From Verrucomicrobiota bacterium (GTDB taxonomy: Bacteria > Verrucomicrobiota > Verrucomicrobiia > Limisphaerales > UBA9464), in contig JAFLEF010000001.1 in the NCBI GenBank assembly GCA_017309115.1, positions 248,616-312,615 of the forward strand: a stretch of DNA of 64,000 bases, given 5' to 3'. The notes beneath the pieces were generated by a model, which was given only the letters and a program-made list of their open reading frames with translations, was not told the DNA's origin and made no database searches. Made by a program: the position numbers and the translations under genes. Shown piece by piece: positions 1 to 64,000 of this stretch (its first letter is position 1; the number at the start of each line of letters is the position of its first letter).

Positions 1-855
1 CGACTCCTGCCCGACGGAACCCCGGACCCTTCCTTCGTTCATCAGCCTGGAGCCGGGGGTGGTGTCGTGTTCGCGGGCGACGTCGAGGTGTTGCCCGATG
101 GTCGCATCCTGGTCGGGGGATTCTTTGAGGAATACCACGGGGTCAAGGTTCGGAACCTCATCCGGCTTCAACCGGACGGAACCCTGGACCCCACCTTCCC
201 CTTGCTGACCACGGGAGCGTCCCAATCGGTTTACAGCCTGGAGCCGCTTCCGGACGGTCGAGTGTACGTCGCGGGGTTCTTCGAGCAGATCGGGGGCCGG
301 CCTTTCAAACGCCTGGCGCGCCTTCTCGCTGACGGCACTCTGGATCTCTCCTTCAGAGCCCCGCAACCCGATGGCGAAGTATTTGAAATCAAGCCGCTGC
401 CCAACGGCCAACTGCTCGTCAGCGGTTCGTTCGGCACGATCGGCGGACTAGCGCGGTCGGGCCTCGCCCTGTTGAACGAGGACGGCTCCGTGGATACGAC
501 CTTCGATCTCGGCCGCGGCGCCAACAGCCACGTCTGGACCACGGCGGTCGGCGGCGACGGTTCGCTCTTCCTGGGCGGACCGTTCGATCGTTTCGACGAA
601 CAAGCGGCGCCCTTCCTCGCCCGACTCCGCGCCCCGGCCATTGCCGGCGCCTTGGGATCCGCCCGCTGGAGCAGCGACGGCCAGCTGGAAGCCCGGATTT
701 TCGGACTTCCGGGAGCCCGGTTCACGCTCGAATCCAGTACCGATCTCCTCCACTGGCACACCGCCGGCGAAGCGCGCGTGGACCGCCTGAATCAAGCCGT
801 ACCCGTCACGCTGCCGGCCACCGGAGCCTCCCAATTCCTCCGGCTCAAGCCGTGA
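1..855 (+). CDS. delta-60 repeat secreted protein, C-terminal part (5' end outside window)
   Basis: The reading frame is open from base 1, so the gene begins before the window; no start is assigned. The visible 284 residues are tandem delta-60-type repeats, each with an LPDGR-[IL]-LVGG-F core followed by a RLLxDGTLDxSF segment, expected to form a beta-propeller-like extracellular fold. The last ~65 residues form a separate module (GLPGARFTLESSTDLLHW ... FLRLKP) that is also found at the ends of other secreted proteins in this window. The upstream part may carry a metzincin and Calx-beta domains as in the paralogues at 11313 and 46708, but that cannot be seen here. Likely secreted or surface-bound; function unknown. 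Confidence 0.85.
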   Translation, partial: RLLPDGTPDPSFVHQPGAGGGVVFAGDVEVLPDGRILVGGFFEEYHGVKVRNLIRLQPDGTLDPTFPLLTTGASQSVYSLEPLPDGRVYVAGFFEQIGGRPFKRLARLLADGTLDLSFRAPQPDGEVFEIKPLPNGQLLVSGSFGTIGGLARSGLALLNEDGSVDTTFDLGRGANSHVWTTAVGGDGSLFLGGPFDRFDEQAAPFLARLRAPAIAGALGSARWSSDGQLEARIFGLPGARFTLESSTDLLHWHTAGEARVDRLNQAVPVTLPATGASQFLRLKP

Positions 856-862
856 AGGACCC

Positions 863-955
863 GGTAGGGCGACGCTCTGCGGAGCCGTCCGTCTGTGGAC
901 TCCCCACGCGTCACTTCGCGGTTACGCGTACGGCTCGTTGTAACCTCGCCCTACC
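863..955. repeat. REP-like palindromic intergenic repeat, full unit
   Basis: This 93-bp unit begins GGTAGGGCGACGCTCTGCGG and ends CTCGCCCTACC, so its ends are inverted repeats, and it contains the GAGCCGT core. A closely similar unit lies at 14713-14802, and shorter versions at 6444-6469, 6947-6968 and, inverted, 14912-14941. All copies are intergenic. It lies just after the stop codon of the delta-60 gene and could fold into a structured 3' end of the transcript. Confidence 0.75.
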
Positions 956-1084
956 TTCCTTGCCGCTTCCCGCTTCGCGTTTACCGGGCTTGTCCATGAC
1001 GACCGTTGTTAAAACTCGAAGGTGATCGGAGTTTCCGATTGAGAGTGGGACCCTGCTCCCGCATATCAACGGGGTAGGCTTTTC

Positions 1085-4000
1085 ATGTTGTCCTCCCGCC
1101 TTGCTCAACTGGTCGTGGTTTGCGCCAGCCTATTCGCCAGTGCGCGAATGGCGGCCCAACCCGACAATGATCTGTTTCAACATCGAGTAGTTCTCTCCGG
1201 AATCAGCGCCACCCTGGAGGCCTACAATCTGGATGCGACCATCGAGCCCGGGGAGCCCAACCACGCCAACTCACCCGGGCAAAGCGAGGACTCCAGCTGG
1301 TGGACCTGGACTGCACCCGGAGACGGATTCTTGGAACTGGTGGATCCCGCTGGAGAGAGCGGATTCGCCCTCTACACGGGTGACCGAGTCGATTCCCTGA
1401 CCCTCGTTCACCGGGCAGCTGGCGGTCGAGTCCGGCCGTTTCCGGTTCAGGCCAACCAGTCCTTTCATATCGCGGTCAGCAGCGAAATCGTTTGGCCACA
1501 CACCCGGTCTTTGCGCCTGACGCTGCATCCAATCCCCATGAATGATCACTTCGCCCAACGGACCCGGTCGGTCGGTGATACCCTTGAACTGCGTGGGAAC
1601 ACGGTAGGAGCCACCCGGGAGTCGGGCGAGCCGGCCCACGGCCTGGAACCGTTGCAGTCTCCTTCCGTCTGGTGGGAATGGAAACCGGAAGAATCTGGTC
1701 GGGTTGCCGTGTCCTCGCCCGGGGATTCCCACGCCCGGCTGATCGTCTATCGCGGGGATCGGCTCGAACACCTTGTGCGTGTCAACCTCAGCGAGGAAGG
1801 AGACGCGTTCTCGGTTACGGGAGGCGAGGTCTATCAGATAGCCGTGATTCCCGGGTCCGAGGATGGGTCGGGGCCGTTTGTCTTCCAGTTGCAGCGATCG
1901 CGTCTGCGCCTCGTTGAACCGGTCCCCGGGACCCGGTTTGCCGAGACTGGGAGCTTTCAGATTCGGTTGGCGGGCGGCCCGACGAATGCGCTGCGAACCG
2001 TAGTCGTGGGTCGGTTCGGTGAGACCCAAACCTTCGAAGGCATTCCTGACTCCATCACCTGGACCAATACATTCGTGGGCAAAACGACGTTGCAGGTTCG
2101 CGTGGAAGCCTGGGATGGGAGCCTTCATTTGGCGGAACCCGTCACCGTATCCGTTCACGAAGCCTCGGACGCCTTTGCCGAGGCCACGGTGATTTCGAAG
2201 TCCGACGACCGACTGGCCATCGACTTTATCTCGGCCAGCTTGGAATCCGGCGAACCTCCCGTGCCCGAGGGAGTCAGCGGGACGGCTTGGTTGCGGTGGA
2301 CCGCTCCCGCCGATGGCGTGATTTGGTTTTGGGACAGCCCCAACACGTCCACGATCACGGAAGTCTTCACGGGGAGTGAGCTCGGCAGTTTGCGGCCCGT
2401 TTCCTATGAGGACGACGGTCAGATGGTCAGGACCCGCAAGGGTGTGACCTATCATTTCCGGAAATGGTCCCTGCTCCCGCCGGCCGACCAGCCCGAGTTC
2501 GCGCTGCATTCCTTCACCTTTCGGCAGTCGGTCGCGACCGACACGTTTGCCGCCCGCCAGATTCTCCGGGGAACCTCTCTGGATATTCCCTTGCCGCCCG
2601 CCCGGCTCACCTGCGAGTCAGGCGAACCGCCTCCCTGCGACGTCGACCGCGGCTCACGATGGTTTGAATGGGTGGCTCCGGGCACGGGCGAACTTTCGCT
2701 GCGGCTCGTGGAACCAGGGAGCTTAACTCCGGGAACAATTGACCTATTCAGGGGAACGAGTTTGTCGAATTTGGTCGGCGGTTCGCAGTTCGCCAGCAGT
2801 GTGCTGAACACTCCGGTCGTGAAGGGTGAGCGGTACTATGTTCGCCTGCGGCAATCGTGGAGAATTTTCGAACCGTCGCCGGTCAACCTCGTTCTCGAAT
2901 TCACCCCGGCACCGCAGCCGCCCTCGAATGATGCGTTCGCCCTTCCACAGCGGCTGGAGGGGGAGTCTGGCGAACTCCTCGTTTCCAACGATGGTGCCAC
3001 CACCGAAGTGGGGGAAAGAACGGGGGCCGCCTCTCTCTGGTTCGAGTGGATCGCGCCCGCCAACGGGGTGTTTTTGGTGGACTACCAAGGACTCTTGGTC
3101 GACTGGCCGACGCTTTGGTCGCCGCGGCTCCGATTCTGGTCGGGGACCGGCCTCGCCAATCAGGTGGCGGTAGCGAATCAGGAAGCTGCCCCCGGCCGGG
3201 CGGCGTTGCCCGTGACTCCCGGACAGTTATGCCGGTTCACCCTGACGGAGTCGCCGGGTACGCCCTCGCAGATTCAACTTCGCTATCTGTTTGTTCCCCG
3301 GACCACGAACGACAGCTTTGCCGGGCGCACGGTTCTGACCGGAACTCAGGTTACCACTTCCGGATGGAATTGGACCGCCACGGCGGAGGGATCAGATCCG
3401 TCCCTCGACGGCAAACGCCCCCCCCGTACCTTATGGTGGGAATGGACAGCGCCCGTCTCCGGTTTCCTGCACGTCCGCAGCACCACTTCGCTGGCCGCCG
3501 TCTTCCGCGGAACCGATCTAACGGCGCTTCAACTGATCGGCTCAAGCACCGCGCCCACCCTCCCGAGCGGGGGGTTCTTCGCTCCGGTTCAAGCGGGCGA
3601 AGTTTACCAGATCCTTACGGCGCACGATTCCACCACCGGCGCCCTGGTTTCCCGCTATGCACCTTTCGCGCTGGAACTGGATCTAACCAGTCTGGCACCG
3701 GCCACACCGGGCGCGGATTCGGTCGGGTGGAGTCCCCTGCACTTGGCGCTTCAACCGATCAATCCTTCGCTGGATGGAGACGTGGTCGACGTGACCTGGG
3801 TGCGTTTGACCAACAACTTTTTCCGATCTGGCCCCCTGGATCTCGGCCAATCGTTTCGAAGTCCAGAGTTCGGATTAAGCGACGTGGCAGTTCCTCCGGC
3901 TGATCATCTGATTCAAGCCCGGGCCACGAATGCCGCTGGAGCGGTCCGCTGGTCGGCTCCAGTCTTTATTCGCGTCGCTCCTGCCAATGACGACATCACC

Positions 4001-6361
4001 AACGCGATGGTGTTGAGCGGGCGAACCCTGGCCGTGCCGTTTTCCACGAGTGGCGCCAGCCGGGCGGTGAGCGATCCGCCTCCGGGCGGGAGCAACAACG
4101 TCACCGTCTGGTTTCGCTGGCAACCGGAGGCCGCAGGATCAACCCGGTTGGAGGTGAGCCCCGCTTTGAGACCCGATTTGCGAGTCTACTCCGGGAACTC
4201 TCCGACGGCTCTGGAACCGGTCCCGCTTCTCGCTGGACCCCTCGGCGCCACCAACCTGTCCTTCCACGCATCGCCCACGAACGTGTACTGGATTCAGGTC
4301 GGTTCCGGCGAAGGCCCGCGTCCGAAACTCTATGGTCTGTCGATCGTTGAAACGTTGCGACTGGCGTTGACCACCACCGTCCTCTCGTTGCCGGAATCGA
4401 ACGCGAGGTTTGAGTTTGGTGCTCCCGTCCGGCTGCGCGCGGAAACCACCGAATCGCCCAGCGCTCTCACGGGAATTGAGTTTCTCGCGAACGGCCAACC
4501 CCTCGGAGTCGCCACCTCGCCACCGTATGAATTCGTCTGGAATGGCCCGCCTCCCGGACGCCACGACGTCGGCGCTCGCGCGTTGCTTCAGAAGGGCGAC
4601 ACGGCCCAAACGGGTGTTCGCCGAATTTTCGTGGGTCCCCCGAATGATTCCTTTGGAAACCGGCAGGGAGTGCCGCCCGCGCAACGCATGATTACAGGAA
4701 CGCTCGCCGGCGCCAGCCCGGACGACGGGAAGCCGGGAGCGGCGGGGGACGTTTGGTTCACCTGGCGGGCTCCGGACGATGGTTTGCTTCGACTCATCGG
4801 AGAGGGTTCCGTCCAGGAGGTAAAGGTGTTCACCGGAGAGAACTTCGGAGACCTCGAACTGATCCCCAAACGGCTCGGTCCAGATCTGCCCACTCGGTTA
4901 GGAGACTGGGTGGTCCGCTCGGGCGAGGAGTATCATTTTGCGGTCTCCTCGTTTCAGACGCTCGTCTCCGGCCAAAGCTTCGCCATTCAGCTGGAGTTCC
5001 ATCGACCCGCATCCAATGACACATTTGCAAACCGGCTTGCACTCGAAGGGAGGTCCGGCGAAGTCGACGCCAGCCTGGTGCTGGCCACTTTGGAACCCGG
5101 TGAACCCACATTCCCCGACGCCGTGAGCTCCGTGTGGTGGAGCTGGAACTGTCCCGAGGATGGGTTTCTGGAACTCGCCCTGGTCGGTGAATCAAACTGG
5201 CAGGGTCAGGTTCACCCCTTCCTGGGCGAAACGCTCTCCACTCTCTCCCCCATGATCCCCGAGGACGGGCAGTTCGGCACCCCCCTCTATCGCGTTCGCG
5301 CCGGGCAAGCCGTCCGTTTTTCGCTCACTGCTCCGTTCGACCATATCGCGAATCTACGGTGGCGGTGGCGTCTCCACCCACTGCCCGCCAACGACTCCTT
5401 CCAGCACGCCATCGCCCTGTCGGGACGGTCCCTCGTCGTGGAAGGTACGACCCTGGGCGCCACCCGGGAGGTATCGGACCCAACTGTATTTCCCGAATCC
5501 ACGCGAACGGTCTGGTACACGTGGACCGCGCCCGCCGACGGCGAGGCCGACGTCTGGTTGGATAACCTGCAGAATCTCCACGGGCTGACGGTATTCAGGG
5601 ACACGCCGGTATCGGAATCAGGCTCGGAGCTTCCTTCGACGTTAAAGGTCCGTGCGGGAGACGCGCTCCGATTCATGGTGAGGAGCCTGAATGAACCTCC
5701 CGGTCCGTTTACCCTTCGTTTGGTTCTGCACCAGCAACCGAAGAACGACTCATTCGGAGCCCGGCAGCGCCTGACCGGCAGCACGACTTGGGCTTCGGGC
5801 TCGAACCGCCTGTCCACTCGTGAGCGCGGCGAACCTCGTCATGGAGGCGCCTGGGGCGGTCGATCCGTCTGGTACGCGTGGCGGGCACCGGCCTCCGGCA
5901 CCGTCGTCGCGGAAGCGTCTGGAAGCATCAGCACGCCGATCCTCGCCATCTATCAAGGAACCGGAGTTTCCGAATTGGAATCGGTGGCGGCTGGAGTGGC
6001 GGAGCACGAGTTTGGACGCGCCCGGGCCACTTTCCGGGCGGAGGCCGGCCAGGATTATCTCATCGCTGTAGACGGGGCCTTGGCGACCACCGGGGAGTTT
6101 CAGCTGGGCCTCACCCTTGTGGACCCACCGACCACACCTCGTCTGACGTATTTCGTCGGGGAGGACTCCGACCTGCTCATCGTGCAGGTCCCGCCGGGAG
6201 TCTGGCGTCTCGAAACCAGCAGCAACACGCTTCTCGATTGGACCCTCATTTCCGACCGACTCGAAGAAGAGGTGACCCAATGGAATATCCCAAAAGAGAA
6301 CATCAGCATCTACGCCCGCTTCTTCCGTGTTGCACCGGTTGAATCGCCAATTTCGGACTAG
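1085..6361 (+). CDS. giant secreted protein with eleven PPC-like repeats and Ig-like domains
   Basis: The 1758-residue protein starts with a signal peptide (residues 1-24, cut near RMAAQ). It contains eleven copies of a ~115-residue module that starts with NDxFAxRxxLxG, continues with ATxExGEP and centres on a SVWWxWTAP-x-x-G motif. This resembles bacterial pre-peptidase C-terminal (PPC)-like beta-sandwich repeats. Three Ig-like segments interrupt the array: near residues 275-360, around 880-965, and a Big_7-like one near 1100-1185 (GIEFLANGQPLG, YEFVW). The C-terminus carries a WRLETSSNTLLDW...FFRV module, a diverged form of the LExSxDLxxW module shared with neighbours. No catalytic domain is visible, so it is probably an adhesin-like or structural surface protein. 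A repeat element separates it from the upstream gene. Confidence 0.85.
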   Translation: MLSSRLAQLVVVCASLFASARMAAQPDNDLFQHRVVLSGISATLEAYNLDATIEPGEPNHANSPGQSEDSSWWTWTAPGDGFLELVDPAGESGFALYTGDRVDSLTLVHRAAGGRVRPFPVQANQSFHIAVSSEIVWPHTRSLRLTLHPIPMNDHFAQRTRSVGDTLELRGNTVGATRESGEPAHGLEPLQSPSVWWEWKPEESGRVAVSSPGDSHARLIVYRGDRLEHLVRVNLSEEGDAFSVTGGEVYQIAVIPGSEDGSGPFVFQLQRSRLRLVEPVPGTRFAETGSFQIRLAGGPTNALRTVVVGRFGETQTFEGIPDSITWTNTFVGKTTLQVRVEAWDGSLHLAEPVTVSVHEASDAFAEATVISKSDDRLAIDFISASLESGEPPVPEGVSGTAWLRWTAPADGVIWFWDSPNTSTITEVFTGSELGSLRPVSYEDDGQMVRTRKGVTYHFRKWSLLPPADQPEFALHSFTFRQSVATDTFAARQILRGTSLDIPLPPARLTCESGEPPPCDVDRGSRWFEWVAPGTGELSLRLVEPGSLTPGTIDLFRGTSLSNLVGGSQFASSVLNTPVVKGERYYVRLRQSWRIFEPSPVNLVLEFTPAPQPPSNDAFALPQRLEGESGELLVSNDGATTEVGERTGAASLWFEWIAPANGVFLVDYQGLLVDWPTLWSPRLRFWSGTGLANQVAVANQEAAPGRAALPVTPGQLCRFTLTESPGTPSQIQLRYLFVPRTTNDSFAGRTVLTGTQVTTSGWNWTATAEGSDPSLDGKRPPRTLWWEWTAPVSGFLHVRSTTSLAAVFRGTDLTALQLIGSSTAPTLPSGGFFAPVQAGEVYQILTAHDSTTGALVSRYAPFALELDLTSLAPATPGADSVGWSPLHLALQPINPSLDGDVVDVTWVRLTNNFFRSGPLDLGQSFRSPEFGLSDVAVPPADHLIQARATNAAGAVRWSAPVFIRVAPANDDITNAMVLSGRTLAVPFSTSGASRAVSDPPPGGSNNVTVWFRWQPEAAGSTRLEVSPALRPDLRVYSGNSPTALEPVPLLAGPLGATNLSFHASPTNVYWIQVGSGEGPRPKLYGLSIVETLRLALTTTVLSLPESNARFEFGAPVRLRAETTESPSALTGIEFLANGQPLGVATSPPYEFVWNGPPPGRHDVGARALLQKGDTAQTGVRRIFVGPPNDSFGNRQGVPPAQRMITGTLAGASPDDGKPGAAGDVWFTWRAPDDGLLRLIGEGSVQEVKVFTGENFGDLELIPKRLGPDLPTRLGDWVVRSGEEYHFAVSSFQTLVSGQSFAIQLEFHRPASNDTFANRLALEGRSGEVDASLVLATLEPGEPTFPDAVSSVWWSWNCPEDGFLELALVGESNWQGQVHPFLGETLSTLSPMIPEDGQFGTPLYRVRAGQAVRFSLTAPFDHIANLRWRWRLHPLPANDSFQHAIALSGRSLVVEGTTLGATREVSDPTVFPESTRTVWYTWTAPADGEADVWLDNLQNLHGLTVFRDTPVSESGSELPSTLKVRAGDALRFMVRSLNEPPGPFTLRLVLHQQPKNDSFGARQRLTGSTTWASGSNRLSTRERGEPRHGGAWGGRSVWYAWRAPASGTVVAEASGSISTPILAIYQGTGVSELESVAAGVAEHEFGRARATFRAEAGQDYLIAVDGALATTGEFQLGLTLVDPPTTPRLTYFVGEDSDLLIVQVPPGVWRLETSSNTLLDWTLISDRLEEEVTQWNIPKENISIYARFFRVAPVESPISD

Positions 6362-6443
6362 TGAACTCGTCAGCGTTTCTCTCTGAACTTCCGCACCGTT
6401 GGAGTTGTGAGCCGTGAACGGCTTGGCGGTAAGCGGTAAGCGC

Positions 6444-6469
6444 GGTAGGGCGACGCTCTGGAGCGCCGT
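6444..6469. repeat. REP-like palindromic repeat, short copy
   Basis: GGTAGGGCGACGCTCTGGAG followed by CGCCGT. It has a self-complementary core, CGCTC-TG-GAGCG, and is followed by TTTTCG. It lies between the convergent PPC-repeat gene and the hicA pseudogene and could act as a terminator-like hairpin for either. Confidence 0.6.
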
Positions 6470-6474
6470 TTTCG

Positions 6475-6686
6475 TCAGAACCCAAAGTCTTCCGGGGTCA
6501 GTCCTGATTGACGGATGATGGAACGGGTCGTGCCGATCGGGAGCTCCTTCTTCGGATGAGGCACGATGGCGATGCGTCCGGCGGCATTCCGGTATTTGGA
6601 GTGGCTGCCCCGCTGGGAGACGAAAAGGAAACCCCGTGCCGCAAGAGGACGCGGATGACCTCGGAAGAACCCAGTCGTTTAGGCAT
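6475..6686 (-). pseudogene. hicA: HicA-type mRNA interferase, frameshifted
   Basis: Starting at the ATG at 6686 the frame encodes MPKRLGSSEVIRVLLRHG, the expected HicA N-terminus. Near 6630-6640 (a run of four G on the minus strand) the frame breaks. In the shifted frame the rest of HicA is intact: GFLFVSQRGSHSKYRN, which includes the catalytic-histidine GSH-x-K motif, then IVPHPKKELPIGT and RSIIRQSGLTPEDF, ending at the TGA at 6475-6477. Removing two bases or adding one restores a ~70-residue HicA. The start overlaps the end of hicB by 8 bp. Either the toxin is inactivated or the sequence has an error here. Confidence 0.75.
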
Positions 6687-6879
6687 TGACCATCTCCTGC
6701 CCAACGATCACTTCGCTCACGGGAGTGTAGGCGTCTCCTGATTCGCCCTCGAAATAGAGTTCCACAGCCTCCTTCAGGTTGGCCACAGCCTCCTTGCGGT
6801 CGACGCCAAAGCTCGAGACGTCCACTTCGAGGCATTGCGCGACAATGAACTCCTCCTCCCGATAAAGGACGTAAGACAT
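6679..6879 (-). CDS. hicB: HicB-family antitoxin (single-domain, short form)
   Basis: This 66-residue protein starts at the ATG at 6879 (MSYVLYREEEFIVAQCLEVD). The pattern EFIVAQCLEVDVSSFG...EAVANLKEAVELYFE is the HicB partial RNase-H fold, which normally binds and neutralises HicA. It lacks a C-terminal DNA-binding domain, as many short HicB proteins do. It is translated ahead of hicA and overlaps it, the hicBA order. Because hicA is frameshifted, this antitoxin may have no active partner. An open frame runs upstream of the ATG, but that part has no HicB similarity. Confidence 0.85.
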   Translation of the reverse strand: MSYVLYREEEFIVAQCLEVDVSSFGVDRKEAVANLKEAVELYFEGESGDAYTPVSEVIVGQEMVNA

Positions 6880-6946
6880 TTTTCTCACACGAATGACGCT
6901 ACCATCCGGAGGAGGCCGCAGCAAAGCCAAGTCCACCAGTTCCCCT

Positions 6947-6968
6947 GGTAGGGCGACGCTTTGGAGCG
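6947..6968. repeat. REP-like palindromic repeat, short copy
   Basis: GGTAGGGCGACGCTTTGGAGCG, a shortened copy of the element at 863-955, with the CGCT-TTGG-AGCG palindrome core. It lies in the hicB-sigma intergenic region. Confidence 0.5.
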
Positions 6969-7131
6969 TGTGGAGTGCGCCCTTACCCCTTACCGCCTTT
7001 CTCCCCTCCGCGTCCCAGCGCCTCCGCGGGAGACATCTCCGGTTACTCGACGCTGACCAGCAACGACCGGTCGGCCCAGCTGCGCCGGCCAACCGGGGAC
7101 GGCCCAGCGGTCCATCAACTCTTCCGGTCTC

Positions 7132-7159
7132 TCAACTCTCAACTTTCAACTCTCAACTG
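7132..7159. repeat. heptanucleotide tandem repeat, 4 units
   Basis: Four consecutive 7-base units, TCAACTC, TCAACTT, TCAACTC and TCAACTG, 54 bases before the sigma-factor start. Such a tract can change length by slippage and alter promoter or leader spacing, but no such effect is shown. Confidence 0.7.
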
Positions 7160-7212
7160 ATTTCCCATTCCCAACGCCCACCATTTCGCCACGCTCTCCG
7201 GAACCAGATCCC

Positions 7213-7950
7213 ATGTCGGAGCTCCTGCCACCCCGCGAATTCACCACCACCCGATGGAGCGTCGTGCTGCGCGCCGGTGGGGCGAGCCCCGAACAGGCCC
7301 ACGCCGCGCTCGAACAGCTCTGTCGCGATTATTGGTATCCCCTCTACGCATTTGTCCGACGCAAGGGCCATTCGCCCGAGGATGCGGCAGACCTGACCCA
7401 GGACTTCTTCGCCAAGCTGCTCGCCCATGACGCCATTCAAAGTCTCAAACAGGAGGGCGGCCGATTTCGCTCGTTTCTGCTCACCGCCTTGGACCGCTTC
7501 CTCATCAATGACTGGCAAAAATCCAACCGTCTGAAACGACAGGGGGAACGGCAGCAAACGTCGCTGGAAGCGCTGATCACCGAGTCCGGTGAACCCGGCT
7601 ACCTCGCGGAACTCGTGCATGAAGAAACCCCGGAGGTGCTGTTCCAACGAGCCTGGGCGGAGACCATTCTGACCCGCGTTCTGGACCGACTGGCTCGCGA
7701 GTGCGAAGAGCGGGGCGAGACTCGTTTCCCGGCAGTGAAGCCATTTCTCAGCGCGGGAGAAGATCCGCCCGCGCTGGCCGCGACCGCCGCCGAATTGGGA
7801 CTTTCCTTGCCGGCCTTCAAATCGGTGCTCCACCGGTTTCGCCAGCGCTATCGGGAATTACTCATCGACGAAGTGCGCCAGACCGTCGGATCCCAGGCGG
7901 AAGTCGCCGAGGAACTGCGGAGTCTGCTCGGAGCGCTGCAACGACTGTGA
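7213..7950 (+). CDS. ECF-type RNA polymerase sigma factor paired with kinase gene
   Basis: This 245-residue sigma-70-family protein begins with the FTTTRWSVVL signature typical of kinase-associated ECF sigma factors in PVC bacteria. Region 2 covers about residues 30-100 (YWYPLYAFVRRKG, DLTQDFFAKLL, FRSFLLTALDRFL). A region 4-like helix-turn-helix lies near residues 190-225 (AATAAELGLSLPAFKSVLHRFRQRY). The tail, DEVRQTV...VAEELRSLLGAL, is shared with the sigma factors at 35539 and 51930. The kinase gene follows after 121 bp on the same strand. Activity is probably controlled by that kinase, by inference from the conserved pairing. No anti-sigma gene is adjacent. Confidence 0.9.
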   Translation: MSELLPPREFTTTRWSVVLRAGGASPEQAHAALEQLCRDYWYPLYAFVRRKGHSPEDAADLTQDFFAKLLAHDAIQSLKQEGGRFRSFLLTALDRFLINDWQKSNRLKRQGERQQTSLEALITESGEPGYLAELVHEETPEVLFQRAWAETILTRVLDRLARECEERGETRFPAVKPFLSAGEDPPALAATAAELGLSLPAFKSVLHRFRQRYRELLIDEVRQTVGSQAEVAEELRSLLGALQRL

Positions 7951-8071
7951 CCACCGCCGGAGATTTCTTGAATCCCGGATCCAGAAAGCCGGTGGGCAAG
8001 GAGTGGAATGATTCTGAGAACCGCCGAGGACGCTGATGAAACAGAAGCCACAACCGGGAACCGGATAGCCC

Positions 8072-11000
8072 ATGGCTGATGGCTCGCCACGCTGCGCCCG
8101 GTGCGGTTCCGCCCTGATCCGAGGAAGGGTCGGGGACGTCTGTTCCGTCTGCCTGCTGTTGGAGATCCTGCCGGCGGCTGAAGGATTGCCGGATCCCAAC
8201 CCACCCGCCGACTTGAGCCAGGATCCACCGTGGCTCCCATCCTTCGGTCCCTACGAACTGCTCGAGGAAATCGGCCGAGGCGGCATGGGTGTGATCTACA
8301 AAGCGCGTCAACCCGGACTGGACCGAGTCGTCGCGCTCAAGATGCTGCTGGCGGGTGAATTCGCTGACGCCAAGGCGCGGGAACGGCTCCTGCGCGAAGC
8401 CAAAATCGCCGCCCGCCTGAGTCACCCCGGCGTCGTCACCATTCACGAAGTGGGCGAACACCAGAGCCGACCCTACTTCGCCATGGAGTACGTGCCGGGC
8501 CGCAACCTCGCCCAGCATTGCCGCGATGGTCTGTTGCCCGTGGCCACCGCGGTCCGCTACGTCGAACACCTCGCCCGAGCCGTCCACTATGCGCATCAGC
8601 ACGGCGTCATCCACCGCGACCTCAAGCCGGCCAACGTCCTGATCAGTCCCGACGACGAGCCGAAGCTCACTGACTTCGGTCTGACCAAGTCGCTCGTGGA
8701 TCCGACCCAGACCGTTGAGTCGGCCGGTTCGCCCAACTTCATGGCGCCCGAGCAAGCCGACAGCACCTTGGGCACCACCGGTACACCCACCGACATCTAC
8801 GGCCTCGGGGCAATCCTCTACTACCTCCTCACCGGACGTCCGCCCGCGGTGGGCGAGACCCTGAGCGAAACCCTGCGCAATGTGGTCGCCGGTGAACCGG
8901 TGGCTCCACGGCAACTGCGCCCCGCCCTGCCGCGCGATCTGGAAACCATCACCCTCCGGTGTCTGGAGAAGGAACCCGCCCGTCGCTACGCCAGCGCCCA
9001 AGACGTCGCCGATGAACTCACCCGCTGGCAACGTCACGAACCCATCCTCGCCCGGCCCGCCACCGGCCCCGAACGTCTCGCCAAATGGGTCCGACGACGA
9101 CCCGCCATCGCCGCTCTCGCCGCCGCCTGCACGCTGGCCGTGATTCTGGGTTTCGCGGGCGTTACTTGGCAGTGGCAGCGGACAGAAGTGGAGCGGAAAC
9201 GGGCGGAGGCGAACGAACACACCGCTCTCCGAAGCGCCTACTTCGCCGAAATGACCTTCGCCGACACGGCCGCCGAAGCCGGCAACTGGGGTGCCGTACG
9301 CGAGTCGCTGGATCGCACCCGTCCGGCCCCGGGAGCGCCGGACCTTCGCGGATGGGAGTGGCGGTATCTCTGGCACATCAGCCGTCCTGGGGCACAAGGA
9401 CGTTTCGGGGAACGCACCAACCGGATCTGGTCCATCGCCCCCCTTCCCGACGGAAAGACGTTCGCGTTGGGCGAGGCGGGAGGGGGCTTTTCCCTCTGGG
9501 ACGCGACCTCGGGCCAACTTCAGTTTGAGCTGCCGGAAGCCATCAACCGAATCCGTCCTCCTTCGCTGGGCGGAGGAACGGCAGTCATCTGCCGAGTGGC
9601 CGCCGTGCCCAACACCTCCCTGCTCGCCTACACCGAAGGCGTCTCCGAGAACGAGGGTCGGGTCCACTTGTGGGACACCTCATCCCGCACAACGATTCGG
9701 TCGCTCTCCCTTCCCGGAATTCCCCGCGACCTCGCGGTCAGCGCCGATGGCCAGTGGCTAGCGTGCAGCCTGATGTTGCCCGAACACCGGGTCCTGATTT
9801 TCGAAATCGCCTCCGGACGATTGCAAACCGAGCTCGAGAGCGTCCCGTCCAACTACTCGCTCCCCAATGTGCTCGCCTTCTCTCCGGACTCCCACTGGCT
9901 GGCCCTGCCTGACACCCGGGATCGGTGCCTGCGAGTGGTGGAATGGCGCACCGGCCGCGACCGTTATCGGCTGCCCCTGGAGCAGGATTTCCCGCTCAGC
10001 GTGGGATTCTCACCCGATGGCCGATGGCTGGCCACTTCGGCGGGATTTGAGGAAGCCAGTCCCGGCATCCGGGTCTGGGACCTGGAAACCGGAACCCTCC
10101 GGGCCGAACTGACGGATGCGTCGCGTATGGTCACTTTGTTCGACCCCACCGGCCGCCGCCTCCTGACCGGCCAAAACGTGTGGCGCGTTCCAGAATTCAC
10201 CCTGGAACGGACCATCGCCGGTGCCCCCGGGGAAATGACCGCCGCCGCCCTGCTCCCGGATGGTGATACTTATCTGACGGAGTCGGGCGACGCTGTACTG
10301 CGCTGGAGTTTGCGGGCTCCCTCCCGAAGCCGCGGACGTCAAAGCCCCTTCACTTCCGCCCAGACAGGAACGTTTTTGCCCGGTGGCCAAGGGCTCCTCG
10401 TTTTGACAACCCAGGGAACCATCGAATGCGCACGGGCGCCCCAGTTTGAACGCGAGTTGATTCCGGTGGCGGCGTCTGATGCGACTCATATTGCCAGTCT
10501 CAATCCGCGCCAAGTACTGGCTGTGGCCCATACCAATGGCGCCGTTTCCCTGCATCGGATGGATACCTGGGAAGAAACCGCACGGTGGATGACCGATCCG
10601 GTTCGCTGCGCTCACCTCATCTGGGACGCACCCGCCGGACTTCTCGCCTATCGGACGGCGGATGACCGACTGAAGTTTTGGAACCCGGATCGCCAAACCT
10701 TGATCTGGGAGGTGCCGGTGCTGAAAGGCCGGGATTTGGTGGGCACGCCCGACGGCCAACTCCACCAGCTTCGGACCGATGGGCATCTGGTGTCCTACGA
10801 TCCGCGACGACGGGAGGTGTTCACCCAACGCCTAGACCACAAAGGGATGAGCCAGTTCGCCTTCTCTCCGGATGGCCGCTGGCTGGTCACCACGGCCTCC
10901 GAAGGGCCGGACAATCGGCGGCTCGTGGACACGAAAACGTGGAAAACCGTCAGCCACTTTGCGGCCTTTGGAAATGGGGTCCTCCACGGAGTCGCCTTCT

Positions 11001-11233
11001 GGCCGAAAGAACCGCGCCTCGCGTTTGCCGGTCCCATCGTGGTCGACCTGGAGTCCGGCCGGTCACTGCTCCACTTGAAGTCGGAGTTCACGTTTGCCCC
11101 CTTCGTCCTGCTCTCGGAGGACGGCAGCATCGTAGTGTCCATCCAGCCCCAACAGTCGAAGGCCAACCTCTGGTGGGCTCCCTCGTGGGGGCAGATCCGC
11201 CAGTCAGAAGCGGACGGTTCGGCGTGGCGTTGA
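8072..11233 (+). CDS. membrane Ser/Thr protein kinase with C-terminal WD40-like propeller
   Basis: Domains of this 1053-residue protein in order: an N-terminal zinc-ribbon-like CARCG...CSVC (residues 9-27); a Hanks-type kinase (about 60-320) with glycine loop IGRGGMG (67-73), VALK lysine 90, HRDLKPAN (catalytic Asp183) and DFG 201-203; a transmembrane helix near 343-367; then about 650 residues of degenerate WD40-like repeats (FSPDGRWLA motifs). All key catalytic residues are present, so an active kinase is expected, with the propeller on the other side of the membrane. It lies directly after its ECF sigma gene and 79 bp before the metzincin gene, so the three could be co-transcribed. Phosphorylation target unknown. 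Confidence 0.92.
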   Translation: MADGSPRCARCGSALIRGRVGDVCSVCLLLEILPAAEGLPDPNPPADLSQDPPWLPSFGPYELLEEIGRGGMGVIYKARQPGLDRVVALKMLLAGEFADAKARERLLREAKIAARLSHPGVVTIHEVGEHQSRPYFAMEYVPGRNLAQHCRDGLLPVATAVRYVEHLARAVHYAHQHGVIHRDLKPANVLISPDDEPKLTDFGLTKSLVDPTQTVESAGSPNFMAPEQADSTLGTTGTPTDIYGLGAILYYLLTGRPPAVGETLSETLRNVVAGEPVAPRQLRPALPRDLETITLRCLEKEPARRYASAQDVADELTRWQRHEPILARPATGPERLAKWVRRRPAIAALAAACTLAVILGFAGVTWQWQRTEVERKRAEANEHTALRSAYFAEMTFADTAAEAGNWGAVRESLDRTRPAPGAPDLRGWEWRYLWHISRPGAQGRFGERTNRIWSIAPLPDGKTFALGEAGGGFSLWDATSGQLQFELPEAINRIRPPSLGGGTAVICRVAAVPNTSLLAYTEGVSENEGRVHLWDTSSRTTIRSLSLPGIPRDLAVSADGQWLACSLMLPEHRVLIFEIASGRLQTELESVPSNYSLPNVLAFSPDSHWLALPDTRDRCLRVVEWRTGRDRYRLPLEQDFPLSVGFSPDGRWLATSAGFEEASPGIRVWDLETGTLRAELTDASRMVTLFDPTGRRLLTGQNVWRVPEFTLERTIAGAPGEMTAAALLPDGDTYLTESGDAVLRWSLRAPSRSRGRQSPFTSAQTGTFLPGGQGLLVLTTQGTIECARAPQFERELIPVAASDATHIASLNPRQVLAVAHTNGAVSLHRMDTWEETARWMTDPVRCAHLIWDAPAGLLAYRTADDRLKFWNPDRQTLIWEVPVLKGRDLVGTPDGQLHQLRTDGHLVSYDPRRREVFTQRLDHKGMSQFAFSPDGRWLVTTASEGPDNRRLVDTKTWKTVSHFAAFGNGVLHGVAFWPKEPRLAFAGPIVVDLESGRSLLHLKSEFTFAPFVLLSEDGSIVVSIQPQQSKANLWWAPSWGQIRQSEADGSAWR

Positions 11234-11312
11234 AGCGGCCGCCTGCCTCGCCGGTAACCGACTCAAACAATCTCACTTTTCCAGAATCCACTGCCCCGAG
11301 GCGCGGTGGGCA

Positions 11313-14300
11313 ATGAGTGAGATGAGTACTGTTCCGATTTCCCCTGCTCCGTCGCGTTCCCTTCGCCTCCGCTACGCCCAACTCCTGGGGGGCGGGCTCC
11401 TGCTGGGAATGTCCCTCGCCGCGACCGCCACCGAATCCAAGGACCTGCCGCATTTGTTGGTGTCCGAAGCCGGTCCCGTCCCAGCCACTCACGCCCGCGG
11501 ACTCGCCGCCCGACCTGCCCCCACTCGGCAGTGGCGCGTGACCCCGGAGGCCCTCGCACACCCGGAGCAGTGGTTCCAGTCCGACCGCCAGTTCCGACTG
11601 GATCTGCTGGAGAATCAGAACGTCACCGTGATCGTCGAGAGCCTCGAGACTACCGAGACCAGAGCGCGACAACTCCGGGGACGAGCGGCTTCCGATCCAT
11701 CCAGCTCCGTCACGCTGGTCCTTGAGGACTCCCAACTCAGCGGCTTCATCACCGTTCCCGGTTGGGGATCATATCATCTGCAACCGAGCGCCCCCGCCGG
11801 AACGGTCGAGGTGTCGGCCGTGCGCCATCCGGGTGGATTCTGCGCCACCGGATGCGTGGCGCCGTCCGCCCCTTCAGGCATTTCTCGGGCCCGGGCCTCC
11901 GTGGACCCAAGCGTCGGTCCCCAGCGGGCCACAGGCAGCGCGGCGGACCCCACCGTGGTTGAGGTAATGTTTCTCTACACGCCGCTGACCGTCACCGCGG
12001 AAGGAAGCGAGACTGCCCTTCAGCGCCGGATTCAAACCGCGGTCAATGAATCCAATCATCGGCTCACCAACAGTCTCATCCCGGTTCGCATCCAGCCGGT
12101 GTTCATTGGACTTTATGACACCTTCGAGACCGGGAGCATGCCGCGGGATTTTTTCCGTCTGAACAATGCCGTCGACGGTCTCGAACGGGTGCCTCAGCTC
12201 CGCAATGACTACCAGGCGGACCTCGTCTGCCTAGTCACCGAACTCGACACCGACAACTACCTCGCCGGGGCCTACGGGGTCGCTCCAACCCTGGGAGATC
12301 CCAAGTTCTCCACCATCGTGATCCGCCGCCACACGATGGCCCCCGGCTCCCGGGTGCTGGCCCATGAACTCGGCCACCTGCTGGGCTGTGAGCATGATCG
12401 GGAACACGCCACCCTGGCACCGGAAGTGTACCAGGCCCGCCCGCCCGATATCTTTGGTCACCGGACCGAGATAGAGGGGGTCACCTACATCGACCTGATG
12501 TCGTACGAACCCGGCATTTTCCTGCCGTACTTCTCCAATCCGAAACTCCAAATCGATGGCGTTCCCCTGGGAATTCCCATTGGGACAGACCGCCCTTCCG
12601 ATGCCGCCCGGGTGATCCAGGAAACCGCACCATACGTCGCGGCCTATCGGACCGCCAAAAGCCGGATCGAGTTTTCCAAGGCGCGATGGGTGGGGCGTCG
12701 GGAGGAATCGACCGTCACGGTGCACCTGCGCCGCAGCGGGGATCTCGACAGCAGCACGCGGGTGACCGTGGTGTTCGATGCCACCAGTCCGGCCCGCGCA
12801 GGCCTCGATTATCAGCGTCCCAGTTCCACCTTGGTCACCTTCGCGACCAACCAGGCGACTGCGGAACTGGTCATCCCGCTGCTGGCCCAATCACCCACCG
12901 TGGGCGAACGCGCGCTGCGTCTGGGACTCAGTTCGGTGGTGGGGGAACACGGCCTCGGGGAGATCTCCAAGGCCACCGTCTCGCTGTTTGATCCGTCAAC
13001 TCCATCCCTCTACGGAGAGGTCGAATTCCCCGAAGGAACACTGCGGGTGAAGGAGTCCGCCGGCCCGGCGCGGATCCGGATTCAGTTGCCAGAGTTGGGC
13101 GCTGAAGAGGCGCGAAACCTCCCGTTCCGCACCGTCGCGGGAACGGCCCTGGCGGGCACCGACTTCGACGCCGTCAGTGGCACCCTGACCTTCGCCCCCG
13201 GAGAAACGGTGGGCGAAGTCGTCGTACCCATCCGCCCCGACGCCGGGGCGCGAGCGGATCGAAGCCTCACCGTCGTCGTCGGCACCCGGACTAACCTCGT
13301 GACAATCCTGGATGAACAACGACTGGGTGCACTAAGTGCCGGGCCAGGCGTTCCCATTCAGGCGGACGGTGGTTTCAATAGCCTCCTGCGCGGCGATGGA
13401 CGGCTGCTGGTTTGGGGAAACTTCTCCCGGATCCAGGGCGTCTCGCGATCCGGCCTCGCGATGCTCCAGAAGGACGGAAGCGTGGATGACTCCTTTCGTC
13501 CGCCTGAACTTCTGCTGGGACACCGACGCCTGGCCGGAACCGGAACCACCGAGAGCCAGACCACGAACGCGGTTCTGTCGGTCGTTCGCCCACTGGCGGA
13601 CGGCCGACTGCTCGTGGCGGGAGAATTCTCGCGGGTCAATGGAGTCGACCAGCGCGGGGTGCTCCGCCTTCGGCCGGACGGAACGGTGGAAGAGTCCTTT
13701 GCCCGACTCCAATTCGACGGGGCTGTGAAGGAAGTCCTCGTCCAACGCGATGGACGGATCCTGGTCGGCGGCACGTTCACCCGGGTCAACGGGGAAGCGC
13801 GTCCGTATCTGATCCGGCTGCTCGCCAACGGAACTGTGGATCCCACCTGGAAACCGAAGGACGGACCGACCAGCGATTTCGTGGTGAACATCGCCACCCT
13901 CGCCGAACAGTCCGACGGCCGGATTCTCATGGGGGGCTTGTTCCGGAAGGTGGACGGAATGGCGTACACCAACCTCGCGCGATTGAACGTGGATGGCAGC
14001 GTTGACCCGACGTTTTCGTTGTCCCGCGGCGCCTCGGGTCCCGTGCTGTCGATTCAGGTACTCGCGGACGACCGCATTCTGGTAGCCGGATTCTTCGACA
14101 CCATCGGCACTCGAAACAGTCCGCGCATCGCCCGCCTGAGGCCGGATGGGAGCGTGGACACCACCTTTCAATCCCCCTCACCCGACGCGGAAATCCGCGA
14201 AGCGCATCCGCTGCCCGACGGACGCATTCTGATCGCCGGACGCTTCACGAAGCTGGGCACGTTCAACCGGCGGTTCGTCGCTTTGCTGAACGCGAACGGG

Positions 14301-14696
14301 TCCGTAGATCCGACGTTTGACGCCGGCAATGGTCCTTCGGCCGCCCCGGGAATCAGCGCCGCCTTTGCGAGCCGCTGCCTGTCACCGGGCCCGGATGGTT
14401 TGCTTCGGTTGACCGGCGAATTCAGCGCCTTCAACGGCGTGGAGTCGCCGGGAAGTGCGTCGTTACGACTGGGACCGGTGACGCCCCGACTCGGTCGAGC
14501 CTCAGCGACGGAAACCGGGGAGATTTGGATTCCGGTCTTTGGATTGCCGGGCGCGCGATATGCGGTGGAATCGAGTGACAATCTGGATGACTGGCACCCC
14601 GCGGGAGAAGTTCTCCTCGAAGGGTACGATCGGGAAACGCACTTGTCCGTCCCCACCGACTCAAAACCGGTCCAATTCCTCCGGCTCCAGCCGTGA
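11313..14696 (+). CDS. secreted metzincin metallopeptidase with Calx-beta and delta-60 repeats
   Basis: This 1127-residue protein has an N-terminal signal/anchor (hydrophobic GGGLLLGMSLAATATE), a ~190-residue pro-region, and a reprolysin-like catalytic domain with the zinc motif HELGHLLGCEHD (residues 351-362) and a Met-turn, DLMSYEP. Two Calx-beta-like domains follow (about 450-560 and 570-670, with TAGLDY/TDFD-type turns). Then come seven or so delta-60 repeats (LADGRLLVAGEF, RDGRILVGGTF) and the C-terminal GLPGARYAVESSDNLDDW...FLRLQP module. The zinc ligands are complete, so a secreted active protease is likely. It is paralogous to the proteins at 32543 and 46708. It follows the sigma and kinase genes on the same strand. 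Confidence 0.9.
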   Translation: MSEMSTVPISPAPSRSLRLRYAQLLGGGLLLGMSLAATATESKDLPHLLVSEAGPVPATHARGLAARPAPTRQWRVTPEALAHPEQWFQSDRQFRLDLLENQNVTVIVESLETTETRARQLRGRAASDPSSSVTLVLEDSQLSGFITVPGWGSYHLQPSAPAGTVEVSAVRHPGGFCATGCVAPSAPSGISRARASVDPSVGPQRATGSAADPTVVEVMFLYTPLTVTAEGSETALQRRIQTAVNESNHRLTNSLIPVRIQPVFIGLYDTFETGSMPRDFFRLNNAVDGLERVPQLRNDYQADLVCLVTELDTDNYLAGAYGVAPTLGDPKFSTIVIRRHTMAPGSRVLAHELGHLLGCEHDREHATLAPEVYQARPPDIFGHRTEIEGVTYIDLMSYEPGIFLPYFSNPKLQIDGVPLGIPIGTDRPSDAARVIQETAPYVAAYRTAKSRIEFSKARWVGRREESTVTVHLRRSGDLDSSTRVTVVFDATSPARAGLDYQRPSSTLVTFATNQATAELVIPLLAQSPTVGERALRLGLSSVVGEHGLGEISKATVSLFDPSTPSLYGEVEFPEGTLRVKESAGPARIRIQLPELGAEEARNLPFRTVAGTALAGTDFDAVSGTLTFAPGETVGEVVVPIRPDAGARADRSLTVVVGTRTNLVTILDEQRLGALSAGPGVPIQADGGFNSLLRGDGRLLVWGNFSRIQGVSRSGLAMLQKDGSVDDSFRPPELLLGHRRLAGTGTTESQTTNAVLSVVRPLADGRLLVAGEFSRVNGVDQRGVLRLRPDGTVEESFARLQFDGAVKEVLVQRDGRILVGGTFTRVNGEARPYLIRLLANGTVDPTWKPKDGPTSDFVVNIATLAEQSDGRILMGGLFRKVDGMAYTNLARLNVDGSVDPTFSLSRGASGPVLSIQVLADDRILVAGFFDTIGTRNSPRIARLRPDGSVDTTFQSPSPDAEIREAHPLPDGRILIAGRFTKLGTFNRRFVALLNANGSVDPTFDAGNGPSAAPGISAAFASRCLSPGPDGLLRLTGEFSAFNGVESPGSASLRLGPVTPRLGRASATETGEIWIPVFGLPGARYAVESSDNLDDWHPAGEVLLEGYDRETHLSVPTDSKPVQFLRLQP

Positions 14697-14697
14697 A

Positions 14698-14802
14698 GTA
14701 GGGCGACACTCCGGTAGGGCGACGCTCTGCCGAGCCGTACGTGTGTGGACTCCCCTCGCGTCCTTCGCCGGGACACGCTCCGCACCAGAGCCTCGCCCTA
14801 CC
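14698..14802. repeat. REP-like palindromic repeat, full unit with partial duplicate
   Basis: A partial unit (GTAGGGCGACACTCC, 14698-14712) runs into a full 90-bp unit (14713-14802). The full unit begins GGTAGGGCGACGCTCTGCCG and ends CTCGCCCTACC, with a GTGTGGACTCCCC segment shared with the copy at 863-955. It starts two bases after the metzincin stop codon. Confidence 0.75.
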
Positions 14803-14833
14803 TCTTCCAACCTCTCAGCTTCTTCTATGGAGT

Positions 14834-14861
14834 GCGGTAGCGAAGCGTCCGAAGCTACCGC
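14834..14861. repeat. second palindromic repeat type (GCGGTAGC hairpin)
   Basis: GCGGTAGC (14834-14841) and GCTACCGC (14854-14861) form a perfect 8-bp stem around a 12-base loop. It lies between the two REP-like units in the 346-bp gap before the sigma gene. It may be a terminator or a second REP family. Confidence 0.6.
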
Positions 14862-14911
14862 TTTCCCACGGGCAAGGGCCGGACAACGAATCACGCGTCA
14901 CCACTCCACTC

Positions 14912-14941
14912 ACGTACGGCTCCGCAGAGCATCGCCCTACC
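14912..14941. repeat. REP-like palindromic repeat, inverted short copy
   Basis: The sequence is the reverse complement of GGTAGGGCGATGCTCTGCGG followed by AGCCGTACGT, so it is the same family as 863-955 in the opposite direction. With 14713-14802 it makes a head-to-head pair in one intergenic region. The remaining sequence up to 15042 shows nothing recognisable. Confidence 0.65.
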
Positions 14942-15042
14942 GGGGACGGGTCTTCTTGGCATCGTCCCAGAGTGCGAAATCCCGCCGCTCGGAGTCTCAG
15001 ACACGCCTCGCCTTTGGCATTCCTTCCGGCAGAGTTCCGGCC

Positions 15043-15600
15043 ATGTCCGACGTCACCCAATTGCTCCACGCCTTGGACGCCGGTGATCCGAAGGCCGCCA
15101 ACCAATTGCTCCCGCTTGTCTATGAGGAACTACGCCAGGTGGCGGCCATCCGCATGGCGCAGGAGAAGCCCGGGCAGACGCTGCAGGCCACCGCGCTCGT
15201 GCATGAAGCCTGGCTGCGACTGGTCGGGGCGGAGGAGCAGCGTTGGGACAGTCGACGCCACTTCTTCGCCGCCGCCGCGGAATCCATGCGCCGGATCCTG
15301 GTCGAGAAGGCCCGGCGACGGCTCCGGGTCCGGCATGGGGGCGGACTGGAACGGGTGGATCTTGACGAAGTGGAGATTCCGGGCGGGGTCCGCGAGGAAC
15401 AGCTCGTGGCGGTAGACGAGGCCCTGGCGGAACTGGAACGTGAGGACCCGAAGAAGGCCGAATTGGTCAAGCTGCGTTACTTTGTGGGACTGACCAACCG
15501 CGAAACCGCCGAGGCGTTGGGTCTTTCAGAGGCCACCGTGGAGCGCCACTGGTCCTTCGCCAAGGCCTGGCTGTTCAGCCAGATCCGGTCGTCACGATGA
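15043..15600 (+). CDS. ECF-type sigma factor, TIGR02999-like subfamily
   Basis: A 185-residue protein from the ATG at 15043 (MSDVTQLLHALDAGDPKAAN). The upstream open frame is non-coding repeat sequence. The start LLPLVYEELRQVAAIRMAQE and TLQATALVHEAWLRL, then RRHFFAAAAESMRRILVEKARRR (region 2) and FVGLTNRETAEALGLSEATVERHW (region 4 helix-turn-helix), match the sigma subfamily that accompanies kinases of the type found next. It differs clearly from the FATTRWS-type sigma factors elsewhere in the window. The kinase gene starts 86 bp downstream. Confidence 0.92.
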   Translation: MSDVTQLLHALDAGDPKAANQLLPLVYEELRQVAAIRMAQEKPGQTLQATALVHEAWLRLVGAEEQRWDSRRHFFAAAAESMRRILVEKARRRLRVRHGGGLERVDLDEVEIPGGVREEQLVAVDEALAELEREDPKKAELVKLRYFVGLTNRETAEALGLSEATVERHWSFAKAWLFSQIRSSR

Positions 15601-15686
15601 CGGCGGAAAAGAAAAAGTGAGTTCCGATGAGGGCGATCATCTCGAAACGGCGCATGGCTGGGTAGAAGCACAACCCCAGTTGACGC

Positions 15687-18600
15687 ATGAACACCCCAAA
15701 CCTGGCCATCGAGACCATCTTCAACGCCGCCAAAGCGCTCCCGCCCGAGTCTCGGGCGGAATACCTGGACCTGGCCTGCCGGGAAGACGCCGCCCTGCGA
15801 CATGAGCTCGAGCGACTCCTGTCAGCGGCGGAGGGAGCGGACCGCTTCTTCGACGCCAACCCCGTCGGCCTGACCCAGCTCGGAAACACCGTGATGGACA
15901 CCACCGTGCGGGAAGGTCCGGGCACCCGGATCGGCCGGTACAAGCTGCTCCAGCAAATCGGCGAGGGCGGCATGGGCGTGGTCTACATGGCCGAGCAGGA
16001 AGAACCCGTGCGGAGGCGCGTGGCGCTCAAGATCATCAAGCTGGGCATGGACTCCAAACAGGTGGTCGCCCGCTTCGAGGCGGAACGCCAGGCGCTCGCG
16101 ATGATGGACCATCCCAACATCGCCCGGGTGCTCGACGGCGGCACCACGGAGAGCGGCCGGCCTTACTTCGTCATGGAACTCGTCCAGGGCGTGTCGATCA
16201 TCGAGTTCTGCGATAAGGCCAGGCTTCCGGCCCAGGAACGGCTCGATCTGTTTCTTCAGGTTTGTGAGGCCGTCCAGAGCGCGCATCAGAAGGGAATCAT
16301 CCACCGCGACCTCAAACCCTCGAACATCCTGGTCACGCAGCACCAGGGGAAGCCCATGCCCAAGGTGATTGATTTCGGCATTGCGAAGGCGACGAACCAG
16401 AAGCTCACCGAGAAGACCCTGTTCACCCAGCACGCCACCATGATTGGTACGCCGGCCTATATGAGTCCGGAACAGGCCGAGATGAGCAGCATGGACGTGG
16501 ACACCCGCAGCGACATCTATTCGCTCGGTGTGCTGCTGTACGAACTGCTCACCGGCAGCACCCCGTTTCCCGAGAAACGTCTGCGGAGCCTGGGCTACGG
16601 CGAGATGCAACGCGTCATTGCCGAGGAGGAGCCGGAGCGCCCCTCGGCCCGCCTGAGCACGCTGGACCACGAGCAGAAGACAGTGGTGGCAAAGAATCGC
16701 GGCGAGGACCTGGCCGCCCTCAACACCCGGCTCCAGGGCGACCTCGACTGGATCGTGATGAAGTGTCTGGAGAAGGACCGCACGCGGCGCTACGAGACGG
16801 CGAACGGCCTGGCAACGGACCTCAAGCGGCACCTCGACAACGAGCCCGTCGTAGCCCGTCCACCCAGCCTCGCCTACCGCCTGAACAGAACCTGGCGCCG
16901 CAACCGTCTAGCCTGCAGCGCGGGTCTAGCCGTAGTACTCGCTCTCGCCTTGGGAATCGTCTTGAGCTCCATTCAAGCGAGGAAGGCCAATCAAGCCCGA
17001 TTGGCGGCCCTTCAGGCGGGAGAGGAGGAGCGAAAACAACGCACGGCAGCCGACGAAGCCAGGAAAGCCGAGGCCACCCTCCGCGAACGCGCCGAGGCCT
17101 CGGAGCGGACCGCCCGCCGCTGGTCCTATGCGGCGGCCATGAACCTCGCCCAAAAAGCCTTGGCCAATGATGATCTGGCTCGGGCACGCGACCTACTCGA
17201 CGCCCAACGCCCTACGACCGGGAAGGAGGATCTGCGCGGATGGGAATGGCGCTTCCTTCGCGGACAGTGTCGGACCGACGAAGAACAAACGCTGCTGACC
17301 GGCCTCCCTCCCCTCAGCGCCCTTGCTCTTTCACCAGATGGCCGCTTCCTCGCCTACGCCAAAATGGACGCTTCGGTCACGCTGATGGATCTTTCGACCC
17401 AACAGATTGTGCTTCAAACCAAGGGGAGTAGGAACCTGGGTTCGCTCTTCCGGTGGCGTATGGACTTCTCGCCCGCCGAACCCCTCTTCGCCGTTCACGA
17501 AGCTCTTCCTGATGGAACGTTTCGGATTCTGCTGTGGAACACACAGCTCCGAACGGTTCATAGAGCGATCCCGTCATCCAAGGAATTCGGCGCCCTCCGC
17601 TTCTCCCCGGATGGACGCCACCTCATGATCTGCGATCTGTCCCAAGGCTTGCACCTGCGGGAAATCGCTCACGGCGACAAGGTCATTTCGTGGCCAGACG
17701 TCACCATCGCCCACGGATTCCTCTTCAGCCCCGACGGGAAGGAGGCCTTGGCTGTCTGTACCCGCACGGATCTTTCCGTCCTCAGCCTTGACCCCGCGGC
17801 TCCCCGCCAACGGATTCTCCACTCCGCCGAAGAGTTCGTGGGGACCGTCGCCGTGACCTCCGATGGTTCGACGATCGCCTCCTCCGATATCGTCCTGGAA
17901 ACCGACATCATCCTCCGGGATTGGAAGACCGGCGAAGCCCGGGGTCGGCTCGAGGGCCACCGCGCCTTTATCCATCACCTCGCCTTCTCTCCCGACAATC
18001 AACTTCTGGCATCGGCCGGAGCGGACCAGACGGTGCGGCTCTGGGACTGGCGGGCGGGCCGTTGCCTCGCCACGCTCCGCGGCCACACCGGAGAGGTCTG
18101 GGCTGTGGCTTTCACTCCGGACGGTCGGCATCTTCTCTCCGCTTCCAAGGATGGATCCATCCGTCGCTGGCCGGTCCATAGTAAGTCGGAAGGGCTGCCC
18201 TTTAGGCTGTTTGCCGGTGGGCTTAACTATGTCTGTGGCTTTACCGCCGACAGCCGGTGGGTCATCACAAGAAACTCAACCAATGGGTCCTTCCAACGCT
18301 GGGGCGTGGATTCAGCCGCTTTACCCCAACCACTCTTCAATGCAGGGACCAACACGACGATTACCGAACTGTCCCCGGATCGGACCCGGCTTCTCGTTGG
18401 CCACCTTGACGGTTGGGTCCGAGAATGGGATTGGGCTCGCGGTCAGGTACTTCACCAACACCAGTTCGGCACCGAACCTATCTCCGGTGTCGGCTACCTC
18501 TCGGGCGGCAAAACCTGGGCTGTTTCCCGAACAAACTCCCTCTGCGTCTGGAATCACCAACTGGAGCGGATTGAAGGTGAGTTCCCACTCGGGCTGCCCG

Positions 18601-19127
18601 AAACGTACAATCATCAGGGATGGGCTACGACGCCCGACGGCAATCTGGTCGCGGCGAGGATCGGCACGCAGTTGCTGTTGTGGGACGCCGCCCGGGGTCA
18701 AATCGTCGGATCGTTCGAAACCGGTCAACCCCTGAATACCGTCACTTTCAGTCCCGATGGCCGGTGGGTCGCCGCCACGCAATTCGATCCCTTGGGCGTC
18801 GCCCATGTCTGGTCCGTTCCCGATCTGAAATCCGCGGGTACCTTTCGTCATCACCTCGAGTGCCACGCGGCTGGCTTCTCCCACGACAACCGCCGACTCA
18901 TTACCGGCAGCCTGGGCAGCGAGGCGGTGCGGCTTTGGGATCCCGCCACGGGCATGGATCTGATCACCCTTGCGGCTCCCATTTCCGAAGTAAACCGCGT
19001 CGAGTTTTCTCCCGACGGCAAACACCTCGTGGCTTCCAGTCAGCTCAGCAACTCCGCGATCTGGACGGCTCCGACCTGGGCCGAATTGGAGGCAATGGAG
19101 GGCGGTTTGAAGCAGAAGTCCCCTTAG
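15687..19127 (+). CDS. membrane Ser/Thr protein kinase with WD40 repeats
   Basis: A 1146-residue protein. Instead of a zinc ribbon it has an alpha-helical N-terminus (residues 1-60, [18 protein letters not shown]) typical of kinases paired with TIGR02999-type sigma factors. Kinase features: IGEGGMG (91-97), VALK lysine 115, HRDLKPSN (Asp208) and DFG 229-231, with the [12 protein letters not shown] activation segment. A transmembrane helix lies near 407-430, then a short coiled coil ([25 protein letters not shown] region), then many WD40 repeats with clear [21 protein letters not shown] units. All catalytic residues are present. It is paired with the sigma gene just upstream; target unknown. 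Confidence 0.93.
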
Positions 19128-19128
19128 T

Positions 19129-19248
19129 CCCGACAGCTTCATCGCCGCCACAGCCCGGCGACACGACCTGATCATCGCCACGCGCAACGTCGCCGACTAC
19201 TCGCGCCCGGGACTAAAGGTCATGAATCCAGCGACGAGCGACCAGTGA
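19129..19248 (+). pseudogene. VapC-type PIN toxin, C-terminal remnant
   Basis: Immediately after the kinase stop codon a frame reads DSFIAATARRHDLIIATRNV then ADYSRPGLKVMNP and stops at 19246-19248. This matches the last third of VapC PIN-domain toxins: the catalytic Asp of the D-x-x-IAATA motif, the ATRNVxDF segment, and the closing strand VxNP. No start codon or N-terminal half is present, because the upstream sequence is the kinase gene in another frame. It is best read as a leftover of a toxin gene that was truncated here. Confidence 0.65.
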
Positions 19249-19368
19249 AGTCAGTGGTCCGAATTTCCCTTCCACTGACCTGAGGCCGGGTGCCCCTGAC
19301 CCATCAAGCCATTGCCCAGCGCTCCGAACGCTCGGCCAAAAAGTCCATTTGTCCCCCGGGCGAGACTC

Positions 19369-19893
19369 ATGATTCCTTTCGCCATGCACTTGCCCCCGAA
19401 TCGCTGCGGAGCGCTTCTTGCCCTCGCGACTGCGTTCGTCGGAATCGCCACCCAGGCCGCTGAACCTCCCGCCGGGACGGAATTGGCGGAGCCCGAATAT
19501 CCGCGGCATCACTTCTCCGTCTTTGCCGGCGGTGTCACCAACTTCGACGAAGGCGAGGCCGACCGGGAAACCTCGTTGGCCGTCGGAGTGGAGTACGAGT
19601 ATCGCTTCGGCCGGTTGTTCGGCGCCGGAGTGCTGTTTGAAGATGTGTTCGGAGGCGAACGGGAATACCTCGTGCTAGCCCCCTTGTCCCTGCATCCGTG
19701 GAAGGGACTCCGACTGACGGCCGGCCCGGGCGCGGATTTTCGGTCCGGCGAAACCGAGTTCGTGTTCCGCGCCGGCGTGGGTTATGAATTTGAGCTCGGC
19801 CACGGGTGGACGTTGGCCCCGGAGATCGCCGGAGATTTCACGCACGAAGCGAAGACCCTGGTGTTTGGCGTCAGCGTGGGTTGGGGATTCTGA
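19369..19893 (+). CDS. outer-membrane beta-barrel-like protein
   Basis: About 174 residues from the ATG at 19369. An ATG at 19384 is also possible, and an open frame reaches back to 19312 without a signal peptide at its start. A signal peptide (GALLALATAFVGIATQAAE) precedes alternating strands rich in aromatic and Gly residues (YPRHHFSVFAGGV, SLAVGVEYEYRFGRLFGAGVLFED, FVFRAGVGYEFELGHGW) and a C-terminal LVFGVSVGWGF ending in Phe, as in outer-membrane barrels. Probably an 8-stranded barrel of unknown role. No operon partner is evident. Confidence 0.75.
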   Translation: MIPFAMHLPPNRCGALLALATAFVGIATQAAEPPAGTELAEPEYPRHHFSVFAGGVTNFDEGEADRETSLAVGVEYEYRFGRLFGAGVLFEDVFGGEREYLVLAPLSLHPWKGLRLTAGPGADFRSGETEFVFRAGVGYEFELGHGWTLAPEIAGDFTHEAKTLVFGVSVGWGF

Positions 19894-20249
19894 TCACCCA
19901 ACCGCGCGCTCCTTCCCCGGACCGCGAACCATTCCTGCCACTCATCCGCCAGATCGTTCAGCACCGCTGGAGTGATGGTGCGGAACATCGGCCAGCAAGG
20001 GCCATGGGGGTGGCAATCGCCCGGCCCGGCGGCAGTCTGTTGTGGGGCACTCCCCCTGCTTTCGGCCCTAGCGACGCAAGGGCAGCGAGGTGAAGCCGCA
20101 GCCCAAAGGGACGGCGGGAAGCCAGCAGGCTTGAATCCGGGCCGCACCTTGCTTTTCCATGCACCCAATTCCCCGGGATCTGATCGGAACACACCCGATA
20201 CGGACGATTCCATCCTGCAAGATTCACCGGAAGACCGTCGGAATTGTTT
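19894..20249. other. intergenic, no gene recognised
   Basis: About 356 bp of GC-rich sequence. Open frames exist on both strands but none looks like a protein. It should hold the promoter of the downstream ankyrin/haem gene. I found no clear promoter, RNA or repeat of the families described here. Confidence 0.4.
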
Positions 20250-22685
20250 ATGAACTCACTCATCGCCACCGCCGTCATCGGATGGTTCGCCGTCTCCTCG
20301 CTTCTGGCGGCGGGATCGGGGACCGACGCCACCGCCCTCATTGAGGCTATTCGGAGGGGAAATTCCACAGGTGTCCGGAAAACGCTGAAGGCCGGTGCGG
20401 ACCATCGATCACGCGATGCCCGCGGCAACACCCCGCTGCACTGGGCCGCGCTGTCGAGCGACGAGCGGATTGTGGCGCTCCTGCTCGAGGCTGGATCCGA
20501 CGCGCGCGCCACCAACAACGCCGGCGCGACGCCCCTCCATTATGGCGTGGGCAACGAGCGGGTGGTGGCGCTGCTGCTGAAGGCGGGCGCCAATCCCAAC
20601 GCCCGTTCTGTTGCGGGCGGCACGCCGATGCATTCCGCCGCGGCGCGGGCCGACTCATTCGCGACGATCAAACGGTTAGTGGAAGCCGGCGCCGAAGTCG
20701 ACCTCGGCCGCGTCCCCTCAGCCTCGCTTGAGCCGAGCGATACGCCCTTGAGCCTCGCGGCCTTCATGGGGGACGAGCGCACGGTGAGATTCCTGCTGGA
20801 CCGCGGTGCGGCCCCCGGAGGAACCGGTGGGACGAACAGTCAGTTCTCGCCCGTGGCGGCCGCCGCCTTCGCGGGACGGGAGAAGATTCTGAAGCAGCTC
20901 GTGGCGCGCGGTGGCTCGGTGAACTGCGACGACGGCTTCGCGGGCCATGCGCTTAATATTGTCGCGTATGCAGGGCACACCCCGTTGATTCCCTATCTGC
21001 TCGAACAGAACCTGGACCTCCACAGGACCACCTCTTTTGGCGAAGGCGTTCCGCCCATGGTCTGGTCGGCCTACAATGAAGCGGGGGATCCGACGTTTGC
21101 CCGGGCCCTGCTCGATCGCGGGTTGGACGTCAACGAGCCGAGCAGCGCCGGCAGCACCGCGCTCAGTTGGGCACTCAAGCGGGGGGAAACGCCACTGGTC
21201 GCCTTGTTGCGGTCGCGGGGGGCGACGGAGATTCCCACCAAGAGCAAGGTGGTTCCCCACAATCCTGTTCCCACCGACAGCCCCGAACGGGAACGGGCGA
21301 TTCGGAGCAGCATTCAGCGCGCGTTGAGCCTGTTGCAGGGATCCTCGGATGTCTTTCTGGACAACGGATTTGTCCAGCAAAGCGGTTGTGTTTCCTGCCA
21401 CCACCAGACCTTGCCGGCTGTCACGTTCGCCCTGGCGCAGGAACGCGGCTTCCGCCTGGATGACACGTCGCTGGCGCGGCAACTCGGGGCGCAGAAAACG
21501 GGTTGGTCCAAGACGCTGGATCGGGCCTACGAGATGCACGCGCCCCAACCGGCCCCGGCGGCGGTGATCGGCTATGGACTGCATGGCTTGCACGCGCTGC
21601 GGTACCAACCCGATGAACTGACCGACGCAATGGCCTGGTATTTGGCGGAGACGCAGTTGTCCGATGGTTCATGGCCGGACTTCGATTCTCGACCGCCGAT
21701 GGAGGAGGGGCAGATCATTGGAACGGCGCTCGCGCTCCGGGCGCTGCAATTCTACCCGCCGCCCGTGGGAACTCAGCCGTTGAAGAAGCGAATCGAACGG
21801 GCCCGTGCCTGGCTGGAGCGGTACCAGCCCCAAGATCTGAACCAGCGAATCTTTCGCCATCATGGCTTGGGCTGGGCCGGTGCGTCGCCCTCCGAACTCC
21901 GGCGAGAGACCAAAGCCCTGTTGTCACTGCAGCGTCCGGACGGAGGATGGGCGCCATTGCCGACGCTGGAGAGCGATTCCTGGACGACTGGGCACATGCT
22001 GGTGTCGTTGCATGAGGCGGGCGGCTTGCCGACCTCTGACCCAGCGTATGAGCGCGGCATCGAGTTTTTGCTCCGGACCCAGTTTGCAGATGGTTCGTGG
22101 TGGGTTCGCAGTCGGACGTGGCCCTTTCAACCGCACTTCGACAGCGGGTTCCCGCATGGCAAAGACCAGTGGATTTCCGCGGGCGGTACGGCCTGGGCGG
22201 CCATGGCGCTGCTGATGTCGATCGAGCCGACGTCCTCGAAGGACAACTTTCCCACGGCCCAACAACTCGTCGCCTCGACCAAGCTCGACCAGACGCCGCC
22301 GGTCGATCCCGTCCGCGAGCCCAAATCCACCGCGGCTTCATCCGCGTCCGTCGATTTCAATCGCGACATCCGTCCGCTGCTGGAGCGTTCCTGCGTGGGG
22401 TGTCACAGCGGCGAGAAACCCAAGGGTGGTTATGGCGTGACCACGCGCGACTTGGCGCTCAAGGGTGGCCAAAGCGGCGAAGCGGCCATCGTTCCCGGCC
22501 ACGCCGAGGGCAGCGCGCTTCTCCGATTCGTCCAGGACCAGGTGGAGGACCTGGAAATGCCACCCCTGGGCAAACGCGGGAAGTTCCCGGCGCTGACGAA
22601 GGAAGAGACGGCGCGGCTCCAGGTCTGGATTGACCAGGGCGCGGTCTGGCCCGAGGGCGTCACCCTCCAGGGGTCCGGGAAGTGA
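20250..22685 (+). CDS. ankyrin-repeat / cyclase-toroid / c-type haem fusion protein
   Basis: An 811-residue exported protein starting at the ATG at 20250 with signal peptide SLIATAVIGWFAVSSLLAAG. Residues ~30-340 are ankyrin repeats (GNTPLHWAA, GATPLHYGV, GGTPMHSAA, STALSWAL). Next come a CVSCHH haem-attachment motif (residues 380-385) and an alpha/alpha-toroid region of the squalene/hopene cyclase-prenyltransferase type (about 385-660; DGSWPDF, RPDGGWAPLP, FADGSWWV repeats). The C-terminus is a planctomycete-type cytochrome domain (FNRDIRPLLERSCVGCHSGE, CxxCH at 715-719; EDLEMPPLG with a possible Met ligand). Two CxxCH sites suggest a periplasmic dihaem protein. Substrate and partner unknown. 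Confidence 0.88.
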   Translation: MNSLIATAVIGWFAVSSLLAAGSGTDATALIEAIRRGNSTGVRKTLKAGADHRSRDARGNTPLHWAALSSDERIVALLLEAGSDARATNNAGATPLHYGVGNERVVALLLKAGANPNARSVAGGTPMHSAAARADSFATIKRLVEAGAEVDLGRVPSASLEPSDTPLSLAAFMGDERTVRFLLDRGAAPGGTGGTNSQFSPVAAAAFAGREKILKQLVARGGSVNCDDGFAGHALNIVAYAGHTPLIPYLLEQNLDLHRTTSFGEGVPPMVWSAYNEAGDPTFARALLDRGLDVNEPSSAGSTALSWALKRGETPLVALLRSRGATEIPTKSKVVPHNPVPTDSPERERAIRSSIQRALSLLQGSSDVFLDNGFVQQSGCVSCHHQTLPAVTFALAQERGFRLDDTSLARQLGAQKTGWSKTLDRAYEMHAPQPAPAAVIGYGLHGLHALRYQPDELTDAMAWYLAETQLSDGSWPDFDSRPPMEEGQIIGTALALRALQFYPPPVGTQPLKKRIERARAWLERYQPQDLNQRIFRHHGLGWAGASPSELRRETKALLSLQRPDGGWAPLPTLESDSWTTGHMLVSLHEAGGLPTSDPAYERGIEFLLRTQFADGSWWVRSRTWPFQPHFDSGFPHGKDQWISAGGTAWAAMALLMSIEPTSSKDNFPTAQQLVASTKLDQTPPVDPVREPKSTAASSASVDFNRDIRPLLERSCVGCHSGEKPKGGYGVTTRDLALKGGQSGEAAIVPGHAEGSALLRFVQDQVEDLEMPPLGKRGKFPALTKEETARLQVWIDQGAVWPEGVTLQGSGK

Positions 22686-22727
22686 CGGCGAGAGAATGGG
22701 GACGAAAGGGGTCAAAGGTCATCCGCA

Positions 22728-23690
22728 ATGAACCATTCGAAACCTCCCACGAAGGCGGCGATCAAAAAAGCCGAGAAACGGATCGAATCTGTGGCCAAAA
22801 AAGGGGCCACGGAACTTTACCTCGATGGACTGGGATTGGTCGAAGTCCCGGAATCCGTTCGTCAGCTCACTCAGTTGGATTTGCTCTACTTGGCCGACAA
22901 TTCCATCTCGCGACTCCCTGAATGGCTGGGAGAGCTCCACGGTATTCGTATCCTCGACGTTTCTGGCAACGACCTCGTTGAGCTACCCCAGTCGATCCAG
23001 GGGCTCACGAAATTGAAGAGGCTGATCCTTAGCTCGAATCGGTTGACCCTGCTTCCCGAGGAACTGGAACCCCTTTCCAGTCTGGAATCGCTAAGCCTTT
23101 CGAGTAACCCCTTGAGATCGCTTCCCGTATCCGTCACGCGGCTGAAGAATCTGCGCAGCATCATGGCGATTCATTGCGACCTTCGCGAACTGCCGGAAGG
23201 CTTTGGTTCCCTCGCGGCCCTCGAAAAGCTCGATCTCCAGGGCAATCGCGTCGAACGCCTTCCCCTCACTTTCACTCAACTCACGCGATTGACTGAGCTC
23301 AGCCTGGGAAACAACGCGTTGACTGTACTGCCGGAATCGCTGGGGGAGTTGACCGAGCTCACAGAGCTTTGGCTGCAGTACAACCAGCTTGTCGAAATCC
23401 CAAAAAGTGTGGGCTCGCTATCCCGCCTGACCAAGCTGTCGTTATCGGGAAATCGGGTTGCTGAGTTGCCGGAATCGATCGGAAACCTTGCCGCGCTTCG
23501 TTCGCTGTTCTTGGGTGAAAACCGCCTCTGTTCACTCCCTCGCACATTGAGGAGACTGCCGGTCCTCGAATACCTCTATCTTCACGATAACCCGGGTTTG
23601 AACATTCCTGAAAGTCTCCTGGGCGCCCGGCCAGGGCTCGGAAGCCCAGGGGAGGTCTCCAGAATCCTGGAGTACTGCTTCCCAGAGTAG
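22728..23690 (+). CDS. leucine-rich-repeat protein
   Basis: A 320-residue protein with no signal peptide. It is about twelve 23-residue leucine-rich repeats of the bacterial type, LxxLxLxxNxLxxLPxxLGxL (for example LTELSLGNNALTVLPESLGE). The Lys-rich N-terminus (PPTKAAIKKAEKRIESVAKKGATELYLDG) resembles LRR proteins with Roc-COR GTPases, and the C-terminal RILEYCFPE resembles the EILEYYF linker that precedes a Roc domain, but no GTPase follows. Probably an intracellular protein-interaction scaffold. It starts 42 bp after the cytochrome/ankyrin gene, so co-transcription is possible. Confidence 0.9.
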   Translation: MNHSKPPTKAAIKKAEKRIESVAKKGATELYLDGLGLVEVPESVRQLTQLDLLYLADNSISRLPEWLGELHGIRILDVSGNDLVELPQSIQGLTKLKRLILSSNRLTLLPEELEPLSSLESLSLSSNPLRSLPVSVTRLKNLRSIMAIHCDLRELPEGFGSLAALEKLDLQGNRVERLPLTFTQLTRLTELSLGNNALTVLPESLGELTELTELWLQYNQLVEIPKSVGSLSRLTKLSLSGNRVAELPESIGNLAALRSLFLGENRLCSLPRTLRRLPVLEYLYLHDNPGLNIPESLLGARPGLGSPGEVSRILEYCFPE

Positions 23691-23741
23691 TCGGACCCAG
23701 GCGGCCACCACGTCTGAATCCTGTTGTGAATTCCAATACAA

Positions 23742-23984
23742 GTGGCTGCGGACTGCCGCCCGCGGGTAACCCCTCTGACGCACCTCAGTACGAAGGCCGC
23801 CCATCTACTCCCTCGGCCCCTTGTCCGCAGCAGCGCCGCAGCGCAGTTCCACCTTCCCAAGGGGGTGGATGCGGGGGACCATTTCGTGGTCGAGGACAAT
23901 CCGGAGACGCAGGTCCTTACCCTGCGCAAGGTGAAGGACGGCGGGGATTGGTTCGGCATCTACGGGAATGCCCCCATTCCCTGA
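23742..23984 (+). pseudogene. possible AbrB/VapB-type antitoxin remnant
   Basis: Only the second half of this frame looks like a protein: QFHLPKGVDAGDHFVVEDN then PETQVLTLRKVKDGGDWF. It resembles the swapped-hairpin AbrB fold (LPxGVxxGDxFxVE...VLTLRKV) followed by the DWF tail seen in some PIN-toxin antitoxins. Its first ~30 codons look like noise and there is no ATG, only GTG. No toxin gene follows on this strand; an intact vapBC pair lies convergently at 24033-24697. The rest of the 342-bp gap (23691-24032) shows nothing else. Confidence 0.35.
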
Positions 23985-24032
23985 AGCTTCCCCCGCGCCG
24001 ACGTCAAATGTACCGCCCGAAACATGAACTGT

Positions 24033-24431
24033 TCATGGTCCAAATGTTTGGAGCTTTAGACCTTTGACGCGTTTGAACTCGCCGGAGTTGGCGGTGACGA
24101 GAACAGCTCCAAGACTGCGCGCTTGTGCCGCGATGAGGAGATCGAGAGGGCCGATGGTCTTGCCAGACGCCTCCAGCGCGGCACGGATCTCGGCATAGTG
24201 CAATGCCGCATCGAAGGTGAACTCGGGGATCGAGAAAAGGGCAAGAAAAGCCTCCAGACGCGCCGCCGGGTGGGGATGGGTTCGGAGATTCTTCTTCACT
24301 CCCGTCCAAAGTTCCGCGGCGACGATGACGGGAATGCCGGTGAGCGCCGGATCGGGAAGGCGCTCGAGGCCGCCACTGTTGCGCAGCACCGGGATGCAGG
24401 CGCTCGAGTCGAGAAGAAAGGCCGGTTTCAC
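24033..24431 (-). CDS. vapC: VapC-family PIN-domain ribonuclease toxin
   Basis: A 132-residue PIN-domain protein with the acidic site intact: Asp8 (LLDSSACI), Glu40 (VAAELWTG) and Asp97 (GPLDLLIAA), plus TANSGEF near residues 113-119, where Asn115 replaces the fourth acid as in many tRNA-cleaving VapC proteins. It should cleave RNA, typically tRNA, when released from its antitoxin. The antitoxin gene lies 11 bp upstream on the same strand. Chromosomal stabilising or stress-response roles are known for the family; the trigger here is unknown. Confidence 0.92.
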   Translation of the reverse strand: MKPAFLLDSSACIPVLRNSGGLERLPDPALTGIPVIVAAELWTGVKKNLRTHPHPAARLEAFLALFSIPEFTFDAALHYAEIRAALEASGKTIGPLDLLIAAQARSLGAVLVTANSGEFKRVKGLKLQTFGP

Positions 24432-24442
24432 CGGCGCCAGGG

Positions 24443-24697
24443 TCAGAAAACGGGGGCTGGCCGGTCGTGCTTGCTGGGGCGAGGGGGTGGCTCGGGAAAG
24501 TCACCTCCATCCGGAAACCTTTCCGCAAGGTGGCGAGCGATTTCGGCGAACGACCTTAGTTTCGGCGCCGTCAGTGGCTTGAGTATGACTTCCTCGCCGT
24601 GTTTTTCGATCTGAACCTCGGTGCCATCAAAGCGGAAGGCCTTCGGCAGGCGTACGGCCTGGCTCCCTCCATGCTGGAAAATCTTGGCAGTAACCAT
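24443..24697 (-). CDS. vapB: VapB-type antitoxin (AbrB/MazE fold)
   Basis: An 84-residue protein from the ATG at 24697 (MVTAKIFQHGGSQAVRLPKA). The FQHGGSQAVRLPKAFRFDGTEVQIEK pattern is the AbrB-type DNA-binding fold of VapB antitoxins. The Pro-rich C-terminal tail (EIARHLAERFPDGGDFPEPP) probably wraps the VapC active site. It precedes vapC by 11 bp and should autoregulate the pair. An upstream in-frame extension to 24748 would run into the neighbouring membrane-protein gene and is unlikely. Confidence 0.9.
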   Translation of the reverse strand: MVTAKIFQHGGSQAVRLPKAFRFDGTEVQIEKHGEEVILKPLTAPKLRSFAEIARHLAERFPDGGDFPEPPPRPSKHDRPAPVF

Positions 24698-24728
24698 ATC
24701 TACATCCTGGACGAGGTTCCGGCCGGCT

Positions 24729-25265
24729 CTACCTGATCCCACCCTCATTCGGAGCCGCGGGAAGAGGCGAGGTAAATAGCTGGATCAGTCGTTTGGTACC
24801 GAGTTGTCGACGGACCACTAACAGCAGGTTGTACCCGAGCAACGCTCCCGAAAGGCAGATCGTGTTGGCCCAAACGTGGGGGGCGTCGACCGCCCGGAAG
24901 ACTGCGGAAACCGCCGGACCAAAACCTCCGTGTTCATGCCGCCCCTCGAAGCCCTTTTCCAGCACGAGGACTAGGGCGACGCCCAACGAGTAGAGGATCG
25001 TCCGCACGAGGACATCCACCCAGGCCGGGCGGCCCCGAACCCACGAACCCAGCGGCGCATGCTCGAGCAATAGCACCACTTTGGCCAGAATGAGGGCGCC
25101 CACGAACGCCGCTGAAATGTGGTGGAACGCAATGGAGTATTCGGCCAGGATCAGTTGCTTCAGCAGCAGCAGCGCCGCGATCCAGCTCCCAAAATAGAGC
25201 ATCGCCAAACTGACGGCCTTGAGCTCCTTCTTCAGCCAACTCCCCTTGTTCTTGGTCTCGTTCAT
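24729..25265 (-). CDS. small integral membrane protein, function unknown
   Basis: A 178-residue protein with four predicted transmembrane helices: about 19-42 (SLAMLYFGSWIAALLLLKQL), 48-68 (HISAAFVGALILAKVVLLLE), 83-103 (VDVLVRTILYSLGVALVLVLE) and 130-152 (VWANTICLSGALLGYNLLLVV). Both ends are charged and probably cytoplasmic. I do not recognise a functional family. It ends 31 bp before vapB and may be transcribed through it. Confidence 0.8.
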   Translation of the reverse strand: MNETKNKGSWLKKELKAVSLAMLYFGSWIAALLLLKQLILAEYSIAFHHISAAFVGALILAKVVLLLEHAPLGSWVRGRPAWVDVLVRTILYSLGVALVLVLEKGFEGRHEHGGFGPAVSAVFRAVDAPHVWANTICLSGALLGYNLLLVVRRQLGTKRLIQLFTSPLPAAPNEGGIR

Positions 25266-25400
25266 GAACGCTGCGCCACTGCATCACGAGGGGTGCTGGA
25301 TTCCAACCTTCGGAATGAAATCCCGCTACCCGGATTGGGGCGTCGAGACTACGACGAGTCATGGATGACGCCCGCCCGTGGAGTGCGTCAGATCCCCTTT

Positions 25401-27380
25401 TCAGTTTCGTCGCCGTAGGAGGACCTTGATTTCGCGGGTTACGCCGCCGGGCATGGGAGTAGTCTTGTTGTACCGAATCTCTCCGGGCGCGGCGCTGAAT
25501 TCATCCCGGCCCACAGTCACGAAATCTCCTAGGTACAAATCGGTTCCCGTAATTAGGGATTCCTCCGTCTCCACCTCGCAGTCGCTGCCGAAGGAACTCG
25601 CCTGCTGCCGGGTCTGCATTCCCTTTTTCGGCGCCTCCAACGTGTCCAGCTCGAAGGACAGCGTGGTCTTCGGGGCGAAGAGGCTCGCGTCCTCGTCCGA
25701 CAGGAGCACGGTGAGTTCCATCTGAAGGACGTTCGAGACGGAGCTGCTCCATTGCACTTGGTCGCGGTAACCGCCCACCGAATCCTGCGGCTGGACCCGT
25801 CGGAAGGAACGCGCCCCGCCCGGGCAAATCGGCAATTGAGCGCGATCATCAGCGACGGTGTGCGCCCCCAAGGCAGACCCGGTGAGCGTGAAAATGATAT
25901 TGGTGAACCCGGGGATGCCCAACAGCGGAAACGGCTCGACGATCTCTTCGGTCGCCGTAACCACAGTGGCGGTCAGCTCATAGTTCTTCACCTCGGAACC
26001 ACGGAAAATTTCGCCGCCGACGCTCGCGCGGTTGTAGTTGGTGCGGAACGTGTCCGTAATGCGTAACTCCCCGTACCACTCGGGCAGGCAGGTCTCGAAC
26101 CCCGGCAGTCCGTCCACATTGCCTCCACCCAGAAGCTGGAGTTGACGCTCAATGCCCAGAAGGGCGACGACCAACCGCTGGTCGGGGCCGCGGGTTTCGC
26201 AGCATTCCAGAACCTGTTCCTGACAACGCGCCAGAAGTCCGACGACATCAGCCACGGAGGAGCCCTCCGAACCAACACCCATTAACTGCCGCTGCCGTTC
26301 CCACCCCAGCATCCAGGGAATCAACGCCCGGCCGACCAGACACTTCCGCATCGCACCGGCTACCCGCGGCTGAATATTCGCCTCATACCAGCGGGACGCC
26401 TTGGCCATCACGTCGACCACCGCAGTGCTGCCCGGCTCCTCATCCTCCACGCCGAACAATTGCCGCTGGCGCTCAATCGCCAGTTCGCCGGCGATCTCCT
26501 GCTGCAACGGCCGAATCGCCTCGGTCAATTCCGCGTCGAGGGCCTTCGCTTCGGCTTCCTCCTCCGGATAACACTCTTCCAAGGTGGCCTGCGGTCGGAC
26601 GCCACGTCGCGGGCGGACCGAGTCCTGCGGGACCGGACCGGTCGCGAGGAGGCTCTCCAGTTCCGGCAGGGTAAAGAGGGCTGAACCATGGCTGCGAAAC
26701 TGGCTCACCAGCAGACGGACCCGGTTGGTGCCCACCAGATCGGGCGCCAGATTCAGCCGGCGACCGTCATGATCGAAGGCGAACGAGGCCACCCGCGAGC
26801 GGGGAAGGTTGGTCGGATAGGTGCATTCCAGGAAGGTCGGTGACGCGAGGACGAGTCCCTCCGGCTCCAACCGCACAGCGCCGAGCAGTCCACCAGCGGC
26901 AGGCAGGCCGATCAAGTTGGTCAGCAGCGTCATGCGCGCCAGGGTCGGACGAAAGACGGCGTTGGTCGGAAGGTTGAGCGTGAACTCGGTGCCCTCGGGC
27001 GTGAAGATCTGCAGCAATCCTCCCCTTTCAGGTGTCACCAGCGAGACCGCCGTCAGCGCACCGGCCTGAGGAGTGACTGAGGGATCGGGCGGTTCGTCCG
27101 GCACCTCGAGCCCCCGGAAGAACCACTGCGAAGCGCTGGCGGGTTCGTTCGTGATGCGAAGCACGCCATCCGCAGGCGCGCCCGAGCCGACCTCGGCCCA
27201 ATCCACCCAGTTGGAAGAGGCCTGAATGCGCAGCGCCTGACCGGGATCTCCGCGCAACGTGAGGGAAACCGACCCACCGGAGACCACGGGCGGATCAAAC
27301 CGGGGTGGGCTGGCCTCGGTAGCTCGATTCACAACCAGCAGCAACACCGCGATCCCGGAGACCCAGAGCCTTCCTTTCAT
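25401..27380 (-). CDS. secreted protein with internal triple ERQRQL repeat, unknown function
   Basis: A 659-residue exported protein (signal peptide MKGRLWVSGIAVLLLVVNRATEA). Residues 30-95 form the LRGDPGQALRIQASSNWVDW...QWFFRGL module, an N-terminal version of the LExSxDLxxW module found in neighbours. Residues ~105-250 look like beta-strands. Residues ~300-430 hold three spaced repeats beginning IERQRQLFGVEDEE, WERQRQLMGVGSEG and IERQLQLLGGGNVD, each in a helical, cysteine-containing block. The C-terminal part (DTFRTNYNRASVGGEIFRGSE...) is beta-rich and unrecognised. No catalytic motif is seen. It stands alone between the membrane-protein gene and the divergent gene at 27675. Confidence 0.75.
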   Translation of the reverse strand: MKGRLWVSGIAVLLLVVNRATEASPPRFDPPVVSGGSVSLTLRGDPGQALRIQASSNWVDWAEVGSGAPADGVLRITNEPASASQWFFRGLEVPDEPPDPSVTPQAGALTAVSLVTPERGGLLQIFTPEGTEFTLNLPTNAVFRPTLARMTLLTNLIGLPAAGGLLGAVRLEPEGLVLASPTFLECTYPTNLPRSRVASFAFDHDGRRLNLAPDLVGTNRVRLLVSQFRSHGSALFTLPELESLLATGPVPQDSVRPRRGVRPQATLEECYPEEEAEAKALDAELTEAIRPLQQEIAGELAIERQRQLFGVEDEEPGSTAVVDVMAKASRWYEANIQPRVAGAMRKCLVGRALIPWMLGWERQRQLMGVGSEGSSVADVVGLLARCQEQVLECCETRGPDQRLVVALLGIERQLQLLGGGNVDGLPGFETCLPEWYGELRITDTFRTNYNRASVGGEIFRGSEVKNYELTATVVTATEEIVEPFPLLGIPGFTNIIFTLTGSALGAHTVADDRAQLPICPGGARSFRRVQPQDSVGGYRDQVQWSSSVSNVLQMELTVLLSDEDASLFAPKTTLSFELDTLEAPKKGMQTRQQASSFGSDCEVETEESLITGTDLYLGDFVTVGRDEFSAAPGEIRYNKTTPMPGGVTREIKVLLRRRN

Positions 27381-27416
27381 ATGCGTTCAGAGCATCGATA
27401 ATCTCGACTGGCCGTT

Positions 27417-27422
27417 TTGACA
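27417..27422. promoter_or_regulatory. candidate sigma70-like -35 box for the leftward secreted-protein gene
   Basis: On the minus strand TTGTCA (27422-27417) is followed after 17 bases by TATCGA, placing a start about 20 bases before the ATG at 27380. The -35 matches 5 of 6 and the -10 only 3 of 6, so this is weak. The rest of the gap 27381-27674 has a repeat-like CCGCTTACCGCTTCGCG segment near 27610-27640, similar to one at 959-995 upstream of the PPC-repeat gene. Confidence 0.2.
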
Positions 27423-27674
27423 ACGCACCGCCGGTCAGAACGGGTAACTGCTAGGGCAACGCTTCCCGTTGAATCTGCGGATGAACCCAACTCGATCCGC
27501 CCAAAGCTTCCCGCTTGAAGGTTCCCCCCAAGACGTGGAGATCGTACCGCGCACTATGAACGACGTCCCCCGCATTCGGGAACCCGGCCGGCCCAGGGCT
27601 GCGGACCTTCCCGCTTACCGCTTCGCGCCTACCGGTTTTGTCTCCCAGCTCTCGATCCCGACCCAAGGTCCGGC

Positions 27675-28175
27675 ATGACAACTCTGGAATGGTTGGAGGC
27701 CGCCAGCTTCGTGGTCACAGTCATCGGTTTGCCCCTGGCGATTCTCATCTTCGCCTGGGAACAACGCCACCAACGACAAAACGATCAGGAGGAAATCTAC
27801 CAACGCCTCTCGGACGAATACACCAGCTTCCTCAAGCTGGCGCTCGACAACGCCGACCTGCACCTGCTCCGCAAGCAAGGCAGCGGGCCGGAGTTGACCG
27901 GCGAACAGCAGGAACGGAAGTACGCGCTGTTCACCATCCTCGTTTCGATCTTCGAGCGGGCCTATATCCTGGTCTACGAGGACAAGATGGATCGGCAAAC
28001 CCGGCGCCTATGGCTTTCCTGGGAGGACTACATGCGGGAGTGGTGCCAGCGACACGATTTCCGGGAAGTGCTGCCGGAATTGCTGAAGGGTGAGGACGAA
28101 GAATTCGCCTCTCACATCAGCAAAATCGCGGAGGCGGAAGCAGCCAAGGCGAAGTCCTCCATGTCGCAACACTAG
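27675..28175 (+). CDS. single-pass membrane protein, conserved hypothetical
   Basis: A 166-residue protein with one N-terminal helix (residues 8-27, AASFVVTVIGLPLAILIFAW) and a cytoplasmic helical domain. It contains ERAYILVYEDKMDRQTRRLW and SWEDYMREWCQRHDFREVLP, a conserved signature of small membrane-anchored hypothetical proteins in many bacteria. No enzyme motif is seen. Its TAG stop overlaps the TAG stop of the convergent sigma gene in the palindrome CTAG at 28172-28175, so the two genes have no space for a terminator between them. Confidence 0.8.
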   Translation: MTTLEWLEAASFVVTVIGLPLAILIFAWEQRHQRQNDQEEIYQRLSDEYTSFLKLALDNADLHLLRKQGSGPELTGEQQERKYALFTILVSIFERAYILVYEDKMDRQTRRLWLSWEDYMREWCQRHDFREVLPELLKGEDEEFASHISKIAEAEAAKAKSSMSQH

Positions 28176-29686
28176 GGTTTCCGCGCTTCCAATTGTTCCC
28201 GCAACCGAATCCGCATCTCGGCGTCGGGCTCGCGGAGAATTTGCAGCTCATCCGGACTCAACTGCCGACGTTCCGCCGCGATCGACAGACTGAGCCTTCC
28301 GTCAGCCGCAGGCACCGGGGTCAACGTGAAGTTCAAGGTCTCGTCCCGGTCATCCTCGGTGAACCCGACATAAACATTCCCTTCCGCTCCCGGCGCCGTC
28401 GGCGTGGTTCGGCTGATCGTCGCTCCGCCCTTCTCGAGAATCTCCACCAAGTCTGCGGCAGCTCCGTCGGAAAGCACCTCGGCCCCACGATCGCTCCACC
28501 GAGTCAGACCCTGGGACTTCAGCAATTCCGCAGGAGCGGTAATGATCACCGACTCGTATTGAAGCACCCGCTGGTCAGCAAATTCTTCCGTCACCGGCCG
28601 AATGAGCAACAGACTCTCATTGGTGCCCCATGCTCCCCCTGGTGTCAGCAGAGTCTCTTGCAATCCCAGAGTGGCCTGCACCTGCCAAGTCTCCGCCCAG
28701 CGCTGGGCCGGTGGAGAAAGGCTCGCCGTAGAGGACTCCTTCGCTACCTGGCCGCGCAACCGGGCCAGTTCGCCCCGTAGTTTGAGAAGTTCCTGCTGTT
28801 CGGCCCGCCCTCGGTCGAGTTCATCCTCAGCCAAACGCCCCTTCTCGGCCGCCAATCGCGCCTCGACCGTAGCCGCTTCCAATCGGTCGCGAAGGAATTC
28901 ATTCTCCGACCGCAACTGAAGGGTGCGTTGGTGAAACACCCAGCCCACGGTGACAGCGAGCAAGAGAATCGCCGCGAATGCCGCCTTGGATTTCATCATG
29001 GCCAAAAAGGAAAGGAGTCCAAAGGTTGAAGCGGTCGAGGCCGAAGCTGCCAATGACGCTGCGGTCACGACGATGCCCAGCCCGATTGGCGCGGCGCCTA
29101 CCGCCTGCGCGGCAATCACCAATCCCAGTGCTTCAGCTGTGGACGTGATTCCGCGAGTCGCCAAACGCCGACGGAGTTTCTCTAACGCGCGATCCACTCG
29201 CATCCGGGCTGCGTTTTCGCTCAAGCCAAGGCTCACGCCGATTTGAGCAAAGGACTGTTGCCCGAAAAAGCGCTGCACCAACGGTTCGCGGTCGGGCGGC
29301 GTTAGTTCCAGCAAGGAGTCGTCCAGAACAGGCGCCAGACGAGACCAGTCCGTTTCATCCGCCAGGGTTCTTAACTGCATGGCAATATCCTCCCGTCGTT
29401 CTCGCCGGCGTTCCGTCCGGAGCTGTTTAGCCGCGACAAAACAGGTGTGTTGATGCAACCAACCCGCGACGGAGTATTCGATCGGCAGCGCCCGGGCCTG
29501 GCGGGCCAGATCGATGAAGACGAGCTGGCATACTTCTTCAGCCAGTACGGTTCGACCGCCGCAGCGGCGTAGGGCGACCGAATAGACGAAGTTCAGATTT
29601 TGGCGGACCAACGTGGCAAACGCCGTTTCTGACCGGAGTTCAACGAACTCCCGCAGCAGGGCGGCGTTATCGGCGTCGGCATTCAC
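28172..29686 (-). CDS. sigma-70-family factor with transmembrane and coiled-coil C-terminal extension
   Basis: A 504-residue protein that starts at a GTG at 29686. Residues 1-190 are an ECF-like sigma factor: LLREFVELRSETAFATLVRQ, AEEVCQLVFIDLARQAR (region 2), and FAQIGVSLGLSENAARMRVDRALEKLRRRL (region 4). Hydrophobic stretches follow near 195-265 (a TM helix at AAFAAILLLAVTVGWVF), then a coiled coil (residues ~275-325) and a ~180-residue C-terminal domain with a sensor or anti-sigma-like position. The fusion suggests the factor is held at the membrane and controlled by its own C-terminal half. No kinase gene is adjacent. Confidence 0.85.
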   Translation of the reverse strand: MNADADNAALLREFVELRSETAFATLVRQNLNFVYSVALRRCGGRTVLAEEVCQLVFIDLARQARALPIEYSVAGWLHQHTCFVAAKQLRTERRRERREDIAMQLRTLADETDWSRLAPVLDDSLLELTPPDREPLVQRFFGQQSFAQIGVSLGLSENAARMRVDRALEKLRRRLATRGITSTAEALGLVIAAQAVGAAPIGLGIVVTAASLAASASTASTFGLLSFLAMMKSKAAFAAILLLAVTVGWVFHQRTLQLRSENEFLRDRLEAATVEARLAAEKGRLAEDELDRGRAEQQELLKLRGELARLRGQVAKESSTASLSPPAQRWAETWQVQATLGLQETLLTPGGAWGTNESLLLIRPVTEEFADQRVLQYESVIITAPAELLKSQGLTRWSDRGAEVLSDGAAADLVEILEKGGATISRTTPTAPGAEGNVYVGFTEDDRDETLNFTLTPVPAADGRLSLSIAAERRQLSPDELQILREPDAEMRIRLREQLEARKP

Positions 29687-29825
29687 TTTAACCTAGGAAA
29701 CCCGCCCTCCGCCAAAACCGCACAGAAATTTTCTCCGGAGATGTAGTTCGGCACCTTGCCAAGAAGGGTTCGAGCTCCTTTCCTAAACCCGAACCTCGCT
29801 CGCTGTCACCAGAACCCAACCCGCC

Positions 29826-30824
29826 ATGCCCGTCGCTGTCTTCGATACCAAGCCCTACGATCGGAAATACCTCCAGGCCGCCAGCACCTCCACCGGGATC
29901 GAATGGCGCTTCCACGAGTTCCGGCTGACCTCGGAAACGGTGGACACCGTCCACGACGTCGAGGCGGTTTGCGTCTTCGTCAACGACCGCTTGGACGCCA
30001 GCTGCCTGGAAGTCCTGGCCCAAGCCGGGGTCAACCACGTGGCCCTTCGCTGCGCCGGATTCAACAACGTGGACCTGAAGGCCGCCCAGGCACTGGGAAT
30101 CCGCGTGACGCGCGTCCCGGCCTACTCACCCCACGCCGTGGCCGAACACACCGTCGCATTGCTCCTGACCCTTAACCGGCACATCCACCGCGCCTTCAAT
30201 CGAGTGCGGGAACACAACTTCTCCCTCAACGGCCTCATCGGCTTTGACCTGTACGGCAAGACGGTCGGCATCGTTGGCACTGGTCGCATCGGTCGCCTCA
30301 CCGCGGAAATTTTCCGGGGATTCGGATGCCATCTGCTCCTCAGTGATCCGTTTCCTAACGACCCCTGGGCCAACCCGCTCGGAGCGCGCTACGTCGAACT
30401 TCCGCATCTCCTCGAATCCAGCGACATCGTTTCCCTTCACCTGCCGCTCACCCCGCAGTCCCATCACCTGCTGAATCGCGAGACGGTGGCGCTCATGAAA
30501 CCGGGGGCCTACCTGATCAACACCAGCCGCGGAAAGCTCATCGACACCACCGCGGTCTTGGAAGGACTCAAGTCCGGACGTCTGGGAGGAGTGGCGCTAG
30601 ACGTGTACGAAGAAGAGGAAGGCGTCTTCTTCGAGGACCTTTCGCTGCAGGTGTTACCAGACGACGAACTCAATCTGCTGCTGACCTATCCCAACGTCTT
30701 GGTGACCTCGCATCAGGCCTTTCTCACGGTCGAAGCCCTTCAGGAAATTGCCCGCGTCACGGTAACGAATCTGCTGGCCGCCCAGGAGGGCACCCCGTTC
30801 CTACCCGAGACCGCGTTGGCCTAA
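29826..30824 (+). CDS. ldhA: D-lactate dehydrogenase (NAD-dependent 2-hydroxyacid dehydrogenase)
   Basis: A 332-residue member of the D-isomer 2-hydroxyacid dehydrogenase family, close in motif pattern to E. coli LdhA. It has [17 protein letters not shown]-x-[14 protein letters not shown], the NAD-binding GTGRIG (151-156), NTSRGKLID with catalytic Arg235, [13 protein letters not shown] with Glu264, and HQAFLT with catalytic His296. It should reduce pyruvate to D-lactate with NADH in the cytoplasm. It is divergent from the sigma gene at 29686. Its 3' end (30714-30791) has a decayed duplicate at 39568-39640. Confidence 0.93.
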
Positions 30825-30914
30825 GCCAGCCAGTATTCGTCAGACCAGGGTGAATCCGAACCAAGCATTGAGGCGGACGCGCTCCAGTGCACTGCCGGAA
30901 CTCCTCCGCGACCA

Positions 30915-31880
30915 TCAGTCCAGGAGCAGTCGGAAGAAGCGAAACTCCGAGTCCTCGGGGACCAGGTACGGCTGGAAGAAATCCCAGGGCACATCCTTCC
31001 ACTCCGTTGAGGATCCGCTGAGGGTTGCCGCTCCCTGCAGAACCCGCGGACGAGGCAGACCGCGAATGAGGTGAATCACTCGTCTTCCCTGGCCATCGAG
31101 CTCCGCCTTGAGAAGTGTTGCCGGGTCAATGTGGAAGACCATCTCGAGCAGGATGAAATCCACATCACCGCGGATCGGGACGTAGCGAAGCGTCGTCGGG
31201 GCGGGGCCTCCGAGGTCCCACGGTAATTCCCCGGATTGGAGTCGAAGGGGAACCAACGAAAGTGTTCCCCAGCTCCCTGAGCCCGGTGCATCCAGGACGC
31301 CCAGATCTTCCACCATTTGATTCGTCGTACCCGCCCCTTGAATCACCCGCTGCAAACGACCCTGGATTCCACTGGGCGATGAATCTGCGGAAGCCGCCGC
31401 GACCCAGACCCGGTAGCCTCCCCGCGGGATCTGGCGGGTGTAGTTGAACCACTGTCCCGCCTCGCAGTACGCCAACGAATGATTTCGCAAAACCTTCCAC
31501 GTCCCCCGATCCCGCCAAGCTTCCGACGACTGTTCGAAGATCGGCACGATGGGAGATTCGCCGGAGCGGTACACGAGCGGAAAATCCGCCAACGGTGCCC
31601 GCAGGAAATCCACACCGGACACGCCGGCCAATCCGTCGTAATCCCCCCCGTCGTACGGCATCACGCTCGCGTGGGCCACATGCTTTCCTCCGCCAAAATC
31701 GAAGTCCTCGGTCTCAATCACAAACTTCCCGCGGTTCGCCAGGGCCTCCGCCACCGGATCAGCCGCCAACTCAAACCCACCGACGACCGCGACCAGGAAC
31801 AGCAGAATTCCCCAACCCCGTGTTCGGAAAGATTCCTTCCGGGCTCGTCCATAACGACTGTCAGGCAGCTTCATACGCAT
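30915..31880 (-). CDS. secreted carbohydrate-binding-module-like protein
   Basis: About 321 residues from the ATG at 31880 (MRMKLPDSRYGRARKE); an ATG two codons later is equally possible. A signal/anchor segment (GILLFLVAVVGGFELAA) precedes a CBM6-like jelly-roll region: GKFVIETEDFDFGGGKHV, VMPYDGGDYDGLAGVSGVDF, and GQWFNYTRQIPRGGYRVWV. This is a pattern seen in many Verrucomicrobiota surface proteins. The C-terminus ends with a diverged form of the shared module (EFRFFRLLLD). No catalytic residues are evident. An open frame upstream extends into a MITE-like element and is not used. Confidence 0.75.
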   Translation of the reverse strand: MRMKLPDSRYGRARKESFRTRGWGILLFLVAVVGGFELAADPVAEALANRGKFVIETEDFDFGGGKHVAHASVMPYDGGDYDGLAGVSGVDFLRAPLADFPLVYRSGESPIVPIFEQSSEAWRDRGTWKVLRNHSLAYCEAGQWFNYTRQIPRGGYRVWVAAASADSSPSGIQGRLQRVIQGAGTTNQMVEDLGVLDAPGSGSWGTLSLVPLRLQSGELPWDLGGPAPTTLRYVPIRGDVDFILLEMVFHIDPATLLKAELDGQGRRVIHLIRGLPRPRVLQGAATLSGSSTEWKDVPWDFFQPYLVPEDSEFRFFRLLLD

Positions 31881-31890
31881 CGTTTCAAGT

Positions 31891-32076
31891 CCTAGCCCGG
31901 ATATTTCACAGGCTTTCGTCGCGAGGCGCCGCGAAAGCCCGTCTGGCAAGGCGGCCGAAGCGATTCCGAACCGGGCTGTATGGGGACATACTGTCCGGCG
32001 AGGAATGCGAGGCCAACGCCGCCAGACGGGCTTGCAGCCAGCCGCAGCAGAAAGAGTGTGAAATATCCGGGCTAGG
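31891..32076. mobile_element. MITE-like element with perfect 20-bp terminal inverted repeats
   Basis: The left end CCTAGCCCGGATATTTCACA (31891-31910) is the exact reverse complement of the right end (32057-32076). Inside, AAGCCCGTCTGGC (31935-31947) and GCCAGACGGGCTT (32021-32033) form a 13-bp inverted repeat, so the ~186-bp unit could fold into a long hairpin. It has no transposase and is probably non-autonomous. It sits just upstream of the CBM-like gene's start. Confidence 0.8.
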
Positions 32077-32542
32077 GGGTACTTGCCAAAACTGGTCCCG
32101 GACTCCCGGAAGGGTCAACCCGAGAGTGAGCGCCGTTCCGGTGACCAACCTAATCGCCGCCCAAGAGACCAACCCGGTTCCTTCCCAAGACCTCGAGGGC
32201 CTGAGCCAGCGGCGTTGGTACTTTGGATCCAATTTGGCTCGCGGAGCAGGCCGACCCATTGACATGGCCCCGTTCGCTCGTTTCCGTTCGGGCGAAACTG
32301 GGTGGAGGCGCCTCGGCTTCCACTCACACCGACCAGCAAGCTTTTCGAGTCCCTCATTTCCCCCACCGCGCCTGTGGAGGGACTGGGGGAACGGGGGACG
32401 CATGGCACGTTGGGGCTTCCCCGGCGGCGCGTCGTTTGTCCTCGGGGGGGTGGGGAATCCATAGGGGGGCTCGGTCACCTCGCCCCTTCCAGACAACCAA
32501 TCTGTGACTCTCACCTGCGCCTTCCCAAGTAGGGAGTTGATC
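32077..32542. other. intergenic region holding repeat copy B
   Basis: Between the MITE-like element and the next start at 32543. Bases 32139-32325 are a 187-bp sequence repeated at 39614-39800 (see that entry). The remainder (32326-32542) shows no gene I recognise; it holds the promoter region of the metzincin-like gene. Confidence 0.6.
32139..32325. repeat. dispersed 187-bp repeat, copy B
   Basis: Nearly identical over its length to 39614-39800, including CGCCGCCCAAGAGACCAACC near the left end and GGGCGAAACTGGGTGGAGGC near the right end. Translated on the minus strand both copies read RANGAMSMGRP, then a two-residue-variable stretch, then RRWLRP, but there is no complete gene. The first bases resemble the 3' end of ldhA more weakly than copy C does. 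Confidence 0.75.
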
Positions 32543-35362
32543 ATGTACTCCCTGAAACATCTCCTGGCCTCCCTGGCCACCGTTACCCTCCACGCCATCG
32601 GCGCCGGCGACAGCGAATGGGCTCCGTGGGCGCCTCAACCCACAACGGCCCCTCCTGCGAGCCCGCACCGCATCGCCAGAGCCCGCGCTGCGGAGACATC
32701 GCCGGTGGAGGTGGATATTCTGGTGCTCTACACCACGGCCGCCCGGGATGGCGCCGGAGGCGTGGACGCGTTGAAGTCGGCGATCCTGGACGGCTTCGAT
32801 GTCGCCAATCAGATCCACGCCAACAGCCGCACCTTTATCAGGCTGAACCCCGTGTCCATCCTGCAGTCACCCCTGGTGGAGACGGGGTCCGCCTTCACGG
32901 ACCTGCCGAACCTGGCCGGCAGCTCGGGTCCATCCCTCCGCAATGAGTACCGCGCGGACCTGGTTCTATTGGTGTTCGAATCCGACAAGTCGGAGACCTC
33001 CGCCGTGGCGGGTCCGGGGCGTCCCGGGACCACGGGAAACAGCGCCACCGCCTACTTCAGCCTGCAGCGGAACTATCCGTGGGGCCTGGGCGCCGGGATC
33101 GCCGACCGGTCCGGATTTCTCATGGGCTGTGCGGGTGACCCCGGTATCTACCGTGGATCCTTCGCCCATTCTCAGTCGCACCGGTTCGAGGCGGATGGGA
33201 TCGAGTTCGCAACCATCATGGGAACTGCCGGCATGAACATTCCCTACTTCTCCAATCCTGAGGTCCTGTATCGCGGACAACCCACCGGAGTGGAGGGCGT
33301 CGCGGACAACGCGGCCACCCTTCGGGAACTCGGGCCCAGGGTCGCAGACTACCAGCGGTGCACCAACCGCATTCAGTTTGAACTCGCCACGGCCACGGTC
33401 AGCGAGGCGGAAGGGATGGTCCGTCTCCGGATTGTGCGAACCGGCCCCTCGGACACCGCGTCCCAGTTCCGCGTCTACCCCGTCAACGGCACCGCCCGGT
33501 CCGGCACGGACTTCGAATTCGCGGTGCAGGTCCTGCGAATCGAACCCGGCGAAAGTGAACGAATCGTTGAAGTGCCCCTTCGCAACGACACCGGGGCCCA
33601 GGGGACGCGCTCCTTCCAACTGCGTCTGGGCAGTCCCTCCGTGGGCACGGGCGTGGGCATGAACGGCTTGGTGGAAATCCGGCTCGAGGACGATGACCTG
33701 CCCTTTGCGATCGCGAGGACCGAGGGCTTTGTCACGGAGGGCGGTCAAGGCACCACGGTCCGCATCACCCGTACCCGGGACATCGAGACGGAGGCTTCCG
33801 TAACGCTCGACTTCGTCCCGAGCGGAACCCAGGGCCCGCTGTTGGCGACGGCGACCCCGGAGGCGATCCCGGCGCCGCTTCCCCTGACGGTTCGGTTCCA
33901 ACCGGGCCAGACCGAAGCCTCCGTCCGGCTCCGCGTGACCGAGGACGCGCAGGCCGTGCCCGACGTCGCAGTCCGGATCGGGCTCCAGGGTCCCTGGCCC
34001 GAGGGCACGCCCGGAACCGCCCTGACACTCTGGCTTCGGGACAACGACGGGCGCATTGGTGTCGTGGGCAGCACTCCCGCCCAGCGGACAGCGGGGGCCA
34101 TCGAGGGCCCGGTGCTGGCGCTCCCGGATGGCAGCTTCCTCGCCGGCCGTCGCGCGATCCGGGGAGGTGCCGTCCGCCTCGAACGTTATCGGACCGACGG
34201 CACCACGGATCCGCAATGGCCGGTGCTTCTGTTCAAAGAGTCGGCGGACGCGGACGCCGGCCTCCAGTTTGGACGCCTAAACCAGATGGTCCGACAGCCG
34301 GACGGAAAGATCCTGGTCGCCGGATTTTTCGCCGCGGTGAACGATACCCCGCGCAGCGGCTTGGTCCGCCTGCTCCCCGGGGGTGGCATTGACCCGGAGT
34401 TTCAGACGGGGCGGGGATTCAGCGGTCCGGTGCGGGGCGTATGCGTGCAGCCGGATGGCGGGATCGTGGCCGTGGGCTCCTTTCGCGAATTCAACGGCAT
34501 GACGCGGAGCGTGGCGGCGCGCCTGACGCCGGACGGCTCCCTCGACGATTCCTTTAACCCCAGTTTCACCGGCATCTTCACGGGCTTTGAGCTCACCGCG
34601 GTGGCCATGCAGGGCGAACGGATCCTGGTGAGCGGGCAATTCACCCGAGTGGGTGAGCAGAACAGCTCGGGAGTAGCCCGACTGCATCAGGACGGAACGG
34701 CCGACGCGACCTTCCGTTCCACCTTTGACGGAGTCGCGCTGGGCTTCCGGGTGCTGCCCGGGGGTGACCTGTACGCGTTCGGCCCCTTCCTCACTCCGGC
34801 ACGCTGGGCTGTTCCGCTGCACTCCAACGGCACCTTCGACTCCCGTCGCCGGTTCCGCGGGCTGACGGGTCCAGTGCAGGACATCCTCCCCGTTGCTGGA
34901 GGGGAAGCCTATCTCTGCGGACGCTTCCCGGGGCTGACCGCGACGCCGCCGCTGTTCGCCCGGTTTGCCTCGGATGGCACCCCAGTGGCAGATTTCGGTC
35001 CGCTGCTCGATCCGGTGGGCTCCGTAACCGCCATTTTGGCGGGTCCGTCGGGCGGGCTGACCCTGGTGGGCAGCATGACCGAGGCAGGAGGTGTCGAGGC
35101 GGCCAGCATGATCCGGCTCGAGTCGGGAGCCTGGTCCACCGAACTGAGGCAACCCCAACACGATGCCGGCGGCCTGAGGATGGAGGCCCAGACGATCCCC
35201 GGCCTCATCCACCGACTGGAGCGATCCAGCGACTGGAACTCCTGGGAGTTGGTGGAGTCCCGGGATGCCACCGCCCACGCGACCTGGTTTCACGACCCGG
35301 AGCCGGCGCCAGCATCCTTCTACCGGCTGAGCATCGGGACGGCACACTCCACCGCTCCGTGA
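32543..35362 (+). CDS. metzincin-like protein with lost zinc site, Calx-beta and delta-60 repeats
   Basis: A 939-residue exported protein from the ATG at 32543 (MYSLKHLLASLATVTLHAIGA). The catalytic-domain region aligns with the metzincins at 11313 and 46708 (VDILVLYTTAARDGAGG...LRNEYRADLVLLV, then NIPYFSNPEVLYRGQPTGV), but where they have HELGHLLGC-[DE]-HD this one reads ADRSGFLMGCAGD near residue 190, and the Met-turn DLMSYEP is TIMGTAG. All three zinc His are missing. The ~190-residue pro-region is also absent. Calx-beta domains (about 285-500) and five or so delta-60 repeats follow, then a HRLERSSDWNSW...FYRL C-terminal module. Probably a non-catalytic binding paralogue. Confidence 0.85.
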   Translation: MYSLKHLLASLATVTLHAIGAGDSEWAPWAPQPTTAPPASPHRIARARAAETSPVEVDILVLYTTAARDGAGGVDALKSAILDGFDVANQIHANSRTFIRLNPVSILQSPLVETGSAFTDLPNLAGSSGPSLRNEYRADLVLLVFESDKSETSAVAGPGRPGTTGNSATAYFSLQRNYPWGLGAGIADRSGFLMGCAGDPGIYRGSFAHSQSHRFEADGIEFATIMGTAGMNIPYFSNPEVLYRGQPTGVEGVADNAATLRELGPRVADYQRCTNRIQFELATATVSEAEGMVRLRIVRTGPSDTASQFRVYPVNGTARSGTDFEFAVQVLRIEPGESERIVEVPLRNDTGAQGTRSFQLRLGSPSVGTGVGMNGLVEIRLEDDDLPFAIARTEGFVTEGGQGTTVRITRTRDIETEASVTLDFVPSGTQGPLLATATPEAIPAPLPLTVRFQPGQTEASVRLRVTEDAQAVPDVAVRIGLQGPWPEGTPGTALTLWLRDNDGRIGVVGSTPAQRTAGAIEGPVLALPDGSFLAGRRAIRGGAVRLERYRTDGTTDPQWPVLLFKESADADAGLQFGRLNQMVRQPDGKILVAGFFAAVNDTPRSGLVRLLPGGGIDPEFQTGRGFSGPVRGVCVQPDGGIVAVGSFREFNGMTRSVAARLTPDGSLDDSFNPSFTGIFTGFELTAVAMQGERILVSGQFTRVGEQNSSGVARLHQDGTADATFRSTFDGVALGFRVLPGGDLYAFGPFLTPARWAVPLHSNGTFDSRRRFRGLTGPVQDILPVAGGEAYLCGRFPGLTATPPLFARFASDGTPVADFGPLLDPVGSVTAILAGPSGGLTLVGSMTEAGGVEAASMIRLESGAWSTELRQPQHDAGGLRMEAQTIPGLIHRLERSSDWNSWELVESRDATAHATWFHDPEPAPASFYRLSIGTAHSTAP

Positions 35363-35538
35363 AGCCGCCAATGAATCCGATGAACGCGCTCGCCGTGTCG
35401 AGGGACGGCACGACCGCCGCACCGTCCGCGTCGAGGACCGGTCCCGGGGATCCCAGCAGGCTGAACCGCCTGCAGTTCCCCGGGGCCTGGCTTCGGGGGG
35501 TTGCGCCTTCAATCCGCGGGGCGCTAGCTTCCGAGGCC

Positions 35539-36282
35539 ATGTCTCCCGAATCCCTGCCCGACCCAGGCCACCGAGAGATATTCGCGACCACCCGGTGGAG
35601 TTTGGTGCTGAATGCGGGAACCGACGACCCCACCCACGGCGATGCCGCGCTGGAGCAGCTTTGCCGGTCCTACTGGACACCAATTTATGCCTACACCTGC
35701 CGCACGGGCGTGCCTCCGGAGTCCGCCCGGGACCTGACCCAGAAATTCTTCGCCACGCTGCTGGAGAAGAGGTGGCTGCAACGGGCGGACCGGGATCGGG
35801 GCCGGTTCCGGAACTTCCTGCTCACCTATCTCAAGCGGTTCCTGGCAGACGAACGTCAGCGCGAGTCGGCCCAGAAGCGGGGCAGCGGGCGCGAGGTCCT
35901 GTCGCTGGAGGACCTAGCTGGAGATGAGGGCGCGGTGTTTGGACCGTCGGCGGCGCGCACACCGGAGTGTGAGTACGACCGGCAATGGGCCCTGACCACA
36001 CTAAAGAACGCACTGCAACAACTGCAGGCCGAGGCCATCCAACACGGGCAGGCCACCCTGTTTGAAGCCCTTCAGGGCCGCCTAACTGAAGGAGGCTCCG
36101 CGGAGTCATTGGCCGCGATCGGACAGCGCTTCGGACTGGGCGAGAGCGCCGTCAAGATGCGGCTCACCCGATGGCGGACACGCTATCAGGAGCTGATCCG
36201 TTCCGAGGTCGCTCAGACGGTTCCCCAACGCGCCGACATCAATGAGGAACTGCGGCACCTCATGGACGCCCTCGTGCAATGA
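35539..36282 (+). CDS. ECF-type sigma factor paired with kinase gene
   Basis: A 247-residue protein from the ATG at 35539. An in-frame ATG 60 codons earlier adds a low-complexity leader that other family members lack. [39 protein letters not shown] and [17 protein letters not shown] mark region 2, and [25 protein letters not shown] is the region 4 helix-turn-helix. The tail [20 protein letters not shown] matches the sigma factor at 51930. Its TGA overlaps the kinase ATG in ATGA (36279-36282), so the two are translationally coupled. The metzincin-like gene ends 176 bp upstream. Confidence 0.92.
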
Positions 36283-39200
36283 CCCCCTCCCCCATCCTCT
36301 GCGGGAGCTGCGGACGGCCCTTGCCCCGGGATGAATCCGGGGGCAACTGCCCGTGGTGTCTGCTCGCGGGCGCGCTGGAGGTCCCGCAAACCCTGGCGGC
36401 CGAGTCCGCACCGCAGGCTCCATCCCCCGAGATGGAACCGCTGCAGTCGGAGGAGGCCGGCGCACAGGTCGGAAGATACCGGCTCCTCCAGAAGCTGGGC
36501 GAAGGCGGTTTCGGAATCGTGTACATGGCGGAGCAGCGGGAACCCGTAAAGCGCCGGGTGGCCCTCAAGATCATCAAGCTGGGCATGGACACGCGGCAGG
36601 TGGTGGCGCGTTTCGAGGCCGAGCGGCAGGCCCTGGCGCTCATGGACCACCCGAACATCTGCAAGGTCCTCGACGGCGGAGCCACCGAGACCGGGAGACC
36701 CTACTTCGTCATGGAGTTGGTGCGAGGGGTCCCAATCACCCGGTTCTGCAACGAGACCGGCCTGGGAATCCGCGAACGTCTGGAGTTGTTCATCCAGGTC
36801 TGCCAGGCGGTGCAGCACGCGCACCAGAAGGGCATCATCCACCGCGACATCAAGCCCTCGAACGTCCTGGTCACCCTGCATGACGGGCTGCCCGTGCCCA
36901 AGGTGATTGACTTCGGCATCGCCAAGGCCACGCAGCACGAGCTCACGGAGAAGACCGTCTTCACCCAGTTCCATCACCTCATTGGCACCCCGGCCTACAT
37001 GAGTCCGGAGCAGGCGGAGATGAGCAGCCTCGACATTGATACGAGGTCGGACATCTACAGCCTGGGCGTGCTGTTGTACGAGCTGCTGGTGGGACGCACC
37101 CCGTTGGACAATCGCGAGCTCCTCGTCGGCGGCCACGAGGAGATCCGGCGGCGGATCCGGGAACAGGATCCGGCCAAACCCTCAACCCGGGTCAGCACCC
37201 TCGAGGGCAGCGAGCGCGTGCTGGTCGCGCGGCAGCGTGCGGCGGATCCTGCCACGCTGGGATCTGAACTCCGCGGGGACCTGGACTGGATCGTTCTCAA
37301 GGCCCTCGAGAAGGACCGCCGACGGCGGTATGAAACGGCCAACGGATTCGCGCTGGATATCCGCCGCCATCTGGATCACGAGCCGGTGCTGGCCGCCCCT
37401 CCGAGCCGCCTGTACCAGCTGGGAAAGTATGTTCGGAGACACCGTGCGGCGGTGACTGGGGTGGCGAGCCTGGCGGTGGTCCTGATCCTCGGCTCGCTGA
37501 TCAGCGGCTGGCAGGCGGTCCGGGCCACCCGGGCACGCAATGCCGCCCGGCAGGCCGAGGACACCGCCCGGCACACCGCCTATGCTGCGCAGATGCTGGT
37601 GGCCCAGTCCGATTGGGATACCGCCAACCTGAGCCACCTCCGCCGGCTGCTGGCCGAAACGGCCTCCCACCCGGATCGCGGGTTCGAGTGGTATTACTGG
37701 CAGCGTCAATGCCGGCTCGACCTGTTCACCCTGAAGGGACATCAGGGGAGGATCCATCAGGTCGCCTTCTCTCCGGACGGGGCGCAGCTCGCGAGCGTTG
37801 CCGGGGATCGGCTGGTGAGGCTTTGGGACCCCCGGACCGGCGAGCACCTGAAGACGCTCCCGGGGCATGCGCATCCGGTATGGAGCGTGGCCTTCTCCCC
37901 CGATGGAGCCCGGCTGGCGAGCGCCGACTCCGAGTCCACAGTCAAGGTTTGGGACGTGACCAACGGTGAGGTGCTGTGGTCGGTCCCGGCCGGGATCGGC
38001 GGTGTGACCGGGGTCCGGTTTTCGGGGGATGCCCGAACGCTGGCCGCCTCGGGAGAGTCCGGCGCCGCCGTGGCGTTCGATTCCCAGTCCGGTGAGGCAT
38101 TGCGGAGGACGCCACCCCTGGACCCCAAGGAGGTCAAGATCTCCCTCACCACCCTCTCACCGGACCTGAAGACCGCGGCCATCGGCCTAAGTAACGGGGA
38201 CATCGTTCTGCGGGACCTGGAGACGGGAATGCCGCGATTGAAGACCGACTGGCCACGGCCTCCCGAGGCCGGCTACCACTTCATCATGAGCCTCGCCTTC
38301 TCGCCCGATGGCGCGCGGCTCGCCCTGGGGGCGGCAGACGCCACGGTCCGGGTGGTCGAGACCGGCACCGGGGCGGTCACGCTCGACCTCAGGAACGACT
38401 GGACGCGGCCCGAGGTGATCGTGGCGTTTTCCCCCTCGGGCAGCGAACTCGCCATGGCCGGGGATCGAACGGTGTCATTCCGATCCCTGAACGGGGGTCC
38501 TTCGCATCCCCCGCTCAAAGGGCATGGGACGGACATTCTGACGCTGGCGTACTCTCCCGACGGCGAGCGCCTGGCCAGTGGGGACCTCGGGGGCACGATC
38601 AAGCTGTGGTCGCTAGACCCGCAGCGGGAGAGACGGCGGATGCGCGGACACCACACGTCCCTGCGGACGGTCGCCGTGTCCCGGGATGGGCGGAAGATTC
38701 TCTCTTCGGATTGGCGGGAGCGAACGGTGATCTGGGACGCCGACACCGGTGAGCGATGGCGGGAGCTGGATGTTGCCGGCCCGTCCGCCTTGTTTCCGGA
38801 TGGCCGGCGGCTCCTGGCAGCCCAGACGAAAAACTATTTCGGGCGAAATTCCCTCGTGATGGTGGACCTCGATACGGGCACAAAGTCCCCGGGGCCGCGA
38901 GTGGAGGATGTCGAGGCGGTTGCCGTCTCGCCGGATGGGGAACGCATGGCGACGCTGGGCCGGGATCGCATGGCCCGCCTCTGGGATGTTGCGACCGGAG
39001 GGGAGCTGCGAGCCCAGGCGGTGTCCTTCAGCTTCTTCCCGTTCCTCGCCTTCTCGCCGGATGGCAGCCTTCTGGCGATGGGCGGCGGGGATGGAGTCAT
39101 GCTCTGGCGCACCGCGGATGGAAGCGTCGTGACCCCCCCGCGCCTCCAGCGGGAGTGCGGAAAGGTCCACTCCGCCGCCTTTTCCCCGGACGGAACGCAG

Positions 39201-39557
39201 CTGGTCCTAGGCACGGATGAGGCGGTGAGTGTCTGGGACCTGGCCGGCGACCAACGGCTCCTGCTCCTGGCCGGGCACACCCGGTACGTGCCTGCGGTCG
39301 GATTCTCGCCGGACGGCAAGCGGCTGCTCTCCGGCAGCGACGACGGCACCATCCGCCTGTGGCACAGCGTCACCGGACGGGAATTGATGACCCTCCGCGC
39401 ACACCCACGGGGGGTCGTGAGGGCTGCGTTCTCACCGGATGGCACCCGCCTGGTCACCGCCAGTGCCAGCGAGGACGCCACCGTATCGATTTGGAGGAGC
39501 GCTTCCCGGGACCAGGTCACCACTGAGAGGAATCTCGAGACCGGCGATCGGGACTAG
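36279..39557 (+). CDS. membrane Ser/Thr protein kinase with WD40 repeats
   Basis: A 1092-residue protein with an N-terminal zinc-ribbon motif CGSCGRPLP...GGNCPWC (8-27), then a kinase domain with LGEGGFG (73-79), VALK lysine 97, HRDIKPSN (Asp190) and DFG 211-213, plus [13 protein letters not shown] transmembrane helix lies near 388-412, followed by about 650 residues of WD40 repeats ([20 protein letters not shown]-type). Catalytic residues are complete. Its ATG overlaps the sigma stop, so synthesis of the two proteins is coupled. The target is unknown; the paired sigma factor is an obvious candidate by inference. Confidence 0.93.
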
Positions 39558-39613
39558 GACGCAGCAGCAGGCCTTTCTAACGGTCGAAGCCCTCCAGGAA
39601 ATTGCCCGGGGCA

Positions 39614-39800
39614 CGGTAACGAATCTGCTCGCCGCCCAAGAGACCAACCCGGTTTCTTCCCAAGACCTCGCGGGCCGGAGCCAGCGGCGGTGGTACTTTG
39701 GATCCATTTTGGCTCGCGGGTCAGGCCGACCCATTGACATCGCCCCGTTTGCTCGTTTCCGTTCGGGCGAAACTGGGTGGAGGCGCCTTGGCTTCCACTC
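39614..39800. repeat. dispersed 187-bp repeat, copy C, fused to ldhA 3' remnant
   Basis: Matches copy B (32139-32325) base for base apart from scattered changes. To its left, 39568-39640 encodes [20 protein letters not shown] then LAAQE, nearly identical to the C-terminus of LdhA (30714-30791). So a partial duplicate of the ldhA 3' end runs into the repeat. It lies between the third kinase gene and the Cys-pair protein gene. No intact gene is encoded. Confidence 0.8.
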
Positions 39801-39849
39801 CCGAAAAACGTCACGACAAACTCCCACCGCGGACCCTGTTCCGCCTCCC

Positions 39850-41487
39850 ATGAAGCCTGTCACCTTGTTGCTTGCCTGCCTCACACTCATCGCCACCTCC
39901 CTCCGACTGACTCCTTCCGCATCCGCCGCCGAATCACCGCGGCTCACGGCCAGCCTTCTCGGCGAGGCGGAACTCGTGTTGCAGTGGCCGGTCGAATCGA
40001 CGCCCCAACGACTCGAATTCTCCGTCCAGATCGGAACGGAGCCGACCTGGCAGACACTGGACGTGGTTCCCCGGCAAGTGGGAGGCTCCTGGGAGGTTCG
40101 CCTTCCCACAGCGACCCCGGCCCGCTTCTTCCGCCTGCGCGAAACGGACAATCGACCCACCGCCTTCTTTCTTCCCGATTCGGCACCCACCCGAAACTTT
40201 GAAGTGGAATACGACGGTCAAGGCAACCTGCATTTCGCCTACGTCCGGCATTCGAGTCAGCCGGAGGTTCAAGAAGTCGTCTACGGGACCTGTCCGGCCG
40301 GACGAGACTGCGACCGGCCCGAAAACTGGAACACGGTCGTGGTCCACTCGGGAGCCATTGGCACACTGCAACTGGAGGTGACGGCCGATGGTCGTCCGCG
40401 GCTGGCCTTGCAGGATCAGTACACCGTCGCGGGATCGCGCCTCGCCTACCTGGCCTGCGAGGGGAACTGCCTGCAGTCGACCGCGTGGCGTGGGCTCGCG
40501 TTAGGGGAGAACCTGCCCGTGGGAGAAGTGTTTGGGAGGCACACGGACCAGCGCTGGTTTGCCATTGATGCGGCCGGCCGGCCACGTCTCCTCGTATCGA
40601 ATCCCGACGGCGCATTTTTTCTCGCCTGCGATCAAGGCTGCACCGAGCCATCGGGCGATTGGTCCAACACCCCTTTGGACACCACCGGCAATCCGTTTCT
40701 CAGCAGCCAATTGTTCACTCCTGTTCTCCAGCTCGGGCCGGATGGCCAGCCCCATATCCTGGGGCAAAACAGCCGGGAACTGGTTTACCTCACGGCGCGG
40801 GGTGACTTTCGGCAGGCGGACAATTGGCGGCGACTGGTGCTGAGTGATCCCATGATCCAAGGGGTGCGCGATGAGCCGCCGGTCGCCCTTCAGTTCGCGA
40901 CGGATCTGGATCTGGAACTGGATCGGCAGGGCGGCTTGGTCGCCGCGTTCGGGGGATTGGTCCCGGGAATTATTGAGCCGCGAACTTACCTCTTCCGCTG
41001 CCCGAACGGTTGTGACGAGCTATCCAACTGGGGTGGCCGGCCTTTTCCGGGGACCGTTTCCGGCGGACTGGATCTCGCTCTCGACTCCTCCGACCGTCCC
41101 TTTTTCGTTTTGGCCGGTCAGATGCCATCCGGGGAGCGGCGGGTCCAGGTGGCCACGTGCGACGGAGGAGACTGCTATGACTTCAACGCGAACTGGCGGG
41201 CCACCACCGTCGGCACATCCACCCAACTGGAAATCGAACGGCCCGTGAAACGACAACCAGAAACCCCGGCGCTTTGCTCCATTCCCACCACCAGTTGGGA
41301 GTTCGCCGCTAGCCGACTGATCTTCCGACCCGACGGCACGCCTCGCTTGGTCAGCAACGCCGTGGCGACCAGCATCTGTCAGCCCGGCATGGACGAATGG
41401 GTGGATCGCTGGGGCGTTACGCGACGGGGTCGGACCATTGACGTCTGGGTCATCGAGGCCCGCGCCCGTTGGTCCGCACTTCCTTGA
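39850..41487 (+). CDS. secreted propeller-like protein with periodic cysteine pairs
   Basis: A 545-residue protein from the ATG at 39850 with signal peptide MKPVTLLLACLTLIATSLRL-TPSASA. An open frame upstream only crosses the repeat. Residues ~30-100 form the shared WPVESTPQRLEFSVQIG...ARFFRLRE module. The remainder is built of ~65-residue units, each with a Cys pair followed by Trp: CPAGRDC...NW, CEGNC...W, CDQGC...DW, CPNGC...NW, CDGGDC...NW. This spacing and the DGRPRLALQ/DGQPHIL strands suggest a six- or seven-bladed propeller with one disulfide per blade. I do not recognise the family. Probably extracellular. Confidence 0.75.
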   Translation: MKPVTLLLACLTLIATSLRLTPSASAAESPRLTASLLGEAELVLQWPVESTPQRLEFSVQIGTEPTWQTLDVVPRQVGGSWEVRLPTATPARFFRLRETDNRPTAFFLPDSAPTRNFEVEYDGQGNLHFAYVRHSSQPEVQEVVYGTCPAGRDCDRPENWNTVVVHSGAIGTLQLEVTADGRPRLALQDQYTVAGSRLAYLACEGNCLQSTAWRGLALGENLPVGEVFGRHTDQRWFAIDAAGRPRLLVSNPDGAFFLACDQGCTEPSGDWSNTPLDTTGNPFLSSQLFTPVLQLGPDGQPHILGQNSRELVYLTARGDFRQADNWRRLVLSDPMIQGVRDEPPVALQFATDLDLELDRQGGLVAAFGGLVPGIIEPRTYLFRCPNGCDELSNWGGRPFPGTVSGGLDLALDSSDRPFFVLAGQMPSGERRVQVATCDGGDCYDFNANWRATTVGTSTQLEIERPVKRQPETPALCSIPTTSWEFAASRLIFRPDGTPRLVSNAVATSICQPGMDEWVDRWGVTRRGRTIDVWVIEARARWSALP

Positions 41488-41596
41488 TAAACTCAACGTC
41501 GCACTCCACACGCTCCGAACGACCCAAATTCCTCTGGCCAGCGACAAGCTCATTCAACAAGGTGCTCTCCTATGAACTGAGACCACTCACATCACT

Positions 41597-41605
41597 TGAT
41601 ATACT
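41597..41605 (+). promoter_or_regulatory. candidate extended -10 promoter for the PcfJ-like gene
   Basis: TGATATACT is a near-consensus extended -10 (TGnTATAAT) in a local AT-rich patch, 136 bases before the ATG at 41742. No good -35 is visible, which an extended -10 does not strictly need. No other feature is seen in 41488-41741. Confidence 0.3.
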
Positions 41606-41741
41606 AAAATTCTTCCGCTGAGGGAAACCTCCGCAGTGGTGGAGACGGATTGCATTCGCGGCACTGTGCCCGGACGTCGCCACCCCGGGTCCCCTTCGGT
41701 CACGGTCGCGTGTCGGCCAGTGGAGAGTTTTCGATCAAGAG

Positions 41742-43232
41742 ATGTCTCAGTTTGGAATTGGGCAGTATCGGATTCCTCTCCGCCATGGCTCCCGGAGATC
41801 CCGTCAGCGCTTCGACCGCCGTTGGAGTCTGGCTGCGGAAGCGACCTTGGATACCGAGGATCGGCTCCAAGAGTCGACGCCCATACACGATCCGCTCGCG
41901 GTCGAGGACCAGTGGCTGGATGAATTCTTCCCGGTGGAGCGCATCCCGAGTTGTTGGTGGCTCCTGATCGCCTCCGGAGCCGGACGTTTGATGTTCCGGG
42001 AGTCGGCGACAACCCACACAACTCCGGACGGACCCCGCGACGTGGCGAATCCGGTGCGCGGGGCGGACCCGTTCCGGCAGTTCGAGGACGTTCACCTCTT
42101 CGTCCAGGAGACGCTCAGGGACCCGACGCCTTTCACCAACGACCAGGAACAGGCGATCACCCGTTTGGGAGCACTTCCGCATTTCCACGAGTGTGAGGCC
42201 ATCGGATTCGGCACCGCCGCGTCCGAGATCCTGGAACTCATCATCAGATTGCACCTCCTTTGGAGTCGTTCTCCGCACGATTGGCAGCCGACCAGAGGAA
42301 CCCCCGAGCAAAACCTCGCCGATCTGTTCGCCCATCTGATCTACCAATACCCAGTGCCACCTTGGTTGGACAGTCGAAGGAATGCCCAGCTTCTCGACGC
42401 GCGGGATCTCAACTGGCTGGCCCTGACCCTCTTCGTCGGTCGGGGCGGCAGTTTCAATCACGCGGCCGAGTACCTCTTCCTCGACTTCCGGGGTCGCCCC
42501 CTCTTCACGCGCCGCGGGGTTTTTCATCTGGGGAACGCTCCCGATTACGCCACCGTGGACGAGGCGGTGTACCACGCCTTGATCCTCCAATCCGGCGGCG
42601 ACGAACCGGCACTCTGGGATTTCCTGGCGCGGTTCCGACTGCCGTCCCCAATGTTCGGCGCGGCGATGGTGCGCGAAGTTGCCCCCTGGTTGGCGAAGAA
42701 CCGTTCGAACCTCGCCCCTGGTATTGGTCTGCTCGTGATCGCCTGGTTTTGTTTCCGAATGGAAGGGCCTCCCGACGCCCACCGGCAACTCACGCTTCGG
42801 CGACGTTCGGTCCGCTCGGTGCTGGCGGAGATCCGCTCCGACCTAAGCGGGGCGCAGCGTTGGAAGTGGTGTTGGAGGCTCCCGTTGAGCTGGAACGACA
42901 CCTTCTGCGGATGGGATCGCGTGGTCACTACGGCCGACCTCACCTGGCGCTTCACTCAAATCTGCACCCTGGTCCGGCTGGCCCAGGAGTCGGAGGAAAT
43001 GAACCACTGTGTCGTCCTGTATTTCCAAGCATGCGCCTGGGGCAAGACCCTCATCTTCTCCCTCAGGAGCGACCGAGGCGATCGACTGACCCTCCAGATC
43101 TGTCCCCTGACTCACTTCGTGCTGCAGATTCGCGGCTACGCCAATCGTCCCCCCAGCCCCACCGAGCTCGCCGTCGTGGACGAATGGATGCGATCAACCA
43201 CGTTCAGGTCGGCAGTTCCCCGACCGACCTAG
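41742..43232 (+). CDS. PcfJ-like domain protein
   Basis: A 496-residue soluble protein. The C-terminal ~110 residues match the PcfJ-like pattern: LVRLAQESEEMNHCVVLYFQ, then a helix ending WGKTLIFSLRSDRGDRLTLQ, and a last strand LQIRGYANRPPSPTEL. The domain was named for a conjugative-plasmid protein, but its biochemical role is not established. The N-terminal ~360 residues are helical and unrecognised. There are no plasmid transfer genes nearby, so it may be a stand-alone chromosomal member. The ATG has only a weak AG-rich stretch before it, so the exact start is not certain. Confidence 0.7.
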   Translation: MSQFGIGQYRIPLRHGSRRSRQRFDRRWSLAAEATLDTEDRLQESTPIHDPLAVEDQWLDEFFPVERIPSCWWLLIASGAGRLMFRESATTHTTPDGPRDVANPVRGADPFRQFEDVHLFVQETLRDPTPFTNDQEQAITRLGALPHFHECEAIGFGTAASEILELIIRLHLLWSRSPHDWQPTRGTPEQNLADLFAHLIYQYPVPPWLDSRRNAQLLDARDLNWLALTLFVGRGGSFNHAAEYLFLDFRGRPLFTRRGVFHLGNAPDYATVDEAVYHALILQSGGDEPALWDFLARFRLPSPMFGAAMVREVAPWLAKNRSNLAPGIGLLVIAWFCFRMEGPPDAHRQLTLRRRSVRSVLAEIRSDLSGAQRWKWCWRLPLSWNDTFCGWDRVVTTADLTWRFTQICTLVRLAQESEEMNHCVVLYFQACAWGKTLIFSLRSDRGDRLTLQICPLTHFVLQIRGYANRPPSPTELAVVDEWMRSTTFRSAVPRPT

Positions 43233-43291
43233 GCTGCTGGACCGTTCCTCGGCCAGAATCCACGCCAGCTGCAGTACCGCACTTCGATTAA

Positions 43292-43321
43292 GCGCCCCGG
43301 TCGTGCCATTGACCGGGGCGC
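43292..43321. terminator. bidirectional hairpin terminator
   Basis: GCGCCCCGGTC (43292-43302) and GACCGGGGCGC (43311-43321) make a perfect 11-bp GC stem with an 8-base loop between the convergent PcfJ-like and metzincin genes. There is no long T-run on either side, but position and stem strength make it a likely transcription end in both directions. Confidence 0.7.
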
Positions 43322-43357
43322 CTCCAATACTGAGGATCGTCAGCACGCTCACGAAGA

Positions 43358-46300
43358 CTACTGCGGGGGCGTCCGGAGCCGGAAAAACTGAGCTTCCCCA
43401 TCCGCCCGAGTGGTAACGGTGGCGTTGGGTTCATAGCCTTCCAGGCGCACTTCGCCGCTAGGCTGCCACTCCTGAAGATCGACTGAGGATTCGATCCCAT
43501 AGCGGCCACCGACCACTCCGTGAATCCGAGCCTGAAATTTATCTCCACTCAGCGAAGAAGACTCGACCCAGGGAACAAGCTCATCGAGGCGCAATTTCAC
43601 TAGGGACAACCCAGAGCGGTCTGGCAGGTCGTCAAAGGACCCACTCAGAAGTAGTGTTCCGTCGCCAAAAACGCGGATCCGTCCACCGGCTACGCTCGCG
43701 TTGGGCAGGTCACCAGGATCGAAAGAGGAATCCAGTGTTCCATCGGCCTTCAGTCGTGCGACGAACGGCCGCTGCGCACCCGCGATGCGATTGAAAACGC
43801 CGCACACAATCATTCGCCCATCGGGAAGACACACCACATCCGAGACGTCTGCATCGGGATTGGGCGCCAAGAACGTGAGATCATTGGACCCATCTGCGTT
43901 GAGGCGTGCCAGCCTCCGGAGCGGACGCCCGCCCACCATATCAAAGTTCCCGATGAGAATGATCTTTCCATCGGGTTGGAAACGAATGCGCCACACCGGT
44001 CCCGACGCACCCGTGCGCAGTTTGAAGCTGCGATCGAGTGTCCCATCAACGTTGAGTCGGGCCACGTAGGGTGCCGAGACGCCGTCGACACGCTGGAACA
44101 ATCCGCCGATGAGAATGCGCCCATCCGGTTGTACGGCGATCGCCCCTACGACGGTGGAAGCCTCGTGAAGCGGGCCTCCTTGGGGCTGAAACGTTTCGTC
44201 CATCGCACCATCCGTCTTCAGGCGGACGATAAAGGGGTGGCGTTCTCCGTTAACCCTTTCAAAGCCGCCTCCCACGACGATTCGCCCATCGGGTTGGAAA
44301 GCGAAGTCCAAGATCGTGCTGTCGAAACTGATCCCTCGTCCAAAGTCCTCATCCAACCGGCCGTCCGGATGTAATCGAATCAGCGAACCCCTGGGCTCTC
44401 CATTGACCCTGGAAAACTGCCCGGCCACCACGATTCGGTTGTCCGGTTGAACCAGGACCCTCCGGATGACGGCATTGGCGGAGCCTTCACCGATGTTGTC
44501 GAGACGTCGGTGGCCTAGCAGGAGGGAGGGCGGGCGAAAGGATTCGTCCACGGTGCCGTCCGGTTTGAGTCGGGCGATGCCATCCCGTTCCAATCCGCCG
44601 ATGCGGGCGAAGTTTCCCCAGACCAGAAGCGAACCGTCGCCCCGCAGCGCCACATCCGCTTCCGTTCCAAGGCTGGTTCCGTATCCAGCCACCCAAGAAC
44701 CGACGCGTTGTTCGTCGAGAATCCGGATCACGTTGGTGCGCGCGCCAACGACCAAATTGAAGCTTCGATCCGGCCCAGGCTCGGTCCGATTCAAGACGGG
44801 AATCGCTATGAGGAAAGGTTCCCCCGACGGGATCCAAGTTCCATTCACGGCCTGATAATCCAAACCCGCGACCGCCGTGCCGTCTTCGGTATGGTAAGGA
44901 ACGACGCTGGCACCGGCAGAAGGGATTTGCGATGCCGAGATCCGCACCGTCGCGGTTCCGACCGTCTCCCGGACAATCGACAGACTGCCATCGAATGCGG
45001 CCAGGAAGTGCGAGTCCGGAACGGTTGCATCCCGCAGCGTCACCATCAGCGAACTATTCGTGCCCAGGCCGTGTTCGCCCTGCACTGAGGTCAGGTTGAG
45101 ACGAATAAGCTCCTCCGCTTCCACAGTCGCGTCGGTCAATAGAGGGATAACCAGTTCGGCGGTAGCTTGATTCGTGGCGAACACGACCAAGGTCGAAGCC
45201 GGACGGGTAAAATCGAGGCCCGAGGTGGCGGTGCTGGCCGGGTCGAAAAGAACATTGACGCGGGTGCTCGTCGCCAGGTCACCAGTCCGCACGAGCCGCA
45301 CCACAGCACTGCCATCCTGCTCCCGGACGATGAGGTCCTGTTCGGCGAACTCGATCCGGCTACGGGCATTCCGGTAACGGGCCACGTAGGGAGCGGTTTC
45401 GTTGATCGTGCGGGCGCCATCGGCTGCCCGTTCGTGGCCGGCGGGAACTCCCCGTGGCACGCCATCCAGATTCAGCCGCGGATTGCTGAAGTAGGGCGTG
45501 AGAATGCCGGGTTCGTAACTCATGACATCGGTGTAAGTCACCCCGTCCACCTGAAACCGATGGCCGAACATATAAGGCTTCCGGGCGGCGTAGAAGGCAG
45601 GATCGGTACCCCATGGGTGCTCGCGGTCGTGGTCACAGCCGAGCAGGTGCCCCAATTCGTGGGGCAGATTCGAACCTTCCCGGTAGAGGGTAAACCGGCG
45701 CACCAGCATCCAACCAGTATTCGGATTACCCAGCGGAGGTGTGATATCTCCGGCCCAGCCCCAGATGCCATTCTTGTCGGATTCGACAATTAAGCAGACG
45801 AGGTCCGCCTGGTAGTCGTTGCGCAATTGAGTCACCCGTTCAAAGCCGCCCGTGCCGCTGCCAAGACGATTGGCATCGGTCGGTATGTCGCCGGATTCGT
45901 TATAGGGGATGAGACCAATGAACACCGGCTGGATGCGGACGTTGGCTTGGCTGTTGGTCAGGCGAAGGTTCGTAGAATCGACGCTTTCCAGAATTCGGCG
46001 GCGGAGACCCTTTTCATCACCTTCACCCGCCAGCGCCTTGGGGGTATAGAGAAACATCACCTCAATCACGGTTGGCTCGGCGAGGGTGTCGGCGGGAGGC
46101 AGGTCCACGGCGTGGCGACCCACTCCGGCGCGCGCACTCCCGAAGGCGTCCGCCGCGGCAGGCACTGGTTGTGGCACGGTTCCGCAGTAGGAATACGGGC
46201 GGCCGGACGTTCGGGTCACCTCGATCACCTCGCTGTCGCCTCGCGGGGCGATTCGAAAGTCACCCAGACCGGTCAAACGGACCAGACCCGTGACGCTCCG

Positions 46301-46708
46301 CCCCTCCAGTGTGAGGGCGACGTGGCTGGCTTCGTCGGTGGTCGCCCGTCCGAGGATGATGTGACCGCCCGTGGCCGTGACTTCCACTGATTCCACCGCA
46401 ACCGTGATGTCCTGATTCTTCAACAGGTCCAATCGAACCGTCTGACCCGGCTGCCACCCGTCAACGCCTCGGGCGACGACCTCCGGATTGAGGAGGAAGT
46501 GGCTAACCGCCGGAGGACCGAACTTCCTAGCTAGGAGAGTCTGCGGTTGAGCGGCCTCCGGAAGTGGGAGCAGAAGTCTCGGCAGATCCTCCGGTGCCCG
46601 GGGCGGCGGCGCGGCGGCAGTTACGTCGGGTAGGCCGAGCAGAGCGGTCAACGCAACGAGTACGATTCGACCGAACCGGATTTTCGTGGAAGGGCGAAGC
46701 AGGTGCAT
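43358..46708 (-). CDS. secreted metzincin metallopeptidase with Calx-beta and delta-60 repeats
   Basis: A 1116-residue protein closely parallel to the one at 11313: signal peptide (RIVLVALTALLGLPDVTAAA), pro-region, and a catalytic domain with HELGHLLGCDHD (350-361) and the Met-turn DVMSYEP. Two Calx-beta-like regions follow (about 450-660), then delta-60 repeats (LQPDGRILIGGLF, FQPDGRIVVGGGF) and the C-terminal GGRYGIESSVDLQEW...FFRLRTP module. The zinc site is complete, so an active secreted protease is likely. It lies after the fourth sigma-kinase pair, in the same order as at 7213-14696. It ends at the hairpin at 43292. Confidence 0.9.
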   Translation of the reverse strand: MHLLRPSTKIRFGRIVLVALTALLGLPDVTAAAPPPRAPEDLPRLLLPLPEAAQPQTLLARKFGPPAVSHFLLNPEVVARGVDGWQPGQTVRLDLLKNQDITVAVESVEVTATGGHIILGRATTDEASHVALTLEGRSVTGLVRLTGLGDFRIAPRGDSEVIEVTRTSGRPYSYCGTVPQPVPAAADAFGSARAGVGRHAVDLPPADTLAEPTVIEVMFLYTPKALAGEGDEKGLRRRILESVDSTNLRLTNSQANVRIQPVFIGLIPYNESGDIPTDANRLGSGTGGFERVTQLRNDYQADLVCLIVESDKNGIWGWAGDITPPLGNPNTGWMLVRRFTLYREGSNLPHELGHLLGCDHDREHPWGTDPAFYAARKPYMFGHRFQVDGVTYTDVMSYEPGILTPYFSNPRLNLDGVPRGVPAGHERAADGARTINETAPYVARYRNARSRIEFAEQDLIVREQDGSAVVRLVRTGDLATSTRVNVLFDPASTATSGLDFTRPASTLVVFATNQATAELVIPLLTDATVEAEELIRLNLTSVQGEHGLGTNSSLMVTLRDATVPDSHFLAAFDGSLSIVRETVGTATVRISASQIPSAGASVVPYHTEDGTAVAGLDYQAVNGTWIPSGEPFLIAIPVLNRTEPGPDRSFNLVVGARTNVIRILDEQRVGSWVAGYGTSLGTEADVALRGDGSLLVWGNFARIGGLERDGIARLKPDGTVDESFRPPSLLLGHRRLDNIGEGSANAVIRRVLVQPDNRIVVAGQFSRVNGEPRGSLIRLHPDGRLDEDFGRGISFDSTILDFAFQPDGRIVVGGGFERVNGERHPFIVRLKTDGAMDETFQPQGGPLHEASTVVGAIAVQPDGRILIGGLFQRVDGVSAPYVARLNVDGTLDRSFKLRTGASGPVWRIRFQPDGKIILIGNFDMVGGRPLRRLARLNADGSNDLTFLAPNPDADVSDVVCLPDGRMIVCGVFNRIAGAQRPFVARLKADGTLDSSFDPGDLPNASVAGGRIRVFGDGTLLLSGSFDDLPDRSGLSLVKLRLDELVPWVESSSLSGDKFQARIHGVVGGRYGIESSVDLQEWQPSGEVRLEGYEPNATVTTRADGEAQFFRLRTPPQ

Positions 46709-47063
46709 ATCACCTACTGCTTCGGGAACCGCGACGCACCATCACATCTGAAGAATCACCGGAGGCATCCGCAGAGAGAACCAATTCTCCGTTGACCAAA
46801 ATGAAAACGGCGGGTCGGCCGGCGATCCCAGGGACGTCTCGAAACCCAGTACACCCTCACCCACCACACTGAAATCAAATTGCCAGCCGAAACCCCGGCC
46901 GCCTTTGATCGCAATGTTCCAGTGGCTGAAGGAAGAAGCGGGGCCTTCACTGTGGGAGATGTGCCTTTGGTTACCCCGTTCCCCGTTTCCTCGTCTTCAT
47001 CTGCTCTCCTCTGCGCAATCGGTGGACAACCCCCTCTGCGGCTTCCTGGAGAAACCCGAGTTC
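46709..47063. other. intergenic between kinase and metzincin genes
   Basis: No annotated gene. On the minus strand a stop-free frame of 84 codons (46996-46742) reads protein-like near its end (GGRGFGWQFDFSVVGEGVL, then FSFWSTENWFSLRMPP) but has no start codon. I cannot assign it and treat it as a possible fragment. The promoter of the metzincin gene should also lie here. Confidence 0.3.
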
Positions 47064-50000
47064 CTAGTCGAGGGTGATGGCCACCACGAACGGGACGGCC
47101 GAGCTGTCGCCGCCTAGCAGATCCAGGCGGACGATTTCCTTTTCCGGGAAGGGATTCAAATAGGCCCGATGGTAGAGACGAGGCTTCAAGTTCTTGGGAT
47201 TCCATCCGACGAATTCGCCTTCCCAGGCAATCCGCGCCGGTCGGTCTGGTGCAAAAACGCCCGACCAGGTCCAATAGGCTACGTCATACCACGCGCGAAT
47301 CTCGAGGTCGGCAGTGGTGCCGTCCGCGTAGTGCAGCCGATAACGGCCCCACACGTCCTCGGGCGCCCAATGCCAGGCGGCTTGGAGCATGTGAAGGGTG
47401 CGCGCCTTTTGGTGGACTGGGATTCCCGACACCGTCGGCCCGGCGTTCCAGAATCGAAACGCCCGGGGAACCTCTGGCCGGCCAGTGGTGATCAATCCCC
47501 GCACATCCCAAGTCACGCCGTCGAGGCGCACCACCCCGCGCGGAAGGCGACCCAGATTTTGGAGTTCGTGGATCCACTCGTCATTGGCGAACGCACATCG
47601 GTCGAGGTGGCCGTTGTAGTGCGAGGTTAAGTCCAGGCAGGAGGCCGGAGTCTCGGCGGACCGCGGATCCCAATTGGAACGGGGTTCAACCCACGGCTCG
47701 GCATCTGGAATGGCCGGCTGGGATCCCGGTCGCGACCGCTGCCGGAGCAGTTGGCGGTGAGCCCAGGATTCCAGACGTTCCTCGATCGTGGCGCCCGGTT
47801 CGCCGGCATAGGCGGCGTCATTCCACGGAAACGCCGGCCAAACCTCAAACCCGCGAGGTCGAAGTCCGTAGTCCACCACCGGACGGAGCAAACGGGCGCC
47901 GTCGCCCGACATCGTGATACTGGGGGACCAGCCCTTGGTCACCGAGAGCCGAGCCAATCGGCGACCAGTCGTGCCGTCGTGAACGTCCACCGCGTTGAAG
48001 TCTGACCCGGCGGATGGATCGCCCATAACGGTCAGGAACAGCCGCTGGCCGTCAGCCGAAAAACAAAGATCCGCGGGCGCCGCCCCACCCGGCGTGCGGG
48101 CCAGGATCCGCCAGGTTCCCGTCTCCCACAGGGAAAGCTCCCCGGCAATCGAACAGGTGGCCAGCGTGCGGCCATCGGGCGAAAAGGCACCGGTAATGGT
48201 CGAAACCCGGGGCGTCCCGACCGACATGTCGAAGTTCAGCACCTGGCGACCGGACTGCAGGTCCCAGACGCCGCCCTGACTGGAAGCCTGGAATGCGGCC
48301 AGCCAGCGCCCATCCGGGCTGATCCGGACCGCCCACGCGGCGAATTGCGGAGTCAGTTTCCAGGAGTATCGAAGGCGGCCGGAAGCCGTATCGTAGACCA
48401 CGACCGAACCCGATTGAACCGACGCCGCGATCAGGTCGCCGGCCCGGTCGGTGGCGAGAGACCACACCGGCGCATCCAGAGTCAGGGTCCGAATCAGTTC
48501 GCCGGTGTCCGGATTCCACTGGCGAATGGTGTGGTCGGCGGAACTGCTGAACAGCGTGGTAGCTGCTCCACCCCAGGCGACCGCGCTGGCCCAGCGGAAG
48601 TGACCCCGGAGCACCTTCTGACGCTCACCCGTGACGGCATCCCAGATTGCCACCTGGCCGTCGAGGTGGGCCGTGGCCACCCGGCGTCCGTCGGGACTGA
48701 AGGTCGCCCGGAACACCGCTTCCGGCGGAGCGACGCGGGGACCATCCCCGGCCAGCGGCCAGGCGAGCGCGAACCGTTGATCCGTCACCGCAGCCCCCAC
48801 CGCCACCAGAGTCCGGGCCTGACGGTCCACTGCAAATTGGGAGCGGATCAATCCGTCGTTGGCCAGGGCCCGGACGGAGTGTCCGGTGGTCCAATCCCAT
48901 ACGTGAAATCGTCCTCGCTCGCCTCCGGTGACCAACGGTCCTCCTGGAGTCAGGACCCAACCGAACACCGGGACGTCGGATTGTCCGACCAGCGCGCCGC
49001 TTCCCGTGTCCCAAAATTTGACGGAACCCAGATCGCGCACGGTGACCAGACGATGGTGTTCCGGTGCCGGCAGAGCGGCCCGAATGGCCCGTCCATCGGC
49101 GGTGGGAGGGTCCGGTGCCGTTTGAAATTCGGGGGCGGTAGCTCCTACCCGCCACAGAGCGGCCACGCCCTTCCGGTCCACCGTCGCGTAGTGGGTTCCC
49201 TCTGGATTGGCGACCACGGACTGAAGGGGATTTCCCGGAGGCGGACAAAGGCCCAACCGTTCGCCCGTTTCCGTGTTCCAGACCACCAGGGCGGGCTGCG
49301 CGGTCTTGCGGAGAAGTCGACCGCCGTCGGGACTAAACCACGCCGCCCCGTTCCATCCGACACTGGGATCGGCGGGCTGAAACTCTCGCTCCACCGTGCC
49401 GGTGTCGAGACGCCGCAGTTGCATCGCGGGCGCACCACTCCAGGTGACGAAGCGCTGACCATCCGGATGCAGGGCTACCTGAACTGGATCCTGCCCCGGT
49501 GCCATGGGCTCGGTTTCCAGTGTCAACGTTCGCTCCTCCCAGCCCTCGGGCAGACTCCAAAACCGAAGCCTCGGCCCACGATGAACGGTCAGGAACTGCC
49601 GGCCCGAAGGTGCGAAGCAAATCTGCAGGACCGGGTCGTCGGTGGAAGGGGACTTCCAAAGCAGGGCTCCCGTAGTGGCCGATCTCACTTCGGACGCCTC
49701 CCGGTCCGTCACCGCCAACCACTCCCCGTCCGCGGAAACCTCCAGGCGCAATTCCCGCCAGGCATCGACCCTGTTCGTCGAGGTGGTGAGGATGTTGGTT
49801 CGCATCAATCGATCGTGCGCCCGGGCCATCAGGCGTCCCCATTCCCAACCCCGCTCCGATTCCGGCTGCGCCAGCAACAGCGCGCGCGCCTTACTGGACT
49901 CGCCGTAATCGAGGTGTCGTTCGGCCAACTGCAAGGAGGCGACGTAGTTCAACCGGACCGTCTCGGCACGTTCGGCCCAGGCCCGTTGCCAGCCCCAAAC

Positions 50001-51077
50001 CGTCGAGACCACCCCGGTCATCACGGTGATGGTCACCGCCAGCGTCAAACCCGCCACCAGCGGTCGGCGTTGCACCCATTTGAGAGCCCGTTCATGCGGC
50101 GCCAGCGGACGGACGCTCAACGGCTCGTTCCGCAACCAGCGTTCGAGATCGTCCGCTAAGGCGGCCGCGCTGGCGTAACGTCGGGACGGATTCTTCTCCA
50201 GACATCGCAGGCACACGGCCTCCAAATCTCGGTCGAGGCCAGGGACCAGGGTGGTCGGGCGGGGTGGCTCGGCGTCGGCCACCAACCGCAGCACTTCCAG
50301 GGCACTTTTCCCAAGAAACGGCGGCCGGCCGGTGAGCAGTTCAAAGAGGATCGCTCCGAGCGCGTAGATGTCGGCCGGCGTGCCAGCGTCCTTCGCGTTC
50401 CCCGACGCCTGTTCCGGCGCCATGTAGGCCGGTGTGCCCAACACCGAAGTGCTCAGGGTCAGACTGCTGTCGCTGTCGGCGAGCTTGGCCAGACCGAAGT
50501 CGGCCACATGTGGCGCCCCGTCGGCGTCGAGCAGGAAGTTGGAGGGCTTAAGGTCCCGATGCAGCACGCCCCGGGAATGGGCGTGGTGGACCGCCCGCGC
50601 CGCCTGCGCCAGAAACTGGGCCGCCTCGACCGGCGTGAACCGCCGCTGCTTCAGGGCCTGCGCCAGACTGCCGTGTTCGAAGTAGCGCAGAACCAGAAAG
50701 TGCATGCCCGCCTGGCGACCCACTTCGTACAGCGGAACAATGTTCGGATGATCCAGTCGGGCCACCGCCTCGGCCTCGGTCTGGAGTCGAGCGAAGGCAT
50801 CCCGATTGTTGAGCGCCGAGCTGTTGAGGGTCTTGAGGGCGACCACCCGATTGAGCCGACGTTGCCGGGCCCGATACACCACCCCCGTGCCGCCGCGGCC
50901 CACTTCACCGAGAATCTCGTAGTCACCCAATTCCCCGGGTACTTCCTCCGACGGCCCGCCTCCCGGGACCGCCACCGTCTCCTCGCTGAGCGCCGATCCG
51001 AACAGACAGGCGGGACAGTTGCCCCCGGCGTGCCCGGCCGGGAGCGGACGCTGACAGAGGGCGCAGACGGAATTCAT
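47064..51077 (-). CDS. membrane Ser/Thr protein kinase with WD40 repeats and extra C-terminal domain
   Basis: A 1337-residue protein with zinc-ribbon CALCQRPLP...GGNCPAC (5-24), then a kinase with VGRGGTG (59-65), VALK lysine 82, HRDLKPSN (Asp175) and DFG 193-195. A transmembrane helix lies near 337-360, then WD40 repeats to about residue 1050. Unlike the other three kinases it has a further ~230-residue C-terminal domain: LTSHYNGHLDR, VRLDGVTWDVRGLITTG, SGIPVHQKARTLHMLQAAWH and YRLHYADGTTADLEI. This is a beta-rich domain seen attached to some PVC-group kinases; its ligand is unknown. It follows its sigma gene after a 97-bp gap. Confidence 0.92.
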   Translation of the reverse strand: MNSVCALCQRPLPAGHAGGNCPACLFGSALSEETVAVPGGGPSEEVPGELGDYEILGEVGRGGTGVVYRARQRRLNRVVALKTLNSSALNNRDAFARLQTEAEAVARLDHPNIVPLYEVGRQAGMHFLVLRYFEHGSLAQALKQRRFTPVEAAQFLAQAARAVHHAHSRGVLHRDLKPSNFLLDADGAPHVADFGLAKLADSDSSLTLSTSVLGTPAYMAPEQASGNAKDAGTPADIYALGAILFELLTGRPPFLGKSALEVLRLVADAEPPRPTTLVPGLDRDLEAVCLRCLEKNPSRRYASAAALADDLERWLRNEPLSVRPLAPHERALKWVQRRPLVAGLTLAVTITVMTGVVSTVWGWQRAWAERAETVRLNYVASLQLAERHLDYGESSKARALLLAQPESERGWEWGRLMARAHDRLMRTNILTTSTNRVDAWRELRLEVSADGEWLAVTDREASEVRSATTGALLWKSPSTDDPVLQICFAPSGRQFLTVHRGPRLRFWSLPEGWEERTLTLETEPMAPGQDPVQVALHPDGQRFVTWSGAPAMQLRRLDTGTVEREFQPADPSVGWNGAAWFSPDGGRLLRKTAQPALVVWNTETGERLGLCPPPGNPLQSVVANPEGTHYATVDRKGVAALWRVGATAPEFQTAPDPPTADGRAIRAALPAPEHHRLVTVRDLGSVKFWDTGSGALVGQSDVPVFGWVLTPGGPLVTGGERGRFHVWDWTTGHSVRALANDGLIRSQFAVDRQARTLVAVGAAVTDQRFALAWPLAGDGPRVAPPEAVFRATFSPDGRRVATAHLDGQVAIWDAVTGERQKVLRGHFRWASAVAWGGAATTLFSSSADHTIRQWNPDTGELIRTLTLDAPVWSLATDRAGDLIAASVQSGSVVVYDTASGRLRYSWKLTPQFAAWAVRISPDGRWLAAFQASSQGGVWDLQSGRQVLNFDMSVGTPRVSTITGAFSPDGRTLATCSIAGELSLWETGTWRILARTPGGAAPADLCFSADGQRLFLTVMGDPSAGSDFNAVDVHDGTTGRRLARLSVTKGWSPSITMSGDGARLLRPVVDYGLRPRGFEVWPAFPWNDAAYAGEPGATIEERLESWAHRQLLRQRSRPGSQPAIPDAEPWVEPRSNWDPRSAETPASCLDLTSHYNGHLDRCAFANDEWIHELQNLGRLPRGVVRLDGVTWDVRGLITTGRPEVPRAFRFWNAGPTVSGIPVHQKARTLHMLQAAWHWAPEDVWGRYRLHYADGTTADLEIRAWYDVAYWTWSGVFAPDRPARIAWEGEFVGWNPKNLKPRLYHRAYLNPFPEKEIVRLDLLGGDSSAVPFVVAITLD

Positions 51078-51174
51078 CGCAAGCCAGCGGCGAAGGCGAA
51101 CGGGAAGGAACGATAGGTCATCAAGGCCATCATCCGCTGCTTCGGAAAGTATCGGGGACCGTCACCAAAAATTT

Positions 51175-51930
51175 TCAGGAAGTGAGAACCGCCAAGAGGT
51201 GGCGCATCTCCTCGTCGAGATCCGCGACCCGGGGAACTGTCTGGGCCACTTCCTGCCGCAACAGTTCCCGATAGCGCGACCGCCAGCGGCTGAGCCGCAT
51301 CCGGACGGCGCTTTCTCCGAGACCCAAGCGGGCACCAATCTCCACCAAAGTCCCGGACGGCTCGCCTCCGCCCAGGAATCCTTGCAGGGCCGCGAACAAT
51401 TCGCCCTGACCGGCTCGCTCCGCTTCGGCCCGCAGGTGCGTCAGGGTGTTGTCGAGGGTGGCCAGGGCCCACCGCCGGTCGAACTCCTGCTCGGGCGTCC
51501 GGCCGGAACTAAGTTCAAAGGGTCGTTCCTCCTCGGCCTCCAGTTCGTCCAGGGACAGCAGCACTTCGCCGCCTCCTCGCTTCTGGGCCTTGGCCCGGTC
51601 GTGTTCATCCGCCAGAAACCGCTGGAGCACCGTGAGCAGAAACGTGCGGAAGCGGCCCTTGTGCGGATCTGCGACCCCGATCCACCCTTTGCGGAGCAAC
51701 CGGGCGAAGAACTCCTGAGTGAGATCCCGCGCGGCCTCCGGTCCGTGACCGGTCCGGCGGATGTAGGCATGGATGGCCGGCCAGTAGGATCGGCACAGCG
51801 TTTCGAGCGCCTCCTGGGCAAGGCTGGAGTCGTCGTCCCGACCGGCGTTCAGCACGAGACTCCAGTGGGTGGTAGCGAACGCGCCGACGGGGGCGCCCTC
51901 CGATTCGGAACTGCGGATTGGGGAGTTCAC
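51175..51930 (-). CDS. ECF-type sigma factor paired with kinase gene
   Basis: A 251-residue protein starting at a GTG at 51930 (MNSPIRSSESEGAPVGAFAT). It has [41 protein letters not shown] and RFRTFLLTVLQRFLADEH in region 2, and EIGARLGLGESAVRMRLSRWRSRY as the region 4 helix-turn-helix. The tail QEVAQTVPRVADLDEEMRHL is shared with the sigma factor at 35539. It is the first gene of a sigma-kinase-metzincin series on the minus strand. Confidence 0.92.
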   Translation of the reverse strand: MNSPIRSSESEGAPVGAFATTHWSLVLNAGRDDDSSLAQEALETLCRSYWPAIHAYIRRTGHGPEAARDLTQEFFARLLRKGWIGVADPHKGRFRTFLLTVLQRFLADEHDRAKAQKRGGGEVLLSLDELEAEEERPFELSSGRTPEQEFDRRWALATLDNTLTHLRAEAERAGQGELFAALQGFLGGGEPSGTLVEIGARLGLGESAVRMRLSRWRSRYRELLRQEVAQTVPRVADLDEEMRHLLAVLTS

Positions 51931-52242
51931 GTCCGGATAGAAGAACCAAGCGTCCCACCCGCGGGTAGTCCAAAGTGGGAACGCTCCCGGGCTGGAAACG
52001 ACCGCTCAGTTCTGGGAACGATCACCGAAGGACGAGGGCTGAAGACTGCGCCCTTGGTTCCACTATTGTCCGTGCCGGTCTTGTTGGCCCAAAATTCGAT
52101 CGTGAACGAACCGGGCGGGTTGAAAGCGGCGTTGTACGGTACTGACGGATACTGTGCGGCGCCGTTGAGAAGGGCGGCCCGATCAGTCCCCGTGGCGCCG
52201 GGCTGTTGCAGGGCGATGCGGTTTTTTTTGCTCTGGGGAGAC
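51931..52242. other. intergenic before sigma gene, holds a LamG fragment
   Basis: This 312-bp gap contains a degraded LamG-like coding fragment (separate entry) and the promoter region of the sigma gene at 51930. Nothing else is recognised. Confidence 0.4.
52014..52220 (-). pseudogene. LamG/concanavalin-like domain fragment
   Basis: On the minus strand, 69 codons without a start read RIALQQPGATGTDRAALLNG, then AAQYPSVPYNAAFNPPGSFT and IEFWANKTGTDNSGTKGAVF. The VPYxxxFNPxGSFTIEFWA pattern is the start of a LamG-type jelly-roll domain in large Verrucomicrobiota secreted proteins. The frame continues to a TGA at 51927 without further similarity. It is probably a remnant of a gene broken by a rearrangement near here. 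Confidence 0.55.
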
Positions 52243-54042
52243 TTATTGGGATTTTCCCAAATTCACAAACGCCTCTGCGAACGCCTTGCCCATCTGCGCA
52301 AAGATCTTCGCACTGCCAAAATAGTGGTAACCACCGTTGGAAGCGCCTTTCAGGGCCTCCCTGTCTTTAGGGGGCAGCACTTCCTCCAATGCGAGGTCGA
52401 GCTGTTCCTGGTCCGCTTTGGTGATTCCCTCAATCCGCACATCCAACGCGGCATAGCGATCCGGAGTCTCGGGATCATATTGATCATTGGCATAGACGGC
52501 CAAGACGTTCTTCCCCTTCTTCAAATGCTTGATCTGCTCCTCTTCGAGGATGATGGAGCTGTATTGCGGCTTATCCTGCCACCAGATGTAGGTGTGTATC
52601 TTTTTTCCGTTCAAGTACACATGAAATCCCTGTCTCGCCAGAACGGCGATCCGATACGATGCAAAGTCGAGATCCTCGACTTCAAACGTCGTCCGCATCA
52701 GCAGGAATTCGGCCTCCCCCCATTTTGAGGGGAATGTGTTCAGGGTGATTCCGCTATGTTTCCAGGTGCCCTTTCCAATGGGGGACTTGCCTTCAGTCCA
52801 CTTCTGGTCATCGAAGTCGGGCCTGTACCAATTCTCTATCCCCGCAGGCAGTGTGATGTCGCGGAATCGTCGGTCATCATACGTCTCCAGCTTGTCCTTC
52901 TTTTCGGTGGCATCCACCGCAACAAAGCGCCAGATCCGTTCCTCCGGCAGAGGCTTGCCCACGGGCTTCCAGTACCGATCCCACTTCCGTTCCCTGTCGA
53001 GCGTACCATCCTTCTTCAATACGTGAGCCGTGCCGACGATCGCATTGTACTCGTCCTGCTTGGGTTCTGCTGCGGCAATGTCGTCGTCCCAAAAGGGAGC
53101 GGTTTCGACGGCAACCACATTGCCCTTGAACTCGGGCAGGTCGGCCGGCGCGGCCATGGCCTTGCGGAACACCTCATTTTCGCTTTTACCACCGACTCCG
53201 AGCACACCGATCACGAAGGGCATCTTCGGGGCAGACAGATCCTTGCGAACATCGCGAATGAACTTGGCCAGCAGGTCTGAATAGACATCGTATTTTCCGG
53301 GTTTGTCAGGACCGGGATAAGTCGTCCCATCAACCAGATCATTGAATCCTTGAAGCCAGACAAAACCAGCGAGTTCATAGCCAGCCTTCTCGTCATATTT
53401 CGGACAGACTCGCTTGGGATCGGCCAGCACCTTCTTCACGTGGTCGATCATCATCCGGTAAAACACACCTGAGGCGGCATCCTTTTCTTCCTGCCATTTT
53501 TGCCGGTCCTCGAGTTTGGGAATTCCGTGGGCGCCACCGGGGTGCTTGTCCCACTCTTTCTGAATTTCCTTGGGCAGCTTGTAGGGTCCGGCACTGGGTG
53601 GACGAAACTCGGTGTTGAGCGACCTGCCGCCCCAGGCGGACTTGATGATCAGAATGGGTTCCTTCAGCTGTTTCTCCATGTAGATCCCGAAGGTGAACTC
53701 AGGACCAATATTGCCACACATTTCGGTGGGACGCTCTCCCCGTGCCCCAAAGCCAGCGGTCAGTTTTCCCAACCCTTCGCCATTGGCGCTACCATCATAG
53801 GGTCCGGTCAAATAGGACATCCAGACGTTGTCACAGACCCGCGGGTTGCCGTCAGGGTTTCGCATTTCCCTGAGTAGGGGTGCCGTCAGCGGGTCCTTGC
53901 CGATATAGTCAAACGTGCTGATTGCGGCGTGTCCCTCCATGTTGGACTGGCCAGCGAGAATGAACACCTTGAGCGGCTGAGCGAAGGATTCCGGAGCGAG
54001 GGCGAACAGTAAGGCTGCGGTTAGGAGCAGAATTGGTTTCAT
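52243..54042 (-). CDS. SASA-type carbohydrate esterase with C-terminal galactose-binding-like domain
   Basis: A 599-residue exported protein (signal peptide MKPILLLTAALLFALAPESF). The start of the mature part is VFILAGQSNMEGHA, where Ser33 is the catalytic serine of sialate O-acetylesterase-like SGNH esterases. AWGGRSLNTEFRPP and the FVWLQGFNDLVDG motif also fit that family. Residues ~400-560 (WYRPDFDDQKWTEGKSPIG, FHVYLNGKKIHTY, NVLAVYAND) form a beta-sandwich of galactose-binding type. It probably removes acetyl groups from polysaccharides outside the cytoplasm. It is the last gene of the long minus-strand operon. Confidence 0.85.
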   Translation of the reverse strand: MKPILLLTAALLFALAPESFAQPLKVFILAGQSNMEGHAAISTFDYIGKDPLTAPLLREMRNPDGNPRVCDNVWMSYLTGPYDGSANGEGLGKLTAGFGARGERPTEMCGNIGPEFTFGIYMEKQLKEPILIIKSAWGGRSLNTEFRPPSAGPYKLPKEIQKEWDKHPGGAHGIPKLEDRQKWQEEKDAASGVFYRMMIDHVKKVLADPKRVCPKYDEKAGYELAGFVWLQGFNDLVDGTTYPGPDKPGKYDVYSDLLAKFIRDVRKDLSAPKMPFVIGVLGVGGKSENEVFRKAMAAPADLPEFKGNVVAVETAPFWDDDIAAAEPKQDEYNAIVGTAHVLKKDGTLDRERKWDRYWKPVGKPLPEERIWRFVAVDATEKKDKLETYDDRRFRDITLPAGIENWYRPDFDDQKWTEGKSPIGKGTWKHSGITLNTFPSKWGEAEFLLMRTTFEVEDLDFASYRIAVLARQGFHVYLNGKKIHTYIWWQDKPQYSSIILEEEQIKHLKKGKNVLAVYANDQYDPETPDRYAALDVRIEGITKADQEQLDLALEEVLPPKDREALKGASNGGYHYFGSAKIFAQMGKAFAEAFVNLGKSQ

Positions 54043-54078
54043 GAGGATTTGAAGGGGGTCTTCGATGATGACTTTGGC

Positions 54079-56481
54079 CTATCTCAGACGAATCAGTTCA
54101 GGGGACTCCGTCGAGGCTTCTATCGCGCGGATTGTTTCGCGAACGCTCTTGGCCTTCTGCAGCATGAGCTCCTTGGGAAAGTCCTTTTCGTCCTTTTCAA
54201 AGTAGTTCGCGATCCGGGTCAGGTCGGGAACGACCGACTTGGCATTAGTCCCGTAGCTGAGCAGAATTTCCATCAGTTCCGGGGTTCGATGTTCGCTCGC
54301 CCAGGGATTCTGATCGCGTGTGTAGTTCACGCAGGCGCGGATGCCTTCCTCGATCCGATGCTTGGCCAGCAAGCGGAGTCCCTCCACGCGAATCGAATCG
54401 GCGAACATTTCGCCGCTCGGAGCGGGTTCGACGATCGCCTGATAGATGGCCGGCAAGAGGGGTTTGATGTCTTCGGCCGAGAGATGGCGATAGACCGAAC
54501 CGATGCTGCCGCGGGCGCGACCGTCCTGATTCTTGAGTCCAGCTCGCACGGCTTGGTAGAGCGCCTCGCGATCCACGCCCTCAAGCGACCGGCTCAGCAT
54601 TCCGTCGTTATCGAACAGGGCGAAGGACAGATACCGCTGCTGCATGCCGCGTGGATCGCTCTGCGGATTCACCTGAGCCAGCAGTTCGAGCAGTTGCGGC
54701 ACCGTCTTCATGGCGGGTGTGCCGATCGCGGCGAGCGCTTCGGCGGCCTTGATCCGCAGCCAGAGGTCTGGGTCCGCCAGTGCTCTCTGCAGCGGTTCAA
54801 GGGCGGGCGCACCCCGCCCGCGCAAGGCAATCAGGGCCTGGCAGGCGCCGTATCGGGAATTCAGGGCGCTCGACTCCAACAGGGTCACGAGGGGTGAAAC
54901 GGAGACATCTTTGCGCCGGCCCAAGGCCATCGCAGCTCGCTCGCGAACCACGGGCGACCAACTGCCGAGACGCACCAACAGTTCCTCGGCGCTAAGCTTG
55001 TCGTAGGCGCTATAGCGGTCCTTGTTGTCCCACCCCCGACCATCTTGGATGAGGGCCTGGGCCGCGGCGGCGTCCAACTGCGGGATGACAGCCGGTCGCT
55101 TGCCCGTCAGATAGAGCCTCTTGAGTGGAGCTGCGTAAGCCAACAAGTAAGCACCAGTGGCGTCCCAACCTTCGTAACTATCGTTCTCCGGCTCGGGCGG
55201 TCCCTGATGGGCGAACGTGCCGTCCCAGCGGCGGGCGAAGTCGAAGTACCACGCGCCAAATTCCTCCATCCAAACTCCCGTAGCCTGAGGGCCGGACTGG
55301 GCGATGCCAGGCATGGCCCAGAGGATGTTGAAGTAATTGCCGGTGTGTCCCGTGTCGCGCTCCGGTCCATGGGAGGCCACGCTCATGCGGGAAAAGAACT
55401 CGGCGCCATTGGGTTCACCCAGCAGGTTGAACAGAACGGCCGCCATTCCGCATTTGCCGTTGTCTTCGTGGTTCTCAATCCATGGGTGATGGTCGCCATA
55501 GGGAATCGCCCCTTTGCCGATGTAGAAGCGTAGCAGACGGGCGCTCAGCTCGATGGCGCGGGCCACTTCCGGATCGTTCACACCCGCTTCACGCGCCAGC
55601 ACCAACCCAATGGTCAACGGCACGCCCGGCGAGTTCATCATCCCGTATCCGCCGAGACGACCGTCGGGCCTAGCGAATCCATGGCCCCACGAACCGACCG
55701 CGCTCTGACCCTTAGCGGCTTCCAGAGCGAGACGTCGCAGTCCTGGCATCACGGACTGGTCGCCAGTCGCCAGCGCATACTCGGCGACGAGCATCATGAC
55801 GTAGCCGTAGTACCAGGTCTGCATCGAGTTCTCCGAGAAGCCGGCCGCCCACTGGGCTTCCTTCTTAATCAGCGGCAGGTAGGCAGGATCTCCGCTGGCC
55901 AGGAGGGCGAGCGCATTGAGCGAGCGCACGAGGGGATCGTCGTGACTCGGAGATCTGCCCACTTTCGCGGCCAACGCTTGGCACCCCTGTTCCAGGATTC
56001 GTTTGGATTTCGAACACTCGTAAGGGGCGGTGGCGCCGTAACTGCCAAGCACCGGGAGTTTGACCGTGACTGGTTCTACCTGGCCTGCTCGCCAGCGGGT
56101 TAAAGTGAGTCTTCCTCCACCCGCTTCTGTTTCCGCGATGGTGACTGCCCGGCCCAACTCGGTGCGCGGGTCGTAGGAAAACGGCTTCCCGTCAACTCCC
56201 AGGAGGACGTCACCAACTTGGAAACTGCCGTCGGCGGGAGAACCCTTCTCCACTTGAGTAACGAAAATCTGCCGCGCATCGGTGGTCACCATCTGATCGC
56301 AGAACATCCATCCGCGCAGCCCCGTTGGGCCGAGGTTCCAGTCATGCTTGGCGCCCGCTGGAATGGACTCACCTTGGGTGAAGTCGGGGATCTTCAAAGG
56401 CTGGCTCTTGGCTGCGGCCGCGGTGGGATCTGGTGCACCGAGCAGAGCCACGAAGAAGAGAGTGAAGAGACGCATCGTCAT
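54079..56481 (-). CDS. DUF6288-like secreted protein with PDZ domain and HEAT repeats
   Basis: An 800-residue exported protein (signal peptide MRLFTLFFVALLGAPDPTAAA). Residues ~30-150 contain a PDZ-like segment (FVTQVEKGSPADGSFQVGDV, LLGVDGKPFSYD). The middle is an alpha-toroid-like region (SWGHGFARPDGRLGGYGMMN, GKGAIPYGDHHPWIENHEDN), and the C-terminal half has HEAT-like repeats (RERAAMALGRR, LWLRIKAAEALAAIGTPAMK). This combination matches the DUF6288 group of PVC bacteria; no activity is established. Its ATG overlaps the end of the homocysteine methyltransferase gene by four bases, so the two are coupled. Confidence 0.82.
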   Translation of the reverse strand: MTMRLFTLFFVALLGAPDPTAAAAKSQPLKIPDFTQGESIPAGAKHDWNLGPTGLRGWMFCDQMVTTDARQIFVTQVEKGSPADGSFQVGDVLLGVDGKPFSYDPRTELGRAVTIAETEAGGGRLTLTRWRAGQVEPVTVKLPVLGSYGATAPYECSKSKRILEQGCQALAAKVGRSPSHDDPLVRSLNALALLASGDPAYLPLIKKEAQWAAGFSENSMQTWYYGYVMMLVAEYALATGDQSVMPGLRRLALEAAKGQSAVGSWGHGFARPDGRLGGYGMMNSPGVPLTIGLVLAREAGVNDPEVARAIELSARLLRFYIGKGAIPYGDHHPWIENHEDNGKCGMAAVLFNLLGEPNGAEFFSRMSVASHGPERDTGHTGNYFNILWAMPGIAQSGPQATGVWMEEFGAWYFDFARRWDGTFAHQGPPEPENDSYEGWDATGAYLLAYAAPLKRLYLTGKRPAVIPQLDAAAAQALIQDGRGWDNKDRYSAYDKLSAEELLVRLGSWSPVVRERAAMALGRRKDVSVSPLVTLLESSALNSRYGACQALIALRGRGAPALEPLQRALADPDLWLRIKAAEALAAIGTPAMKTVPQLLELLAQVNPQSDPRGMQQRYLSFALFDNDGMLSRSLEGVDREALYQAVRAGLKNQDGRARGSIGSVYRHLSAEDIKPLLPAIYQAIVEPAPSGEMFADSIRVEGLRLLAKHRIEEGIRACVNYTRDQNPWASEHRTPELMEILLSYGTNAKSVVPDLTRIANYFEKDEKDFPKELMLQKAKSVRETIRAIEASTESPELIRLR

Positions 56482-57377
56482 AAATCTGACCTCTTGAGTT
56501 GTCGGAATTCTGTCTTCGCTTCGATGAGGCTTCTAAGAGCACCGAGTTTGCGAATATGCTCCGGCGTGGTGCCGCAACAGCCGCCCACGATCTGCACCGG
56601 CCACGTTCGGGCGTAGTGCAGGTAACTCTCCGGATCGACGGCGTCCGTGTTAATCCAGCCGTCCTTTTCGTCGGCATAGCCAATGTTGCCATAGGCCATG
56701 AGCGGAAAATCGGGGCCGCAGATCGACCGCAACTCGGCGAGTGGTTTGGCCAGGGTGTGGGCTGGGCCGCAGTTGATACCCAAGGCATTCACTCCCAGCG
56801 GCAGCAATACTTCAGCGGCAACCGCCAGTGACTCGCCGGACAAGATTCGGCCTTCGCGGTCGCACACAAAACTGACCCACGTGGGCCGACCAGTGATCGT
56901 CGCCAATTGGGCCGCAATGACGGCTTCCCGAATGGACGTCATCGTCTCGATCAACAGCAGATCAACGCCCGCTTCCACGAGATGTTGGATGCGCTCGGAA
57001 TGCTCGGCGCGGCATTCGTCGTCGGGTGGAACCAGGTCGGGACGATAGCAATCCTCCAGCGGGGCCACTGAACCGGCCACTCGGGCAGGCTGGCCGAACT
57101 CAGCGACCGCTTCTTGAGCGGTCGCCACCGCGCGCCGGGTCAATTCGCGCGCATCGTGCCCTTTACCAGCCAGCACCCGGCGATGAGTGCGAAAGGTGTT
57201 GGTAGTGATGATGTCCGCGCTTGCCTTCAGGTAATCCAGATGGATCTGGCGCAACGTTCCCAACCCGGTGTCATTGGTGAGCGCATTCGCCGACCACAAC
57301 GGCAAGCCGGTGTCCACTCCACGCCGGTTCAATTCCGTGCCAGTCGCGCCATCCAGCAAGAGAAGTTTACCGTTCAT
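56478..57377 (-). CDS. homocysteine S-methyltransferase
   Basis: A 299-residue TIM-barrel enzyme with LLLLDGATGTELNRRG at the start, TNTFRTHR, LLIETMTSIREA, and zinc-ligand cysteines at 203 (GINCGP) and 267-268 (VGGCCGTTPEHI). These are the three thiolate ligands of the MmuM/betaine-homocysteine methyltransferase family. It should transfer a methyl group from S-methylmethionine, betaine or a related donor to homocysteine, making methionine in the cytoplasm. Four-base ATGA overlaps link it to both neighbours. As a cytoplasmic enzyme among exported proteins it may hint at a methylated substrate. Confidence 0.9.
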   Translation of the reverse strand: MNGKLLLLDGATGTELNRRGVDTGLPLWSANALTNDTGLGTLRQIHLDYLKASADIITTNTFRTHRRVLAGKGHDARELTRRAVATAQEAVAEFGQPARVAGSVAPLEDCYRPDLVPPDDECRAEHSERIQHLVEAGVDLLLIETMTSIREAVIAAQLATITGRPTWVSFVCDREGRILSGESLAVAAEVLLPLGVNALGINCGPAHTLAKPLAELRSICGPDFPLMAYGNIGYADEKDGWINTDAVDPESYLHYARTWPVQIVGGCCGTTPEHIRKLGALRSLIEAKTEFRQLKRSDL

Positions 57378-58237
57378 GGGTTTCCCCTTCCCGTGGGGGA
57401 TTGGCTGGCCGGGGCGGCCTTCGCACCGGGCAGACGTTGCGGACGAAGTCGCAAGGTGACGTTAGAGCCCACGGCCGGCAGGTTCGCGGGGTTCACCTGC
57501 CACAGGAGTGCTTCCGAATCCTGACTATGAATCGCGGGCAGGCATAGCAACTCGTCCCCGAAGGTTGAGAGCGAGATCACATTTCCACTTTCGTCGCTCA
57601 GATAGCGGCGCGGTCCGGGTCCGTCGCCATCCAAAACGGATCCGGCGAAGAGAAAGGTGTGGGTCGGAAACTTGGCCGGTTTGTCCGCAGACTCAGAGTG
57701 ACCGGACCTCTTGTTGGAGGGTGCGATAAAATCGCTGATGGGGTACTCGACTAAGTTCCCCTCGTTGTCTTTGAGCACCAGAAAGACATCCACCGGACCG
57801 CCGCTGGGGGGAACGTCAAACCAGCGCTCCGTTTGATCCCCCAGTTGCTGGCGCGTGGCGGGGCTCCCCGGTTTGGCACCCAACAGCAGAAGCGCCGCGT
57901 GCAGGTGCATCGGCTTCGCTCCAATCGCGACAATCGACTCGTGCTCCTTGGTGCCCTTGGTGCAGGCCACCAACTCCAACGCACCTCGATGAAGGCAGAC
58001 GGAACCTTCCACATCCACGCACCGCTCCTGAACGTTGATCGTCACCCCAGGGAACTTAAGTTTCTCCATAGCCGCTTGCAGGGCGGCGTTCGTGGTGCCC
58101 CCGGCTGCGCCCGGCCGATCGGACGACGGGGCCTCTGAGCGGGATTCGGCTGCGGCCAGGGACACGAAGAACAGCGTCAGCACCGCCCGCCACCGAACAG
58201 AACCCGCTGGTTTCTTGGTGCCTGCTAGAGCGGTCAT
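57374..58237 (-). CDS. YdjY-domain secreted protein
   Basis: About 287 residues from the ATG at 58237. Earlier in-frame starts would overlap the cyclase-like gene and lack a signal peptide. A signal segment (RWRAVLTLFFVSLAAAESRS) precedes a domain with FPGVTINVQERCVDVEGSVC, LELVACTKGTKEHESIVAIG and AKPMHLHAALLLLGAKPG. That pattern matches the YdjY-type domain common in PVC-bacterial exported proteins; its role is not known. The stop codon overlaps the homocysteine methyltransferase start (ATGA). Residues C-terminal to ~230 look disordered or lineage-specific. Confidence 0.75.
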   Translation of the reverse strand: MTALAGTKKPAGSVRWRAVLTLFFVSLAAAESRSEAPSSDRPGAAGGTTNAALQAAMEKLKFPGVTINVQERCVDVEGSVCLHRGALELVACTKGTKEHESIVAIGAKPMHLHAALLLLGAKPGSPATRQQLGDQTERWFDVPPSGGPVDVFLVLKDNEGNLVEYPISDFIAPSNKRSGHSESADKPAKFPTHTFLFAGSVLDGDGPGPRRYLSDESGNVISLSTFGDELLCLPAIHSQDSEALLWQVNPANLPAVGSNVTLRLRPQRLPGAKAAPASQSPTGRGNP

Positions 58238-58275
58238 TCTTTTCTCAAGCAACCTGCCCCGACGGTCGACGACCC

Positions 58276-59487
58276 TCACGGCATCCTCCATTCGACCAGC
58301 TCCAGTGCCATCACGGCATAGCTCGTGACGAGTACGGGATCCGCTTCCCACCATCGCGGTTCAGGATTCACCCAGGAACCGTCTGGTCGTTGAAGCTGGA
58401 GCAAGCGCCCAGCGACCGCATCCCGCCAAAGGACATCCGCGCCAGTGGCCTGCGGAAGACGATCCTCCCCGGCAGCGGTCAGTGCCTTGGTCAGCAAATA
58501 GAGGTAATAGAAGTAACCCTGCTGCCCCATCCCGGGGTTTTCTTCCAGGGTGTAGTTGGAGCGAAGCCAGTTCTTAACCGCCACGACCCGCGGATCGTCC
58601 GGACCCAGCTTGGCGTAGATGAAGCTAAGCAGTCCGCCGTAGCTCATGCTGCCATAGCTCCGGAGAGCCACTCGGCCCGTCTGCGAGTTGGTGACGGCTC
58701 CTGCCATGCTGTGGCCGGGGTAATAGAAGAAGCCGCCCCGATCCTTCGGGTCAGTCGACACCCGCTCGGAGGTGTTGGTGCCGGGCAAGTTTTGGCAGTT
58801 CTCCAGAAAGCGCACCGCCGCCTTCCAGTCCAAGTCGGCCACTGGCATGGCAGTCGAAGGGAGATCCTTCAGGATAACAGCCTCGGAAGCCCGCATCGCC
58901 TCGATGGCCACCAGGGTGTTGTTCATGTCGGAGTGGTCATACTTGCTGCCGTAGCCCACTCCACCGTCAAACGGCGTGTCATTCGTCCCTTTGACGCCCC
59001 GATCAATCTGGGTGCTGGCGAGGAACTCGCGGGCCTTCAAGATCACCGGCAGGAAGTTCGTGTCCGCGGCCGAGGTCAGCGCCAGCAGCGACAGGGACGT
59101 GTTGTAGTTCGCCAGTCCGACTTTCTGGATGGAACCATCCGGTCTCACGCAGGAGAGGAGATAATCAAAGCCCCGATTCATCTCGGAGGTACGGCTCCGC
59201 TGAAATCGTTGGGTGGGTTCCAAATTCATCGCCGTCAAGGCCAAGGCCGTGACCGCCGGTTGATCCGGGGTGGACCACCAACCGTTCGAATTCTGAGCCC
59301 TTTGAAGGAAGACAAGTCCACGCTCGATCGCCGCGCGAACCTCTTGCCGCGACGGCGCCTGAGCCGGCTGGGAGGAGGTGGCTCGCTGGGCATTTAAACT
59401 CAGGCAAAGAGCCCAGAACGCGCCGGCGGCTAGAACGGCTGTTGGTATGAGCTGATATCGCATTTTGGGAATCTCAGGGGGATTCAT
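58276..59487 (-). CDS. exported prenyltransferase/squalene-cyclase-like toroid protein
   Basis: A 403-residue exported protein (signal peptide [20 protein letters not shown]). It is an alpha/alpha-toroid with internal repeats of the cyclase type: [38 protein letters not shown] and [20 protein letters not shown]. The DxDD protonation motif of true hopene cyclases is not evident, so a binding or non-terpene role is likely. Start at 59487 is supported by a 4-base ATGA overlap with the upstream gene; a Met eight codons later is possible. It resembles the middle domain of the fusion protein at 20250. Confidence 0.82.
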
Positions 59488-60587
59488 TCGACGACGACCT
59501 CCCGCGGGCCAAGTACGTCGAGTTTCGGGCGAACACCGAGACCCGGCGCCCGGGGCGCGGCCATGCGGCTGTTCACCCGCTGGGGCGCCCCGTCAGCCGT
59601 GCTCACGGTCACGTAACTGTTGAAGTCAGTCGTGCTGAAGAGGAGTTCCGTAGGCGTGCTGTGCGCCAGATGTGCGATGGCGGCCGTGGCAATATCGCCG
59701 CCCCAGGAATCTTCCAGTGTCATCCCAATTCCCATGCTCACACAGAGGTCACGGGCCTGCTTGATCTTCGTGAGCCCTCCCAGCTTGCTAATCTTCAGGT
59801 TCACCACGTCCATCGCGAGATCGGCCTTTGCCCGGAGCAGAATGCCGAGATCGTCGATGTTTTCGTCGAGTACGAACGGATGCGGAATCTGACGACGCAC
59901 GGCGAGGCATTCCTCGTAGGTACGGCAGGGTTGTTCGATGTAGACATCCACGTCTTGCACGGCCTTGGCAATACGAATGGCTTCGTGCTGAACCCATCCG
60001 GTGTTCGCATCAGCCACCAGTCGGTCCCCGGGCTGAAGCTCGGCGGCGACGGCCTTGATACGCGCAATGTCGACATCTGGATCACCCCCGACCTTGAGCT
60101 GGAACCGTCGATAACCTTCCGCGCGATAGCCCGCGACCTTGGCCGCCATATGTTCCGGTGACTCCTGCGAGATGGCGCGGTAGAGATGAACGTCCTCGCC
60201 GTAACGTCCACCCAGCAATTCACAGACGGGCAGGCCAGTCGCTTGGCCCAGGATGTCCCAGCAGGCGATATCGACACCGCTTTTCACATAGGGATGGCCG
60301 ATCAACGCGGCATCCATTGTGCGATTGAGCTTGCCGAGTTGACGCGGGTCTTCGCCGAGCAAGTGCGGCCCAAGTTCGCGCAATCCGGCGCGTACGCCCT
60401 TGGCATAGGCCGGCAGATAGAACGGCCCGAGCGGACAGACCTCACCGTAGCCAATGAAACCGGAGTCGGTTTCTACGCCGACAATGGTACTATCGAAGAC
60501 GGTTACAGATTTGCCGCCGGACCATTTGTAAGTCACTTCGTGCAGCGGAAGGTCCACGCGATGGGCAAAGATGCGGGTGATTTTCAT
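59484..60587 (-). CDS. enolase-superfamily enzyme (mandelate racemase/muconate-lactonizing type)
   Basis: A 367-residue protein from the ATG at 60587 ([20 protein letters not shown]). It has metal ligands Asp193 (VADANTGW), Glu218 (VYIEQPC) and Asp241 (VLDENID), and Lys265 (NLKISKLGG) on the second face. The Lys165 site reads QLK, where many family members have Kx[25 protein letters not shown] and [20 protein letters not shown] are typical of the subgroup that contains cis-3-hydroxyproline dehydratase and hydroxyproline-betaine 2-epimerase. The true substrate is not fixed by sequence. Its 3' end overlaps the cyclase-like gene (ATGA). Confidence 0.88.
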
Positions 60588-60600
60588 GGATGAAGTCGGA

Positions 60601-61629
60601 TCATTTGCAGGCCGAGACCGGCTTCGGAACGACTCCCAATCGTTGGTAGTCGAACCCGCTGCCGAGAGGCTGGTAGTCGCCCACGACTTCGACGCTGCGG
60701 GTAACATTGATGGCTGACTCCAGGCCCAGACCCCAGTAGGCGGCGTTGATGATCAGTCGACGCAAGCCGGCGCTCTTCAAGTCGGAGGCGCTGCCCATCG
60801 TTGAGTGGAAGACCCGGGCGGTCTTGCCTCCGCTGGTCTGCCAAGGCTTCACCCACGCCACCGGCAACGGTTCGAGCTTTTCGTTCGGCGGGTCCTCGGG
60901 CCGGCGGCCCAGGAGCGGTTGTCCCCAGACGAGCGCCGTGCAGTCCTCCGGCAGACTCTTGCCTTCCTCGTATGTGCGATAGACGTCCGTGTCACCCCAG
61001 ATGTCGGTGACGCCGGCGAGGACGGGATGGCCCCTTTGCTCCTGGACGATAATGCCGCGCGTGGAGTCGGCCATCCATTCTCCGTGGTGGTTCAGAAACG
61101 TGCCACCCAGAACGTCCTCCCCCCAGCGCACCTGCCGGCCATTAATCTTGTAAGGCAACGAACCGATAAAGCCGTGATTCGCGGTGCGGAGCGCGATGAT
61201 GGGTCGGCCGGAGTCCACATACTTCACGATGTGCTCCAACTCGGACTTAGGCAGCGTGAGCAGACGGGTGAAGAAGATGACGAGATCGGCGGACGCGAGG
61301 TGTTCCAGGCCGGGGATGTGGTGCGGTTTGAATTCGGCCTCTTTCCCCTTCTCCGGATACACCGGTAGGGTCGGGTCCACCTCGCCGCGCTCGTTCACTC
61401 CGAAGAGCACAGTGCAGTCGAACCCATGATGCATGCTGAGAATCTTCGCCATCATGGGCATCGCCTGCTCGCTGCGATACTCCTGGTCGGCGGCGATCAG
61501 GATGAGGTGTTTGCCCTTTCCGGGGCCGTTGCCGCCGGGATAGGTCAGCCACTGCGGATTCTCCGGCACGGGATGCGCGAGAACGCGGAGTCCGAACGCG
61601 AGGAACGTACTGAGGAGGATCGCCTTCAT
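60601..61629 (-). CDS. ThuA-like domain exported protein
   Basis: A 342-residue exported protein (signal peptide [18 protein letters not shown]). The core ([56 protein letters not shown]) is the glutamine-amidotransferase-like fold of ThuA proteins, and [21 protein letters not shown] near the end is the usual ThuA signature. ThuA domains occur in sugar-related enzymes, often next to dehydrogenases or cytochromes in PVC bacteria. It lies 13 bp before the enolase-family gene and its start overlaps the stop of the zincin gene by ATGA. Confidence 0.85.
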
Positions 61630-62405
61630 TTTGTGGCAGGCACACCCCAGAGGGTTTCGAGCAGCATGAACATCCCGGGGTCATGCGATTTCAGCTCGGC
61701 GCGAGTGAAGGGAAAGAAGTCGTTGCGCGTGAAGTAGGCCTCGGTGGTTTCCGCGAAATACTCCATCGGGCTGGTCATAGCATAGGCCCGCTCGTAGGTG
61801 TTGGCCCTCCCGTTGCCTTCCCCAAAGGAGCGTTCGACCCGCTCGTAGCTGCCGCTAGCCTTGGCGCGATCGTAGGCGGCCTTGATCTCGGCGTTATCGA
61901 AGCCGTTCGTGAGCACCCGGAAGTGGTAGGCGTGGGCCAGTTCGTGCAGGGCGAAGTTCGGCATTCGCCGCATCTCCGACTCAAAGTCATTCACGCCGGA
62001 AAACTCCACACCCCGCGCCATCAGTGGATCGCGACCGTTGGCGGCCAACCAGCCCGAATCGGGATGAAACTCCGCGCCGCTGCGGCCCGGCTGGTAGGCG
62101 GGGGAAAAATACAGAGGCACTTTCTTCAGTTCGGCCACGGCGGCCGCTGGCAGATCGCGCACAATCTCATCGAGCATCTTCTTCAATCCAGCGAGGGCGC
62201 GCGCGGTGTCTTCCGCCTCAGTCTCCAGCAACTTCTGATGGATGTGAACCTGCCAGCCGGAAATGTCGCGCGTCGCCCGCGGAACGACCACACGCTCGGG
62301 AGTCTTGGGTTCGGCTGTACGGGCCATCGTGAGACTCGTCAGCAGCACGATCAGGTAAACGACGGTGAAGCGGAGGAGTGGAATCGCTGACAGAGGATAC
62401 TTCAT
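61626..62405 (-). CDS. exported zincin-type metallopeptidase
   Basis: A 259-residue protein with an N-terminal hydrophobic signal (FTVVYLIVLLTSLTMARTAE). The zinc motif is HELAHAYH (154-161), and a downstream Glu in MEYFAETTEAYF (Glu219 or 222) is a plausible third ligand, as in gluzincin-like enzymes. The segment after it (TRNDFFPFTRAELKSHDPGM) resembles the anthrax lethal-factor-like peptidase group. It probably acts on proteins or peptides in the periplasm. It overlaps the ThuA gene start by 4 bp and begins 4 bp after the propeller gene. Confidence 0.8.
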   Translation of the reverse strand: MKYPLSAIPLLRFTVVYLIVLLTSLTMARTAEPKTPERVVVPRATRDISGWQVHIHQKLLETEAEDTARALAGLKKMLDEIVRDLPAAAVAELKKVPLYFSPAYQPGRSGAEFHPDSGWLAANGRDPLMARGVEFSGVNDFESEMRRMPNFALHELAHAYHFRVLTNGFDNAEIKAAYDRAKASGSYERVERSFGEGNGRANTYERAYAMTSPMEYFAETTEAYFTRNDFFPFTRAELKSHDPGMFMLLETLWGVPATK

Positions 62406-62409
62406 GCCG

Positions 62410-63885
62410 TTATTTCGGGATTTCGTTCAGTGTGTAGTAAGCGCGGTCGTGCAACAGCAGTTCGCCGTCCCGGGACTTGAACTCAGGCAGGTGGAAGTCG
62501 TGAACGTGCCCCTGAACCAGGCCCTTCACCCGCAGGCGCACGCTGCTTCCGTCCGCCGCGACTTCGGCGGAGGTGATTTTGGGGTGCGTATGATCCACCT
62601 CAGGGCTGCCATAGTCCTCCTGGTAAATGTGCGTGTAGGTCTGGAGCGAATAGCTCTCCGGGCGGGCGGCGAGCGCGGCCTCCACGGGGCGGGTGAAGCG
62701 CAGCACGAAGCCATCGGGCTGAGCCCGAATGTCGAGGATTTCGAACGGCGTCTTGCCGGTCCAGTCGAGACGCTGGAGCAGATTGTCCTTCATCCCGCGC
62801 ACGGGCCAACCGCGGTTCGTGCCGCCCACGATCAACTTACCTTCGGGTGTGAAATGCACCGCCAGGATCCCGGTGCCCAACCCTTCGCGGAAGGGATAAC
62901 ACGCACCCTGCCAAACGCCGTTGACCAACTCCGTCGTCACGCGCATCACGACGCACAACGAGTAATCACCGACGAAGATCTGCTGATCGAACGGACCGAA
63001 CAACCCACCCGCGCGGCACACTTCGAACGCGGAGATCGAGCGGCCCATCTTTTTGTAGGGGAACACCACGGCGTAGGGAACCAATTCCTTCACGCGCAGA
63101 CGCTCCGTCTCCAAGCGCGACGGCGAATTCGGCATCACCGGGGTCGCGCCCAGGTTGGTCGCAAACGGATACCAGTTGAAGCTGATAGGGTGCCCCATGA
63201 AGCCACCCGGCTTGAGGTGCTTGAGCGAACACGAGCCGTTCCACGGCCCCTGGCTCTCAACGTAGAACATCTCACCCTGCTCGTTGGGCCCCACGCCCAG
63301 CGGACTCCGGAGTCCACTGCACAACGGGATGGTCTTTCCGTCCGGCGTAATCTTGAGCGCCCAACCCCGAAACAATTCCTTCGAGTGGTAAGACTCGGAC
63401 AGCCCCAGCGCGACGTAGAGATTTCCCGCCGCGTCAAACTTCGATCCGAGCGCAAACTCATGATAGTGACCGAAACCCCAGGCATCGCTGATCGTATCGT
63501 ACCGGTCTGCGCGACCGTCGCCATTCGTGTCGGCGATCCTCGTGATCTCGGCCGCATGCGTCGCGTAGAACGCGCCGTCGCGCCAAGCCAGCCCGAGCAC
63601 TTCGTCCAAACCGCTGGCGAATGTGCTCACCTTCGGGCTGGGGTTCTCCGCGCCCACACCGGTGAACAGCAGGATTTCCCCGCGCCGCGTCCCAACCGCG
63701 AGCCTTCCATCCGGCAGCGAAACGAAACTGCCGGACTCCAGATACACACCCTCCGGCATCGGAACATTCACCAGGCGGTAGTACGCGGCCTCCCGTTCCG
63801 CCGTGCCCCACGAATCACCAAACTCCTCGGCGGCCGTGACGAGGAACGGGAGCAGGCAAAGAAAGCTGAGAAGAAAACGACTCAT
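62410..63885 (-). CDS. exported PQQ-dehydrogenase-like propeller protein
   Basis: A 491-residue exported protein (signal peptide MSRFLLSFLCLLPFLVTAA). It is a beta-propeller of the kind found in quinoprotein-like sugar dehydrogenases (YLESGSFVSLPDGRLAVGTR, LDEVLGLAWRDGAFYATHAA, RIADTNGDGRADRYDT, GLRSPLGVGPNEQGEMFYVE). No complete PQQ-binding set can be confirmed by eye. PVC bacteria carry many such genes, often linked to cytochromes. Its ATG overlaps the preceding gene's TGA (ATGA), and it heads the visible operon after that partial gene. Confidence 0.82.
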   Translation of the reverse strand: MSRFLLSFLCLLPFLVTAAEEFGDSWGTAEREAAYYRLVNVPMPEGVYLESGSFVSLPDGRLAVGTRRGEILLFTGVGAENPSPKVSTFASGLDEVLGLAWRDGAFYATHAAEITRIADTNGDGRADRYDTISDAWGFGHYHEFALGSKFDAAGNLYVALGLSESYHSKELFRGWALKITPDGKTIPLCSGLRSPLGVGPNEQGEMFYVESQGPWNGSCSLKHLKPGGFMGHPISFNWYPFATNLGATPVMPNSPSRLETERLRVKELVPYAVVFPYKKMGRSISAFEVCRAGGLFGPFDQQIFVGDYSLCVVMRVTTELVNGVWQGACYPFREGLGTGILAVHFTPEGKLIVGGTNRGWPVRGMKDNLLQRLDWTGKTPFEILDIRAQPDGFVLRFTRPVEAALAARPESYSLQTYTHIYQEDYGSPEVDHTHPKITSAEVAADGSSVRLRVKGLVQGHVHDFHLPEFKSRDGELLLHDRAYYTLNEIPK

Positions 63886-64000
63886 GGCTGGGCGATGAAG
63901 TGGTACTCCAGTTTCAACTCACCGCCCGTCGCCGGCAGCAGGAGTTCCTTGGCGTCTCCAACGCCACGCACCGTGCCCGGCCCGGAGAGGCGCACCACCA
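63882..64000 (-). CDS. C-terminal end of an unidentified protein (5' end outside window)
   Basis: The last 38 codons of a minus-strand gene running off the right edge read RLSGPGTVRGVGDAKELLLP then ATGGELKLEYHFIAQP. It ends at a TGA that overlaps the ATG of the propeller gene, so it belongs to the same operon. I do not recognise the family from this fragment. Confidence 0.6.
   Translation of the reverse strand, partial: VVRLSGPGTVRGVGDAKELLLPATGGELKLEYHFIAQP

Follow-up and report, generated by a model that had tools for sequence, protein, structure and literature searches.

Sigma factor-kinase modules with linked secreted proteins and clade-specific start-codon elements in Verrucomicrobiota

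Introduction

Pairs of an ECF sigma factor and a kinase are abundant in these bacteria, and their targets are, to our knowledge, poorly known. A preliminary description of a 64,000-nucleotide stretch of a Verrucomicrobiota contig (the window) noted such pairs beside large secreted metzincins and proposed that each pair controls the adjacent surface protein. This locus raises two questions: (i) whether metzincins are linked to sigma-kinase pairs in related genomes; and (ii) whether the secreted genes carry signals that fit control by the neighboring sigma factor. Sigma-kinase pairs are known, and a module that joins them to secreted proteins was not found in the literature searched.

Results

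Three gene groups in the window belong to a larger array

All nine genes of the three groups, here modules A, B, and C, are present at or very near the coordinates first given (Table 1). The order sigma factor, membrane kinase with propeller, secreted metzincin/Calx-beta/delta-60 protein, described for 7213-14696 (module A) and on the reverse strand for 51930-43358 (module B), was confirmed by gene content and Pfam domains. In module C (32543-39557), the secreted protein precedes the sigma factor and kinase, and the ATGA overlap reported to couple these two is real.

Table 1. Features of the window (positions on the 64,000-nucleotide stretch)
Feature	Position	Strand	Evidence
C-terminal part of secreted metzincin, next module upstream (C1:246105-249470)	1..855	+	Upstream contig
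Module A sigma factor, sigA type, clade 1	7213..7950	+	Pfam Sigma70_r2; clade support 100/100
Type I element, weak copy, begins 104 bp before kinase A start	7968..8005	+	PWM scan, 15.2 bits
Module A kinase with WD40 propeller	8072..11233	+	Pfam Pkinase and propeller models
Type I element, metzincin A start	11282..11319	+	PWM scan; leave-one-out 25.9 bits
Module A secreted metzincin (HExxHxxGxxH) + Calx-beta + DUF5122 repeats	11313..14696	+	Pfam; motif
PF07638 ECF sigma factor of another kind, right behind metzincin A	15043..15600	+	Pfam
Kinase/WD40 next to PF07638 sigma factor	15687..19127	+	Pfam
Type II element, start of module C secreted protein (ATG 32543)	32504..32532	+	Leave-one-out only 11.2 bits
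Module C pseudo-metzincin: Calx-beta + DUF5122, without HExxH	32543..35362	+	Pfam; motif search
Module C sigma factor, clade 2; alternative start ATG 35539	35359..36282	+	Pfam; tree sister L105, 100/99
Module C kinase with WD40; start overlaps sigma stop (ATGA at 36279)	36279..39557	+	Pfam; sequence
Module B secreted metzincin + Calx-beta + DUF5122	43358..46708	-	Pfam; motif
Type II element, metzincin B start	46717..46745	-	Leave-one-out 20.2 bits
Module B kinase with WD40	47064..51077	-	Pfam
Type II element, upstream of kinase B	51137..51165	-	Held-out match, 24.0 bits
Module B sigma factor, clade 2	51175..51930	-	Pfam; two trees

The secreted proteins of modules A and B match Reprolysin, Calx-beta, and DUF5122 (delta-60) in Pfam, with Reprolysin_4 barely above its cut-off in B (22.2 versus 22 bits), and both carry HExxHxxGxxH and a Met-turn, as adamalysin-type metzincins do. 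TIGR02608/PF17164 repeats score above cut-off in all three secreted proteins. The module C protein had been called metzincin-like; its position before the pair stands and profile A1 groups it with the metzincins (E 8.8e-39), but it has neither a Reprolysin match in Pfam nor HExxH, and the N-terminal part of A and B is missing. The zinc motif has been lost in this protein, and HExxHxxGxxH is likewise absent in its relative L105 and in L084. The label "giant" was generous for these large secreted proteins of 939-1127 aa.

The window belongs to a larger array, spanning ~80 kb, that holds six secreted proteins of this kind and six sigma factors. Within the source genome (7.53 Mb, 17 strong sigA-type sigma factors), eight of nine metzincin matches (one a fragment) lie in arrays with a sigA-type sigma factor. 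The main C23 match lies ~14 kb from its sigma factor, with a kinase and other secreted genes between them, and module M2 has an inverted, broken kinase beside it. Tandem duplication accounts for part of the copies on this contig, which are hence not independent of one another, so we rejected recurrence inside the window as proof of a module. Copies in other genomes are independent, and the three-part group on a single strand was found again in other genera.

We also note two features that had been overlooked. Further modules lie upstream on the same contig, one ending at window position 855, and a second, distinct sigma-kinase pair (PF07638 ECF sigma factor and kinase, 15043-19127) lies behind metzincin A. 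A relative of this PF07638 sigma factor was found behind the L027 metzincin.

One metzincin architecture is linked to sigma-kinase pairs

We examined 64 metzincin-centred stretches from other genomes, many of which end early at contig ends. Metzincins as a class are not linked to sigma-kinase pairs: no sigA-type sigma factor occurs in any of the 48 stretches whose metzincin falls outside the metzincin + Calx-beta + DUF5122 architecture. Six of the 16 stretches with that architecture are linked (6 of 13 with enough flank), five through a sigma factor and one through a kinase fragment where the contig ends. The proposed co-localisation therefore applies to this architecture and not to metzincins at large. 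General linkage was rejected, as most metzincins examined in the order had no sigA-type sigma factor in the stretch seen.

Among 60 metzincin stretches, only L084 and L105 had a sigA-type sigma factor; L088 was added for a kinase-type WD40 fragment at its contig end, and L025-L027 came from an A1 profile search of genome contigs, which returned only four loci. The gene caller lost the metzincin in 7 of the 64 stretches, which are absent from the motif, lineage, and start-element counts and included in the open-frame linkage count. In one sigma-centred stretch (L111), a plain metzincin has a sigma factor four genes away on the opposite strand.

Two sigma clades occur in modules with large secreted proteins

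ECF sigma membership rests on Sigma70_r2 above cut-off for A and B and Sigma70_ECF above cut-off for B and C; region 4 was matched only for sigma B, below its cut-off. A tree of 61 sigma factors (rows above 150 bits) resolves two clades of eight members each, with support of 100/100 and 100/99. A quick tree of 69 (rows above 255 bits) gives the same clades with 8 and 9 members and an SH-aLRT of 100 each. Region 2.2 in six aligned sigma factors reads DAAD in four clade-1 members and AARD in two clade-2 members, with D60-L-T-Q invariant, and the region 4.2 helix differs between the clades.

All 17 clade sigma factors, from six genomes, sit in modules with large secreted proteins. The partner is a metzincin in 11 modules and otherwise an LRR/laminin-G, FG-GAP/Calx, Calx-esterase, or delta-60 protein. 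Counting same-strand neighbors up to four genes away, 14/17 clade sigma factors have a metzincin, Calx-beta, or DUF5122 gene versus 3/72 others; on either strand the figures are 14/17 and 5/72 (89 sigma factors, rows above 60 bits). The remaining three clade modules have LRR or laminin-G proteins by Pfam, a scan that covered the neighbors of clade sigma factors only. We therefore rejected the view that the partner is always a metzincin. Of the 89 sigA-type rows, 83 have a same-strand Ser/Thr kinase gene at most four genes away, and the three window pairs are adjacent.

We searched 321 genomes of the order at E <= 1e-85, keeping the eight top candidates in each, and obtained 42 matches; L148 was the sole new top match to join the clades among those that could be placed. 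Four of the 42 (G122, G314, G075, and G109:C146) were left out of the follow-up, and the sigma-centred stretches L144, L146, and L158 gave no called sigma gene.

We also considered whether every sigA-type pair controls a large secreted gene; outside close relatives the downstream excess of such genes is only weak. Scored on a profile (A2) built from linked sigma factors, 6 of 12 pairs with at least 290 bits are followed by such a gene, as are 7/37 pairs at 200-290 bits versus 48/724 control genes (p = 0.013). Secretion was scored here by a crude hydrophobicity measure of signal peptides, and the controls, which are not a random genome sample, were drawn from the retrieved stretches themselves, three or more genes away from every sigma, kinase, or metzincin gene.

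Bipartite elements at start codons track the sigma clade

Many secreted-protein, kinase, and pseudopilin genes of the modules carry a bipartite element at their start codons, which is new here. Clade-1 modules have type I, GCGAATCC-N15-GGTGTG, and clade-2 modules type II, GTGACC-N16-GAAG. By information per column, two conserved blocks flank a less conserved spacer at constant spacing. Both types sit right against the start codon and finish in GGGTG or GG-rich sequence. Sites chosen by eye served to build the matrices, and because the gene caller misplaced several starts, these too were judged by eye; at metzincin A, the spacing of other type I copies points to ATG 11322, and the open reading frame was called from 11313.

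A type I scan of 2.49 Mb placed all 13 best matches (9 of them training sites) at secreted-protein or pseudopilin start codons of these gene groups, and the 13 best type II matches (8 training sites) all lie within the groups. The loose patterns are far less selective, with 11/88 type I and 7/22 type II matches in these modules as judged by eye, many sites elsewhere, and a reversed-pattern control that is weak. With each module left out in turn, 16 of 17 score higher for the type of their own sigma clade (p = 3e-4); four (M2, C, L028, and L029) do not exceed the 99th percentile for random segments. Metzincin B falls among metzincins from clade-1 modules, as sister to L026, yet carries a type II element.

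At metzincin starts, leave-one-out scores exceed 11 bits, a line drawn afterwards, in 11 of 13 linked genes, two of them barely (11.2). Among 55 others, counting the fragment L029_7495 as not linked, only the contig-edge L024 does so, and one unlinked gene reaches 10.4. Two linked genes have no element in the stretch scored: L029_15, which closes its array, and L084, which has a sigma factor outside the clades. Modules L110 and L025 contain both types, and the fixed-distance ATG of the kinase A copy opens only a 23-residue frame.

Neither element was seen at a sigma gene among all 33 type I matches and the best 50 of 66 type II matches, which gives no sign of autoregulation. Upstream regions of clade-1 sigma factors from other genomes had no common element. 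By eye, we saw CTACCC as a possible element before four clade-2 sigma genes.

Clade-specific elements at the starts of secreted genes are what control by the adjacent sigma factor predicts. The proposal that each pair controls its neighboring surface protein is thus partly supported: it was too broad for metzincins, most of which stand apart in the stretches examined, and too narrow for a module whose partner is not always a metzincin.

Discussion

Several readings of these elements have to be weighed. A block duplicated or transferred with its upstream sequence would produce likeness without regulatory meaning, and the crowded, partly tandem array on this contig fits such shared descent, as does the similarity, over much of their length, of the regions upstream of its four clade-1 sigma genes. 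We consider this improbable, because the blocks are conserved more than the spacer at constant spacing, the same element precedes unrelated genes, and in module B the type follows the sigma clade and not the cargo lineage. It is rather improbable, too, that the elements are solely homology sites at which secreted-protein cassettes are swapped beside sigma-kinase pairs. Cargo does differ between close relatives, and the L024 metzincin and L110 pseudopilin share a nearly identical composite type II + type I leader before unrelated coding sequences, but elements also precede kinases, keep a fixed distance to the start codon, and come in two types that track the sigma clade. A recombination role could exist in addition to promoter function.

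Proximity to the start codon and the GG-rich ends would also suit a role in translation, through ribosome or mRNA binding. We think this very improbable given the bipartite form, promoter-like spacing, and clade-specific sequence, and no Rfam family reached its gathering score in the five sources searched. Least credible to us is that these are ordinary ECF-kinase pairs with incidental neighbors. SigA-type sigma factors are indeed numerous (287 at E <= 1e-20 in 22 genomes chosen for having metzincins), most metzincins have no sigma factor nearby, and 67 of 72 non-clade sigma factors lack a metzincin, Calx-beta, or DUF5122 neighbor at a distance of up to four genes; against this stand the finding that every clade member (17 of 17) lies in a module with large secreted proteins, the shared elements, and the same-strand order kept in other genera.

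We regard it as probable that these are paralogous modules in which a kinase senses the cell surface and activates an ECF-type sigma factor that transcribes secreted genes from a clade-specific promoter, with exchangeable cargo. The membrane Ser/Thr kinase, its WD40 propeller predicted to lie outside the cytoplasm, would respond to something at the cell surface, conceivably through the propeller, and would switch on its partner. The sigma factor would then transcribe the secreted-protein genes of its own module, and often the kinase gene, from the bipartite putative promoter, each clade binding its own type, so that neighboring copies could act as separate channels. The gene behind the promoter would be exchangeable: metzincin, pseudo-metzincin, LRR/laminin-G, FG-GAP/Calx, Calx-esterase, delta-60, or pseudopilin. 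If these are promoters, the short distance from element to start codon would leave transcripts almost leaderless.

A bolder version, which we hold only tentatively and think rather doubtful, is that the modules are insulated, duplicable channels, with a promoter code for each sigma clade and recombination plugging in active proteases, proteases turned non-catalytic, lectin-like, LRR, or pseudopilin proteins; the secreted protein, or the dead protease of module C kept in a second family, may even be what the propeller reads. That the two sigma clades come with different short DNA signals suggests signalling channels that are separate and can take on new surface proteins, and the modules suggest how a lineage could build many such channels in parallel by duplication. 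The elements provide a concrete sequence-level prediction of targets for both clades, testable with two sigma factors and two short candidate promoters.

In the known pairs EcfP-PknT (Vibrio parahaemolyticus) and EcfK-PknS (Xanthomonas citri), of group ECF43, the sigma and kinase genes also lie side by side, and the kinase phosphorylates and activates the sigma factor. In ECF43, uncharged residues stand in place of the region 2.2 DxxD, together with a Thr that is phosphorylated (PMC8999054, PMC13147305); in contrast, clade 1 keeps DxxD and clade 2 its second Asp. The WD40 propeller, the linked secreted repeat proteins, and the clade-specific elements also set the present modules apart from ECF43 pairs. 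Planctomycete ECF59, ECF61, ECF62, and ECF217 are predicted to be kinase-regulated according to a table in the review (PMC8999054), and like the present sigma factors they come from PVC-type bacteria with linked kinases. Ours may belong to one of these groups; the excerpted text of that review mentions no secreted-protein partner like the present one. Planctomycetota membrane kinases with periplasmic WD40 arrays (Uabimicrobium, Gemmataceae) likewise have the kinase domain first and a C-terminal array predicted outside, and the partial accounts consulted describe them as expanded families, not as parts of a sigma-cargo module.

The metzincins share HExxHxxGxxH and the Met-turn with adamalysin-type enzymes and the biofilm metzincin Mep72, and match Reprolysin, Mep72, and ADAMTS-type structures weakly, with Mep72 scores far under the curated cut-off. 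They differ by their added Calx-beta and delta-60 repeats, and the module C protein also has no zinc site. Many active metzincins have a Cys before the catalytic domain, which suggests a possible cysteine switch.

Modules in the window and along the contig

The module is real and recurring: signalling pairs of this sort are known, but the setting is new. All nine genes of the preliminary description are present at their positions. Modules A and B each run on a single strand from an ECF sigma through a kinase/WD40 protein to a secreted metzincin with Calx-beta and DUF5122 parts; in module C, the secreted protein leads, and sigma and kinase genes overlap. That description missed a second pair directly 3′ of metzincin A, in which an ECF sigma of another kind (PF07638) stands beside a kinase/WD40 protein; the order sigma-kinase-metzincin-PF07638 sigma is found again in locus L027. 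Also missed was the extension of the array upstream of the window; along C1 it holds six metzincin-type secreted proteins and six sigmas of the type in modules A to C (sigA-type); one upstream protein ends inside the window. The kinase beside the sigma of M2, a further module upstream of the window, is on the opposite strand to that sigma and broken into two open frames. A 1,758-residue protein between two modules carries a Big_7 domain; its other Pfam matches were only weak, and NCBIfam gave none. In a 504-residue protein, the first 172 residues contain sigma-type regions, and the long C-terminal part has no Pfam match.

Positions of features (C1, JAFLEF010000001.1; C135, a contig of genome G038; L-numbers, fetched loci)
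Feature	Position	Strand
Module A	window 7213-14696	
Module B	window 51930-43358	
Module C	window 32543-39557	
ATGA overlap, module C	window 36279	
PF07638 sigma and kinase/WD40	window 15043-19127	
End of upstream metzincin-type protein	window 855	
Big_7 protein	window 1085-6361	+
504-residue protein	window 28172-29686	-
Whole array	C1:220969 to C1:300620	
Broken kinase, M2	C1:236639-239658	
Delta-60-like partner gene	C1:226203	
Pseudopilin-like genes	C1:222181; L110:17610; L028:9123; L029:12067	
Distant type II element (L209)	G038:C135:27379	

Sigma-kinase pairs and WD40 kinases were already known in PVC bacteria. As to the suggested novelty of the unit, no description of such a module was found in titles and abstract openings of the open-access papers searched.

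Linkage across genomes

The proposed association of metzincins with sigma-kinase pairs is seen elsewhere in the order for proteins with metzincin, Calx-beta and DUF5122 parts, of which 6 of 16 loci outside the window's genome are linked, but not for other metzincins: no sigA-type sigma occurs in the 48 stretches whose metzincin is without a Calx-beta or DUF5122 part, many stretches ending early at contig ends. We examined 60 stretches around matches to the metzincin profile A1, and four further loci. There are 287 sigA-type sigmas in ~139 Mb (row sums, 22 genomes searched), and we therefore estimate that chance would place one at 5 kb or less from a gene this long in roughly 3% of cases. The linked loci show sigma-kinase-metzincin order (L026, with one intervening gene, L027 and L084), metzincin-sigma-kinase order as in module C (L105), sigma and metzincin with no kinase between (L025), or, just upstream at a contig end, the C-terminal 633 residues of a WD40 protein of kinase type (L088; 44.7% identity to the kinase of M3, another module, over 637 columns). 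Flanks are too short in L024, L053 and L060, and seven loci are unlinked (L052, L058, L061, L089, L090, L091 and L095, the last with just 0.5 kb downstream).

A1 matches at E <= 1e-10 occur in 82 of 321 genomes of the order. In the window's genome the profile gives nine matches (one a fragment), six on C1, two on contig C23 and one on C41. Both C23 matches share an array with a further sigma-kinase pair, whose sigma lies ~14 kb from the main match; neither a sigA-type sigma nor such a kinase was found in the 20 kb seen around the distant C41 match. In L053 and L058 (family f6), a PAS hybrid histidine kinase, not a sigma-kinase pair, precedes the metzincin + DUF5122 gene; these metzincins belong to another metzincin clade, and a third relative, L060, is without flank.

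Two sigma clades

A tree of 61 sigmas contains two clades of eight members each (support 100/100 and 100/99), which hold every sigma labelled linked bar L084 and L141. Searching 321 genomes (best eight candidates per genome, E <= 1e-85) and building a quick tree added one member, L148, giving 17 among the candidates taken: eight in the window's genome, five in G038, and one each in G103, G048, G070 and G006. All 17 have a large secreted protein on the sigma's strand in their module. With linkage defined as a metzincin, Calx-beta or DUF5122 gene on the sigma's strand at most four genes away, 14 of 17 clade sigmas are linked versus 3 of 72 others (L037, L084, L141), or 5 of 72 on either strand (L030 and L111 added; clade sigmas still 14), a comparison resting on profile figures, since the Pfam scan covered clade members' neighbours only. 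The remaining members, L109, L110 and L148, have LRR or laminin-G partners (Pfam). FG-GAP/Calx proteins also occur as partners (L029, L112), as do a Calx-esterase (L028; likewise L141, outside both clades) and delta-60-like proteins (L108 and one on C1). The module C sigma is sister to that of L105 (100/99), with identical gene order. The region 4.2 helix, which reads the -35 element, differs between the clades (PAFKSLLHRFRQRYRELL versus SAVKMRLSRWRARYRELL). In family f56, sigA-type sigma-kinase pairs stand in tandem, two to four (L151, L152, L154, L160).

Candidate sigma targets

Upstream sequences of the secreted genes hold two bipartite elements, both ending at the start codon, with varying copies: type I, of clade-1 modules (GCGAATCC-N15-(C/G)GTGTGC, next GGGTG, then ATG), and type II, of clade-2 modules (GTGACC-N16-GAAGCAGG, then ATG). 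We scanned both strands of 2.49 Mb with a type I matrix built on nine sites; the top 13 matches, including the nine training sites, are all at secreted-protein or pseudopilin gene starts in module gene groups. Non-training sites are at the L110 and C1 pseudopilins, an LRR/laminin-G gene of L026, L108 and the delta-60-like gene of C1, with weaker ones (14-16 bits) at three kinases. Outside module gene groups, three matches reach at least 15 bits (L063 at 21.5, L038, L140). The type II matrix, from eight sites, gave 13 matches of at least 24 bits, all inside module gene groups; the five held out belong to kinase B, to the pseudopilin and the kinase of L110, to the second of the secreted genes in L025, and to L148, whose site has no called gene start. 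Lower in the ranking come L105 (22.7; this site faces the next gene), three f56 loci, L088 and sites that look like chance matches. A third form, GCAACC-N16-TAAGTAA, precedes a kinase or small open frames at three f56 loci (L150, L152, L154).

When each module was scored without its own sites, 16 of the 17, their segment bounds set by us, scored higher for the type of their sigma clade (Mann-Whitney p = 3e-4); the exception, L110, holds both types. Taken singly, M2 (9.9), C (11.2), L028 (12.2) and L029 (16.1) fall below the 99th percentile of random segments (type I 13.9 bits, type II 16.3 bits). Leave-one-out scores at metzincin starts exceed 11 bits in 11 of 13 linked genes (two at 11.2) and in 1 of 55 others (L024, whose upstream neighbour falls past the contig end; next best 10.4). 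Metzincin B, in a clade-2 module with a type II element, is sister to the metzincin of L026 (SH-aLRT 100), whose sigma belongs to clade 1 and whose element is type I. The elements serve as a sequence-level prediction of sigma targets; their putative promoter function, read from sequence, is the main reserve of our verdict.

Pseudopilin-like genes (FTLIELLVV start, by eye) occur within several modules; those of C1 and L110 have a type I element, and that of L110 a type II as well. The contig of the L110 module has another good type II element ~23 kb away, which precedes a secreted-looking 131-residue open frame.

Proposed mechanism

The kinase would sense at the cell surface; a single hydrophobic stretch, seen by eye, separates kinase part and propeller, and the WD40 part of such kinases is predicted to be periplasmic (PMC11032199). 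It would then turn the sigma on, probably via phosphorylation, as shown for EcfP-PknT and EcfK-PknS (PMC8999054, PMC13147305). The activated sigma would use its own element to transcribe the secreted genes and often that of the kinase. Activation must differ in detail from the EcfP/EcfK pairs, because clade-1 sigmas retain DxxD and clade-2 sigmas its second Asp, whereas ECF43 members are without DxxD. Kinase-linked groups besides ECF43 retain acidic residues at this position, according to a review (PMC8999054). None of the 33 type I matches, nor of the best 50 of 66 for type II, precedes a sigma gene, as would fit control by activation, not amount.

Pseudo-metzincins

HExxHxxGxxH is present in 62 of 68 metzincin-type proteins; those without it are module C, L105, L084, two unlinked proteins (L081 and L047) and the fragment L029_7495. 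HExxH was not found in the module C secreted protein, which shares 46% identity over 900 columns with its L105 relative from another family. By alignment, the ~200-residue N-terminal part of metzincins A and B is absent from module C, L105 and L084. Catalysis and the presumed prodomain appear to have been lost together and the state kept in two families, which points to a non-catalytic role.
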